Position numbers and translations under genes: made by a program. Shown in pieces: positions 1 through 64,000 of a DNA stretch of 64,000 nucleotides (positions within the stretch are counted from its first letter, which is position 1; every line of letters begins with the position of its first letter). Origin of the DNA: Sparassis latifolia. Its lineage: Eukaryota; Basidiomycota; Agaricomycetes; Polyporales; Sparassidaceae. Where the stretch lies: the NCBI GenBank assembly GCA_018466975.1, contig CM031552.1:806001-870000 (forward strand), written 5' to 3'. The notes under the pieces were generated by a model. It was given only the letters and a program-made list of their open reading frames with translations, was not told where the DNA came from and searched no databases.

Positions 1-1915
<1,915 letters not shown>

Positions 1916-3817
1916 TCATTGCTTCAATGTGTTGAAAGCTGTCTGACATTCTGTTGTCCATTCAAAAGGTGGAGATCCAGCAGCAGTGCACGTAAGATTC
2001 GTCAATGGTTTGGAAATATCCGAGAAGTTGGCAATAAACTTCCGATAGAAGTTTCCAAATCCTAGGAAAGAGCGAACACCTTTTACCGTGCTTGGTTCAG
2101 GCCATTCTGCAATTCCTTTAAGTTTGACAGGGTCCATGCCAATGTAGTTTTCTCGAATGATCATGCCTAGGAATTCGACTTCTTTAACGTCAAAGAAACA
2201 CTTTTCCGGTTTAAGGAATAAGTCGTTGTCTTTGAGTCGTTGGAGTACGTGTCGGGTTCGAACGTGATGTTCTTCCAAATTGTTTGAGAAGATGAGGATA
2301 TCATCCATGTAAATGACTATCCATCCCTCATTGATCATGTCCTTGAAGAGTGCGTTCATCATCATTTGGAAAGTCGCTGGGGAGTTGCAGAGTCCAAAGA
2401 ACATGACCATAGGTTCGAAAAGTCCGTGATTTGTCTTAAATGCGCCCTTCCATTGGTCACCATCTTTGATTCTGACATTGTTATATCCGGAGCGTAAATC
2501 CATTTTCGTAAAGATCGATGCGCCTTTGAATTGATCCATAAGGTCAGAGATGAGCGGAAGAGGATAGGCGTTCTTCACCGTCCCTTCATTCAGGTATCGG
2601 TAATCCTGACAGGGACGTAGTGCTCCATCTTTCTTTCCTACGAAGAAAAATGGTGAAGCCATGGGAGATTTCGACGGTCGGATGTATCCTTTTTGCAGAT
2701 TTTCTTCCAGGAAGTCATCCATCGCTCCTTGTTCTTTGAGCGATAATGGATAGACTTTACAGTCACGTGGAATAAAATCGGGTTTCAAGTCAATGGCATG
2801 GTCCCAAGGCCTGGTTTCTGGAAAGCGTTCAGCTGCTTTCTTTTCAAAGACGGACTTCAAATCGTGGAGGTAGTTGGGGACCAACTCCTCGACGGTTTTG
2901 GGTTTGTCTACAGCTGATGCTTCCTTGTGTGCCTGTTGTGCCAATTCTTGTGATTTACCAGATGGTTTGTAAAAGACCGTATTCTGTGCGTTACAGAATA
3001 ATGGGGATCGAGTACTGTGTGTCATTCTTCCAATGGCGGAGCCTCTTCGTATGGTGAAGACTGCAGTTTCAGTCTCTTCATTCGTCAAAGGTGACTCCTT
3101 CCTGATGGGTTCAAATATCCCAATAACTGGCTCTCCTGCGATATAGGATATAACTAGATCGTCATCATCGAGTTGATCCATAGGGGGTTCTGATGGTAGG
3201 TCATCTGGTTCGGTATCATTCCGCACTGCGGGTAACTCGCCACGCTCAGTGTTATCGGCCATGATTTCTCTGATAGATTCTGAATGTCCAAATGAGGTAG
3301 GGGAAGTTTCGGTGGTGATTAACTCTGGGAGTCCATCTTCCTTAAAAATCGAAGCTTCTTCATCTGGTGCATCTTCGACGGTGGGTTTCGGTGGCCATTT
3401 GGCGTCTTTACCAAACCAAAAGTCACCGGTTTCCCAGTTGATCATCGGATTGAGGCGTTTAAGCCACGGCATGCCGAGAAGTATGTTTTCTTTGCCAATG
3501 CTGGTCAAGAGGAAGCGAGTAAGTGTCTTCCTTCCTCCGATTTTCATCATCTTCCAGGTACAATGAGTAATGGTGCCCATTTGATTTGGTGTGCCATCTG
3601 CATTCATGACTTTAATTGGTTTCGGTAATTCCCATCTGATGAAATTGTTTTCTTCCGCAAAATGAATGTTCATGAACGTTTCGGCTGCACCGGAATCGAT
3701 CAAGGCTTCTGTTGTAACGTCTTCCTTCTCTCCCAACGAAATATTCACAGTGATTGAATTTCTGCTAGTGTTACAAATAACGAGGGGAGATACGGTAAGA
3801 TGCGATGGTCCATGCAT
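1916..3817 (-). pseudogene. pol: Pol N-terminal part: retropepsin and reverse transcriptase
   Basis: Residues of about 35-45 contain the aspartic protease motif [11 protein letters not shown] linker follows, then a full reverse transcriptase at about 330-560, including the polymerase motif YMDDIL and the downstream [12 protein letters not shown] segment that starts the RNase H connection. The frame stops at TGA 1916-1918, but the same frame continues directly into RNase H, so the stop is a mutation inside one polyprotein. The neighbouring residues fit a lost Arg codon (CGA to TGA). In function the polyprotein copies element RNA into DNA. Confidence 0.9.
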
Positions 3818-3834
3818 TACTAGTGGCCGTCATC

Positions 3835-5178
3835 TCAAAAACCCAATTGGGTTCGTTCTTCATCAGTCATGTCGTTGAAGACGTTTCGCACATAGGCGAT
3901 CTGTTCCTCTCTGGTTTCTTCCTTCGATGTCTCCTTCTTCTGTGCGAGGTCTTCTCGCATCTTCTTGATCCATGTGATCGTGTCTGTGTCTAACCCGGGC
4001 TGTATCGTTCTAGCATGGGTGAAACTTCCAGACTGGGGGTGGAATTGTCTGTCGTTGGCTATATGGCCCTTCTTTCCACATAGGAAACATAATCCTTCTT
4101 TCATTCTCTTTTGTCGCTCGTCCAGGGATAAGCGCGAGATATTGACACGATCAACATGCATCGCGTTTGGATCCTTTGCAGAAGCCGAGTAGTAGGGACG
4201 ATGGACAGATCGGCCCTTTCCTCGCGTTGTCGTAGTGGCTCCTCGCTTGAAGATCTGAGCAGATCTCCATTGGTTATCAAACTGCGAGGCATATTCGTAC
4301 CACTTGTCAAGTGTCTTGGGCATGCTTTCCATCCCATATATTTTTTGTCGGAGTGGGTCGTTAAGCCCCCACTTGAAATACTCGATATTTCCGGCATCTT
4401 CTAGTTTCGCCTTGGATTCAAGCGATTGAAATTCGGCAATGTAGTTGTCTGCAGTACGAGTTCCTTGCTTGATGTTACGGAGCAAGGTACGAGCAGTTTC
4501 TTCAATATTTTCATCGCCAAATGCTTTGTTCACACTCGCAATGAAGTCTCTCCAACTCCCATAAGAAAGGAAGTCATCATTGGTGAGTTCCGTTTCTATG
4601 AAGCTCTGTGCCCATGATCCTGCTGTTCCTCCTTGCATGTGCAATAGCACGAATGCGATCTTCTGATTGTCCTCCTGGTAGACATGGCTATTTCCGGCCA
4701 TGTAGTTCTTGCATTGGTTTATAAATTCCCTAAGCTTCGAACGGTCTGAACCGTTGAAGATCTCGGGTTTTCTAAAACCAAGTTCCTTCTGGCTAACATG
4801 GTGACGTCCTTCATCCATGGTAACTGTAGCCATCAGTGGTATGTAATCGGGTATGATTGGTGCAAGAGTCGGTTGGGGTACAGGATTCTGGGCAGGGGGG
4901 TTCCAAGGGGCGTCTGGTCTTTCTCCTGGATAGGAGGTCATTATACCGCTGTCTGCGATGTGCTGGAGCACTATTCCACCAAGATTATGGGGAAGTGTCC
5001 TTTCAAATTCCTCTGGGGAGTAGTCGAAGTTGTGATTGTCTGGCCTGATGAATACAGGCCTTCCTCCTATGAAATGTGCGTTTCGATCTGTGCTCCACTC
5101 CGCTTGGGATGGGAGGTGCTCGCGGTACTGCTCTGGAAGAGCGGTCGGGTTGATGTAGTTAAAATCCAGCGTGGATAA
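3835..5178 (-). pseudogene. gag: Gag polyprotein of the chromovirus
   Basis: The frame reads as a retrotransposon Gag: a capsid-like helical segment in the middle and a zinc knuckle near the C-terminus. The knuckle reads C-X2-C-X4-H-X4 and then Arg where the last Cys should be, so zinc binding is doubtful. Protein-like sequence in this frame extends upstream of 4971 to about 5178, but the first in-frame ATG is near 4940 and codes only a shortened protein. The original start may therefore be lost (an ACG and a CTG lie at the expected place). The frame ends with TGA at 3835-3837, 17 bases before the pol ATG. Gag packages element RNA in a cytoplasmic particle. Confidence 0.8.
3838..3846 (-). other. 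Possible -1 frameshift site between gag and pol
   Basis: On the minus strand the last Gag codons contain G GGT TTT directly before the stop, which fits the X XXY YYZ pattern, and pol lies in the -1 frame. However, the -1 frame meets a TGA three codons later, before the pol ATG at 3817. Either this is another mutation or pol starts by reinitiation at that ATG. Confidence 0.25.
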
Positions 5179-5199
5179 ATTCTTCTGTGTGGCCTATGT

Positions 5200-6171
5200 C
5201 TACACGTAGACTGCACACCGCCCCAACTAAGTGGGTTCGCTCACGCCGGCTAACAAGCCCGTAGAGTGTCTTCTGTCTTCAAACTGATACACCTATTTGC
5301 TGATTGCTCGAGTGATTACCTCAGCCTCCTCGGCCTATTGGTCTCTCGACAGACCCTCTCCGAAGATGAGTGATCAATCTATCCTTCAGCTACCTCGATT
5401 ACAGAGTAATCTCAAACGGTGCTTTAGCAATCGAATCGGGTGTATCGCTCAGTCTTCAAGGTTCGGTCCGGTTGGTAGTTCGTTGTTAGACTCTAGGAAG
5501 TCACAGAGAGTAATAAGATCTCGACCTAATGTTACGCGCAGCGATACACGAGCCGCCTAGTCGAGTCGCCACGAGACAAGGTCTTAGTCTAAGACACAAG
5601 TCCGTTCAAGTGACACTTCTGGCGATGTCCTCGCACTGAAGGTCGATCAGAGTTCATTCTTATGACTCGTAGTAGCTGTCTGCTACTGACGGTCGATCTC
5701 AGTCAAAGGCAAGTGAAAAAGCTGGTTTAATGGTAACCAGGTCGAGATGGGGATCCAGCTCGACAAGGTCATCTACTTATACAAAAGGTATCCGCAGTAC
5801 TATGCAGTAATGCAGGATCGTTCATTGGCTAGATAAGGTGAAACGATGTCTAAGCAGGGTAACAGCGAGGAAGTAATATGTATGGGAAAGCTGAGTAAGG
5901 TCGTGAGAGATAATCAGTACTAATGGGGATAACGAGTCGTGTATCAGAACGAGGTAAAGATGAGGCATACATGCACGTCTTGCATGTGCGATAAGAAGAA
6001 GGTCCGGAGTTGGATCCGGTGTAACCCTAGACTAGGGGTTCTGGACATCTGGATAAAGAATCGGAGGTTGCGCTCCGATGAGTCACGTGTTGGATCACGT
6101 GGTCTGGTAACGTAAAGGGAACAAGGAAAAGAAAAAGAAAAGACGCGCCACAAGTGAGGAGCATTGTAACA
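5200..6171 (-). repeat. 5' LTR of the chromovirus
   Basis: Read on the minus strand the LTR begins TGTTACAATGC at 6171, a normal TG start. It is non-coding and ends somewhere between 5180 and 5240, just before the open Gag frame. The inner edge is uncertain because the second LTR is outside the window and no clear primer-binding site is seen. A TATAAG box lies near 5776-5781. Confidence 0.6.
5774..5786 (-). promoter_or_regulatory. Candidate TATA box inside the LTR
   Basis: On the minus strand the sequence TTTTGTATAAGTA sits about 390 bp inside the LTR start and about 600 bp upstream of the Gag frame. That is a plausible place for the U3 promoter of this element. Only the motif and its position support it. 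Confidence 0.3.
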
Positions 6172-6204
6172 CTCATTATATAGAATTGAGGTTGAAGTAA
6201 TAGC

Positions 6205-6490
6205 AAGCTCTGATAGTTTAGTGGTTAAAGCATATGAGTAGTGCAGCTTTCATAAGCAAAACTCCGGCCATGAGGTTAGGAGTTCAACTCCTACTGTGAA
6301 CAGTTGTTTTTCAATTACAATGTGGCCAGCATTGTCATTGTCATTGTAATTGCTATTGTAACTGCCATTGTATTATAATGTGCCCACTGTTATTACAATT
6401 ACAATGGCTGGTGAGTTGTGCACAATGGCCTACCCAGTGTTGTGGGCAATTGTAATACAATGGTGGCCACCACTAGTGAGGAACCTGCTA
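6205..6490 (+). mobile_element. tRNA-derived SINE-like head and AT-rich tail
   Basis: At 6214 the sequence TAGTTTAGTGG matches the RNA polymerase III A box, and at about 6280 GGAGTTCAACTCC resembles a B box. A D-arm, a perfect 5 bp anticodon-type stem (TATGA/TCATA) and a T-arm (TAGGA/TCCTA) can be folded. The acceptor ends do not pair and the anticodon loop is 12 nt, so it is not a working tRNA gene. The following 170 bp repeats words such as ATTGTAAT and ATTACAAT in both orientations. A tRNA-derived SINE is the best reading. Confidence 0.45.
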
Positions 6491-6826
6491 GTAGGAGGTG
6501 AGTAAAGCTTATTCTCATAAGTTCCATGCCTTACAGCTGAAACCTATTGCAAAGGAGGGCTTGCAATGCATATCAGGGGGTGATGTTTGGCCGGTACGAC
6601 GGTGGTGGGGTGGGGTTGGGGTTGGGCACTTAGTAGGTGTGATGTCGGGTCACAGAGGTAACAAACAGGTGATATGTAATCCTTTTTTGTAGCTCCTCTT
6701 TATGGCAACCACCTTCCGTATATAGGGCATGGAAAATTCCCACCGGGGAGGAAGGGGGCACTTGAAGGCCCTTAACTGGATTTTCTGACCTCGTGTGCAC
6801 AATTTGATTTTTGCATGCCTCTTATT
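6491..6826. other. Non-coding, nothing recognised
   Basis: The stretch has a GT-rich run near 6600-6640 and no open frame with protein-like sequence. It lies between the SINE-like sequence and the AT-hook exon. Confidence 0.5.
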
Positions 6827-7149
6827 CTAAGGTAGCAAAATTAGTTGAGCAGTGCAAGCAAATTGACACGTATGTGGATTGTTACTTGATATGCTTCCAG
6901 CATCTGCTTCACTCATCTCAACAACTCGTTGAGGTGCAGGCGCAGGTGACACATTGACCATACATTTCTTCGGCCTCCCTACAGGATTACCATTCTTTCC
7001 TGCATCTGGCTTGTTTTTCGATCCTTTTGGGCGACCCACAAGGCATTTGGCAACACTCGAAGTTTGCTTTTGGTTATCCGGCACCATTAAATCAAAGGTC
7101 GTGCTGCCGGAACAATCTTGCTTCAATTGTGCACCGTTGGTGCCCCCTG
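6827..7149 (-). pseudogene. Isolated AT-hook exon
   Basis: The minus-strand frame contains two AT-hook cores, VGRPKGSKNKP and NPVGRPKK, separated by a short Asp/Gly/Asn linker, with a Ser/Pro-rich tail. AT-hooks bind the minor groove of AT-rich DNA. The frame has no ATG and no continuation on either side. It is probably a fragment. Such hooks can stand at the N-terminus of large transposon proteins, so it may be an inverted piece of the neighbouring 7.3-13.2 kb gene, but that link is inference. Confidence 0.5.
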
Positions 7150-7246
7150 CCTAGACTTAGACGTGCGAGTGGCTGACCTATTTGCATGAGTTACTTGTGA
7201 GCTCAACATAGTAAGTCACTTAAAACTCAGTTAGATCTCGGTTGTG

Positions 7247-7269
7247 CTACACCTATAGTTAGTGTGCCG
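7247..7269 (+). repeat. 23 bp direct repeat, left copy
   Basis: The sequence starting CTACACCTATAGTTAG and ending TGTGCCG is identical to 13463-13485 in the same orientation. The two copies bracket the decayed DUF6729/exonuclease gene. Confidence 0.8.
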
Positions 7270-10261
7270 ATGCCGCAACCCATGATTTTTGAGGGTTGGA
7301 GGCCGGCCCATTGGATGGGAGTGAAACAGTGCTCACTCTGCACATGGAACAGTCAAACTGTAAGTACCTTCACACTGTGCTACCCATATGTGATCGTGCT
7401 GACATCCTGTGTTCTGTTATATTCTCAGGTGTAATTGGAGAGTCCGATGATGTGGGCAGATCACAATGCATCCTGCCACAGGTGCAAGAAGGCGGTAAGT
7501 CCTGTATGACATTAGTGAGTGATGAATAATGCTGACAATACCCACTGCATTTCAGTCGAGCAAGATAGCATAGTTGCCTCGGCTGGCAGCGAGGCAATGA
7601 CAGTGAACCTGTCGCTATGTTCACCGGAGCTGTCCATGCACAGGGCTGAGCTGGAGGCATAGTATGGTGTATATAACACTGGCATATATTTTCGTCTCAT
7701 TGCTCATCTTATCTTTTTAGTATTGCCTTTTAAATCTATAGTTGATGAGGAGCCCAGTGTCAATGATCTGCTGGGTTACTCCAACTTCGCAGTGGAAGAT
7801 TTAGATAAAGACCTACATCCTCTGCCTGATGATGAAGAAGACTCCCCATCCCCCTCAGATCCTGCACTGCAACAGCAGCTGGGGTCAGCTCATCGGCATT
7901 GCCTAGTAGTCGCAAGTGCGGGCCACTGCGCTCATCTATTCCGATCTGGCTCAGGACTGAGTACAAGAATATGTGTGACCAGTTGCAAGCCAAGACGGGT
8001 AGGAATGCATCGAGGAACCCTTCATGCTACTATGCAGGGCAATTCACAGTTTATCTGAAGGCCCCGATATTTGGCATGTCACACTAATTTCAGCTGAAGC
8101 CAAGCGTATTCTACAAGCCCCGCTTCTTTGTGTGGTTGCCTCACCTTTTCCAGAAGATACCTTGCCCTGCATGCAGTACTGCCAGCTGCACAGGTGCAGG
8201 TGGAAGGATGGTATATCTATAGCTTTCATGCTATCCGAAGGCTTCCCACCGTGTAGTGGATGTTGAGTACAATGTCTACGTTATCAGCTATTGTTACTAT
8301 TGCGGCAACCAGAATTGTGGCAAATTATATCAAAGCTGGTCTCCTGCCATCCTCAGTATAATTCCACCACCACTCGCATCCCAGTTCATCTTTCATTTGA
8401 CATATCGGGCTGGAGTAACGGATCGCCTGTTGGCCCTTCTCCGCTCTTGTTTTCAGCGGAGCATCAGTCTGAAGCCTTTTCAGGAAATGATCAAGACATT
8501 TCACTTTCACCATTACGAGAAGTTATATTTCCAATATCTCGAGATGGTCAAGATCCATGCAAATTCTTCATTTGCCAACCTGCTGCTCTCACACGATTGC
8601 TTCAGTATCCCAAGTGCACAATATTTTGGCGACCTATATGATCTTCTGATCGATAAGCATTCCCCTGAGATTGACCAGTTCACTGCAATGTTGTCAGTAA
8701 GGATCCTTTGTATTGACCACAGTCATAAGGTATGTTTCGGTCAATCCAGACTGAAAACATTCAGATACTGACTGCTCTGTCAGGTCCCGAAACATTTGGG
8801 CAAGGTTGAAAGTGAAGCTGTCTTCGGTGCTTTGCATTCTGTAGTCAATGAGTATGGAGAGTGCCACGCAATGACTTTGACTCCAATGAAAGCACATGAT
8901 CAATTTATGCCAACGCTTGCAGTCATTCCACACTTACTGTGCAAGTACGGGCATGGAGATGTTAAACTCATGTTCACAGACAATGTGCATGCTGATAAAG
9001 CTGAGCTTGAATGGGTCTTTCCTTCTTTGACACACAATGTCTCGGCCGTTCCAAGTTCCTTGCTGCCTCCTTTACTCTTGCCAAATGACTGGACAACATA
9101 TCTCCTTAGCTCCACATATCAGATCAACAATCATATGAATAACATGCTGAAAGATCTCGAAGGGTTGCCTTCGCATGAGTCTATGTGTATTTTAATGGAT
9201 ATGGAGTGGTTGGTTGAACATGCTAGCGGAATTTTTGGCCAGGTAGCTCTGATCTCAATTGCTTACCATCAGTGTGTGTACTTGATTCCTGTGAGTGTAG
9301 GCTGTTTGTTTCAGTGTCCACTAATGCTGACTCATTCTGCCAGCTTTCCAAGTATCTGCAAGATGGGTTTCTGCATCTTTCACACACCCTGCTTGTGGTA
9401 CTGCAAAGTTCACAGATCAAAAAACTTAGTGTTCACATAACTGGAGATCTGACGAGGCTGTTCAAGGACTGTGGATTTAAAGAGGCAGATATTTCCTTCT
9501 CTGGAGCTGTTGAACTCGGAGCAATGGCGATCCGCACCAATATTGGTCTTGCAGACTTGGTGGCAACTGTGCTATGAAGATATCTGGCCAAGGACACATC
9601 AATTTGAGTTAGTACTTCTTGGGACAGTCCTGTCTTGTTGGAGGACCAGATGAAGTATGCAGCATTGGATGTCTATGCTGCTTGGGCAATATTTGAAGCT
9701 TTCTCTACCATTCTCATTGGGCAAGCGATCACTGCAAATATGGCAGCAGGCACACGAGTCAAACTCCTTTCACGTGATCGCTCATCGACAGCTGCACTTG
9801 GTTTTATTGTGCCAGACCGTCCAGCACAATTTGATGGTGTGAATGTTACCAAGATATAGGCCATTGTCAATATTACCTCTATCCTCCAGCCTGGTTATCT
9901 GATTCATGCTGACCTCTTATGATCAAGGCAAGAGACTGCACTTTCGCAATACAGCCACTCTTGTCCATTTGGACTTTTGTGCAACATCCGTGATCTTTGT
10001 ACATGTGGCGAAACCCAGTCTTTTCCACTTGTTGACCAGTTATCTCCACTCCCCCCTTGACCGTTCATCCCATTACAGCCGGCATATGAATCAGATCATC
10101 CTCCAAGTCTTCCCACTGCCATGTTCAGCAGCTTGGACCAGGAAGGTGCATGTGACGTTGATTTCTGGCCAGATCAGCTGGATTTTGATCCAGAGGCCGA
10201 ATCTCACAAGGAAGACTGTGGATTAGACCCTGCGGCAGTGATGCGTGCAGAAGAACTAGGC

Positions 10262-10740
10262 AGAGACATAGTAGTATAGTAAACTATAGGAAGGTCCAAG
10301 TATAGTTATAGTAAAGGTTATAGTCCAGGTATGAGTTTGTTGGACCTGTGAAACCTGTACACATAGTACAGGTACATGAGGTCTAACTATATAAACCTGC
10401 AGTGTTTTTATATACACAGGGGTGAGACTCAAATTAAACTAAATAAATTGAAGCACAAATGCTAACTGCATATATTCTGTAAGAGAGCTACTTAAACTTA
10501 AACTTTGCATGTTAAACTTTGCTCTTAAGTACTACTTCATTTGAAGATGTGTCTAGAATGTGTAGTAAACTACACATAGGTACATACATAGTAATAGTAC
10601 AGGTCATAGTACAGGTTTGTCTTTTATAAACCTGTGACCCTCATAGACCTGTACTATATGTAGGTCCATGTATCTATATGTATAGTCAGGGTCAGGCCTT
10701 TGTACTACAAAGGTAGACCTGTGTCCCTGCCTAAGAAGAA
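10262..10740. mobile_element. AT-rich insertion inside the pseudogene
   Basis: About 480 bp without coding sequence separates two parts of the DUF6729/exonuclease frame. It is full of short words in both orientations (ACCTGTAC/GTACAGGT, TATAGT), including AGGTCCA near both ends. Clean terminal repeats and a target duplication are not resolved. It looks like a small non-autonomous insertion. Confidence 0.4.
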
Positions 10741-12371
10741 CTGACTCTAACTGCCACAGAATCAGTCACATATGAGGATTGTGCAATCCAATCTCATGTC
10801 CTTGGCGATATCTGACATCTCATGCACCAATTCCAGATACCTCAGCATCATAGATTGTGTCGTTCATTTGCCTGAGCACTTCACGATGCATTGTGCATTC
10901 CTGACCAGGAAGATAAGGCCACCGTTGAAGATGTGCTCAAAGAAAGGAACCTCTCATGGGACTATTTCATGCTGAGAAGTTCTGACTGGATATGGAAGTG
11001 GGTGAGACAGTTTGTGCCTCGACTGGACGTTCTGCATCAATGTGTAGCGGAGGTTTTTTGTGAGCTTGGGCCATGCACAGATGCAACAACTGGACAGCCA
11101 CTATTCAATGATGCATTGTGGGAGAAGGCACAAAATGTTCTTGAGAATATCTGAATGGGATACTACTCAAATTCACCAGGTGTCAAGCTATACACTGTCC
11201 AGGGCAAAGATTGTGATGGGCTTACTATTTACAGGTGCATGTGCAGGACAAATAACGTGGAAGGAGTACACCAGAATATTGTGCGATGCTTCGGCTCATT
11301 CAATGCATCCCCAAAATTTGCAGTCAGTCTTCTTCGGGACTATGTACTGTGCCACAACTTGAAGGTATGTCATACAAATATCTGTATAGTTATAAGCATG
11401 GCTAATTGATTGCGCCCAATATTAATTCAGGTTGGTACTTATAACCACATGGGCCATCAATACAATGGGTCATTTGACATCTGGACATGAAATCAGCTAG
11501 CACACCTCATTGATGAGACTGCAGATGTCTTCTCACTAGACTCTGCAGATGTAATCATAGCCAGATTTATGAATGGAAATGACTATGCATGCTCAACTGA
11601 ATCATTTGGTATTCTACCTCTCTCAGAGTCATCACGCACCCAGCTTGGCATGCTTCCATACAGTGTAGACTTTGTGGCAACAGCCAAGATTCGGCATGGT
11701 CATCTCGCAAAGCAGCAATGTACTCGGATCGCCATCCTTCCTCTTCACATGCCTGAAGAACGTGCAATATTTCAAATGCTGATGAATCAACATGGAGGCC
11801 CATTTATGGGACCAACACAGCTGAATTAGGTTATGATGGCTGCCAACTGGTCAAATTGCTGCAATGGTCAACACATCTTCTACAAGGTACAATTTTGTTT
11901 GATCCTGCATCATACATTCGAGTACTCACTTTCTCTCAGCTTCCGGAGCACTTGAAAAACTACTACAAGGTCTGGAAGGAGAATCGCAATAAGGAGAACT
12001 CTGTTGAGCAACAAAAGGAAGTGTACAACAGGATCACCACACTTCTCCTTTCACAGCCAGAGTGCATACCGGCCATACCGACCCAACCCCGTGCATCCAT
12101 CACTGAACAAATTGATCTGAGCAATCACGTTGCTGTGGGGTCAGAAGTGCCATCTAATTGGCATGTCGGCATACTGCTTGGTACACTGAGCATCAAGCAA
12201 TCCACAGTGCAATTCCAATATGGTGATGGATCCTCTTTAAATAATCAGCAAGACCAGGCACAGGGTAAGAAGTGCAGGAGAAAGACTTGCGATGGTGAGA
12301 ACGACTCAGAAGAAATTCAGAAGTCAAGAAGTGTGCCCTGCCGCACTGCCTGAGGTGCGGCCGGAGTCGGA

Positions 12372-12954
12372 CTAGTGTTGCCGAAGTTCAGTTCAGTCCG
12401 GTTCAGAGGCCATTTTCTCCGAACCTGAACCTGAACCTACAGTGAACCTGCTGAACCAGAACCAAGTCTGAACCATAGGTTCAGAACCAGTTCGAACCTC
12501 TGAACCTGAGATTTTTCAATCTAGCAATTCTAAGGACAATGGGGGCCTCCCACCTTTACTCTACATGCTTCTTAGTATTATTGGTGCATTACCCACCATC
12601 AAAATGCTCCAGTGAACTGTGTAGAATGGTAATCTCATGTTTGACCAAGAGTGAGTATTACATAAGAGGATGCTATACAGGGTATGTCTGTGCAATTTCA
12701 GCAGAATATAAGAGACTATAGTCAGCACATGTATATTCTATATCATTTTGCAGTCTTTAGTTGCACTGACAACTCTCAAGGATGCCCATATATTTGGTTT
12801 TTCCAATGGGTTTTAGCCTATCAGGTTCGAACCAGTTCATGCTTGAACTGAACCTACCTAGCAGAGGCTGAACCAGAACCAGAACTGAACCTAGGTTCAG
12901 TTCAGAGGTTCAGGGTTCGAACCTTGGTTCTGAACTGAACTTCGGCAACACTAG
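12372..12954. mobile_element. Inverted-repeat element (MITE-like), 583 bp
   Basis: The ends are perfect 25 bp inverted repeats (12372-12396 and 12930-12954) starting CTAGTGTTGCCGAAG. The inner flanks are crowded with GGTTCAG/CTGAACC and GAACCT words in both orientations, giving strong fold-back potential. There is no coding capacity. If the duplication is the TA or CTA(G) at the edges, removing the element joins CGGAGTCGG to CTGGACAGACTG and restores a Cys cluster (LRCGR then DCAG) of the host pseudogene. Confidence 0.8.
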
Positions 12955-13167
12955 GCTGGACAGACTGTGCTGGGATCTTCTTGTCCCGACCTTGCTCTTA
13001 CCCTGACCAGGTGAGCTCTGATGATTTATCACATATGATCACAGCTCACACTCGTCCGATTGACACAGGAAAATGCATCTGCAAGTGCTTCCAGTAGCAC
13101 ACCACCGTGCAAATCCTCTAGCGTTCGCACAGCTGGTGCTGTCACCAGTGGAGGCTCGAGCAGTTGA

Positions 13168-13618
13168 TATCCTTCAATGGCAAGTCAATCTGAGGGGCTG
13201 TTACATACCTAGAGTGAGTGAGTGGAGGTGATCCCGGGTACGTGTCTTCGTGCGCCCCCCGTTTAAAACCATTATACTCACTTTCCAACCTAGTCCACTC
13301 TTACTGTACAGCTTTCCCATTGAAGCTCTGTTAATTTGGTCTGTCTCTTCTCGAGCGAGCACTCTCATTCTCGGTATGGCATCTCGTTCTTCTCTGAAAC
13401 TCATTGCAGCATACTGTACTCTCAAAATTAATTGATTAATTATAATTAATTTTCCACGTGCACTACACCTATAGTTAGTGTGCCGCGGCATCATCCCCAG
13501 TGCTGTCACATAGAGTATATTATGGGGTACCACACTGCCGGTGGCAGGCATGGTTACCTGCGTGGTGACCCCTCGCGTGACGAAGTGAGGGTCACCACTC
13601 CAATACACACTTGGTCGT
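13168..13618. other. Non-coding flank between the pseudogene and the outer KDZ element
   Basis: It begins with TGTTACATACC at 13199 and is AT-rich around 13430-13455. It contains the second 23 bp direct repeat. No gene is recognised; a solo LTR was considered and not supported. Confidence 0.4.
13463..13485 (+). repeat. 23 bp direct repeat, right copy
   Basis: Identical in sequence and orientation to 7247-7269. It lies 134 bp before the outer KDZ element. Confidence 0.8.
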
Positions 13619-14085
13619 CACCTGGACCTCACATGTTACTAAGCTAATTAGCTTGCCATATGGGGTGGGTACGGCAAGCTAATTAGCTTGCTTCCCCTAT
13701 TTTAGACATACTGCCAGTAACATACCAAATAGCTATGCTTTCCCCTACCGGCACAAGTCCTCCGGCTATTGCGGATGACCCGAGGCTTCCGATGATGCAA
13801 TCTATAGATAGCGGGAGGTCTGGGCAGTCCATCCCGCTGGGCATTGAGTATACTGTTGGCTATTCCCGCTCCCGCCACCACGCGCGCGGCACGCCATCCC
13901 CGCCCTGGTCGGGCACGATGCTGACACCATTTTCCCCCTACTTCCCGTAGTTACTGTTACTTTTCCTTCATTTTTCCCGCCGCCACGCGCGGTCCCCGCC
14001 CTCATCGGGCACAACACCGACACTGTTTCCCCCCTACTTCCCGTAGTTATTGTTACTTTTCCTTCGTTTTTTTTGCAGTCTAATG
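13619..14085 (+). repeat. Left terminal inverted repeat of the outer element
   Basis: It matches the complement of 42190-42534 over its length, from CACCTGGACC to the TCTAATGTAAAT near 14090. It is longer than the right copy because of two internal duplications: AAGCTAATTAGCTTG appears twice near 13640-13690, and about 90 bp ending in ACTTCCCGTAGTTA is repeated near 13940-14060. Confidence 0.88.
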
Positions 14086-14235
14086 TAAATAATGCAGGCT
14101 ATTAGTTTATTGTAATGCAGTGTTTATCTTTCGCATTAAGCCTGATGTTCAACAAGATCATGTGCATAGTTCGTACGCACCTTCCGTGCCTACAGCCACA
14201 CTTGGTGCCTCATCCACAATGTTTCTGTCGTCGTG

Positions 14236-15997
14236 ATGGCGGGAGGCATGCGAGCCACCTGCCGCCAGGGCATGTCTCGATTGGTGCATGTAGCATCTCT
14301 TGTAATCTCTGGTGGATCATCCTCTCGACATGCCAAGCACCACCACGAAGCTGTTTATGGTGTGAAGGCTATTGCCCGGGAACAACAGCAAGCGGAGGAG
14401 CAGTATCGGTTGGCGGTCACAGGTAAGTAATATGGTGGATCTTGACCTGTGTCCAGCTCATATCATTCACAGGACTGGGTGCTCAGAGTCTTCAAGCACT
14501 CTCAGATATCAGAGAAGACGACATTCCCATGGGAGATGCAAGCGCTCCTGATAATCCATTCGCTAACACCGGGGAAGCAGAAGGAGCAGGAGCACCAAAC
14601 ACAGGACATGACCCTTCATCTGTGAGACCGCAGGACGGCATGGAGTGGGAAGATTTACCTGAGGTCCTTCAAGGTGATGCGTCTTTCATGCATGCTGTGC
14701 GGGACATCATCGGCTCTGAGTATGTATTATGAATGGTAGTTATTCATCATCTAACATTCTGTACACAGGTGGAAGGCACGGTGGTATAAAGATGCGCGCA
14801 CTTGGTGCCAGCGCGTGCATAGGATGGATGAGAACTGGTGGCCCCTCATCCCTGACCTTATCGATGCTTATCTTACCTGGAAATACGCTCCTGAGCAGCC
14901 TCCCAATGTGCCTGCAACTACGGATGACCCTTCCCCCTATGACTTTATGATCAACGTGATGGATTTCTACTCTCTCGCTTCGTCGGCCACCATCTCTCAT
15001 GCAGAGGACTCTAGGTCCATGGCGCACGCACTCGTTCTCAATGGCTACCTAGGGACATCACCTGTTTTCCCATTCATGGCAATCTCACTCAAGACATTGG
15101 AGCTCCTCCGGAGCTTGAGGCTCGTCAAGGCTTCATTCAGCATTGAAGCCTTCAGTAAGCTCCTGTGCCATTATTACAAGGCAAGTAATATTTGTGGATT
15201 TATCTTTATAATTCTTACCCTGCCGTGATAGGTTCCGTATCGCCATCACTATCGCACCCTCCTTTCCGACGCTTTTGAAATCTATCTCGAAATTCTGCAT
15301 GCTGTTGACAAGCGCATCTTTTCGGCACTCGGCCGGGACTCGCCCAACTGGCAGGTGCTCAACGCTTGCCCTGCTTGTACATATGAGGTGAGTAGTCAGG
15401 CTGCAGTCCGAGCATCATAGTACTCACAGTCCCACAGCTTGAAGGAGAGTCACCACGTCAGTGGAGCCGCATGTTCTGTATGGATGGGAACAATTCGCTG
15501 AAGCGGATCATGCAGGTCGGGAACCGTATTCGAGGTGATACCCGAGTCTTTGTCGATAGCGACTACTATCTGTCGCAGGAATTTGTCAATAAGTACACGG
15601 ACGAAGTGCCACCACGCCAGACCTCGAGCACCCCAAGCAACAGTGATGACCTGGAAGAACACAGCCAGGAGGACGACGTCAATTGTGGAGATCCAGAGGG
15701 AGGGGACCCGACTGACGGGGCATTCAGTGACATTATCGTTCCTTGCACGGAGAACTGGAAGGTGGCGGTGGCGGATGAAAAAAAATGCATGTGGGGTATT
15801 TTTGAAGAGACTGGGATCTTTGTGAGCGCGTGTCCCCACGGGTTCATCCTGTGGCTAATCGACATGGTTTGTAGCGGTGAGCTGTAAGTGAATTACATTG
15901 GATGCCATAAAAATTCGCTAACCTGTAAATTAGGGCAAAATATCCACTTGCTACCATTGCAAAGGTGCTGGAAGTACTCAGTGACAAGACACTGGCA
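14236..15997 (+). pseudogene. KDZ transposase of the outer element, 5' part
   Basis: Exons are 14236-14422, 14473-14718, 14768-15180, 15232-15387, 15438-15883 and 15934-15997. The protein has a short basic/His N-terminus, then WYKDARTWCQRVHRM and DLIDAYLTW. A Cys pair in CPACTYE plus DGNNSLKR is typical of the CxC1-type cluster and of the first catalytic Asp region of Kyakuja-Dileera-Zisupton transposases. It continues ETGIFVSACPHGFILWLIDM and AKYPLATIAKVLEVLSDK. Intron 15181-15231 is GC-AG (donor GCAAGTAA). The last exon breaks at CTGGCAG, where the nested element is inserted, and continues at 36175. KDZ enzymes are RNase H-fold cut-and-paste transposases acting in the nucleus. Confidence 0.88.
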
Positions 15998-16072
15998 GCA
16001 GCCCATTCAGTCATGTTTGTGAACTGGACTCCCATTTACCCTGACATTGTCATGAACTGGACAGCCAGCGGA
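15998..16072 (+). repeat. Left terminal inverted repeat of the inner element
   Basis: About 75 bp, from CAGCCCATTCAGTCATG to GGACAGCCAGCGGA, matches the complement of 36093-36167 with a handful of differences concentrated in the first 30 bp. Confidence 0.9.
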
Positions 16073-16134
16073 CGTCGGCCCATCGGTCTGTGTAAGGAGC
16101 TGTCAGCGATCAGCTCATGGCGATGAAGGGAATG

Positions 16135-17695
16135 CTGGAGCGATGGGCCCACTGCCATAGGAGTATTTCTGAGTGATCGCCCACCACCATACACAGCCAT
16201 GGCCCACCGCCATAGGTAGTGTTCTGAGCGATCGCCCACCGCCACGGTGCTATTCTGAGCCATGGCCCACCGCCATAGGTAGTGTTCTGAGCGATCGGCC
16301 CACCGCCATAGGGCTATTCTACAGCGATCGCCCACCGCCATAGGGTAGTGTTCTGAGCGATCGCCCACCGCCACGGGCTAGTGTACTGAGCGATCGCCCA
16401 CCGCCATAGGTAGTGTTCTGAGCGATCGCCCACCGCCACTGGGGCTATTATACAGCCATCGCCCACCGCCATAGGTAGTGTTCTGAGCGATCGCCCACCG
16501 CCATAGGTAGTGTTCTGAGCGATCGCCCACCGCCATAGGTATTTCTGAGCTGAGCCATCGCCCACCGCCATGGGGCTATTATACAGCCATCGCCCACCGC
16601 CATATGGTAGTGTTCTGAGCGATCGCCCACCGCCATAGGTAGTGTTCTGAGCGATCGCCCACCGCCACGGTGCTATTATACAGCCATCGCCCACCGCCAT
16701 AGGTAGTGTTCTGAGCGATCGCCCACCGCCATAGGTAGTGTTCTGAGCGATCGCCCACCGCCATAGGTAGCTATTATACAGCCGATCGCCCACCGCCATA
16801 GGTAGTGTTCTGAGCGATCGCCCACCGCCATAGGTAGTGTTCTGAGCGATCGCCCACCGCCACGGGCTATTATACTGAGCGATCGCCCACCGCCATAGGT
16901 AGTGTTCTGAGCGATGGGCCCACCACCATAGGTAGTGTTCTGAGCGATCGCCCACCGCCATAGGTAGTGTTCTGAGCGCCGGGCCCACCGCCATAGGTAG
17001 TGTTCTGAGCGATCGCCCACCGCCATAGGTAGTATTTCTGAGCGATCGCCCACCGCCACGGTGCTATTATACAGCCATCGCCCACCGCCATAGGTAGTGT
17101 TCTGAGCGATGGGCCCACCGCCATAGGTAGTGTTCTGAGCGATCGCCCACCGCCATAGGTAGTGTTCTGAGCGATCGCCCACCGCCATAGGTAGTGTTCT
17201 GAGCGATCGCCCACCACCATAGGTAGTGTTCTGAGCGATCGCCCACCGCCATAGGTAGTGTTCTGAGCGATCGCCCACCGCCATAGGTAGTGTTCTGAGC
17301 GATCGCCCACCGCCATAGGTAGTGTTCTGAGCGGTAGGCGCCACCGCCATAGGTAGTGTTCTGAGCGATCGCCCACCGCCATAGGTAGTGTTCTGAGCGA
17401 TCGCCCACCGCCACGGTGCTATTATACAGCCATCGCCCACCGCCATAGGTAGTGTTCTGAGCGATGGGCCGACCTCCATAGGTAGTGTTCTGAGCGATGG
17501 GCCCACCGCCATAGGTATATTTCTGAGCGATCAGCCCACCGCCACGGTGCTATTATACAGCCATCGGCACAACCCCATAGGTAGGGTTCTGAGCGATGGG
17601 CCGACCTCCATAGGTAGTGTTCTGAGCGATCGCCCACCACCACGGGCTATTATACAGCCATCGCCCACCGCCATAGGTATATTTCTGAGCCCATA
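16135..17695. repeat. 32 bp tandem array, about 48 units
   Basis: The usual unit reads GCGATCGCCCACCGCCATAG followed by GTAGTGTTCTGA. Variants end in GGCTATTATACAGCC or replace GCGATCGCCC with GATGGGCCC. Because 32 is not a multiple of 3, each strand shows long repetitive open frames on the minus strand that are not genes. The array sits directly inside the left TIR of the inner element and shares the core GGCCCACCGCCA with the right-end repeats in opposite orientation, so it is best read as a subterminal repeat array that may bind the transposase. Confidence 0.92.
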
Positions 17696-18300
17696 AGCAT
17701 GGGTCGCCTGAAATATCTGACTAGCCTGGGCATAGCTGAGTTATTTGCCTTGCCCTAGGTTGTCAACTGGGCTCAGATCGTGTCCGTGTCGCCTTGGTGA
17801 AGCATGGGTGGGTGAAGGAACATACCAGATGATTCGCCAGGGAGTAGCATAGGTGGATGTATGAAACATGGAGATTGGTCGGGGAAGCATGGGCGGATGT
17901 ATGAAACGTGGAGATTGGTCAGGGGAAGCATGGGCGGATGCCACACCTGGTTGCCCGAGCCAAGAAGTAGACCATACGGCGAACGGATTGTACCCAAGTC
18001 AACCGAAGAGCACGAAGTAGACGAGGATGCGGACGTGTGCAAATCAGCGCATTTGAGCCGAAGGACACCACAGAAGAAGGGGGCCTGACGCCGAGTCGTT
18101 GCTCATGCGGCACCTCTTGCTCAGACCTATCGCCCACCGCCATAGGTGTAGTTCTCAGCGATCAGTCAACCGCCATGGGCATATTTTTCAGTGATTGATC
18201 CACCGCCTAACAGGGCAATGATGGAGCTACCGCCGCCAATAATTTCCACGTAATCCACCCATCATTCCTCCAATTCTGGTTAGCTCACTATCAGCTCTCC
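17696..18300. repeat. Degenerate subterminal sequence of the inner element
   Basis: It holds three tandem copies of a unit around GAAGCATGGGCGGATGTATG (17820-17945) and a few further degenerate copies of the 32 bp unit (18125-18215). No gene is seen. Confidence 0.6.
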
Positions 18301-18320
18301 TTGCAGTATCACACTCTCTC

Positions 18321-18660
18321 CCACTGTGGGAAGGGTTGGCGAACTGTGGCGAATATCCTTCGCCATCTGAACATGGAGTTCAGAATGACTTCGCCAAACT
18401 CTCCCAATTGGCATCGGCGTTTCGAGACATGCATCAGATACAATTTGGGATGTGCCCTTCTGGGTAGAGTATGTGGAGACGAATGGCGGTCCTTTCCACC
18501 GTGAGTAGGGTTGGCGAACTGTGGTGGATATCACTCGCCATCTGAACATGCAGTCCAGAATGACTTCGCCAAACTCTCCCATGTGGCATTGGCTTTCGAG
18601 CCATGCATCAGATACCATTGGGGATGTGCCCTCCTGAGGAGAGTATGTGGCTACTATGTT
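18321..18660. repeat. Tandem duplication of about 175 bp
   Basis: Two head-to-tail copies (about 18321-18500 and 18500-18660) share blocks such as AGGGTTGGCGAACTGTGG, GACTTCGCCAAACTCTCCC and GCATCAGATAC. They differ at perhaps one base in seven. The function is unknown; it lies between the subterminal array and the transposase. Confidence 0.75.
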
Positions 18661-19687
18661 TCGCCTTACCACACCAGGTACATTGCCCAGGTTCAAAGAC
18701 ATGACAACCTTATATTCGACACACTACAGCACGAACGGACGCCTGGCATTGGGCGATTACATTCCTAACTCACGCAGCTGCCGCGTCGCCTCCTGCAGCT
18801 CTTCCAGCACCACATCCAGGTTCTGATCTGTCCTCTGGTGCAACCAACTAGTGAGGTTCGCGACGCGAACATGCAGCTGTTCAAGCTGCACCAGTGTAGA
18901 CTCGGAGACGGTGTACACCTTCTCCTACGTTCTCGAGGTTCAGCAAGACTGTAAGGTGCTGGAACGCACCACTCACCCAGGATCACCAAGTTTGTACCAC
19001 CAGGCCTCCATAGGGCTCCCGCCGCCCAACCTGACGATCCCATTTCCACCAGTAGTCGGGTGAATCCTCGAGTAGGTTCTTAGGACGAGGAACGAGGGTG
19101 GTGGGGCGTGGAATCGCCTTGACGTCAATGCTGATGGGGCGCAGAACTTCGCGATTGAAAGTGCAGACGGTGAGGACACTGGCGATAACTCCGCCATGGT
19201 CAATATGGTCAGCATGACCCGCCAACGCGAGGTCGCCACAGATACCCCTGACGGCGAACTGCACAGGACTCAGCAGGGTCAGGCGATATCAGCAAGAAAG
19301 GCGTACCATCTCCCGGCGCAAGCCTTCCTCCCAACGGACCTTGGTGAAGTGATCTGGGTCAGGCTCCAGTGCCAGAACAGCTTCTTGGATCCTCCAAGTG
19401 TAGACTTCCAACTGCAACCTCCCTCTGGAGAACAGGCAGGGGCGCGCATCTGATGTTGAAGACTGGGCAGACATGACGGTGAGTGGATGAGCCGAGGTTG
19501 ATATCTGATCGACCTTATCTGATGTCTGATGTCATGCGATTGGAGAGCACATGCCGAGATGAAGCCCTCAGGCGAGGATGGAGGTCACTTCGCCAAATGT
19601 GATATTGGTGAGTAGGAATTACACACATGACGATCACTACATCGATATAGCAAATATGAATATGCGTACACCCCAGTGAACCCTGAC
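18661..19687. other. Inner element, no gene assigned
   Basis: Short minus-strand frames (for example 18983-19264) have protein-like stretches but no family I recognise. They could be a 3' exon or downstream remnant of the KDZ transposase. The TGGCG/CGCCA word is frequent here. Confidence 0.35.
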
Positions 19688-22600
19688 TCAAAGCACATTT
19701 TCATCGCCCGCCCTTTCGTCCTCAATGTCCAGGGCGAGGATGTGGCTGAAGGCGTCAGTGGCGTGGCTGGCGAAGGTCCGCCACATACTCACTTGCCTGG
19801 CGGCATAGCAAACATGACCCCGCCAGGAAGGATCCGTCATCTCGAGCCAGTGAGCCCATCGTTCCGCATTCCGCTTGAAGGTGGCTATGGTCCAGGCCAT
19901 TTCCGAGTGGACCAAGACACGCCCTCCTCCATCTCTCATATCGAGCTCTGCACGCAGCCAATTCACTCTATAGACTGGAGGGTAAATTAGCAGGAGGCCT
20001 AGAGATCGATCAGACAATTACGAACACTCGTCCATCCATTCTGATGAACCTCGATCTCCAGCAACATCCACAGTCCAGAACCAAGCCAGGTTGATGTTCC
20101 TGAGCCCAGAGGTGCTAGCCTCAATGACGGCAGTCTTCACGTGCAGGTCCTTCTTATCCAAAGGGCGATAGAGGGCCAAGTCTTCATCGGTGGCGCCAAG
20201 CGCATAATGGCGCGCCGGTTGGCGGAATAGAGCCTGGCGCAGGCCAAGACGGTCTGATCGGCAGCATGAACCTCCGCCTGTGCACGGGTCATGGTTCCGA
20301 CGCTGTTGGCGGACGAACCTCTTGCGGTAGAGGTAAGACTTCAGTCCAAGCGCCATGCGGCTCGTGGAGGATGTCATTCATCAGGCCTTTGCGCAACTCC
20401 AACTCTTGGGCCGCCAGGGTCTGGAGCCCGCTGGCGACGGCGCCACGAATCCGATCTGCGAAGGTAAATTCAAGGAAGCTTGCTCGGTGGAATCGCATCC
20501 TCGCCATACTCAGCGCCCTCCGGTGTATTTGAAAAGGATTCTCATCCAAGGAATCCCAGAGCGCACCATCGCCACGATCTTCCATGGCGGGAACGCCCTC
20601 CAACCTTCCCATGAACTTCTCAGAGCGACGTTGGAATGTGAGAATGCTGACTTCGAGGCGCTGACGGCGCCGAGAGTCTTGAGGTCCTCCGCCACGCTCG
20701 GATTTTGACCGCCTTGCGGATATCATTCGCAAGCTTAAGCCTGAAGGCCGCCAGAGCTGTATTTTTGTAAAGACGAGGCAAACTCACTGTGCTTCTTGAA
20801 TTTTGAGGCCAGTCGACAACCATCCGCGGTGCCCTTCTCCAAGCCCTTGGCGGACTCCTCGCCCGCCAGTCTGAGTTGGGTGAGGTCTTTACCCGGGCTT
20901 GCATTCACGCCAACTACATGCCACACGACGATGGAAGGATACTCACCCTTCCTGAGCTGGACATCGAAGGTGTCCATAATCTTCGGATCATTTTGGCGAG
21001 CCTCCATAGCGTCGTCGCACTCCTTCTGCCATGCCTCAAGGACCTCCTCATCTGTGGATGCAGATAAAGCTTCAAAGGACTCCTTGCTTCTTGGGAAGCC
21101 CAGGAGCACGCGCTTCCACTTTGTCATCAAGGTTGGCACTGTAGGCAGCATAAGGCAGGTGGCAAATAGGGAAGGAGGAACCAGGCTCACCCATGCGAGT
21201 CGCCTTCTTCCAGTTGGAGTCATTCATGTGATCGCCAAGGACTTCTTGGCGGTGAGCTCGGTCATGCCCCTGGTACTGCCTGAGACCTCATTTGTGGGCG
21301 CCACAGGGTCTCGATGACCTCGCCATCGACCATACCAGCGCCAACTATAAAGTTGGGCGAGAACCGCTGGAAGCAGCAATCTTGGTGTCCGTGCACATGA
21401 AACAAGCCGATGCCTTGGTCTATCTTGAGCTCGAAGGGCATCCTCAGATAGGCGCTGTGGCGGAAACGCTTATGACATGGACGCCATACTGGCACATGAT
21501 GTCGCATATGACGAGGACGAGGGTGATACCGTGAGGGTCAGGAGCGCATTGCTGAGAGAGTAATCCATATTCATTTGTCTGCAGAGGGTGCGCGGTGAGA
21601 ATGAATCATGACAAGAGACATATGCGAACCTTTCTCCCTTCTGGAAATCGACGACAGTATGAGGGACGAAGAAACCATGTCTGGCGCAAGCAGTGGCCCC
21701 GATTCCTGTGGCGCCGAGGTTGGCGCGATCCACATTGGCCTGATTGACAGCGCGGTGCTCATGACAAGTGGAGCGCTGGTGGGCTTAGGAGTCAAGGGCG
21801 GAAGAAGAACGTGCAGCCAGACACGCACCTGATGGGACTCCATGGCCACCGCCAGATGAGCCTTGTAATCCTCTTGGCCGACCATGAATGCCTGGCCGCC
21901 ACTGAGGGCGACGCCCTCCTCGGGTGCTTCATCTTCATGTGCTCTGCACTGAAATTGCCATCCATGACAAAGCCGCGCTTGAACTTCCACTGCACTGGAT
22001 CCGCTTGCCAATCAAAAGGCAGGTTGAGCCCAGGCTGGGGACAGGCGGGACAAAAGATGGCGAGGCCAGAACTTCCACAGGAGGGCATCGCATCGTGAGA
22101 AGCCGTGCCACTTGCGATATTTGAGTTGGCGCCATTGGCGGGACACCCGCATCAGCTCACGATAACGGTCCTGGCGAGGAACTGGCATGAACGGTTGGGC
22201 CATGGGAATGCATGTGAACACTTACAGGAACGGTGCCAGGGAAGGCATTGCTCGTGACCCGTTTGAGCTTGCTGTAGTAGTTCAATGCCGCCGTCTTGCA
22301 CTCTTTGTTCTCCAGAAGGAAATCGTCGAGGACGGCGAATGTGAAGGCGGTATGGGGATCCTTGACGGTACCAGGGTAAAGTCCCATTTGAAGAAGCTGC
22401 ATGTCACGCTCCACTGCCATCTCACACTGGCACCAGTCAACGCCGATATGGTGAACGCCAGAGATGTCGACAATGACTATGATCCGATTCCCGTAACTGT
22501 CACGGCGAGGTGGCCGGGAGAGCACCGGTGGCACATCTTCCTCCCAAGTGGGATCGGGAGCATCGTCGGTTTGCCTTGCTTCACCGTCAAGGGTGCCTGC

Positions 22601-23352
22601 CAGAGGTGCAAAGTTGAATGGGACCTCGCCATCATCTGAGACCTCGCCATCATGTGCATTTAGGTCTTCATTGGAGGCATTCCAGAAATCGGACCCCGGG
22701 GCCACCACCGGCGCAGGGTTGTTATGTGCTGTGAAGGCGCCCAGAGGGCAGGGATCTCCGCCATGCCCCAAATGGATGCAGACGCCAACCCGATACAGTG
22801 ATGCCGGCTCAAAATACTGACCCTGCCAATGCTCTATCCGATGGAAAGGAGCACGCTGATGGCCGTTACGACAGCAGTCGGTACAGGTGAGCGGTCTGCC
22901 CATACAGTCCAGGCATCGCCACCGTCCCTCGCCAACCTTGCATTCCGCACAGTTTCTGGGCTCAGGCGGGCTTCCATCTCGACAATGGCATGAAGATAGT
23001 CATCACGGTGGGGTATCCAGTCCTCATGAAGTCATTCTGGGTCTATCGCGCATGGTCAGACCGTCAGATGGTCATGGCGGAGTGCCCACCTTTGTCTTCC
23101 GAGCCGCCGGATCCAGCTGAATCGGCACACCTATGTTGCCCAGGACGTCGCCATCATCCAAGTTAAACAAGGAGCCTGAAGCTGGAGCCTTCGATGGACT
23201 TTTGGAAGGCGATGGCACGTTTGAACCCGTGGGCATGGGCAAAGGTACGCCCACATAGCGTACTCCCTAGTGGTCTGCTTAGCTACCTTGGTCACAAACT
23301 CAACCTCGTCATCCAGGTCTACAACGAGCCTGCTTTTGTTGCGCCTGCTCAT
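19688..23352 (-). pseudogene. CxC2-type KDZ transposase of the inner element
   Basis: From the ATG at 23352 the frame starts MSRRNKSRLVVDLDDEVEFV. A CxC2 cysteine cluster follows at 22960-22760 (CAECKVGEGRWRCLDC, CTDCCRNGHQRAPFHRIEHW, then LGHGGDPCP). Next come VDISGVHHIGVDWCQC and KTAALNYYSKLKRVTSNAFP. The KDZ core is spread over 22090-21280: FCPACPQPGLNLPFDW, DGNFSAEHMKMKHP, GATACARHGFFVP with VDFQKGER, an HKRFRHSAYLRMP segment, and FHVHGHQDCCFQR to GMVDGEVIETLW. C-terminal conserved parts are near 20200 (FWTVDVAGDR) and 19950 (MAWTIATFKRNAERWAHW). Introns are likely at about 22165-22220 and 21560-21620. Frame changes near 23275, 22960, 22075 and 21925 show decay. The protein would excise and insert the element. 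Confidence 0.88.
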
Positions 23353-23748
23353 GGTTCAGGTCAGTGGGGAGTCGATTCCAAGCTCAATCGATGAGCATTG
23401 TGTCCCTATCGCACAACACAACACGCAAATCACACACGGTCTTGCTGCCCACCAGACTACTCATCAAGGTGGTTAAGAATGGCTGCAATGCCTGGGCCTT
23501 ATCACCTCGTGGTCTCTTTAGGCACCATATCAGCGTTATGCAGATAAGGATGCCATGTTGGCGAGAGGTCCGCCAATTGTATGTCGCCTCAGTGCTAACT
23601 TTGCCTTGACTCGGAGTAGCATAATGTTCAAAAGGGAAACGTGTACACCTTGAGCTGAACACTGTCGAGATGTGAAATGCGCACTGTACCGCGCGCTCGC
23701 CAACCTTCAGCTAGGATTCAGAAATTTGTGACTCCATACATTTCGCCA

Positions 23749-25204
23749 TCACCTCCGCCAACTTTGTCCCGCCAATGAAGCTGCCATCGACAGTCTCCAT
23801 CCCCTGCATAGTGTTCTCATCTCCAGCAGTCTTTGGCATGATGTCCCTCTAATAAGCGAGCCAGTTAGGACCTGTTCTGAGTTAGGAATGCAGACTCGGT
23901 GATGAACTGTGCACATGCCAATGTGTGAGGCATAATATGAAGCTTGCATCCAGTGGGGCGCCGGAATGCCTAGCCTGTTCTGGACACCCTCTCGCATGAA
24001 GTATGCATAGACGAGCCTTTCGCCATCTGCTCGAGTGACGCCATGACGAATCGCCTTTCCACAGAAGGCTATGACAGTTCCAGGACTATAATCGATGGCG
24101 ACACGCATGGCGGGGAACTTCAACCACGCGCAAGTGTAGTTGCCCAACGTCGCCAACAGGTCGTAGAAGGTGTATCTTGTCTTGCTATCTCGGTGGAAAG
24201 GAGTTTCCCGGTTGGCGATCACCTGGAGCGCATTGAATGGCGACGACCAGTTCAGCGCCATCTCTCGCAATTCTGGGTCTTGCTGGATCAAACCCAAGCA
24301 CTGGCGTCCTGCGGCATATAGTGTTGGGTGAACGACGGCCAGGATGGCGCCCAGCAATGCGGAGGAGTCATGAATATCACGCAGCCAACTTCTTCCGCCC
24401 TCAAGCTTCAGGCTGGCGGAGGTCTCCAGCCTCCCAGACTCCATATGCTGCAAAGGCTGTCCAGACGCAAGGCAAATGGCGTGGCGAGGAGACCCACCTC
24501 TCTTACTTGTTGGAACCAACCTGGCGAGAGACACAAGGAGCCCGCTGGGAATTGGGCACACTCCTCAGGAGGCAAGAAGTACAACGGGTTGTGTCGCCAA
24601 CTGGCGGTGGTGCTGGAAGGCTTACTGGCTGCTATTGCTGGGTGTAGGGCCCTGGTCGCTTGGAGCATCTTCGTCTGACAAATTTGTCAGATCACAGTGC
24701 AAGGCTGGGCAAGCCACTCACCTGGCGGTCTGGTATCAACACTCTTGGAAGTATCCAAGCCAAGATGCGTCCGTGCATGTCCACGAGGGTGGCGGGCTGG
24801 TCTATGCGTATTTCGCTCTCACCAAATGGAGGAGGCCACTTCCGTTCCAGTTCTGCCTCGAGGACTTCATTCTGCCCCGTGGGCTGAATCGAAAGGCTGT
24901 CGCAATATCTATCAATGTCCCACTGCAGCCTTACTATTACAATGGCGTGATCAGTGTGATCAGACCTGCGGCAAGACTAATGACTACCAGGATTACGGAT
25001 GGCCTTCACAAGAGCATCTGCAATGCCATTGCACTCCAATAGGAGGGCGGATGGCATGGACGGAGGCACTTCTATAGATGGCGCAGAATGGGCTGCATGA
25101 GTGGCCAGATGGAGCTTTCGGCGGAACATGAGCTCCAAGACTCCTGCTATCTGATCGGTCAGTGGCATGGGTGACAGATTGCTCATCTTGATACTATCTG
25201 CCAA
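23749..25204 (-). pseudogene. TET/JBP-family 2-oxoglutarate/Fe(II) dioxygenase
   Basis: The minus strand reads an N-terminal part with ECNGIADALVKAIRNPG (25030), VDMHGRILAWILPRV (24770), a Pro/Phe segment with SPGWFQQ (24530), and the core: HxD in TPFHRDSKTR (about 24190), YDLLATLGNYTCAWLKFP, PGTVIAFCGKAIRHGV with the distal His (about 24040), and DGERLVYAYFMRE with the Arg that binds 2-oxoglutarate. The iron-binding triad is thus intact. Fungal TET/JBP enzymes oxidise 5-methylcytosine and are known to travel with KDZ transposons. A short insertion with stops near 24970-24990 and frame changes near 24480-24560 suggest a pseudogene, although some breaks could be introns. It lies just upstream of the transposase on the same strand. 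Confidence 0.82.
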
Positions 25205-25863
25205 TCAATGGGACGATTACAGCATGCATCGGTTGAAGGAACGCACAGGTGTATGGCGGGCTCAGGCGGTTGGCTTGCAGATGCAGGGGAGAATGTAGGA
25301 GGGGCCAGAATGGCAAAGAACAGTATGCATTCATCTGCCTGCATATTGCTTGCAAGCACGTCCCTTGCACATCTCACATGTTCATCATGCCGCCGAGCTG
25401 GACTTGATGCCGCCATGCCGGATCACGGGCCGGGTGGTCCGCCATGTCTGGGCCCTTCGTCACCGCCATCTAATTGGCCGAGCCTAACTCCGAGGAAGCC
25501 CTTTATCCCACAGATTGGCATGCAGATGATCGCCAGATTGCCTCCGCCCAGCATTCGCGAGATGAAGTTGGCGTGGTGTGCTCTGCCATAGAAGCGGCAT
25601 TCAACATTGCCTTTCACCAGGCATGAATGCTAGTGCATACCTACTACCACCTCCCGCCACTGCGAAAAATACACATACAATGCTTCAGCAGTCACCACAC
25701 ACCATGGCGAGGAGGGTAATTGGTGTAAGCCCAAATGGGCCATCAGCACGTGCATGTTGAGTTGTGGGCGGCCGACGAGGAAATGGACAGAGCGCTGCCC
25801 GTTGAACTATCGACCCCCTTCACTGTCCCAACACAAAAATCTCATCCTCGACATCGAGAAAGC
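25205..25863. other. Divergent interval between TET/JBP and the HMG-like gene
   Basis: Minus-strand frames at 25183-25617 may hold further 5' exons of the TET/JBP gene, but no conserved motif is recognised. The interval must also contain the promoters of both genes. Confidence 0.35.
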
Positions 25864-28800
25864 ATGCCGGCGAGATTTGTAATTTTGACGGAGCATCAGC
25901 CCATACTCTCTGAGAAGCTGCGGTCTTATGACACGGCAGATGCCAAGGGACGCAAGACTCTGGTTCAGAGCTTGCGCCAGAAGCTGAAGACACAGTTTGT
26001 CGACACGTCAAATTATGACGACATCATTGTGGAAACTGTGAGCAGTGTTTCATGTCTGTGAGGTCCCCACTAACTCTCACCGCAGAAAATTTGAGAGTGG
26101 CTCAATAACACGCCCACCATGCGCAGGAGAAAGCGACGAAAAAGTGTATGCATGTTTCTGGCAAGCCCAATGCCTTCAAGGTGTGGGATGCGCTGGAGAG
26201 GGACAAGGTGACTGAGGCCGCACGAGCACTCGCCGCAGATAAGGGTTGCAATGTCTCCAAGGTGTGGAGAGTCGCACGGAGTGCCGAATGGGCAAAACTG
26301 TCCGAGGAGGAGCAGAAGGTGTATGAGGAAAAGGCGGAAAGTTGGCGCAATGGCACTCTGGATGATAAGACGAAAATGAAGTGCGTACCTCCTGTCACGT
26401 AGCATAAGGCAAATCCTGACCTAAGACAGGCTGAGGGAGCAGCGAATGATGCAATATCTGAAGAAGTTCGCCAAGACTATGTGGGACACCATGGGCATTC
26501 GCATGGCATTCATGCTAGCATATCCGAAGGAAGCGGGGAGTCTGAAGGTAGAGATGTGAGCGTAGACCATCCGACTGTCGCCATCTGCTAACCCCCGAGT
26601 GAAGGGTGGAGGTCAACCACGCCATCACCAATGGAACTCCATTCGGGGCCTATCCTGGGTGGCTGCGTGCTTACCAGCCTCTAGCAAAGGTGTTCTCTGA
26701 GTGGGCCAAAGGCGAATACGGTAAGAAGACCTCAGTTGCATTGTCGCTGGCACACTGACCTGATTCCTTAGGTGTGACTGAGACTACGGTGATGGTGAAG
26801 AAGACACCTGCTGATTGCATGCGGGCCATGGACAAGATTCAGTTGACAGCCAACGGTTTTCCTCTGCTCCCATCGGTGCCCGAAGGTATGGCGGAAGCAC
26901 CTCTCAAGGTGATGAAGGTACAAGTTCGAGACTTCATGAATCATCACTACGGTATGACACTCCCACTGGGTGTTGAGAGATGCTGACCAGTTTACAGCAT
27001 TGGCGAAGGGTGTTCGGAACTGCAAGTCGCCATGGACGAAGCTGAACAGCATAGACGACATCAATGAGGTTATTCCAGCAGAGATGCTACCTGAGAACTT
27101 CCAGTGGATCGATCCCTCAAAGATGACAAGTGTTCCCGTTCGTGCCCTCCTCGACCACTGGCGGGCACGCCAAGAGGAACATGGACCTGAGCAGACCATG
27201 CGATTCACCCAGTACTTCGACAAGGATGGCGAAGCTGCTCCCGCCAAGTATGATCCTCTTCCACCACTTGACGGATCAGCACAGGCATTAGAAGAAGGAT
27301 CTGAACATGAGGTCCAAGAAGCACTCACACCGAAGAAGGCGGGGAAGGCGAAGAAGAAGGGTAAACCTGTGCGCAAGGTCACGGGAAAGGCGGCATCGAA
27401 GGCGACAAAGGGCAAAGCGGCCCCTGGCGGAGCCAAAGGCGGTGGGCGTAAACGCAAGACGAAAGATGCATACGACTCGGAAGATGATGCCAGAAGCAGC
27501 CAAGACTCTGATCGGAGTTCGCCAGATATACCCAGCATGGCTTCCGAAGAAGATACAGCCAGCGATGAAGATTCAGGGGATGGCGAGAGCGTGATTGCGA
27601 ATAAAGCGAAGGGCAAGGCAGTCGCCACCACCAATGGACGTAAGGCTAACAATGGTGGTGCACCTCAAGTGAGTGGTAGCGGCGGTGCCAAGACGAAGGC
27701 AAAGCGAGGTCTCCAAGACCTTCCTCTGGGCGAACTGCACAGATTTGACACAGAGGAGACCGATGAAGCATGGAGTGAACTGGAGCCCAGTACAAAGGAG
27801 CTCAGGCTTGAGCTTCAAGGCCGAGCCCCGCGTCTCACTGGCGGGAGTACTGTGGGGAGTACTGTGCCCCACCTCGTGAAAAGGAGAGACGTGTTTCTCG
27901 CCACCCTTTCCGTCGAACTGCGATACCAGGATATGCTGAAGGAAGTCAAGATTGCGACTGTGGTGAGCTCCTTTTGTGGGGATTCATAGCCACTATTGAT
28001 CATCCGTCATATAGCCCCAGGTGTATCGTTTCGCCAGGTATGATCCGATTCCCTGGAGCGAATGGTCGTATGGCCAGCACTACCTCCCGCCGTCATTTCA
28101 TGCAGTGGACAACTTTGACATCGTCGAGAACTGGTTGGGCGACAAACCATGGCTGACAAAATATCGGTTCTTACATCCACAGGGCGTACAACAATCTGCA
28201 CTCGTGATTGGTATGGCGCTGAGGGACCTCACACGATCTCAGTTCATTGAGGAGGGCGAACCGACCAACCTTCCCAACTATGTGGTGAACTCGGCGATCT
28301 CATTTGACGCAGTAGAGCAGCTGCTTCGCTGTTGCGAGATCATTACCTTGGACATGGTGGAAGGGAACGTCACCCATGCCATGGTGAAGCCAGTGAGCAA
28401 GCCTGCCATATGCGGTGCCCCACAAGGTGGCGATGGCCTTGGGGGCCAGGAGGAGCAGGAAGGTGATGCCTCTGCAAGAACTCACGATGGCGCTGCTACT
28501 GCTGCCAAAGTTCACAAGGCTCACCAGCCTGCCCCCATGGCTGACAAACCAATCATTCCAAGTGGAGGAGACGAAGGGCCGAGCCAGGAGACCAGTGGTG
28601 GGGCCTCTGACGATGGCAAAGAGGACAATGCACACTTGTCTGTACCTAGCAGTGGTGCTGAACGACCGCCACCGCCTCCGTTTATACCTAAGACGAGGAA
28701 GGCCACAGCCACGGAAGACCGTCCATCAGGTCAAGCCAAAGCGCTCCAGGGAAGGTCGATCACTGATGCCCTTCAGAGTAATATCCTCGACAGGATCACT

Positions 28801-29229
28801 CGCAGTCAGCGTCAAGCGATGGATGAGTCGCCCGCCAAGAATACCCACAGTCAGCATCCACTAGGAGCTGTGAAAGATTTGAAGAAGCTTCCTGATCCAA
28901 AGCGGAAACGTCAACCAGCACGTCCCGAGCCCGATGGCGAAGACAGCTCTGGCGAAGACAATCCGCCACCTCGGAAGCGTGGACGTGGTACTCGGGACGA
29001 GTTGGTAGTGGCCTCGCCGAGGAAGAAGAATGCGAGGGCCGAGGACTCGGATGATGGTGACAAGCCTCCCGCAAAGCGAAGACGAGCTCTGCCTCAGACC
29101 CCGGAGGTCAAGGACAAGGGAGAAACCAAGCTGAAGCCGGTCCGTCTGGGGAAAGCAGCCGCCAAAGTGAAAGAGAGTGGCCAAGTTGGCGCAGGTCGCA
29201 AGACCCGCAGTGGCGGCACCAGACCTTGA
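25864..29229 (+). pseudogene. KDZ-element accessory protein with HMG-like segment and basic tails
   Basis: Predicted exons: 25864-26037, about 26086-26380, 26431-26557, about 26605-26720, 26772-26951, 26998-27962 and 28021-29229. The N-terminal part holds an HMG-box-like stretch (NVSKVWRVARSAEWAKLSEE and on to KVYEEKAESW). A globular middle follows (MLPENFQWIDPSKMTSVPV). Then comes a long Lys/Gly-rich linker, a second globular block (HYLPPSFHAVDNFDIVENW) and a charged C-terminus with AT-hook-like PRKRGRGTRD. A TGA at 26092-26094 replaces a probable Arg codon and a 1 nt frame change follows near 26115, so this copy is damaged at its 5' end. The pattern suggests a DNA-binding helper; its true role is unknown. 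Confidence 0.6.
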
Positions 29230-29445
29230 CAATATAACTCCAGTTCAAAGTAGACTCGTAGGCTTTCACATTGTTTAATGTGACCCATAGATCTACATAG
29301 GTAAAGCCATGGAGATGGTGGCAATGGCGAGGAGAGTTGGCGAGAACTTCAGCAGGCATTCAGTTGACTTGGAGTGGCAGTGGCGAATCGAGTGCATGGA
29401 GATTCCATGCTAGGTTAAAAAGCATGTATATCAATACTCTAATGA

Positions 29446-32400
29446 CTACACATTGTGGCTATCTGGGCAAAAGGCGGTGAAGACCATGGTGGAGTCGACC
29501 TTCTCTCGGAATGCGTCCAGAGACTTTGCCACCAGCGAGGTTTCCTCTCTCGCCGTCGCCACCTCCTTCCCCACCTTCTTCGCTTCATCCAAAGCGGACG
29601 TCGCCACCGCCATCGAATCCTCTTTGGCGAGCACCAATTCCATCTCCAGCTTGCTCGCTTGAGCGATCGCCTCTGCCGCCGAAGACCTGAGCTCCTTCTC
29701 CATGCTGTCTGACCGCGCTGCCTGGAGCTCCATCGAATGACGGAGGTCGGCCAATTCACCCTGCAGCTTGTCGACGTCCGCTTGGCTCACCATCTGGTTC
29801 GCGCCTTGCTCCAACCTGTTGACCTTCTCCTTGAGCTCTGGCAGGCAATGTCGCTTGGCAACGAGGTCCGCCACCGCCAACTTCACGCTCTCCTGAAGCT
29901 CGATGGTGACCAGCCTGCGAAACTCCTCCATGGCCAACTTGACCTCTTCGCGAATGCTCCGGGCATTTTCTTGAAATGTGGATGGCGGGTTGATTCGCTG
30001 GAGTGCCGCTGTGATCTCTGCCTTGACGGTGTTGAGGTCCGCCATCCTCTCCTGGAATTGGACTTCCATCCCGTCCTTGTGCACCAGGAACTCCTGTCGC
30101 AACTCGGCACAATTCGCGCAGTCATCGTTGGATGACTGCGAGGTTTCTTCGCCACTGGGGGTGTCGCCTTCGTTCACTGGAGCGGGACTTCCTGTAGACA
30201 CTCGCTGGACGTCACGCAAGTGGGGTGCTGTATCCCTGGTCAGCGCTGCATGGATTCGAAGCTGTGGCGGGCGCACTTACCCTTGCTGGTCGGAGGCACT
30301 GCTCTGAGGCAGTTCGCCTTCGCATCCCTTTTCGCCTCCGCCTCCTTCTTCGCTGCCTTGCGGTCCAGTGGGGTGCCCCTCTTAGCTGGCCTTCGCCCTT
30401 CATCGAGATGTCCTGCCTTCGCCAATGTGGAGGACTTCGCTCCCTTCGATGCCTTGGATATCTCCAGGGAGGGCGTCACCTCCTGTGCCACCTCGGCAGC
30501 TCCTGCGCTCGTCTCGTGGGGCATCAGCAGCGAACGCCGCTGATTGTCGTGTGGCCGCTCCAAGGACGCGCGCTGTTTCATGGTTACATCGACTCCAGCT
30601 GCGACAAGATGTCCTGCTTACCTCATCCTCTGCCACCTCTGCCTGATACTCTGGCGCATCCTCTGGTTCATCGGCGACTGGTGTCAGCATGCGCTTGCTG
30701 CTGCTAGCTTGCGGCGGAGCAGCTGGCCCTGTTTGGAAGGCCATAGCCCGCACCGCCTCCATTGCCAGCCTGGCGGCTTCCTCCATGCCATCACCTTCCG
30801 CCAGAGGCATCTTGGCTGCTGCCTTCGGAGCACTCGCCTTCGCCTTCCTGGTGATCACGGGCACCATTGGGCCCGAGCGACCTCCCATCGCCACCCTTGT
30901 TGTCTGCCCGCCCTCCTTCGCAACAGACTTGGCAGGCGGGACCTCATCCGGCTCACGTACTGAGGTCCTGGTGACCTCGCCACCATCTTGCACACCTGAG
31001 TTTTGGCTCCTCACCGGCTTTGCCTTGGGTCCTGATTTCTTACCTTCGCCAGGTTTGGTGACCGCACCAGACTTGGCAGGCACGCCAGACTTGGAGACCT
31101 CGCCAGAGTTGGCGACCTCGCCGGAGTTGGACAGAGCCACAGCTCCAGTGGCGGTGGCGGACTTGGTGGTGCGCTTGGACTTCGACGATTTCTCCACCGA
31201 GGCCTCGCCTTCAGCGTTGGCTTCATAGGGCGTGACGGTCGCCTTCTGCTTCGTCGCCTCGACCTCCTCGCCACCCTTGACCATGGAGCTGGATGCTGCA
31301 GCATTGCACGTCTTGGTCTTCTTCGGCGGCTTGCGCTTCGACGCTCCCATGACCATGGGTTCTGCACCATCGGGCTCATCGGAGTCGACCTTGACGTCGT
31401 ATGGAGGTGGCGACGTGGGCAGTGGCTTGCCCTCTACCACCAGCGCTGCGCACATCTCTTGGAACTCACGCTGTGCGGTGTGTGAGTTTCCTCGCAGGGG
31501 CACGCCGTCCGTGTTCCTCGGCGCGATGCTGCAACTGACGCCTCGTGCTGCACATTCGAGGCAGCGACTGAAGTTGGCGGTGTTGAGCTTGCATGGCCAC
31601 TCTTTCTCCTGGCAGCCAACGCAAGGGACGAGCTGCAGGAACATTAGCACAGGTCAATGTCTCACAAGATCGTTACTCACCGAATCTGTTGCATGTGCCC
31701 ACATGAAGTCAGACACGCGGGTGGATGTCTTTTTCCACATGTCCTTCTGCGACACCGTCACCTTCACCTTCGCCTTCGCCGATGCCTTACCCTTCGCCGT
31801 CGCCTTTGCCTTCCCCTTCGCCTTTGCCTTCAGTGCGACATGAGGCGTCGCCATCATCCTCGTTGTCTGTTTGACAGGTTTGGCAGGGGCGTTCGTCTTC
31901 ACAACACCGTCGTTAGAGTCCCCTGCGGTCTTGGCGGGTAGATTGGAAGGTGGTGCCGGAGTCTCATCTTCGCTTTCAATGAACTCCTTGCTCTTGTATT
32001 CCTTCGTCGCACGCTTCTTCTTTGGCGGCTTGACGGTCGGTACTTCCTTTTCATCGCTTGACTCCTTCGCCTTCCTCTTCCCGCTCTTCTTCGTGCTCAC
32101 CTTCGAGCCCTCCACCTCGGTCTGCGCCATCCTCTTCTGCGCATGCTGCGCTCGGCCAGAGGTGGTCGGGGCCTCGCCTTTCTCCTTTGCGACCTCGATC
32201 GGCTTCATCCACTTCGCCTTCGGAGCTGCCTCCTCATTCTCACTCTCCTCACTCGACTCTGTGATGACCGCCTTGCGCTTTCGGAGTAATGGGGCAGCTG
32301 GCGAGATCGATATTGGTCTGGCAGTTGGCGGAGGGGGCGACGCCGCATCGACCTCGATGGATTCGGGCTGGCCTGCACCCGGCACGTCTTCCGCCATCTC

Positions 32401-33223
32401 ATCGTCGTCATCTTTGTCGGCATCGTCGTCCTCGTCACTGTCGGCATCGTCGTTGTCCTCGCCCTCCTGCTCCTCTCCCTCTCCCTCTCCCTCTCCCCCA
32501 TCCTCTTCCTCGCTCATCGCATGCGCCGCCTTCCCCTGCGCCTTCTCCTTGCTCTTGCCCTTTCCCTTGTCCTCCCCCGCCTCCACGTGGACGATACGCT
32601 CACCCACCATGCCTGTCCCGACGTCGTTGTCAGCTCTCTCCTTGCCTTTCCCCTTGGTGACGAGGTCCCCGGTAGCCAGGTCCTCCTCGCCATGTCCCTG
32701 GGTGTCGTCATCGGCTGGCACATTGCCCCAGCCCTCTGCTGGCATACTCTTCACCGGTGGCAGCTTGCAATATGGATCTGGTGCAGTCAGTGTGTCGCTC
32801 GACGCCTCACAACGCTTGTGACTCACCTTCAGTCCACCACTGCCTTCCCAGGTCCTCACACTCCCCATACTCGTGCACAGCCAGAGGGTACCTCTTGTAT
32901 ATCCTCTCGTCGTCGTTCGATATGTGGTCCAGCCGCGCCAGGGCCTTCTGCTGGTATGCCCGGGTGAATTCCAGCAACGCACTGATGACGATGCCAGGCA
33001 TCCTCAACGACTTCAAGGGCTGCGGGAAACTCTTTTCAAGCCGACTCTGTGTGGCATATTCGGTGAGGGTATGCCAGACCTGCGACCGATGACTTACCAC
33101 TTCGAGGTAAATCCTCGCCTCCCAGTCCGAATAGCGAGGGTCGTCCTGGTGAGGCGCCGCTGCAACAATGGCCGTCAGTCACGCGGCCTGCAGAACATAG
33201 TTGGGGTCGATATCCAGAGTCAT
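29446..33223 (-). pseudogene. KDZ-element accessory protein: Cys cluster and coiled coil
   Basis: The start is ATG at 33223 (MTLDIDPNYVLQAA), followed by TGA at 33179-33181 where the frame continues LTAIVAAAPHQDDPRYSDW, a likely CGA to TGA change. A helical region with RQWWTE leads by an intron to a long low-complexity acidic/Lys part (32800-31680). A C6-like cluster follows after an intron: CVGCQEKEWPC, then CLECAARGVSC (31640-31540). More Pro/Lys-rich sequence follows, then introns near 30550 and 30240-30280, and finally a coiled coil of about 200 residues (30180-29450) ending CPDSHNV. The Cys spacing resembles, but does not match, the fungal Zn2Cys6 fold. A frame change near 32760 is possible. 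The role is unknown; it may be a DNA-binding partner of the transposase. Confidence 0.6.
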
Positions 33224-33592
33224 GGCGAGCTTGGCAGAAGAAAGCGTGAGGGTGTTTCAAAAGCAGAGGTTGCAGTACAGCGGAGGCGGAGCAGATGACG
33301 CTATGAGCTGGCAGACGCGATCTGCACCAAGTTCAACTTCACACGCCACGCGACCACGTGCTTTGCACGTGATCGCTGGACTTGCGCGATTTCTCAAGTC
33401 TCTCAAGGTCAGTGTGACCTGCCGCAAGTTCTCATGGCTCCCAACAGTAAGTTCTATTGCTCTCCTTGTGGAATCTGACTCCTTTGTGATGTTATCTGAC
33501 CTTTCTATGTCATATCAATCCCCTTTCTACAACTGATCTCCCGTGATCCAGGACTGATCGAAGACTTGTCTGCTCGCCACAATCTACCTGCC

Positions 33593-34991
33593 ATGGCCAG
33601 TGACACGGAACCTCCTGACACGCTGGACATTACGATGGGCGAGTCGGATGAGGAGGATAGTATCGCTGAGCCCCGTCGTCCACTCATTTCGGATCTCCTT
33701 GACTCTCCTGGATCTGCCCAGATCTCCTTGCCTCTCCACTCTGCTTCTCAGACACCCCTCACGCCCCGCCACACTACCCCGTCCCTGGCGGCTCCATTTG
33801 CGCCATCCAACTCGCCACATGAGCATCTTCACTGCCACGCCTCACCAAAGGTACAGGCGTCATCTGGATCTGTGGCGCCTGTGGAGGGAAGTCGCGCACT
33901 TATTCCTGATCCTCTGGCGCCAGCTTGGGATGAAAGTCGTGGCAGTTCGCCAATCCATAGGCGTGCACTCATCTCAGATTCCACCCCCACTGTGCCCGGT
34001 GGAATGTTCGACTTCGACACTCCTGGCATCTCGCCAATCCCTCGATGCGCCCTGTTGGAAGCTACTCCCCTTCCTCCACCAGCTCACACTTTCGACTTTC
34101 GCACTCCTGACACCTCCCAACTCCCTCGACGATCACTCATCGCTGAGCCCCTTGATGCTACGCCACATACATCCATCCACTTCGATAGTCAAGCAAGTAC
34201 GCCGATGGCGAGGGGCATGCTGGTGGATGAGACACTTGACACAGAACCAGTGCCGAAACTGCTGAACTTTGACAATAGTCCTCCCGTCACGCCAGGACGA
34301 TGGCGAGCTCTGGTGATAGACAGCCCTGGCGCGACGCCTGTGCGTAGCCAGGTCCAGTGGCTAAATAGTCCCAGCACTTCGCCTCCAAAGAGGCGGCCTT
34401 TGTTGGACGATGTTTTAAGTCCACCGCCTCCGCCATCGGCGCCCTCTCACTCGCCAGCTCGCACTTTCGATGACAGCAATTTCCGCCATGATGCACCTGT
34501 CATTCACTATATGAAAGGCAGCATCGAGCTAGTCACTGTTACTTCCAGGATGCCAATTCTGGCAGCACTTCCAGATGAGCTGCCGATCCATTGTCCCACC
34601 CATTGGGAACAGGTTCCAGGCTTATTCCCAGATACCACACAGCTGCTGCCAATGGCAGTCCCTGGAGAGACGAATGCCGCTTCTGGCTCACAAGTGGCCC
34701 GCCTCGGTAGATCGTTTGCGCAGATCGCAGCAGAGGCAGACAGTTCCAGTGAGTACATCCCTGGCAACCTTCAGTCTGATGTTGACCTTATTCATAGCGG
34801 ACGATGACGAAGGTGATAGCTTTGCGGTTAGTCGTTGTTGCGCCATGTTGCGGGAGCGCATTGTACGTCTTCAGCGTGAGCTCAACCTCACTGAGGATAT
34901 GCACGTTGCGAACCTCAATGCCAGCTCGACCGTGTTCCAAATGGGGTACATTCTGAGGGACATTCGTGGCGAGGCGTATCGCAGCAACTGA
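33593..34991 (+). CDS. Pro/Ser-rich protein with an eightfold short motif
   Basis: Exons are 33593-34750 and 34798-34991; the intron (GTGAGT to ATAG) keeps the frame. The ATG at 33593 begins MASDTEPPDTLDITMGESDE. Residues 20-300 repeat a motif of the form R-R/A-x-L-I/L-x-D/E followed by a Pro/Ser/Thr spacer with an FD(F)DTP-type stretch: RRPLISDLLD, SRALIPDPLA, HRRALISDST, PRCALLEATP, PRRSLIAEPL, ARGMLVDETL, WRALVIDSPG and KRRPLLDDVL. The second exon is helical and basic (MLRERIVRLQRELNLTEDMH), possibly a short coiled coil. Unlike its neighbours no stop or frame break is seen. No family is recognised. It lies between the Cys-cluster gene (divergent) and the right subterminal repeats. Confidence 0.6.
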
Positions 34992-36092
34992 ACTAGTGTC
35001 TTTGAGCGTTCTGGTGTTAGCAATATATGACCACTATGTAACAGCTTGTATACCAGTACAAAATGGATACATTCACTTCTGCATCACTAAGCTCTAAAGC
35101 CCATCGCTCCTCCAGTGTACTCTTGAGATGGGCGGACTGCGCTCGCCATCACCAAGGCATGTTGTTGCCAGCAACTGGCCCATCGCCAAAGGACCTGAGT
35201 GAAAGCTTCACTGCATGGGAATATCGCTCTGCCAGCAAAGGGCCCACTGCCAAAGGTCAGAGGGTTGGCCATCGCCAAGCCGTGTTTTCGCCACCAATTG
35301 GCCCTCCGCCATGAGTGCTGGTGAGTGATGGGCCCACCGGCAAAAGTCAGAGGATTGGCGATCACCAGAGCACGTCATCACCACCAATGCGCCCGGAAAC
35401 TGCAGGGCTGTATGTGACAATGGGCCCATTGGTGGCGATGACATATCCTGGTGATTGTCAACCCACTGGCCTTTGGCGGTGGGCCGATTGCTGGCGATAA
35501 CATGCTCTGGCGTTGGCCAACCCACTGGCTTTTGGCGGTGGGCCGATTGCTGGCGGAAACATGTCCTGGCGATGACCTATCCCATGGGTGCTTGCAGTAA
35601 GGCCCTCACTGAGGGTGCTTTGGCGATGGGCCGACTGCTGGCGATAACATGCTCTGGCAATCGTCAACCCTCTAACCTTTGGCGGTGGGCCCATCCTTCA
35701 GGTTACACTCTGGGCGATCGGCCCACTGCTCATTCGTCATACTTTGGCGGTGGGCCGATTGCTCAGACAAACATGCTCTGGCCATGGCCAACACTCTGAC
35801 CTTTGGCGGTGGGCCCATCCGTCATCTTACACTCGTGGCGATGGGCCCACTGCTCATTGATCATACTTTGGCAGTGGGCCCATTGATGGTGATAACATGC
35901 TCTGGCGTCGGCCCACCCTCTGACCTGTGGCGGTGGGCCCATTGCTTAACGGTTACAACACTGTAATACGCCCTGCTAGTGGGCCGAGCACTGGGATAAG
36001 AACACTAGCGGTGGGCCCACTGCTAGTATCCCACACATGAAAGATATGGGCCCACTGCTGGTAGAGGTCAACATGGTGACAATGGGCTGACA
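34992..36092. repeat. Right subterminal repeats of the inner element
   Basis: From about 35060 to 36090 irregular units contain TTTGGCGGTGGGCC(C/G)ATTG and CTGGCGATAACATGCTCTGG. The core GGCGGTGGGCC is the complement of the GGCCCACCGCC core in the left array, so the two ends are inverted relative to each other. The units are less regular than the left 32 bp array. Frames across this stretch are not genes. Confidence 0.85.
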
Positions 36093-36167
36093 TCCGCTGG
36101 CTGTCCAGTTCATGACAATGTCAGGGTAAATGGGAGTTCAGTTCAGGTAACATGACTGAAAGGTGTG
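36093..36167 (-). repeat. Right terminal inverted repeat of the inner element
   Basis: Complement of 15998-16072, ending ...AACATGACTGAAAGGTGTG at 36167, immediately before the second CTGGCAG. Confidence 0.9.
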
Positions 36168-36174
36168 CTGGCAG

Positions 36175-37814
36175 GTTACGACATCAGCTGCGTCTTTGAG
36201 GGTACAATACAGCGTAGCTCGCTGGGACCTGAATGGCAACAGCGCCAGTGCCGTTGCTGCGTGAATGCATTCCACGGCTACTCTCACAACTATCTTTGTC
36301 AACTCACGAATCACCCGAACATCATCGAAGGTATGGGTCTCGAAGACCTTGAGACGATGGAAAGAATATTTAGCGCATCAAACAACCTTGCCGCCATCAC
36401 ACACTATGCGTCGGGATTTCGCTGGCACCTCTTCATTGATGCTTTCTTCCACCAGTGGGATATGGAGAAGTATGCCAATCTCAGCACTATGTTATTCAAC
36501 AACTATGTCCAGGCTCTCAAGATCATCGAGGAGGATGGAGCCACACTCGAAGAAGCCATAGCGGCTCTTCAGATCATGCATGAAGATCTCGCCAAGTGGT
36601 CGCATGAGGAGCACGAATACTTCAAGAGCCTCAGTGAGGAACCCGAGTGGGATATCCACGCCATGGCCTACGTCGAAAGTCTCCAGGAGTTGCGCACCAT
36701 CACGTAAGTTTGGATGCTCATATTCTTGTGCATGATCATTCTGATTGGATCTCGTTGCAGAGCACACCTTGAGAACACGTCCACTCAGTTCCTCGCCACA
36801 ACACCCGATGACTATATATTCATGGAGCCGACATTGGGGCGTGTGGCATATAATGCGGACGTATCCCGGACTCGCAAGCTTGAGATGAATAAATGTTATC
36901 TCTCCGAACGCCAAGCCAAGGTCCATCACGATGTCATCGTGATAAAAGTTAAGATGGGCATAGCGCGTCGTTGGCAGCCAACTGATGATGAATACATCGC
37001 CACCGTCAAGTACATTTCCACTCGCAAGTACCATCGTGCTCTCGACAACCTGCAGCGTCTCGTTGTGCGCCATCTGTTTGAACTGCATAAGCTCAATCTC
37101 TCCCAGACCGGCAAGTAACAGATTTTATTCATGCATCGCTATGACTCATACACCCCCCCAGCGTATCGGGTCCGTACTCACATCGCCAAATCGCTCCAGG
37201 TCTGTTGCAAGGTGATTCGCAATGCTGTCAAGGTGTACAATGCTGCTGCCAATGCCCTTGTCCCTCCACGTCCCACCCTCGACTGGACGAAGGTCTCCCA
37301 TTACAGCTTCATCGACGAGTTCCATATTCTCAAGGATACCCGCAATGACGTCCGTCAGAAGGAGTGGACAAGGCCTGCTGTTCGGGAAGCAATGAAGCAG
37401 GCACGTTGAATTGCCCAAGCACATGTCGAGCTCGAGCGGTGCAACGTTGAGGCACGCCGTCTTCATACATCCATCTGCGATGAGGAATTGCAATTTACCG
37501 TGGTCATCAACCAGCTGAAGGAGCAGCAAGCTTCGATCTGTGGAGCGGTAGAAGATTTTTGTGAACGCCGCCGCAATGTGAACGCTTGACACCTTATGCG
37601 ACTTCAGCGGCTATATGCATTGAATGGGTTCACTGGTGCCCCATCCCCTGGGCAGCGGAAGGGGTCTGCGATTATGGCCCCTCCTCTGGCTTCTTCGTCA
37701 TTGGCCCTGGATTTGGACGACGATGTGGACCCTGAAGTGGAGGAGGAGGAGGAGGACAAGCTCCAGGGGGATATCGGCGGCATAGTTGATTATATGTGCA
37801 ACCTCGCAGTTTAG
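36175..37814 (+). pseudogene. KDZ transposase of the outer element, 3' part
   Basis: Exons are 36175-36703, 36761-37110 and 37161-37814. The first begins GYDISCVFEGTIQRSSLGP and continues HGYSHNYLCQL, GLEDLETMERIFSASNNLA and AFFHQWDMEKY, which are central KDZ blocks with catalytic Asp, His and Glu positions. Intron 37111-37160 is GC-AG with donor GCAAGTAA. The last exon has YRVRTHIAKSLQVCCKVI and RPTLDWTKVSHYSF, then two in-frame TGA codons at 37407 and 37587 at positions where Arg (CGA) is likely. It ends with an acidic tail, DDDVDPEVEEEEEDKL. With the inner element removed, the frame from the 5' part joins exactly (TLAG-YDIS). Confidence 0.88.
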
Positions 37815-38161
37815 CATGTCATGTACTTCTTAGCAATATCAGTTCTTACGGCAATGTGCTAGATGGACGAGCGACAGAAGTGTTACAGATGTTGGAGTAC
37901 AGTTTGACCAAATTCAAACCTCTGAGTCTCGCAAGCATCGGGGGTGTACAAAAATTGGTCTGCAGCAGGGGTGAACTAATAGAAATATATTGTGATACTT
38001 AGTGGAGCTTAGAAAATTATGCCCCGTCCGCTACGAACTGATCTCACAGTTCGAGTGCACGATCGGACTGAACATCTTGCAACTCGCAACTCGCGACTTG
38101 CCTGTGCAGCCACCGTCCGGTTGTGTGGCACCACTTCAACCACTCTCTTGATCTTGCCCGC
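37815..38161. other. Outer element, intergenic
   Basis: About 350 bp between the transposase stop and the viroplasmin-like gene. It contains the 3' end of the first and promoter of the second; nothing further is recognised. Confidence 0.5.
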
Positions 38162-39504
38162 ATGCGAGGCCTCACTGCTACGCTGCCACCAGATGGACCT
38201 TATTTTGTTGTCTATCGGCTTGGACTAACGACAGTATACAATGATCGGTGAGTCTAATATTGCGTTATCAAGGTATTGTCCTCGCAACTCACAATCTCTG
38301 ACGTTCAAGTCCTGAAGGCATTGCGCTAGGTGTCTATACAGAGCCCTTCCCAATTGTCTTGAAGCTACATAAGCTTGCCGAAGTCGAGGAAGCGGTCACC
38401 TTGCAGGCTGTCTTCGATGATGAGCACGCACACCTAGAGGGCCTCTTGGATACACTACAGAACTCGCGCGAGGTTAGGAACACTATGAAGAAATTTGTAG
38501 ACTTGCGCTACTACGCCGTGGTATGAGGTAAGAATACTGGTATCTATCTTAGATGGTGAGTTTCTCGGTCATGTCAATGGAATTAAACTCTGATCACCTC
38601 GCGATCACTTAGAGATGGCCACGATGAAGCAGAGGAGCAGATCCTGGGCTTCCATCGGCAGAAGCATAAATCGTTCTTGGTCCTCGCTGATGCTCTCGTG
38701 TACTATATGTGCAAAGGACCTCGTCCAGAGCCAGTGAAGCCGGCATTATCGAGTCAGAGATCGACTGGGCAGAGTACAGCACGGGTGCTGATGCAAGGTG
38801 AGTCTGATCGCATTCCGTGTGACTTCGTGAAGCTGACAGAACTTAGTTGTGACACCTCGCTCTCCTGCAGCCGCTCAACCGTCGACGGGTCATTTGGGAG
38901 TCGACAGACCCGTATCCATGATGGCAGGTAAGCCAGTGGTATTTGACTGTGATGAAGTATATAACAATGCCACTGATATTTTGTGCATCTACCAGGCTTA
39001 AGGCTGGGCAAGAATAACCAAGGCACCCCTGCTTTACCTTCGACCCCACCTCGCAGCCCATTGGTCACTGTCCCCTCCACTCCTGTAAGTCCTTCTCTGG
39101 CATTCCGGTACGCTGTTATGCACTCTCCGATCTCTGTCACTGTCTCGACATCCTATCATGGCACTTCAACTAGTTCTTCTCGCGTGTCTGTACCTGCGAC
39201 CATCCGTTATAGGCATGAGCGATCGCTCACTGGAATAGTCCGAACTATTTACGAGAGGCACGCTGACGTACCCCTCAACACCGAGCTTGGTTATCTCGCA
39301 GATCGATACCTTCACACCCATGGATATGGTGGCAACGTCGAGGCCATGCTGGCTATCAATCAGGCTTACCTGACCAGCCAATCGCTCGAGCAGTTTGTCA
39401 ACTATCTGGTTGTGAGAGGTATGGTAGTTGATGAGGTAGAGTTCCTATGGGAGGCTGCAACGACTTATAATCCGCACTCTCGCATACATTCCCCTATCTC
39501 GTGA
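38162..39504 (+). CDS. Viroplasmin-like (RNase H1 N-terminal type) protein of the outer element
   Basis: Predicted exons: 38162-38247, 38310 to about 38527, about 38612-38796, 38846 to about 38930 and 38998-39504. The first exon reads GPYFVVYRLGLTTVYNDRPE and a later one DEAEEQILGFHRQKHKSFL then ADALVYYM. Together these resemble the caulimovirus viroplasmin / RNase H1 N-terminal fold that binds RNA-DNA hybrids (V-V-Y-x-G-x...A-E-x-x-v-x-G...K-S-F). The C-terminal exon is Ser/Pro-rich, then helical (GYLADRYLHTHGYGGNVEAM). The join after exon 2 meets TGA at 38524, so either the intron starts earlier or the copy is broken. The similarity is moderate, and the role in the element is unknown. Confidence 0.5.
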
Positions 39505-39687
39505 TGCTCTGTATGATATGTCATGGTTATCTTGCCACAGATTTTGTACTTCATAATATTAACAGTGATTCTGACATGACCAATTATATCACGTGAGTTT
39601 GTTGAAGAAGATAGTCCTGGGATTCCGAAGACGCGTTCTTGACAGGTGCCAACATCTCTATGTGTCAGATGCATTCTTCTCTTTCTC

Positions 39688-42081
39688 ATGGCGCAGACGG
39701 CTCAAGATGACGGCCTTCAGCGCCTCTCTAACAAAAAGCGTAAAAAGGTCGCTCCAAAAAATACGACCAGAACACGAACTCCATGGAGGTCCAGGATGAA
39801 GTGCAAGGCAGTGGTGCAGACACCTGCCCAGAAGGCATACCTGAAAGGGAAGAGGTATGAACGTAAGGAGATGTATGCGGAGGCGCTTCGCGAAGCCCGT
39901 GATGCGATATGGCAGCAAGCAGCGCGCCTGCAGGAGCACTTCAGTTCTCACAATATTGAGTACTACCACCAGGAGGTCATGCAGCGCTCGCCTTGTCTCA
40001 TTGAAGAGAAAAGTGAGCCGCTGGAATGTCTTCCAGCGCATGGAAGTTCAGCGCATGAATCAAGGTGAGTCCCACTACGTTCAGTATAGTTGTGCATACT
40101 CACTTACTTACATGTCCTTCAGCCCTGCCAGCGGGTACGCCACACAAGAAAGCTTCTGCGTACATGGTGGAGATATCGGCAACATGGAATGTCATGAGCG
40201 AAGCTGACAAGGTAGCTGCGACAGAGGACCACATACAGGAAGTCGATGAGCTGCGACAGATGAGGGCGACGGCCAAGCATAATGCCCCCATCAACGCATT
40301 CCATGATGCTCGTTCTACTCTCAACAACATATCACGTGAGGTAAGTACTTATGCTCCACTGATTGTACCGATTTTATATTAATTGACCTTCCACAGCTCG
40401 AAGGCTTAAGTCAATGTACCGGCACCGAGACTTTACTTTTTGCGGTTCGCTCAAGCACGGACCAGTATAACCAGCCCTTCATCTATGCTAGCAACAATCG
40501 CCTTCCTGAGTACTTCTACCTGAAGACAAAAACCGACATCCTGACGTTTGCCATCAAGATGGAATCCTATGGCATCTCCGGCGTGGAAGGTAAGCATCAA
40601 CAGGATCGCACGTCTTTTGAGGTCACTGCTGACTACTCGTTGCAGGAGTTGTGATGAATCATGTTGAGGAGATACTCGACCTCAAGCGGAGGATAAGTGC
40701 ATTAATCATTCAGAAGCTCCGTGAGTATTACATTACATTTATGTTCTGTATGAGACTGACGAAGATTACAGAGGATATCTCTCCGTTAAAAATTTCGAAA
40801 ATGTACTACAAAGGTTTTAAAGAGAGGATGACAGCTCGCTATCGCATTACCGTCGTCAACTGGCCCCTCAAAGAGTTCAAGAGCCCTGGCGACATCTCCC
40901 ACAAGGGTGACCTGCAGCTCCTGTATCGTGCATGGGAGAGCAGCACGACACACTTCAAGCTTCTCAACGACGAGGAACACAAGGAGTGGGAGGAGGAACG
41001 ATTCCAAGGAAGAATGTGGGAGATGCATGGGCCAACAGCTGAGGATGAGGGCGAGGAGGACGAGCTGAACGGTGTGTTACCCACATCCTCTGTGCAGTCA
41101 CCTGTGCCCGAGTCCACCGCATCCAATGGTGAGCCCATCGACATTAATGCCACAGCTACGACGACCATCAATGAAGGGGCCGGGTCTGCGAATGATGATA
41201 TCTCATCCCCTTCCTCTGCAGCATTGATCGTGGGTCAGGGCGCATCCAGTCAGACGTCCTCCAGCACAAAACGTCATGCACCGGCCAATGGTGCAGGAGC
41301 GCGCAAGAAGGCCAAGACCATCCAGCCTCTCAGCAGCTTCATCAACATCGTCACAGGTGCTGATGGCAACCCCCTCACGGTTCAGAAGAAAACTCGCAAG
41401 GAGCGCTCGGACAAAGGCATGAAGAAGGGGCCAAGGAAGAAGCAAGCTGCCGGCAATGAGAACACGAACCCATCTTCGACCACCACCTCTGAACCTGCCC
41501 CACCCGTCTCTGTCCCTCCCACATTGGCCACCTCTCCTCATCGTCCCTCCACTCATCACCGTCGTGTTCCCCCTGCCTTGGCCTCTGCCTGCAATACTAC
41601 CTCTGCACCTGTCGTTGCCCCGCCTACTGCCCCTGGCCCTACCGTTCCCATCCCTGCACCTGCTGCCACCATGCCCGGTACTCCTTCCACCTTTGCACCT
41701 GGTGGTGCTCCTTCCCCCTTCGTGCCTGGAGCTCCTTCCCCCTTCGTACCCGGCACTCCTTCCACGTTCGTGCCCGGTGATGCCCCTTCCACGTTCGTGC
41801 CGAGCACTCCTTCCATCTTCACGCTCGGTGCTACTTCCATCTTCGCGCCCGGTGTTCCTGCCACCTTCATGCCCGGTGCTACTTCCATCTTCGCGCCCAG
41901 TGGTCCTGCCACCTTCGCACCTGGTGCTCCTGCCACCTTTGCGCCCGGTGGTCCTACCACCTTCGCACCCGGTGCTCCTGCCACCTTCGCGCCCGGTGTC
42001 TCTACTCCTTTTGTCTTCATGCCGGCTGGCCCTGCTCCCTCGCCCTCTGCAACTGATGCATCTCCGTTGCTAAATATATAG
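39688..42081 (+). pseudogene. KDZ-element accessory gene with Ala/Pro-Thr-Phe repeats
   Basis: Exons are 39688-40064, 40123-40340, 40397-40589, 40646-40720 and 40772-42081, all with clean GT-AG introns of 51-58 bp. Recognisable blocks are an HMG-like helical stretch (SATWNVMSEADKVAATEDHI), TGTETLLFAVRSSTDQYNQP, ALIIQKL and MYYKGFKERMTARYRITVVN. I associate this architecture with genes next to KDZ transposases, without a known function. One extra A in GAGAAAAGTGAG (40005-40016) shifts the frame between LIEEK and VSRWNVFQRM, so this copy is broken or the site is a sequencing error. The C-terminal 150 residues repeat APxTFAPG-type octapeptides. The gene ends 110 bp before the right TIR. Confidence 0.6.
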
Positions 42082-42189
42082 CCCGTATCGCGTAGAGTGT
42101 GTTAGAAACTGCTGTTCTCAGTATTAAACCTCACAATACAGAAGACTATTGATTTATTGATGCTGACTGTCTGAGCCATCTATACTACA

Positions 42190-42534
42190 CTCTATTTACA
42201 TTAGACTGCGAAAAAAACGAAGGAAAAGTAACAGTAACTACGGGAAGTAGGGGGAAAACGGTGTCGGTGTCATGCCCGATGAGGGCGGGGACGGCGCGCC
42301 GCGTGCGTGGCGGTGGGAGCGGGAATAGCCGACGGTATACTCAACGCCCGGCGGGATGGACCGCCCAGACCTCCCGCTATCTATAGATTGCGTCATCGGG
42401 AGCCTCGGGTCATCCGCAATAGCCGGAGGACTTGTGCCGGTAGGGGAAAGCATAGCTATTTGGTATGTTACTGGCAGTATGTCTAAAATAGGGGAAGCAA
42501 GCTAATTAGCTTAGTAACATGTGAGGTCCAGGTG
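42190..42534 (-). repeat. Right terminal inverted repeat of the outer element
   Basis: The complement starts CACCTGGACCTCACATG at 42534 and runs to the ATTTACATTAGACTGCG end near 42190. It matches the left repeat without that copy's two internal duplications, so it is probably closer to the ancestral form. Confidence 0.88.
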
Positions 42535-42889
42535 TTGGTCGCCAAGACTGTGACCTGATAAGGCCAAATCCGGCAATCTTGTGACTCGATAAGCCCCAGC
42601 AAGGAAGCGCGGGTCACTCCTTACCCGATCGGTCAAGCGCGCGTGACGTCACCCCGTTACACGCCCATCGGGAGGCATCTCGGCCCCTATCTCGAGGGGG
42701 TGAGTAGTGCATGCCCTCTGTATGGGCCTCAGGACAAGCTCACGACTCGGATCTGGCACTTAGGACAGCTCATCGCTGAGGTTTTTGAGTCTCATTCACG
42801 GTCACTGGTAACCGCGGTGGTCACCGCAACCCAGGGACATCATCACATCAGAATCGAGTTCATCTTGAACACTGGCAGTGTCATCACAA
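42535..42889. other. Boundary between the transposon block and host genes
   Basis: It starts with the second target-duplication copy TTGGTCGC. About 350 bp later the GTB1 stop codon is reached. There are GTGAC/GTCAC words and high GC content around 42600-42700 but no gene; part should be the 3' region of GTB1. Confidence 0.5.
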
Positions 42890-45069
42890 AACTACAACTC
42901 TTCTCTAGTCTCCTCTAATACTTCTACAGGCAAACACAGTGCCGGAGATGTCACCGTGAACTGATACTCACACTTCTCCGGCTCTGTTACTGTCAAAACG
43001 GCATTCTCAGTGCCACAAGACATGACGAGCTGAGAGGTAACATAAGTGGCTCCATGCATGGACCAGAGGTGGGCTTGAACGTACTGTAACGCTGCGGTGC
43101 GGACCATTCCAACATTTGGTTCCTCGGGTATAATGCTGCTTGCTGTAATATTCCAGAGAGCCAGACACAACTCCGGCAACGTTGTTCCACGACGAGAACC
43201 GCCTTGAAGCCCGCACATTAGCTTGTGAACAATACGAAGGACAGTTTCGACTCACCCAAGAGTATGACTCGCACCACCCTTGTTCGGCTTCTGCTTCGCT
43301 TCTTCGAACAGGCAAACCTCATAGGTGTAGCTGAAGGGCACGGTCAGCAACGTGTATCGAGAGGATGTAACGCAGGACTCACTCTCCCGTATCCTTCTCC
43401 AAACACGTTCCTTGTAGCTTCTTCCATTCGCCCTCGGGGCCAAACCATTCGGGATCAAATAAACGACCAAGCTCCTCAACTGTCTGTTGCTTGTCCTGCA
43501 CAGCAGCTGTGAGGCTGCGCTCGGCATCCTGGAAGGCCTGGCGTGCCCGGGAAGTTTCTAGGAGTTGACCATCAGCCATTGTTAACAAATGCATGTAGAG
43601 CAAGAAACAAACCAGCTTCCTCGATTGGTACGGACCCTCGAACCACGCCTAACGTTTCTAGCCACGAGATAATCGAGTTTCGGAGAGCCTCGTATCGTGG
43701 GAGGAACGCATCAGGGATATAAGCTGTCAAATTGAACACTTCAAGTCATCGTTTGCTAACTCTGGCAAGCGGGTAGGAAGTACTTACAGACAGATTCACC
43801 GCCTTCTGCTGGCGCGCCTATGTGCTTGTCGTGCTCCAGGAGTAACGACTCGTAATCGCTGTCCAGCAGACTGTCGAGCTCGCGATCGAGTCGGTCCGCG
43901 GACCTCATGCCTTCTTCAAGCACCTCTTCGGGCTCGCTGGCGATGTTCGAAGTATCCGTTTGCGCGGATTCATCTTCCTTTGCTATATCATTGATGTGCG
44001 GGAGTCCTGCTTGATATTCCCAGCCACGGACGGCTTCTAGGACAGCCATGTCCTGGTAATTGGGGTTATACCCTGTCCTTAGCGCGTCCAAGATGTCACC
44101 CAATATCGCCTCACGTTCCAGGTGCTTCTTGTGCTCCCTCCGCAGAGATTTCAGGGCGCGCGAATGCTCGATGAGAGCGGCGTACAACGCTGTTAGCTTT
44201 ACGAGTCGGTGTATGCGTGGGCGTGGATTGCATGATTGACTCACGAGAGTTTCTCCGGTGCTCGAGGGCAGCCGCAGAAAGAGATTCAGCTCGGTCGGCA
44301 ATATCTGCACTCCGTGTTAGAGGGTGTCCCAATGTAGGTCAAGAAATTATAACCTTTTAGCCTCGCGACTTCCTTTTCTCTCAGAAGGATCTCCTGTTCT
44401 GCAGTGGAAATTCTGCCTTCCAACCGCTTCTTCTCCTTCTGAGCATAACTGATGTACGAAGAGCGTATTTTCGAGCCCTGCCATGATTTGTTCAGTCAAA
44501 CATGAACACAGTAATAGACCGAGTTTCATACCTTCTTGCGAATCTTCCACTCCGCATCCTGAATCTGTCTGTATGCCTCTCCGACTTCCTTACACTTGTT
44601 ACTGCACACGCCTGGTCTCTCATCAGAACCGTCACAGCACTCCGGCTCTACATGACATCTACTTTACCACCCCGAAATTGAACATGAAAATAAGACATAC
44701 CACAAAGACCATCTCCTACTCTCGTGCTTGGTATGTGGGCTCCGACGTGACCCTCGTTCCGGCAATAGAAGACAGTGTTTGGGCAAGCACCAGTGCCTGC
44801 GAGTCAAATACTCCACGTTCAGCCATTTGACAAGTGCCAATACCAAGCAGAGACTAACCCGGTTCGTCGCTTCCATCTAGACAGTCGCAATAGTCGTCGT
44901 TGACTGATGACCAGTTAATGGTGTTGGAGCCATCCAGACAAGTCCACGTAGCTGAGGAACCCGACCCAGTAGGAACGTAGCGCGAAAGCAGCGATGGAGA
45001 GACTCCGTACGTCTTCTCAACGCCAGCAAGTGTGGGAATCGGGAGGAGGAAGAACAACCATGGTACCAT
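42890..45069 (-). CDS. GTB1: Glucosidase II beta subunit
   Basis: The ATG at 45069 starts a signal peptide (VPWLFFLLPIPTLAG). LDL-receptor class A-type Cys repeats follow (WTCLDGSNTINW, DDYCDCLDGSDEPG, then ACPNTVFYCRN and CCDGSDERPGVCSNKC). Next come a coiled-coil segment (KEKKRLEGRISTAEQEILLR), an acidic region and a C-terminal MRH lectin domain (GTKCWNGPHRSVTV, CGTENAVLTV, EPEKCEYQFTVTSPALC). About ten exons with short introns are predicted. The subunit holds the catalytic alpha subunit in the ER and binds N-glycan mannose during glucose trimming and glycoprotein quality control. The C-terminus is REEL, a variant of the K/HDEL retrieval signal. All expected domains are present and no break is seen. 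Confidence 0.92.
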
Positions 45070-45292
45070 GCTTGCGAAGTCGACGTGGTGGAATGCAGAG
45101 CGTTTCTATGTACCACATCTACACCACTTGCACGTGACCAGAGCATACGCGGGATGACCTTGTGCTCTTCTTTGCACGCATGTACAGCTAGTACTTAGTC
45201 TGAGTTACTCATGAGGTAGTTGAACAGAGCTTGACCAGAGCCCGGCATAATGCTGGAAATATGCTGGTATCGTTCTTCGCAAAAACTGGATA

Positions 45293-45574
45293 CTACTGTA
45301 CTCCAACGACCTTAGGTTCAGTCACGCGTCACACAGCTCGTGAACTGAACCTATTTGGGCGCTTGTCACAAGTCACAGGAGATTGTGAACTGGACAAAGA
45401 GGGGTGACTGGAGCGCCAAAATACCAAATTTGGTTCCCGACGCCCCAGGCGTCGGGCGCTTGTGTGAACTGAACTACATGTCCCGCGTCACCCAGCCGTG
45501 TGAACCGTGAACTAAGTCAAATTGGTGTGTCACAGGTCACAAGGTGTGAACCTAAGGTCGTTGGAGTACAGTAG
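45293..45574. mobile_element. Small inverted-repeat element (MITE), 282 bp
   Basis: Perfect 28 bp inverted repeats, 45293-45320 and 45547-45574, start CTACTGTACTCCAACGACC. The element lies between the divergent GTB1 and RPS25 genes, 119 bp upstream of the RPS25 start. The inside is rich in GTCACA/TGTGAC and TGAACTGAAC words and contains the hairpin CCCGACGCCCCAGGCGTCGG. A TA duplication within the edges would fit a Tc1/mariner-type origin. It has no coding capacity. Confidence 0.85.
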
Positions 45575-45692
45575 ACGCCTTAATGCCGGCATTTGCCGGA
45601 ACTTTGAACCACCGCTCGGTTACTTCCGCGCTCATTGCAAGTCCCTGCCGCGAGCACATCGAGCCCAGCATCCACGAGAGGCCGTCAAGAGA

Positions 45693-46211
45693 ATGGTGAG
45701 TAACGCTGTTCAACATGGAGTTACACCTGCAAGAGAGCCATTGGATACTTCTCTGATGCTTTTGATCCACATCCATTCGGATGAGTGTGGATGCTGGGGA
45801 CTCGGTACGGATGACGAACGTGTGCTGATTGGGCTCGATTTTCCAGGCCAAGGCTAAGGCAGCACCAACATCCTCCAGCGGTGGAAAGGCAGCAAAGAAG
45901 AAGAAATGGTCGAAGGGAAAAGTCAAGGACAAGGCGCAGCACGCCGTTATCCTTGACAAGGCCACGTACGACCGCATCATCAAGGAGGTCCCCACCTTCC
46001 GCTTCATCAGCCAGAGCATCCTCATCGAGCGGCTGAAGATCAATGGGAGCTTGGCACGAGTTGCCATCAGACATTTGGAGAAGGAGGGGCAGATCAAACG
46101 CATTGTCCACCACAGCGACCAGTTGATCTACAGTGCGTATTTCCAAACGATGAGAGTCCTTTGCCACTAACATTATTATCCTCAGCGCGGTCGACCGGTG
46201 GTGCCGAGTAA
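45693..46211 (+). CDS. RPS25: 40S ribosomal protein eS25
   Basis: Exon 1 is only the start codon (45693-45695), followed by a 151 bp intron. Exon 2 is 45847-46132 and exon 3 is 46186-46211. The product is 104 residues, normal for eS25. The N-terminus is [20 protein letters not shown], then the winged-helix core [19 protein letters not shown] and [20 protein letters not shown], ending IYTRSTGGAE. eS25 sits in the head of the small ribosomal subunit. The inverted-repeat element just upstream lies in its promoter region. Confidence 0.93.
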
Positions 46212-46930
46212 ATTCTTGCACCTTTTGTATCCTCTCTCCCGCTATCTACTATTCGCATGCATCCTCAGGCAGCATATGTATTCCATCATCCATAAAACAT
46301 GACATAACTTGCCCTCATACCAATATTCTTGTGGGACCTGTGAGGAGGGAGAGTAGTCGTGATGACTCAAGTCACCTGGTCGCGTCGCGTTCGTCTGACC
46401 GGTGCGGTTCTGACTAACTTTGCACTGCAGTGCGTTCCGGAGGTCGCGAGGTATATGTCTGATTATATTCTGACCCTCTGATGACAAGCAGGCCTAAATA
46501 ATACCAAATCGAAGGCCGTTCAAACGATGACTTCGTCAGGTTGCTATCGGCCTGTACCGTTGTGGGAACTCGCTTCTCGCTGTCCTACCTGTGCGGGGAC
46601 GTCGACATGGTAGCAACCGGCATGCTTTCTAAATCATGCTATGGAGATATTGTAATGTTTGTAAAATGGCTGGCCCTGAATATCTACATATGTATCTACT
46701 TGCGCACACGCGCCGACTTTCTAGGCTGCGATGGATGTATACACCCTTCTTCCACGGTATGTGACTGCAATCATGGTAGTTCTTGAAGATGTATTCGCCT
46801 CCTCTTACCGCTAAGTATCTTACCTTCCCCGGCTTGCCGGCCCGGTCGGACTACTTTCGACTGCTTGAACGATGGCGATTTCCACACCACCTTCAATTTT
46901 TGTCTTTTGTGTGTCTGACCTCCGAGCTAT
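46212..46930. other. Intergenic, RPS25 3' region and kinase promoter
   Basis: No protein-like frame. Just before 46931 there is a pyrimidine-rich run (CTTTTGTGTGTCTGACC) typical of fungal promoters. Nothing else is recognised. Confidence 0.5.
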
Positions 46931-49166
46931 ATGGCGAGTGCAATACCCGCAAGCTACTACATCGGAGTCGATGTCGGGACAGGATCCGTGCGCGCAGGCC
47001 TCGTAAAGCAGGATGGCACACTCGTTGCATCCTTCACGGAGCCTACTGCCACCTACCGCGATCCAGATGACCACCGGATCTTTGAGCAATCCACGAACAA
47101 CGTTTGGGCCGGGATGTGCAAGGCAATCAAGGCCGTCCTCGAAGAAGCTAACGTCTCCTCTTCGGTCGTCAAGGGCGTTGGGTTTGACGCGACGTGTTCT
47201 CTGGCGGTCGCGGATATGAACGGAGAACCCGTGGTGGTGACCAAAGGCGACCAACTTGGAGAAATTGGAGACCGTAACATTATTCTATGGGCAGACCATC
47301 GAGCTGAAACCGAAGCCGATCTAATAAACAGCACTGGATCTAAGGTGCTTGATTACGTCGGCGGGACGATGAGTGTAAGTGTGTAAGTCCGCTGCTGTAA
47401 TTCAACTAATATATCTCAATATTCTTTATCCTTGTGCAGCTGGAGATGGAAATCCCAAAGACCCTCTGGCTGAAGCACCACATGAAGCCGGAGCGGTTCG
47501 CGCGTTGCCAATTCTTCGATCTCCCTGACTTCCTGACTTACCGCGCAACGAGCGATAGCACGCGTTCGTGCTGCTCAGTGACGTGCAAGTGTTCCTTCGT
47601 CCCAATGTCAGGGTGGCAGGCAGATTTCTTCCAGAAGATTGGGCTCGCCGAGTTCCCTAAAGACAATTACACCCAGCTGGGGGGCGCGGATATGAATGTA
47701 CTTACAGCCGGCTTACCGGTAGGTAGAGGTTTGTCCAAGAAGTCTGCGGAGGAGATGGGCCTCCTAGAGGGTACTTCTGTGGGAAGCGGTGTCATTGATG
47801 CGTGAGATTCTTCAACATCTGCCAAGATTGTCTTATGGTCTGAACCCCTGCAGTTACGCAGGATGGTTGGGTACAATTGCAGCACGCTTCAAAGAAAATG
47901 GTGAATTGTCCCCCATCGTACCGTCTCTGGACGAGTCCAGCCATCGTCTCGCGGCGGTCGCAGGCACGAGTACCTGCCATATAGTTCAGGTCGGCATGAC
48001 TTGCTTCATCATCTTGCTGCATACAATTGATCAAAGCGCATAGAGTCGAGAAGGTGTGTTCGTGAACGGTGTATGGGGCCCATACAAGGTGAGCATGTCA
48101 TGATGGATGTGTGCAGCGCGATCGTGATAGCAAATCCAGGATGCCGTCTTCCCCGGATTCTGGATGAACGAAGGTGGACAATCATCGACTGGTCAAGTGA
48201 GTTCTCGAATAATGTACGTATTTCAAAACTCGTCGCTGATTATTTTTGCACAGTTGATTGATTTCATGATCACGACACATCCCGCATACCCGAGGTTGAA
48301 GGAGCTTGCACAGCAGCAAAACATCGACATTCACGAGGGTAAGAGTTCCTGGCTCTGCAATATGTGTCAAACCACCCAACGCTTTAATGTAGTCCTGCAT
48401 GATGAACTGGAGAAGTTGCGGATGGAGGCGGGTGCGGAAAATTGGACAGAGCTCACCAAAGATATGCACTTCTACCCTGATCTGCATGGTGCGTCCACAC
48501 TCTCCCGGTACTATGCGGAGCCTGAACATGACGGTAGGCAACCGATCCCCCATCGCGGATCCCCGCATGCGCGGCTCCTTGATGGGTCTCGCCCTCGTAA
48601 GTTCCCCTTCTTTCCCTTTTCGCCTTCACTCACGTTCTGCTTGCCGCAGGACGACGGCCTCTCGGACCTTGCGCGCAAGTTCAACCTCACACTTGAGGCA
48701 ATCGCGCTCCAGACACGGCACATCGTGGACGAGATGAACGCGAAGGGGCACAAGATCACGTCGATCTACATGTCGGGCGGCCAGGCGAAGAACCTCATGC
48801 TCATGCAGCTCTTCGCCAACACTTGCAGCATGCCTGTCGTGCTTCCGCAGAGCAGCGGTGCCGCGGTCGTGCTCGGCGCCGCGATGCTCGGGCGCTTCGC
48901 GGCGATGGACCACACCAAGATGAATGCGGAGGCACAGGGGAAGGCGTTGTGGGACATCATGGTAGGCGGCGTTTGGTCTGATATCGATCTGTTATGCTGA
49001 TTATTGTGGACTGCTGTAGGTGGAGATGACACCGGCAGGAACCATGATCACTCCCGCAGCTGATCCAAAGGAGAAGAAATTGCTCGAGGCGAAGTACAAG
49101 ATTTTCCGCGAGACCATTGAAATTCAGAAGCGGTGGAGAAAGCAAATGGAAGAAGCATCACAATAG
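46931..49166 (+). CDS. FGGY-family carbohydrate kinase (ribulokinase-like)
   Basis: Ten exons: 46931-47374, 47440-47801, 47854-47989, 48044-48088, 48140-48196, 48254-48338, 48392-48488, 48538-48596, 48650-48961 and 49020-49166, giving about 580 residues. The N-terminal lobe begins YYIGVDVGTGSVRAGLV, the phosphate loop of the actin-like ATPase fold, with ILWADHRAE for sugar binding. The catalytic region is GSGVIDAYAGWLG, containing the conserved Asp. The C-terminal lobe has STCHIVQSREGVFVNGVWG and YMSGGQAKNLMLMQLFANT, then SSGAAVVLGAAMLG. This matches the FGGY carbohydrate kinase domain type of yeast YDR109C, which phosphorylates a ketopentose such as D-ribulose; the substrate here is inferred. 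The protein is cytosolic and appears intact. Confidence 0.9.
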
Positions 49167-49402
49167 TTCTCTCCATTCGAATAGAGAAGTAATAGAACTG
49201 ACTAAATGCGTGTACGTTAGAGCTCACACCTCCTAGAATGGGGACTTCGTTGAGGGCACATCGATGGCAAAATTCTTCAGATCGTGTGCGGGCATAGGCA
49301 TGGTCATGATGCATATGCAAAATACTGCATACAGTGTTTTGGTAACAAGTGCAATCGTAGAATGGCATAAAAAGAGTAATGCAGAAGACAAGCGACCACC
49401 CC

Positions 49403-50394
49403 TTAAACCTCCTTGACTTTGACGGTACCGCGCAGGAGACCAGTCTATGTATCTTTAGGTTAGTTGTGAACATGTGCAATCAAAGTAAACATCCACGTAC
49501 CCGGCGGGCGGCAATAAGACCGACTTTCTGACCGGGAACGGCGGAGCGCGCGATTGTCGAGGCTTTACCGATGTGTTGATGGTTACCACCACCGTGAGGG
49601 TGGTCGACGGGGTTCATAGCAACACCACGAGTACGAGGCCAGCTGCAAAGCGTGCAACCTCAGAAATCCGCAAAGTGCTGGAATAACAATGATGATACGT
49701 ACCTGTATCGTTTGGCCTTGTATTTGTGGTACGCACGACCAGCCTTCATCAAGGGCTTGTCGATACGTCCTCCACCGGCGACGATGCCAATGGTCGCACG
49801 ACAGCTGCCTGATATGGTCTTCTTAGCACCGCTCGGCAGGCGGACGCGCGTCTTGTTCTCGTCCGCCGAGTGACCGATGACAGTCGCGTAGTTGCCTGAC
49901 GTCCGTGCCAACGCACCACGGTCACCAGTCTTCTCTTCCACGTTGCTCACGATCGTACCCTCGGGGCATTGCGACACGGGGAGCACGTTGCCGACGGCGA
50001 GCGTCGCCTTCTTCCCGCAGTAGACGAACGCGCCGGTGTGCAGGCCTTCTGTCGCGATGAATGTCTCTTTACGCAGCTTATAACGGTAGGGATCACGGAA
50101 GACGACGCGGGCGAGGGGGGCTCCGCTGCGCAAGGGTGAACACGGGCACAACATTCAACTTCCGCGTGTACGCACCGACCAGCATCATGGATGATTTCCT
50201 TTACGATGCCCTTGATGTATCCATTGCGCTCCGCGAAGTCGAGGGGGCGGAATCGCGCTGGCGCTTTGTTGTGGTGGGTATGCGCCTTGAACTACACATG
50301 CACGAATTGAACGGTTCGTCAGAGTGCTCGACGTAGGAAACGGCCAACATACGATTGCGTGAGAACGCCTCTGTGCCCGAATGACCCTACCCAT
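49403..50394 (-). CDS. RPL2: 60S ribosomal protein uL2 (L2/L8)
   Basis: Exons are 50394-50353, 50291-50176, 50125-49703, 49642-49501 and 49444-49403, coding 254 residues, the usual uL2 length. The start reads [14 protein letters not shown], followed by [15 protein letters not shown] and [33 protein letters not shown] and the highly conserved [14 protein letters not shown] loop that approaches the peptidyl transferase centre. It ends [13 protein letters not shown]. uL2 joins the subunits and is needed for peptide bond formation. It is convergent with the kinase gene; the two stops are 237 bp apart. Confidence 0.96.
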
Positions 50395-50726
50395 TGTTCA
50401 ATCTGCAGAGATCGACGTAAGCACCAGCTCTCGGTGAAGTATGTGCGTGAAGCCGGGAAGTACATCCAAATCTGCCAGAGCACATCCAGCCGAGTTTTCC
50501 ACCAAATTCGACCGCGATTTTTCGTCTGGACATGCTCTGACATCTGGATACCCTTCCCGCCTTGCTTCGGGTGAAAAATGGAGCACACTCACATTCTTGC
50601 TGGGAGACGTTGATATCGATATCGGTATATTTTGGTGTTTGGACCTCGTATTGAAAGCACGTGACTGTGGCAAAATATTCCTATTTTCAGAACCACTAGC
50701 GCCGAGCACAAAGGCAGACGATTTTA

Positions 50727-50977
50727 CACAAGACGCATAGCCAAGTATTTCTCAGGGAAAAACCCTGAAAATTTTCATAAAGTAAAGCATCAGAAAAAAT
50801 TCTGAAGAAAGTATAATGAATTTTCGTGGGAAATACCGTGATGGTCCAATCAGCAGCTGAGAATCACAGTTTTTCTTGGAGAAATACTTTATTCTCTGTC
50901 CACAGTTTTTCTGTGTGTTTTACTTTAACCCTTTCTAGCGGGTTTTCCGCGAAAAATACTGGGCTATGCTTCTTGTG
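50727..50977. mobile_element. Degenerate inverted-repeat element, about 250 bp
   Basis: The ends read CACAAGACGCATAGCC and the complement of CACAAGAAGCATAGCC. The next 80 bp on each side still pair imperfectly (AGTATTT, GGAAAA, AAAGTAAA, CAGAAAAA). It is AT-rich with no coding sequence. The target duplication is not clear. It lies upstream of the uL2 gene. Confidence 0.6.
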
Positions 50978-52213
50978 ATTATTTACAGCGGACTGCAAAT
51001 GCAGGACCCTGCGTGCAGAACAAATACTTATATGTATTGGACGCATACAACGATGTGAGACAATATGGTGATGCAAATTCCTCAAATCCCCAAAAGACGG
51101 CGTATGCACGACATTCTGCATACTGCTATGGAAGGTCTGTCATGCAGCATTATGTGTTCCTGAAAGACCAGATAAATCTCCAACTTATCTGGCGAACGGA
51201 GGGACAATATGACACGAGAGAGCCAGCCAGCCCGAAGTAGCCAAAGCAAGTCTAATGAGCCATCATCATCCGGCGGACCTTGGAACGCGCGACGAACTGA
51301 GTATAAGGATGATAGGGTGACCACTGCGGTCATGCACTTGCTTCTGCCAATATCTCTCATGAGTCCTCATAGTTATCTGGACTCACTCAGCTGGAATAGC
51401 TGGAATCTGCCTGTAGATCTTGGAATTCCTGAGACGGTGCCACGCACAGACTGCGAGGAGGTCACATTATTGCCTGGTGTCAATCTTCTTGCCTGCAGTA
51501 TTGACCAGGAGTGGTGCTACAGAAGTGCTTCTCGTGCAGGAAGAAGGTGTTCCCGACCGGAACTGGAAGGACATGGGATGGCTGGGAACAAGTGGGAAGC
51601 AGGACGCATGCGGGTTCCCAGCTCAGGTAAAGTTCTTATCATACGAGCAGGCGTTGCAGACTGACTGCAATATTGCATTGATTCGTGGACCTGATGACAT
51701 CTGAGTGCGCTCAATTTGAGACAGATTCCGTGATCTGGGGGACGATGCATCGATCACGCTGCGTAAATGTGTTCTTCGAGTGCCACGGGGATCTTTATAT
51801 AAGTCCGGGGATGTGCTGGGAGCTGTACACACGTCAACATGTCCTGCCAGTGCGAGAGAGAGCGGAGAGAGAGGATGTGGAACGAGACGAGGAGGAGGAG
51901 GAGGCGGAGAGATTCGCACTCAGCAGGCGCGCGCGGAACTCACACGGCAGCTGGCGCATGCGCAGCTTCCTCTCGCTCACGGACGCACGGTTAGCAGCCA
52001 GGCTCGGACCCGCCATCACTCTCGCTCTCGGTGCTCGAATCCCCGTTGCCGCGCCACGGATTGCTGTCGACAACCTGTCTCGTTGACGATCTCGTGTCGG
52101 AATCCCCGTGAGTCTTCGGCCGCTCGCTCGCAGCACCATCTTTTCGCAGCTGGACGTCAAGGGGACGTGCATTGTGTGCTCTTCGCCTCCATATCTGGCC
52201 ATTCGAGATTGCC
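50978..52213. other. Intergenic between uL2 and the SSXT-like gene
   Basis: The left part has only weak frames (for example 51209-51664) without recognised motifs. From about 51850 a purine-rich GAGAGAG/GGAGGAGGAGG run and a GC-rich stretch probably form the 5' untranslated and promoter region of the SSXT-like gene. Confidence 0.45.
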
Positions 52214-55200
52214 ATGATACATCTCGATCGGAATCATCCCTCTCCTATCGCTCACCATCCCAAAGGCAATTTGATTCTTGCAGATTCCAACCACGCTGAT
52301 CAGCACCCAATCCTCTCTTGGTCAGCGCCCGCTCGTGACGACCGTGCTTTCTACCAAGACCACCAGGACCAGTTCCTGAAAGACATCTCTTCAAAGCCCG
52401 CCATACAGACCGAAAACCCCGCCATTGTCAAAGACGCTCCCTCCATTCCCTCCTCCGCCTTGGGGCCCGTTACCCCAGGCGACGCCGAAGACCCCAAACT
52501 CCCTGGTCCCTCACCCAGCAGCCCTGCTGATGCCCCTTCGCCCATCGCGGACAGCAGTTCTTCGCTTTCTCCACCGCCAGAGACTGCGACGCCCGCTCCA
52601 GCAGACCCCGACCCGGTCGATGGACCTGCACCGGAGATGACGGCGGAAGGGGCAGATGAGCGGCCGGTAGAGACACAGGGCGAGAGCAGCGGCGAGGTTG
52701 ACAACGAGGTTGACAGAGCGTCGCGTCAGTCTACACCTCTCAGTGAGCTCTCATCTGCTCCAGACCTTGATGAGGACAGCGAGATGAAGGCTGCGGAGGA
52801 AGTCGCCCGACCGTCATCGAAGGATGGCACGACTGGTGATGCGTCTTCGCATGAGACAAAGGCCGCCCAAAAGCCTGCCCCAGTGAAGGCTCAGTCCGAG
52901 GCGTCTTTGTCAAAACCAGCGACTTCCGGAGAAGGCGCTGCACCAGCATCATCCTCCCTCCTGGCTAACGACCCTCCTGCGCAGTCTTCGACTGATCAGA
53001 CCCCGGCGATTTCAGATGGTTTCCATAATTTGTCAAACCCAGCAGGCCCCCATGCTCAACATGTCTCCTTGCCTAATGACACCAGCCGACCGTCGAGTAG
53101 TCAGTTCCTATCTAGTATGCAACACCCACTACCCTTCTCCGGTCACCACGCTTCTACTTCTACGCTCGATCCCAAAGTCGTTGCGATCTTGGAGCTGAAC
53201 ATGCATTTACTGAGGTATGGTGCTTTCGGTTGCCAACCTGCATGATTTGTCTGAGACTTGGTGAAGTGTATGTATGGCATATCAATCCCAGGGAGTGGCG
53301 TTGGCGGAACCACGAATTCAGCAGTAAGTGTTGTACGATGTCCTGCCATTTCATCTTGTTTAAATAACTTGCGTGACAGGTATTCATCACGGCTACAGTC
53401 GAATTTGACCTGGCTTGCAGCCGCTGCAGACGAAAATCAGAAGGGGGTGCGTTCTCTCGCTTTTGCATCAACTCCTGACCGTTTACTAAATCCAAACATG
53501 AGCAGAGCCGGAGCGTAGTGGGCCTTCCTCACCTGCAACCTCCACCTGTGCTGGACTTTGGTCCGATGGAGCGGATACAGCAGATCTACTCAGAGTTGCC
53601 GACCATCTTCGCAAACGAGATCTCACGGAAACAGAACATGGGCGTCTCCACGAACACGCCTTTACTGCAGCTTCCCCTTCCCAATGGTAAGTTGAAGCGA
53701 GATCGACCAGACGAAGCGGCCTTGGATCCCTCCAACAAGCGGCGCGATACCGGTGAGACAAAGATACCAACCCCCATCATCCCCCCACGCCGATGACCCA
53801 TCAAACCCTACTACCCAACCTTGCGCCCCAGATAACAAGCCCAAATAGTATGCACCAGCTGCGCGCCGATTCGTCGGCTGCAATGAGGAGCCCCTCCATG
53901 CCACCGCCATCTGTCCCTTCAGCGTTGAACTCGAACGCGACCGAGGCGCAGCTCTTTGCTGCCCACACTCGACAAGTGCAAATGCGGCAGGCCATGCAGC
54001 AGCAACAGCAACATCAACAACAGCAACAGCAGCAACCGGCTGAGAGCAGTCGCCAGATGTCGCCTCTGCAACAGCAAGCGATGACAATGCCCAACATCGC
54101 AGGTCCCTCGTCGATGTCAGGCATGTCCCAACAGAACGCTGCCGCCTTGGCTGCTATTGGGCCACACGCAAGGCAGCATTTGCAGCTTCTACAGAACTAC
54201 CCGAACCATCCAATGGTGCAGTACCTAGTGCAGCAGGTGCCTGGGTTCACGTCTCTCCCATTGGCACAGCAATTGCAGAAAATGCACTTGGCACAGGTTA
54301 GCATATTTACGTGCGAAATTTGTTGGATGCTCACCATGCATTGTAGACGGCATTGCAGGCGCGGAACCAACAACAGCAGCAAAATCAACGGGCGGCCGCG
54401 CAACAGGCGTCAGCCGCTGCTGCAGGATTCCCCCAGGCGGGCATGTCGTCGTTTACCTCTGGTGGAATGGCATCGGGTCAAATGCCTCAGGGTGGCAGCC
54501 CCACACGCGTATCTCCTGTCTCGCAGCAGCACTCTCCCATACCAGGCGGGCAGCAGCTTGGCGGATTTCCTTTCACAAACCACGGGCCAAATCAGCAGAT
54601 GGACGTACGAACAGCGACTGCCGCTGCCGCCGCCGCAGGCTTCACGCCCCAGCAGCAGGCCGCCTTCGCGAGCATGACCCCCCAGCAGCGGCAGCTCTTT
54701 ATGATGCAGCAGCAGATGATGCGGAGCGGGAACGCACCGAACCAGTCCATGATGAACCCGCAGATGATGGCTGCTGCCCAGGAACGTATGCGGCAGGAGC
54801 AACGGATGGTCCAAGCGGGCATGTCGCACCTCCCTGGTTCGCCCATGATGGATGGTGTAGGGTCGTTCCCTGCTCTTCGCTCTAACCCAAGTGTCCCTGG
54901 CATTGCTCGGAGTGCCCGAACCCCGTCAGATTCGGCGCCATCACCAGTCGCACAGCAGAGGCTGCCTGGTCAAGGACAAGACGACCTGCAGCGGGCGATG
55001 CTAATCCAACAGGCGCAGCGGGGCATGACACCTCATCTGCAGAATACGAGTGGCTTCCCACAGATGAACGGCGGGATGCTCAACCAGGGTTGGCCGCAGA
55101 ATAATCAACAGCAGTCACAGATGTCCCACAACCTGGGCTCGTACGGGATGTCGCCACCGGGCAGCGCCAATCCTGCTCATGGCGGCGGTGGAGGGTTCGG

Positions 55201-55450
55201 CATGGGTGGTGGTGGTGGATTGCCAGGAGGCCTGCCGTCTCCTGCTGGTAGTAACCTCAGTCACGTCTGGACGCAAAATGCCGTGAACGGACAGTATCCG
55301 TACGTCGCAGCATCGCCTTCCGCGAGCCAGCATCATTCCGATCCTGGAATGACACCACGACAGGCGTCGGCGACGCCTGCCCCTCACATGCCACAAAATA
55401 GCCCTGGGGCGGATATGAGCGAGTTCGAACTGTTCAACTGGGGTCCATAG
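52214..55450 (+). CDS. Gln-rich protein with SSXT (SS18-like) domain
   Basis: The ATG at 52214 starts a long Ser/Pro/Ala-rich acidic region. Exons 52214-53214, 53267-53323, 53380-53446 and 53503 to about 53750 form the SSXT-like domain: VVAILELNMHLL, CMAYQSQGVALAEPRIQQ and SRLQSNLTWLAAAADENQKG, then VLDFGPMERIQQIYSELP. The rest is Gln/Met/Gly-rich (53832-54296 and 54347-55450), with runs of Gln and a Gly-rich GGGGGFGMGGGGG, ending SEFELFNWGP. SS18 proteins are co-activators in SWI/SNF-type chromatin remodelling; that role here is inferred. The join near 53753-53831 does not keep frame with simple splice sites, so that part of the model is uncertain. Confidence 0.78.
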
Positions 55451-55916
55451 ACTGTGGCGGTACTTAATTCATTCCTGGGCGATGTCGTCTGTCTAACTCA
55501 TACTTATGGACGGCTCCTCCTAGGCTCCTGAAACATGTATATGATCCCTCCTCACCTTTTTGGTTTTCTGCTTTGTCTGTCAATGTTTTTATGGCGTCAT
55601 CGTCGCAGTCGTTTTCCTTTAATCTGTATCGTAGGAAGTTGATAGCTGTCAGTGTTATTGCAGTGATACCTAGTTGTTGTATGTCGATAATCTGCTATGG
55701 CGACTTGAGTTGCACCATCAACGACCTCTGGCTCCGACCGAGCTCAGGTGGGATCTGCAGTTTCCCACCGGAATCACTATGTCTTTGACAAGTGGACGAT
55801 GTGAACAGTCACTATCAGGGGCATAGCGCGCGGCATTTTCTCCTGTCTTATAATTCGACATCCATGCTTGCGGTGTAACTGTCAACTCGATACCCTTAGC
55901 CGTGGCACCAAACGAC
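55451..55916. other. Intergenic
   Basis: 3' region of the SSXT-like gene and promoter of the SH3 gene. No motif or frame of note. Confidence 0.5.
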
Positions 55917-57039
55917 ATGGTATTCACAAACTTGACATCCTCCGACAAGGATGCGTTCTTCGCACTCCTGGACGAGTTGAGTTGTCGAGATGGTAAGATC
56001 TGATGAGTGGAACTAATGGAGGTTGTCGTACCAGATATTTCTCATCACGACCTGATCTGCTGGGCGGCGCGGGCACGGGCCCAGCGAACTTAAACACGCC
56101 TGCAAACAGGGCCGTAGCAGCGTCTGCGGTGCATCATGTACTCTCCAATACCAGCCCACAGGACGCAGCGGCTGCTGTTAATCGCTGGAGGAAGCCAAGT
56201 CCGGCTGCGGATGCTTCGAACTCGGTGAGTCTCCCTGTATTGAATCTCACACCTGCGATGTATAATTGATGTACGAAATGCTCAGGTGTCCAACTCTGAT
56301 TCTATGGGCAGCTCTGTCGGTCGAGTTGCAGCAGCAGCAGCAGCTTTCCAGAACAGCAACTCCAGCACCATGGGGGGGCCACCCCGTCCACCTCCTCGCC
56401 GATCGCCGACCTCCGAGGAAGCCCCTCCGAGCACAACAAACTCCTTCCGAACAGGGTGAGTCCCTCCTGTCCTTGTGCGTGAATTGAGCTCATCCTGCTT
56501 GCTCGCAGAAATTCGGCGACGTCGATCTCTCCTCGGGGAAGGCGATGTACTCCTCGCTCCGACACTCCGCGGCGGCCAAGTCCGCAACACCTCCCCAGGT
56601 AGCCCCTCCGACGCCCTCCGCGTTCCCGAAGAAGAAGACCAACTTCATCCCGCCGCCTGTTAGGCGTACAACTACCGCCGAGTTGTCTGCGACCTCGCCA
56701 CCGCCGCCTCCCGCTCCACCGCCAAGGGAACGTCCAGATGAGGAGCCCGAAGGTGAGATCGCGGAGGCCTTGTACGATTTTACCAGCGAGGTGCCACTGT
56801 CTATGTGTCTACTTGTCAGTTCGACGGCTCATATCTGACATGACAGGATCCAGGAGATCTTGAACTCCAGGCTGGCGAGCGGGTCCTCATCGTTGAGAGG
56901 ACATCTGATGATTGGTCAGTTTTCACATGTTCTTTGGGTCATCACGGTGTTGACGGAGCTGCAACCCGATTTCAGGTGGACTGGCGAGATTGCGGGCAGG
57001 AGGGGCCTCGTACCGGCCGCATATGTCAGGGTATATTGA
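55917..57039 (+). CDS. SH3-domain adaptor protein
   Basis: Exons are 55917-55975, 56035-56224, 56286 to about 56455, about 56508-56790, 56847-56914 and 56976-57039. The N-terminus MVFTNLTSSDKDAFFALLDE joins YFSSRPDLLGG, a helical motif found in fungal SH3 proteins. The middle is Pro-rich with class II-like PPRPPPRR and a conserved KFGDVDLSSGKAMYSSLRH. The C-terminus is a complete SH3 domain: EALYDFTSEDPGDLELQAGE, DDWWTGEIAGRRGLVPAAYV, ending RVY. Such proteins link actin or endocytic machinery to Pro-rich partners. The exon 3-4 junction is out of frame with the obvious splice sites; a G7 run near 56365-56371 might hide a length error. Confidence 0.8.
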
Positions 57040-58627
57040 ATACGGAAGATTGACTTTCTCCATACTGATTGTCTACCCAAAAATGGCACAATGCGCTCTC
57101 AGGACCTTGATATCTCCTTGTGCTAGTGAGGAGCATGACTAGCGGTTGACAAGGTAGCTACGATATATTATTTGCTAGATGATACTTGGCAATATGATGA
57201 AGTTGCAATACCGTCTGCTGGCATGCGCATTCCTCGTTCCAGTGTTCTATGCCAGCCCTGTAGTTAAAGCAAGCTAGAAAAAATTGTCCCTCACTGGCTC
57301 ATCCTGACCTACGACTCGCACTAGATGATAATCTGAACAGAGCGTTTTGTGAAGGTACTGACGTATGCGTCACCGTATACGTATTATCTTGTCTAACGTA
57401 GCTCCGAGTCAGATGTGATATCTCGAGAATAAAGCATACACCTTCCATAGACCACAACGGCTCATGACCATAAAATATTGTTGGCGATCTCGTAAGATAC
57501 CGTACAGTTTGTAGTGAAATTGCCGCTTTAGACTGTTCCTGTACATAGTCCATCCAATCTAGACTATTCCACTGAACCTTCTGCCAGTGTATGGACATCT
57601 ATTCAACGTGGACTCATCTGGTAACAACAACCACAATTAGAGGATCACTGACCGTTCGGTTCATAGGCAGGTTTCGGGATGCGCTTACGCCGTCAACAGT
57701 TCTTGTGTAGCACGACGACAGGGCACTCTTATGATTTGACGAGGAATGGATCCTTTGATAATTTCTGCGGATGTAAATTTCACCGGTCAGAAACACAATT
57801 CAGTGTGCGATCCAATTTCTGTGCCTCGTGAACGCGTTTCGACGTAGTCCGTTCCCGCAAGTTGTACATCTCAGGTACATCTTCCGAGTCAGGGTTGTCG
57901 TACCTCGCGCTACAAACGTATATCAAACGCCCAGTTCACTGCTACTTGATGAATTGTCGGTTCATCGTTTATTCGACTTGCGCGTCTTGTATCTCAAAGC
58001 CTGACGCGTAGGCCCAGCGAAGTCCTGGTGCGGTGGCGAGCAATTGAACATGGCGGACACTTGGTCGTATGAGGCAGGGCTCTCCCACTGTACAATGATT
58101 GTATATGAGCAATGCAAGTTTCTGAGTCAGGCGCCGTAAAGCTCACCACAACCAATCTAACTGAGCGAAAATTTACGAGTTGCGGACAGAAGCACCGGGA
58201 ACTCTATCGGTCGCACCGCTTGACGAATTTCCCTATATTTCGACTGACGGTAGGTCCTAGGACTATTCTCTCCGTTTGCTGGCCGGCGAATGGTCTGAGA
58301 CCGAAGGCTCTCGGCCTCAGCTGTCAGCCCCGTCTCAGTCAGTAATCGAACTGCAAGATATAAGACGGCAAATACACAATTAAATCGCTCCTTCGTTGTA
58401 TCCTACTTCCAACTTTCTCTGCTTCCGTTATACTTGAATTTCTCAGCGCGTGACCGAGACGCGACGTTGACGCGCCGCTTTTGTTTGTTTGTTCGGCGAC
58501 TATAAAGCATTCAAACCAAGCGCTGGTTCTCCCTCTCCCTTCGTTTCTGTCTTTTTATTTTATGTTCGTCCTCGACGGGCGTCCCCACCTCTAACATACC
58601 CCACTCTCTCTCATATCATACAACATA
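57040..58627. other. Long intergenic region before the cyclin gene
   Basis: About 1.6 kb with no convincing frame on either strand. The last 130 bp contain a TATA box and CT-rich runs (CTCCCTCTCCC) leading to the cyclin ATG. The length fits a regulated promoter. Confidence 0.5.
58501..58507 (+). promoter_or_regulatory. TATA box of the cyclin gene
   Basis: TATAAAG lies 127 bp before the ATG at 58628, followed by pyrimidine-rich sequence, the usual layout of fungal TATA promoters. Confidence 0.5.
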
Positions 58628-60160
58628 ATGTCCAGTCGTCATCCCGGTTCCCTCGTCCCGAAGTCGTTGCACAGCCCCGCCCTCATCAATCTCATGCGTC
58701 AGCCCGTCAACCTGGAGATGATCCGTCACATAGTTCTCCAGACTATGCGGGTCATTCAGCTAGCTGATGATCCTGATGTCTTGCCGACACCTCCGCATAC
58801 TCCGCTTAGGACGACGTTCAACGAGCACGAGTTGCAGACCCATTCTCCAGCCTCCCTGCCGTCGCTCCAGAACTTCATTATCATGATCGTGAAGTCGTCC
58901 AATGTGCAGGCGCCAACTCTGCTGACTACGCTGGTCTACCTGGAACGCCTGCGGTCGAAGCTTCCTAAGGTGGCCAAGGGTCAGTACCGTCTCCGCCCCG
59001 AGCTCTGTCGCTGACGTTCGTATTCGGTTGATCGGATAGGCATGGCTTGCACAAGACATCGGGTGTTCCTCGCAACTCTCATCGTTGCCGCAAAGTATCT
59101 CAACGATTCGTCACCGAAGAACAAATGCTGGGGCGAATACGCTGCTCTCTTTGACCTCAAGGAGATCAACCTCATGGAGATGCAGATGCTCTACCTGCTG
59201 GACTACGACCTCAGATTCAGCGAACAAGAGGCTCTCGCTCAGTTCTCCGCCCTCCTGCCTCGTCTCTCGAGCGGTCAGTCGACGCGGGAAACACGCGCTG
59301 CTGCTGTCAGCCGTGCCAAGGCTCGAGTACAGGCGCACATACCTCTGCCGCCAACGCCTCCGCACGACGCTACTGGTCTGCCGCTTCCTTCTCCAGCGGG
59401 CTCCTTGTCTGGTGTGCAGAATCTCATGAAGCGTCTCTCTTCTACGTATCTAGGTGTCCCTTCTACTGGCAGCACTCTGCACTCTCGTGGTCCGCCTAGC
59501 GCATCCTCGACCTGCGCTTCTTCTGACGGGGCAAGTACCTGTGGTGACTCCGAGGCGGGCTCTCTCACGTCGGACAGTGGCTCCTCTTCCCCTTCGTCAT
59601 CGGAACTGTCGTCCGAATACGAAGTCGAGCCGAAGGACTCCGTGGGATCAGAGTTCACGGAGCGCAAGTTTGTACTGCAACCCGTACCTGCGTATGCACT
59701 CAGGCAGGGTCGCAAAGTCTCGACCGCCTCGACATGCACCGTCAGATCGGACGCCACTGTCTCTTCGCTGAAGTCGTCCAGCATCAAGGCATCTCAGCCG
59801 CCTTCACCGTCGTTGGCCTCTGGCGATACCCTCTCAAGCACCGCGTCCGCATTTGGTGCTGGCAGAGGTGGCTCCGTGCGGTGCAACACGTTTGGCTACG
59901 CACAGGTACAGCGCGATGGCTCCCCGCTGGTCGCTAGCGCGACAATGCCTGTGATCCCTCGCAACGTAACTGCCCCCACTGGCGGATTTTTGAGCCGTAT
60001 GTGGGGCGCTGCCGTCAAGGGCCAAGACAAAGACAAGGATAGTGCCGACGCCTCGGAAGCGTCCTCGGAAGCTCATGGGACGGGCAGCACGTTCCGGAGA
60101 CTCGCGCACTCGAAGTCAGCACTCTTCCGAAGCCAGCATGTGCACCAAGTAGGTGCTTAG
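58628..60160 (+). CDS. Pho80/Pcl-type cyclin
   Basis: Exons 58628-58979 and 59040-60160 code 490 residues. The cyclin box covers about residues 60-200: [75 protein letters not shown] and [17 protein letters not shown]. This is the Pcl1/2-like form that binds the CDK Pho85. The C-terminal 280 residues are Ser-rich, with acidic blocks and TPP sites likely to be phosphorylated. These cyclins couple Pho85 to cell-cycle entry and polarity. The gene has a TATA promoter and a long upstream region. Confidence 0.9.
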
Positions 60161-60827
60161 AGATCCCGCTCACGACACGAGACGCAGGCATGAACCACGA
60201 CTACGACTGGACATGGACGCTATGCCCACACACGCCCACCGCTCGTTCTCTTTACGACTTTCCTCTTTCTTTCTGCTGGACATGGCCTACGGACCTCTTG
60301 TTTTGGATTCTTGTGTTTTGTTGTGTTCTTGGACTTGCCGGACAGCCTACCCCCACCCAACACCCTCCTTTCGTTTAGTTCAGTGCGCTTGATCCTTTTT
60401 GATCTACCATATACCCTACCTCCATCCCCTGTTCCCTGCCGTTGTGCTCGGACTTTGTGAGCCATGGACACGTACTATAGCCCCAATCCTGTATATCCCC
60501 ATTACTGTAGAGGATACCCAGGCCGGACATGTAACATGGACATAAACCTTGCGTGAATCTCAGAGTATTATATAAGTACGTGGTCCTGATATATGTATGG
60601 CATGGTCCGCCAAAGCTTCAGCAGCGCAAAGGACGAGTACTCGTATTTGGGCGTACATTATATTCATCAACGCTCGCTCAAACCACAGGGGTTGCTTTGG
60701 GTTGAAGTTTGCATGCTATTAGTACAACAACACATTCGTTACATCGCGAAAGACCACCGAAGGCTGGAACCATTGATGCAGACTTTGCCCCGTAACAATT
60801 CAGGTCACAGTTTGTCTGCCACAACTC
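60161..60827. other. Intergenic, convergent 3' regions
   Basis: The cyclin 3' untranslated region (pyrimidine-rich to about 60450) faces the 3' end of the minus-strand gene. No gene is recognised. Confidence 0.5.
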
Positions 60828-62840
60828 TCAGACCAGGTATCTCTTATGCCTGATGAGACTCCCAAGGAATTGGTTTAACTCCTGCACGGTCATGGGGCGG
60901 AGCGGGGGCTCGTCCTCCGGTTTGCATCTGAGCAAATCTTCTAGCTCCCGTAAGGCCTCCTCCGACGGTGCAGGGCGCCCCTCCGCAGTCGTGATGCGCA
61001 CGAATCCGTGGAGGTCGTGCATCTCCCACTCCTGGGTAGGCGGCGCAGCGGGGTCCCTCTCGTCCTTGGACGGGTCCTCCCACTTGCCCGGTTCCGGCAG
61101 TGCCGGGACGTCGGAAGATTCAGCCTTTTCGCGCGCTGGTAGATATACATAATTACTTTGTCTCCTTAGGATCGGCGTACTTACCTTCTGCAGGCAAGTT
61201 ACGGCGGGGCGTCAGGCGGAGGAAACACCATGTTTTCGGCCTGCCAGGCAGCGTTAAGTTGAAGAGGAACGCCCAGCCGGGCTGCGGATCCATGAGGACG
61301 TCTACATCCAGAGTAGGCAGCGCCACGACACTGCGCGCTCCCCAGGGCACGCCGACCGCCCGGGGGCGTCCAGTTGCGGCGGCCTGGAACGCGGTTGCGC
61401 CGTACAGGCCGAAACCACTGTCATCGTAGCTCAGGCCGCTGCGGAGGACGTCCGTGAGTGCGTTCACGACCCCCGCGGGAGTGAAGAGCGGGAGGGAGCA
61501 CCCGCGGATCATGGGCATTGTATGTGTGTGGTTCGTCATGAAGGAAAAAGTGATCGGGTATGGAGGCGGCTCTTGGAGGGTAAGGACGGAAGGGTGCATG
61601 AGTGCCTCCACACGGTAGAATAGCTTCGGTTGCGAGCGCATGAGCTTGTAGAGATCGTCGTCCTCGACGGCCGGGCAGCCCATGAGAACGAGGCGCTTCA
61701 GCCCAGGGACAGCACTCAGAATCTCCCGAATGGTGTCAGCGGTTACTCGAGGATTGAATGAGAGATTGAGAGACTCCAGTCTCTCAAGCTGCGAGACCAT
61801 CCGGACAATCTGCTCATGAGAAAGGTCGAAGTCAGTAAGATCAACAGACACTGTTTCCTGCAGCCCCTCGAGAACCTTCACCAAGAGAGACACGGCTGCG
61901 TCTGGAAAGGGGGATTTCTCTTGGAGTAGAGCTTTCATGTCGGTAGCTATCTTGCCCGGCAGCCAGAGCATCGTCTCTAGTCCGCTGGTGTCACCGATTT
62001 TAATCGCATGATCCACGGCGGGCGCTAGCGACATCGTAGCGAGTGAGGGTATAATGGCGTCGTTCTCGGTGAACAGCGCAGACTCTGGGTTTGCTTCAGT
62101 ATCTGTAGGTACGGTAATCCTGGCAGACTCACTTTTCTTCTTCAGATCGTTCCCGAACTCGTCTGGCCATGCCTCGGCTAGCATTTCCAGTGTGACCATG
62201 TTCTCGCCATCCAAGAGCGCTATCTTGGCGAGAATGTCCTCTTCGAGAAGCCTGTCCTTCTCACTCTCCATACTTTTGGGTACCGCGTAGTATATCCGCA
62301 CGTACTGCTCCGCCGACAGCGGTCCGTTCGACTCTGAGTCTAGGTTGACAAAGCAATACGCAGGGTGCTCCGGATCCGTGACATCGATCACGGAGATCCC
62401 GTCGTCGTTGTCTGTTCAAATAGTCTGTCTATAGCCACCAAACGGGAGTATGACGGAAACTAACCGTTGTCCCAACATCCCATCTCGGCGGACAGGAGGT
62501 TGTGCATGAATGTGACACCACTGAAATACGCATCGTATCCCTTGGCGAGGTCGACGTCCCAACTAGCACCCAGGAGGAAGGCCGTAAACGGACACGGAAC
62601 TGCAGGGAACTGCAGGCCTTCACCGGTACCCTGGTTCAGGGTGCGGATTTCCGCGCGCACGATCTCTGCGTTTTCCTTCTGCTTCACCAGCGTCAGGAAA
62701 CGATGTGTGGCGCGCAGCGGCAGACGACCGTAGCACCATTGGTTGTGGTAAGCGGCGATGCAGCGGTACTTGGGCAATTCATTCCGAGGACTGCACGAAC
62801 GCACTCGGGCAATGACGAAAGCCTGATGTCTCTGGCCCAT
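60828..62840 (-). CDS. Conserved hypothetical protein with leucine-rich segment
   Basis: Exons 62840-62465, 62411-61185 and 61135-60828 code 636 residues; splice sites keep frame throughout. The N-terminus reads MGQRHQAFVIARV, with RCIAAYHNQWCYGRLPLRAT, a start I recall from basidiomycete hypothetical proteins. Around residues 330-400 three leucine-rich units appear (LERLESLNLSFNPRVTADTI, LSAVPGLKRLVLMGCPAVED). The C-terminus has RPMTVQELNQFLGSLIRHKR. No signal peptide or membrane segment is evident. The function is unknown; the leucine-rich part suggests protein binding. Confidence 0.8.
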
Positions 62841-63633
62841 GTCGATGATTCTTCAATGAGGCAGGCTCAAGGTGCGGGTCTCTGAGAAAGAGGATCGATG
62901 GGGAGACAGACGCTCATACCACTGGTGTTTGGCTCTCTATTAGCGTCTGTGTGTCCCTTCTTTCTAACCATGTGCTGACACGATGACCAGGCTTATACAA
63001 GAGGAGGAAGAGAAATAAACGTCTTGAAGCCAAGTTTTATTCTAACCCTAACCCGAATTTGATCCGCCTCGACGCCATGGGGCTGATCACAGCAACCGGT
63101 GCCAACGGGAACCCCGTATTACGCTGCGAGGATAGATGTGTTTAAAGAACTTGAACGCTTTCAGAAAAAAGATTATGCTTACATAATCACGGACAGAATT
63201 TGAAGGGAGAGTCGGATGCATTGTTCTCCACTGATATCAGGCATCGGGAATGTTTCGGCTACAAACAAGACCGAGTGCGAGTTGCTTTAGAGACCGTGGC
63301 GCGACGCGGCCACGTGACACGTGTAAGTGGAGCATTTTCTCACTGCGTAAAATCCCTCAAACATTGTCAAATGAACATTGCGGAATATTCGAACGAGTAC
63401 TCGTAGAGTATTTTATGTGTATTTAATGCAATCGTACTTGGCCGTACTTGCCAGCAGAGCTGCGCCTAAGCGCATCTTTCAAGTCGCGACTAAGGCACGT
63501 GACACGTGCCCCGCGCTTGAAGCCGCCAGACCGCGGCGCGGCCAGCACTGGATCCTATGTACGTGTCCTGCACTGCGGCCTGCACGATGAGCCTGCTTAG
63601 GCTGATCATCCTTCAACTTTGTCCGCACAAACA
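62841..63633. other. Divergent intergenic region
   Basis: Between two genes that start away from each other. It has a short TAACCCTAACCC-like stretch near 63045 and the CACGTGACACGTG-type palindromic words at 63312-63320 and 63498-63510, which could bind bHLH factors. No gene. Confidence 0.45.
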
Positions 63634-64000
63634 ATGAGCACGAAATCCCAGTATATTATTCGAAGTGTATCCTTTGCCTTGCTCGCAGATTGGACCACCA
63701 CACTGACTCTGATTTTTGGGGGTTGTTGCAGGTGCGTGTTTGCCGATGGGCAGGCAGTACAGGCTATTGAGACAAGTTTTGCTGAGATGCTTTTTTTTAG
63801 CAATGCTCTGACTCTCGAGCAGGTCATCAGCGAGTATCCGCGGGCGGGTACATTGATCACGTTTATCCAGTTCCTGCTCATCTCTGCTCACGGGCTGACG
63901 AAGTTTGTGGAATTTACGCCATACCCACGTCTCAAGCAGCGCCAAATACCACTTTCCCCATACCTTCTCCAAGTTTTCCTCTTCTATGTGCTTTCTATGT
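63634..64000 (+). CDS. Nucleotide-sugar transporter, Yea4/SLC35B4-like, 5' end
   Basis: Exon 1 is 63634-63731 (MSTKSQYIIRSVSFALLADW) and exon 2 starts at 63801 after a GTGCGT...TTTTAG intron. The join reads IFGGCCSNALTLEQVISEYP then RAGTLITFIQFLLISAHGL. This resembles the first two membrane helices of UDP-N-acetylglucosamine/UDP-xylose transporters of the Golgi and ER. The frame is open to the right edge, so the gene continues outside the window. Confidence 0.75.
   Translation, partial: MSTKSQYIIRSVSFALLADWTTTLTLIFGGCCRCVFADGQAVQAIETSFAEMLFFSNALTLEQVISEYPRAGTLITFIQFLLISAHGLTKFVEFTPYPRLKQRQIPLSPYLLQVFLFYVLSM

Follow-up and report, generated by a model that had tools for sequence, protein, structure and literature searches.

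Architecture of the nested elements

The window, a 64,000-nucleotide stretch of the Sparassis latifolia genome, carries two KDZ transposons, one of which sits in the KDZ-domain exon of the other and cuts its transposase gene. The outer element spans 13619-42534 and measures 8,740 bp once the insert and one copy of the duplication that flanks it are subtracted. It has the KDZ domain (PF18758) on both sides of the insertion as well as terminal inverted repeats (TIRs), both features of KDZ elements. The left TIR (13619-14091, + strand, beginning CACCTGGACC) is recovered in three pieces of 38, 300 and 106 bp that match the right TIR (42193-42534, - strand) in inverted orientation with 100%, 93% and 93% identity, and other copies of this left end occur. 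Just outside the repeats lie the probable target-site duplications TTGGTCGT (13611-13618, + strand) and TTGGTCGC (42535-42542, + strand), both read directly, which agree at 7/8 positions. Elsewhere, candidate outer-type duplications match at 8/8 positions in a pair at C10:3.99 Mb and at 7/7 in a sister at C11:4.27 Mb; at the pairs at C5:2.81, C7:1.71 and C6:1.21 Mb, comparing the flanks by eye revealed no clean duplication of either 7 or 8 bp. Three ORFs of the outer element (14755-15228, 38977-39504 and 37146-37610) have no Pfam match at E 0.01.

The inner element occupies 15999-36167 (20,169 bp). Read directly in the window, its termini are CAGCCC and GGTGTG, thus CA..TG ends, and it is flanked by an exact 7 bp target-site duplication, CTGGCAG, at 15992-15998 and 36168-36174 (both + strand). 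The original prediction correctly had this motif at both edges, and placed the left boundaries at 15991 and 15997, each one base too low for a unit that starts at 15999, directly after the duplication. It had also proposed inverted repeats of about 75 bp; the repeats are present and longer. The left TIR (15999-16083, + strand) has 85 bases and the right TIR (36082-36167, - strand) 86, and the two are inexact, with 77 identical bases, 8 mismatches and 1 gap. Within the pair, 64 bp align at 95%; blastn extends the alignment to 93 columns (89%, E 6e-26), which take in the flanking duplications as well. As a lone search word, CTGGCAG is far too common to be informative. Dating by divergence of the inner TIRs was dropped because in other copies, too, the left repeat departs from the right one at its first bases, so that this divergence is no measure of age.

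The inner element carries a tandem array of 46 copies of a 32 bp unit near its left end (16195-17690), followed by a KDZ transposase gene on the - strand. The transposase core (21055-22160) is frame-broken, and an open 91-codon piece (21265-21537) corresponds to a partial PF18758 match (positions 130-188, 39.6 bits, cut-off 26.6). The adjoining CxC2 cysteine-cluster exon (22157-22999, - strand) matches PF18803 with 95.1 bits (cut-off 27). A TET/JBP dioxygenase exon (23752-24564, - strand) is open over 271 codons without an internal stop and matches PF12851 (Tet_JBP) with 72.7 bits (cut-off 34.9). Its sequence relative CcTet of Coprinopsis cinerea (PDB: 7vpn) aligns with E 6.7e-26, including the HRD motif and the second histidine.

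Large ORFs without an assigned function fill 26958-34807 on both strands. Those at 26958-27989, 28015-29229 and 33500-34807 (+ strand) and at 30400-31653 and 31654-33003 (- strand) have no Pfam match at E 0.001, and the ORF at 29446-30276 (- strand) has weak matches below the cut-off. The ORF at 31654-33003 is also present in further members of the inner-element family.

Uninterrupted paralogues of the insertion site

The insertion splits the PF18758 domain of the outer transposase, with positions 2-99 in 15396-15887 (94 bits) and positions 118-217 in 36156-36707 (126.8 bits), both above the cut-off of 26.6 bits. The left exon ends ACA CTG GCA G and is taken up in the right flank by GT TAC GAC, so the predicted rejoining of the frame holds, with the domain running on across both flanks.

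Four paralogous copies of the outer element are uninterrupted at this point. The flank before 15998 and the flank from 36168 abut at C11:4.273 Mb, C10:5.272 Mb, C10:3.997 Mb and C11:1.283 Mb, overlapping by 7 bp, the first of which is unmatched at C10:5.272 Mb. One of these empty-site paralogues, L025, aligns to both sides and has CTGGCAG once; two others (L024 and L030) have CTTGCAG once. The part of the outer transposase gene that aligns to L025 on the left (14431-15998, + strand) is 96.2% identical to it, and the gene with its following sequence on the right (36168-37958, + strand) 96.7%. The search for an empty site, proposed as a check of the original prediction, thus succeeded within the same genome. 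Together with copies sharing the same ends (below), these paralogues support the claim that a KDZ element lies inside the transposase exon of another. Outer homologues interrupted at this point, which would have spoken against it, were not seen among those examined.

The inner-element family

The ends of the inner element recur throughout the genome, and the family is large, with 32 core copies. At least 40 matches to the left end (15991-16100) were found at 97-100% and at least 40 to the right end (36065-36180) at 94-100%, each including the window's own, among the 40 of 125 and 40 of 126 candidates that were scored. Left and right ends were paired by nearness into family units, and in 17 of the 22 end-to-end units (the window's included) the KDZ core, the TET/JBP exon and the far ORF are collinear, at a unit length of 19.3-21.5 kb. 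Other copies with the same ends, a further check that had been proposed, were therefore found: of the 18 other copies with both flanks, all 17 that could be read start with CAGCCC and end with GGTGTG, and no copy examined had its ends elsewhere. In the 18th (C17), which likewise ends GGTGTG, the searched motif carries a substitution.

The duplications are less uniform. Of the 17 readable copies, seven retain a perfect 7 bp duplication, one matches at 6/7 positions and nine have none; with the C17 copy, which also has no matching duplication, the total is 10/18 of the other copies checked. In one case the two repeats of a duplication lie on different copies, at the left end of C19 and the right end of C7. 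Since the ends were paired by nearness, this split means that some of the pairs reflect wrong pairing, recombination or misassembly. Two other family copies (L040 and L044) have left flanks that are themselves family sequence, suggesting that nesting is not unique in the family.

A broken transposase core and probable movement in trans

The element had been described as complete. Its ends are, whereas its transposase core is frame-broken and the copy is probably non-autonomous. Against an open-frame copy of the same family that is 97% identical (L113), the core has 12 gap columns in 1,202. Nine family copies retain an open frame of 384-387 codons at the core with no stop. The identical partial PF18758 match (39.6 bits, positions 130-188, 91-codon frame) occurs in the window and in three other copies, at C5:4316067, C5:1338036 and C10:3645250, whose KDZ cores are 98-99% identical to that in the window. 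These copies lie at C5:4301341-4321968, at C5:1323078-1342663 and around C10:3645007-3660780. Both C5 copies with this broken match are flanked by exact duplications. Two of the three other broken copies have a fragmented TET exon as well.

An alternative is that the inner element is autonomous, its core gaps being sequencing errors or intronic, and that its own transposase moves it. Most of the coding gaps fall in short base runs (by eye), and the reading frame stays open in both the CxC2 and the TET exon. Random error, however, leaves unexplained why the same partial match occurs in three copies elsewhere; several gaps lie inside a single exon of the open relative (by eye), and the nine copies that read open at the core likewise count against autonomy. 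We consider it unlikely.

With its own core broken, nine relatives open and the same broken match found elsewhere beside perfect duplications, the lineage of broken-core copies has probably moved in trans, as judged from the shared partial matches and DNA identity. More tentatively, we speculate that 20 kb KDZ elements of one lineage, with a dead core but a TET/JBP exon that can still be open, keep inserting via the transposase of intact relatives. The TET/JBP copies would then be passengers and could erase methylation in trans for the whole family, a scenario that we regard as possible and somewhat short of probable.

Origin of the nested arrangement

We are highly confident that the 20,169 bp KDZ/TET element inserted into the transposase gene of the outer KDZ element and duplicated 7 bp of its target in doing so. 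Movement would have been by cut-and-paste, with a KDZ transposase presumably cutting the target with a 7 bp stagger. Less certainly, the transposase was probably supplied by another copy. By analogy with published relatives, the TET/JBP enzyme would oxidise 5-methylcytosine, perhaps enabling the family to evade silencing.

It is very improbable that the arrangement is an assembly artefact in which a repeated 20 kb unit was wrongly joined into the outer gene. The inner family is high-copy, and the duplication split between C19 and C7 could itself be a misassembly, but a misjoin is not expected to leave the same 7 bp exactly next to both true ends, and the flanks belong to a single gene that runs unbroken in four paralogues. 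We therefore rejected it. Arrival of the inner unit by recombination in place of transposition is more improbable still and was also rejected: the copies without a matching duplication indicate that exchange between copies may be common, but an exact 7 bp duplication, with both junctions falling precisely at the family ends, is the trace of transposition.

Relation to known KDZ elements

The insertion is a clean but ordinary nested transposon. Published work already covers KDZ elements, their TET cargo, their CA..TG ends and target duplications of 7 bp, and the case described here is a further member. None of the papers in the collection searched joins the terms KDZ, nested, transposase and basidiomycete. 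The present analysis defines the precise ends of a TET-carrying KDZ family of ~20 kb together with its 7 bp duplication, checked against paralogous empty sites and other copies in one genome. Open and broken transposases beside open TET exons would allow asking whether TET/JBP is maintained by selection separately from the transposase.

The co-occurrence of KDZ and TET/JBP in fungi, which the original prediction took as established, is indeed on record. According to Kojima 2025 (PMC12730594), TET+ Kyakuja DNA transposons of Agaricomycotina combine a KDZ transposase, TET/JBP, 5'-CA..TG-3' ends and a 7 bp duplication, and the KDZ/TET elements described there duplicate 7 or 8 bp of target. The inner element resembles TET+ Kyakuja in all four features. 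In the same work, Kyakuja-1_LB and Kyakuja-2_LB (Laccaria) are reported to be without TIRs, whereas the inner-element family has an inexact 85 bp pair. We therefore do not firmly file the element as Kyakuja; the likeness is one of features, apart from transposase phylogeny. CcTet is a solved enzyme with reported activity (PMC12730594, section 4.2), whereas the TET/JBP described here is an exon read from the genome only.

KDZ1, KDZ2 and KDZ3 of Cryptococcus neoformans have been shown to move; as given in passages of PMC12810828, they are 9.2-11 kb long, contain CxC1, and have repeats of 139-241 bp and duplications of 4-8 bp. They share with the elements described here a KDZ transposase with a cysteine cluster, TIRs and target duplications. 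The inner element differs from them in its 20 kb size, CxC2 and 7 bp duplication, and those passages mention no TET gene for KDZ1-3. The outer element, 8.7 kb without its insert, is nearer to them in size.

Structure of the nested insertion

In the window (C1:806001-870000), whose KDZ and TET/JBP content is consistent with a fungal genome, a KDZ transposon of about 20 kb that carries a TET/JBP gene (15999-36167) interrupts the transposase gene of a second KDZ transposon (13619-42534). The original prediction had presented this as a clean case of a nested pair. The insertion is well supported and of an ordinary kind; its one useful twist is that the transposase of the inner element is broken. 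CTGGCAG, read directly, is duplicated at 15992-15998 and 36168-36174; the unit predicted between these copies is confirmed, although its left coordinates were one base too low in the sequence as read. The inner element begins with CAGCCC and ends with GGTGTG, and its ends form an inverted repeat (85 versus 86 bases, 77 identities) that includes 64 bp at 95% identity. A tandem array of 46 copies of a 32 bp unit lies just inside the left end (16195-17690). The unit interrupts the outer gene within its KDZ domain, leaving profile positions 2-99 to its left and 118-217 to its right.

The outer element is bounded by inverted repeats (13619-14091 and 42193-42534) with the termini CACCTGG..CCAGGTG, and its flanks, TTGGTCGT and TTGGTCGC, agree at seven of eight positions. 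Five other outer-type pairs with both flanks were compared by eye: the flanks agree at 8/8 positions at C10:3.99 Mb and at 7/7 in the C11 sister, and the flanks of the pairs on C5, C7 and C6 do not match cleanly over 7 or 8 bp. Excerpts of Kojima 2025 (PMC12730594) describe 8 bp duplications for Zisupton and the described Dileera family, and 7 bp duplications with CA..TG ends, without inverted repeats, for TET-bearing Kyakuja.

Empty sites in paralogues of the outer element

An empty site, proposed as a check on the original prediction, was found in four paralogues, which join both flanks with a 7 bp overlap. Each flank alone was searched against the whole genome (41.4 Mb, 22 contigs), giving 5 and 6 rows with the window's own counted in, and the flanks overlap by 7 bp at C11:4273453-4273459, C10:3996887-3996893 and C10:5271701-5271707, the first of the seven being unmatched in the last. 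A fourth overlap (C11:1283261-1283267) takes its left side from the left-flank search and its right side from the alignment of the paralogue L030. Two further right-flank matches, at C5:3.840 and C6:1.215 Mb, are not paired with any left-flank match of the whole-genome search.

The uninterrupted sister at 4.27 Mb on C11 (L025) aligns at 96.2% on the left (its 1-1567 with 14431-15998) and 96.7% on the right (1561-3354 with 36168-37958), with the 7 bp present once at the insertion site; the paralogues L024 and L030 have CTTGCAG there, also once. End to end, the sister measures about 8.75 kb versus 8,740 bp for the outer element minus its insert. Its KDZ core reads GYN where the outer copy has GYD, and from its sequence the sister may itself be inactive. 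A genome search for KDZ gave at least 164 matches (150 of 151 candidates scored); the best 27 of these (L009-L035) each cross the profile position of the insertion unbroken, some with internal stops.

Copies of the inner family

Other copies with the same ends, for which the original prediction proposed a search, are common. The left-end and right-end searches each gave at least 40 matches, the window's own counted (40 of 125 and 40 of 126 candidates scored), and nearest-end pairing defines 22 units, again including the window's. Seventeen units (19.3-21.5 kb) are collinear for KDZ core, TET exon and far ORF, one (14.3 kb) has KDZ and TET only, and four (8.3-12.4 kb) have none of the entered markers. 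Both flanks were checked for duplications in 18 units besides the window's, and both ends were readable by script in 17: a 7 bp duplication is exact in seven, matches at 6 of 7 positions in one and is absent in nine. In the 18th, on C17, the searched motif carries a substitution and the flanks show no match. The halves of a CAAGCGT duplication lie on different contigs (left end L057 at C19:40252, right end L099 at C7:1758603), a pattern that exchange between copies, or a misassembly, would leave. On C8, the end pairs L053/L054 and L055/L056 have identical 12 flank bases in opposite orientation, which suggests inverted duplications or duplicated assembly.

Parts of earlier reports mention that inverted-repeat motifs of KDZ and Plavaka have been characterised in Marasmius oreades (PMC8290104) and describe KDZ1-3 as active in Cryptococcus neoformans (PMC12810828).

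Genes of the inner element

The KDZ core (about 21055-22160), CxC2 exon (22157-22999) and TET/JBP exon (23752-24564) are all on the minus strand. CxC2 ahead of intact KDZ transposases is described in part of a Pleurotus ostreatus study (PMC7641404). The TET/JBP exon is open across 271 codons, a stretch whose ends may contain intron sequence, and matches CcTet (7vpn, E 6.7e-26); the HRD motif and the second histidine align between the two. It has 64 genome matches, 22 of which, the window's included, span no fewer than 269 of the 271 residues (91-100% identity); ten of these are listed without an internal stop and the other 12 with a stop, its position not given. For five large ORFs between 26958 and 34807, Pfam gives nothing at E 0.001, and a sixth (29446-30276) has only weak matches, below cut-off. 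The ORF at 31654-33003 is repeated across the family (39 matches). The minus-strand ORF 30400-31653, one of the five, has a stretch rich in cysteines (CVGC...CLEC) that by eye resembles a zinc-binding motif but matches no Pfam family at E 0.001.

A broken transposase and possible movement in trans

KDZ transposases use a DDE cut-and-paste mechanism. The inner core matches only profile positions 130-188, in a 91-codon frame, and its alignment with the open-frame copy L113 (C11:1292951-1294150, 97% identical) has 12 gap columns in 1,202. At least five are, by eye, single-base gaps within coding sequence, with exon limits likewise judged visually, on GT..AG borders and frame. Nine copies, all at places found by the inner-core DNA search (32 of 38 rows span essentially the whole query), keep an open frame of 384-387 codons with no stop over positions 98-217. 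Cores at C5:4316067, C5:1338036 and C10:3645250 equal the window's in score and frame length and are 98-99% identical to it in DNA, and both C5 copies have exact duplications. The simplest reading of these sequences is that the broken-core copies form a single lineage in which the transposase frame was lost and which intact relatives would have mobilised. TET is not always kept, since its exon is in pieces in two broken-core relatives (C5:4.31 Mb and C10:3.65 Mb), a point against a simple story of this lineage.

Other nesting and neighbourhood

Nesting may not be unique in this genome. Thirty left flanks, each 1.5 kb long, were compared, and five show KDZ protein similarity (E 1e-4): the window's and those of the family ends L040, L042, L044 and L060, the last over 30 residues. 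The L044 flank is another family copy right up to the element end (96.7% to 19913-21396) and the L040 flank is rearranged family sequence; nesting is suggested at both, from one side of each. Inner-type ends cluster at C10:4298441-4364946 (L040, L044, L063, L064 and two right ends), and family copies flank some of them. To the left of the nested pair lie retrotransposon pieces with Ty3-like gag, protease and reverse transcriptase (1916-5193, minus), and to its right an FGGY carbohydrate kinase C-terminal domain (48131-49000) and a cyclin N-terminal domain (59015-60160), both likely from host genes.
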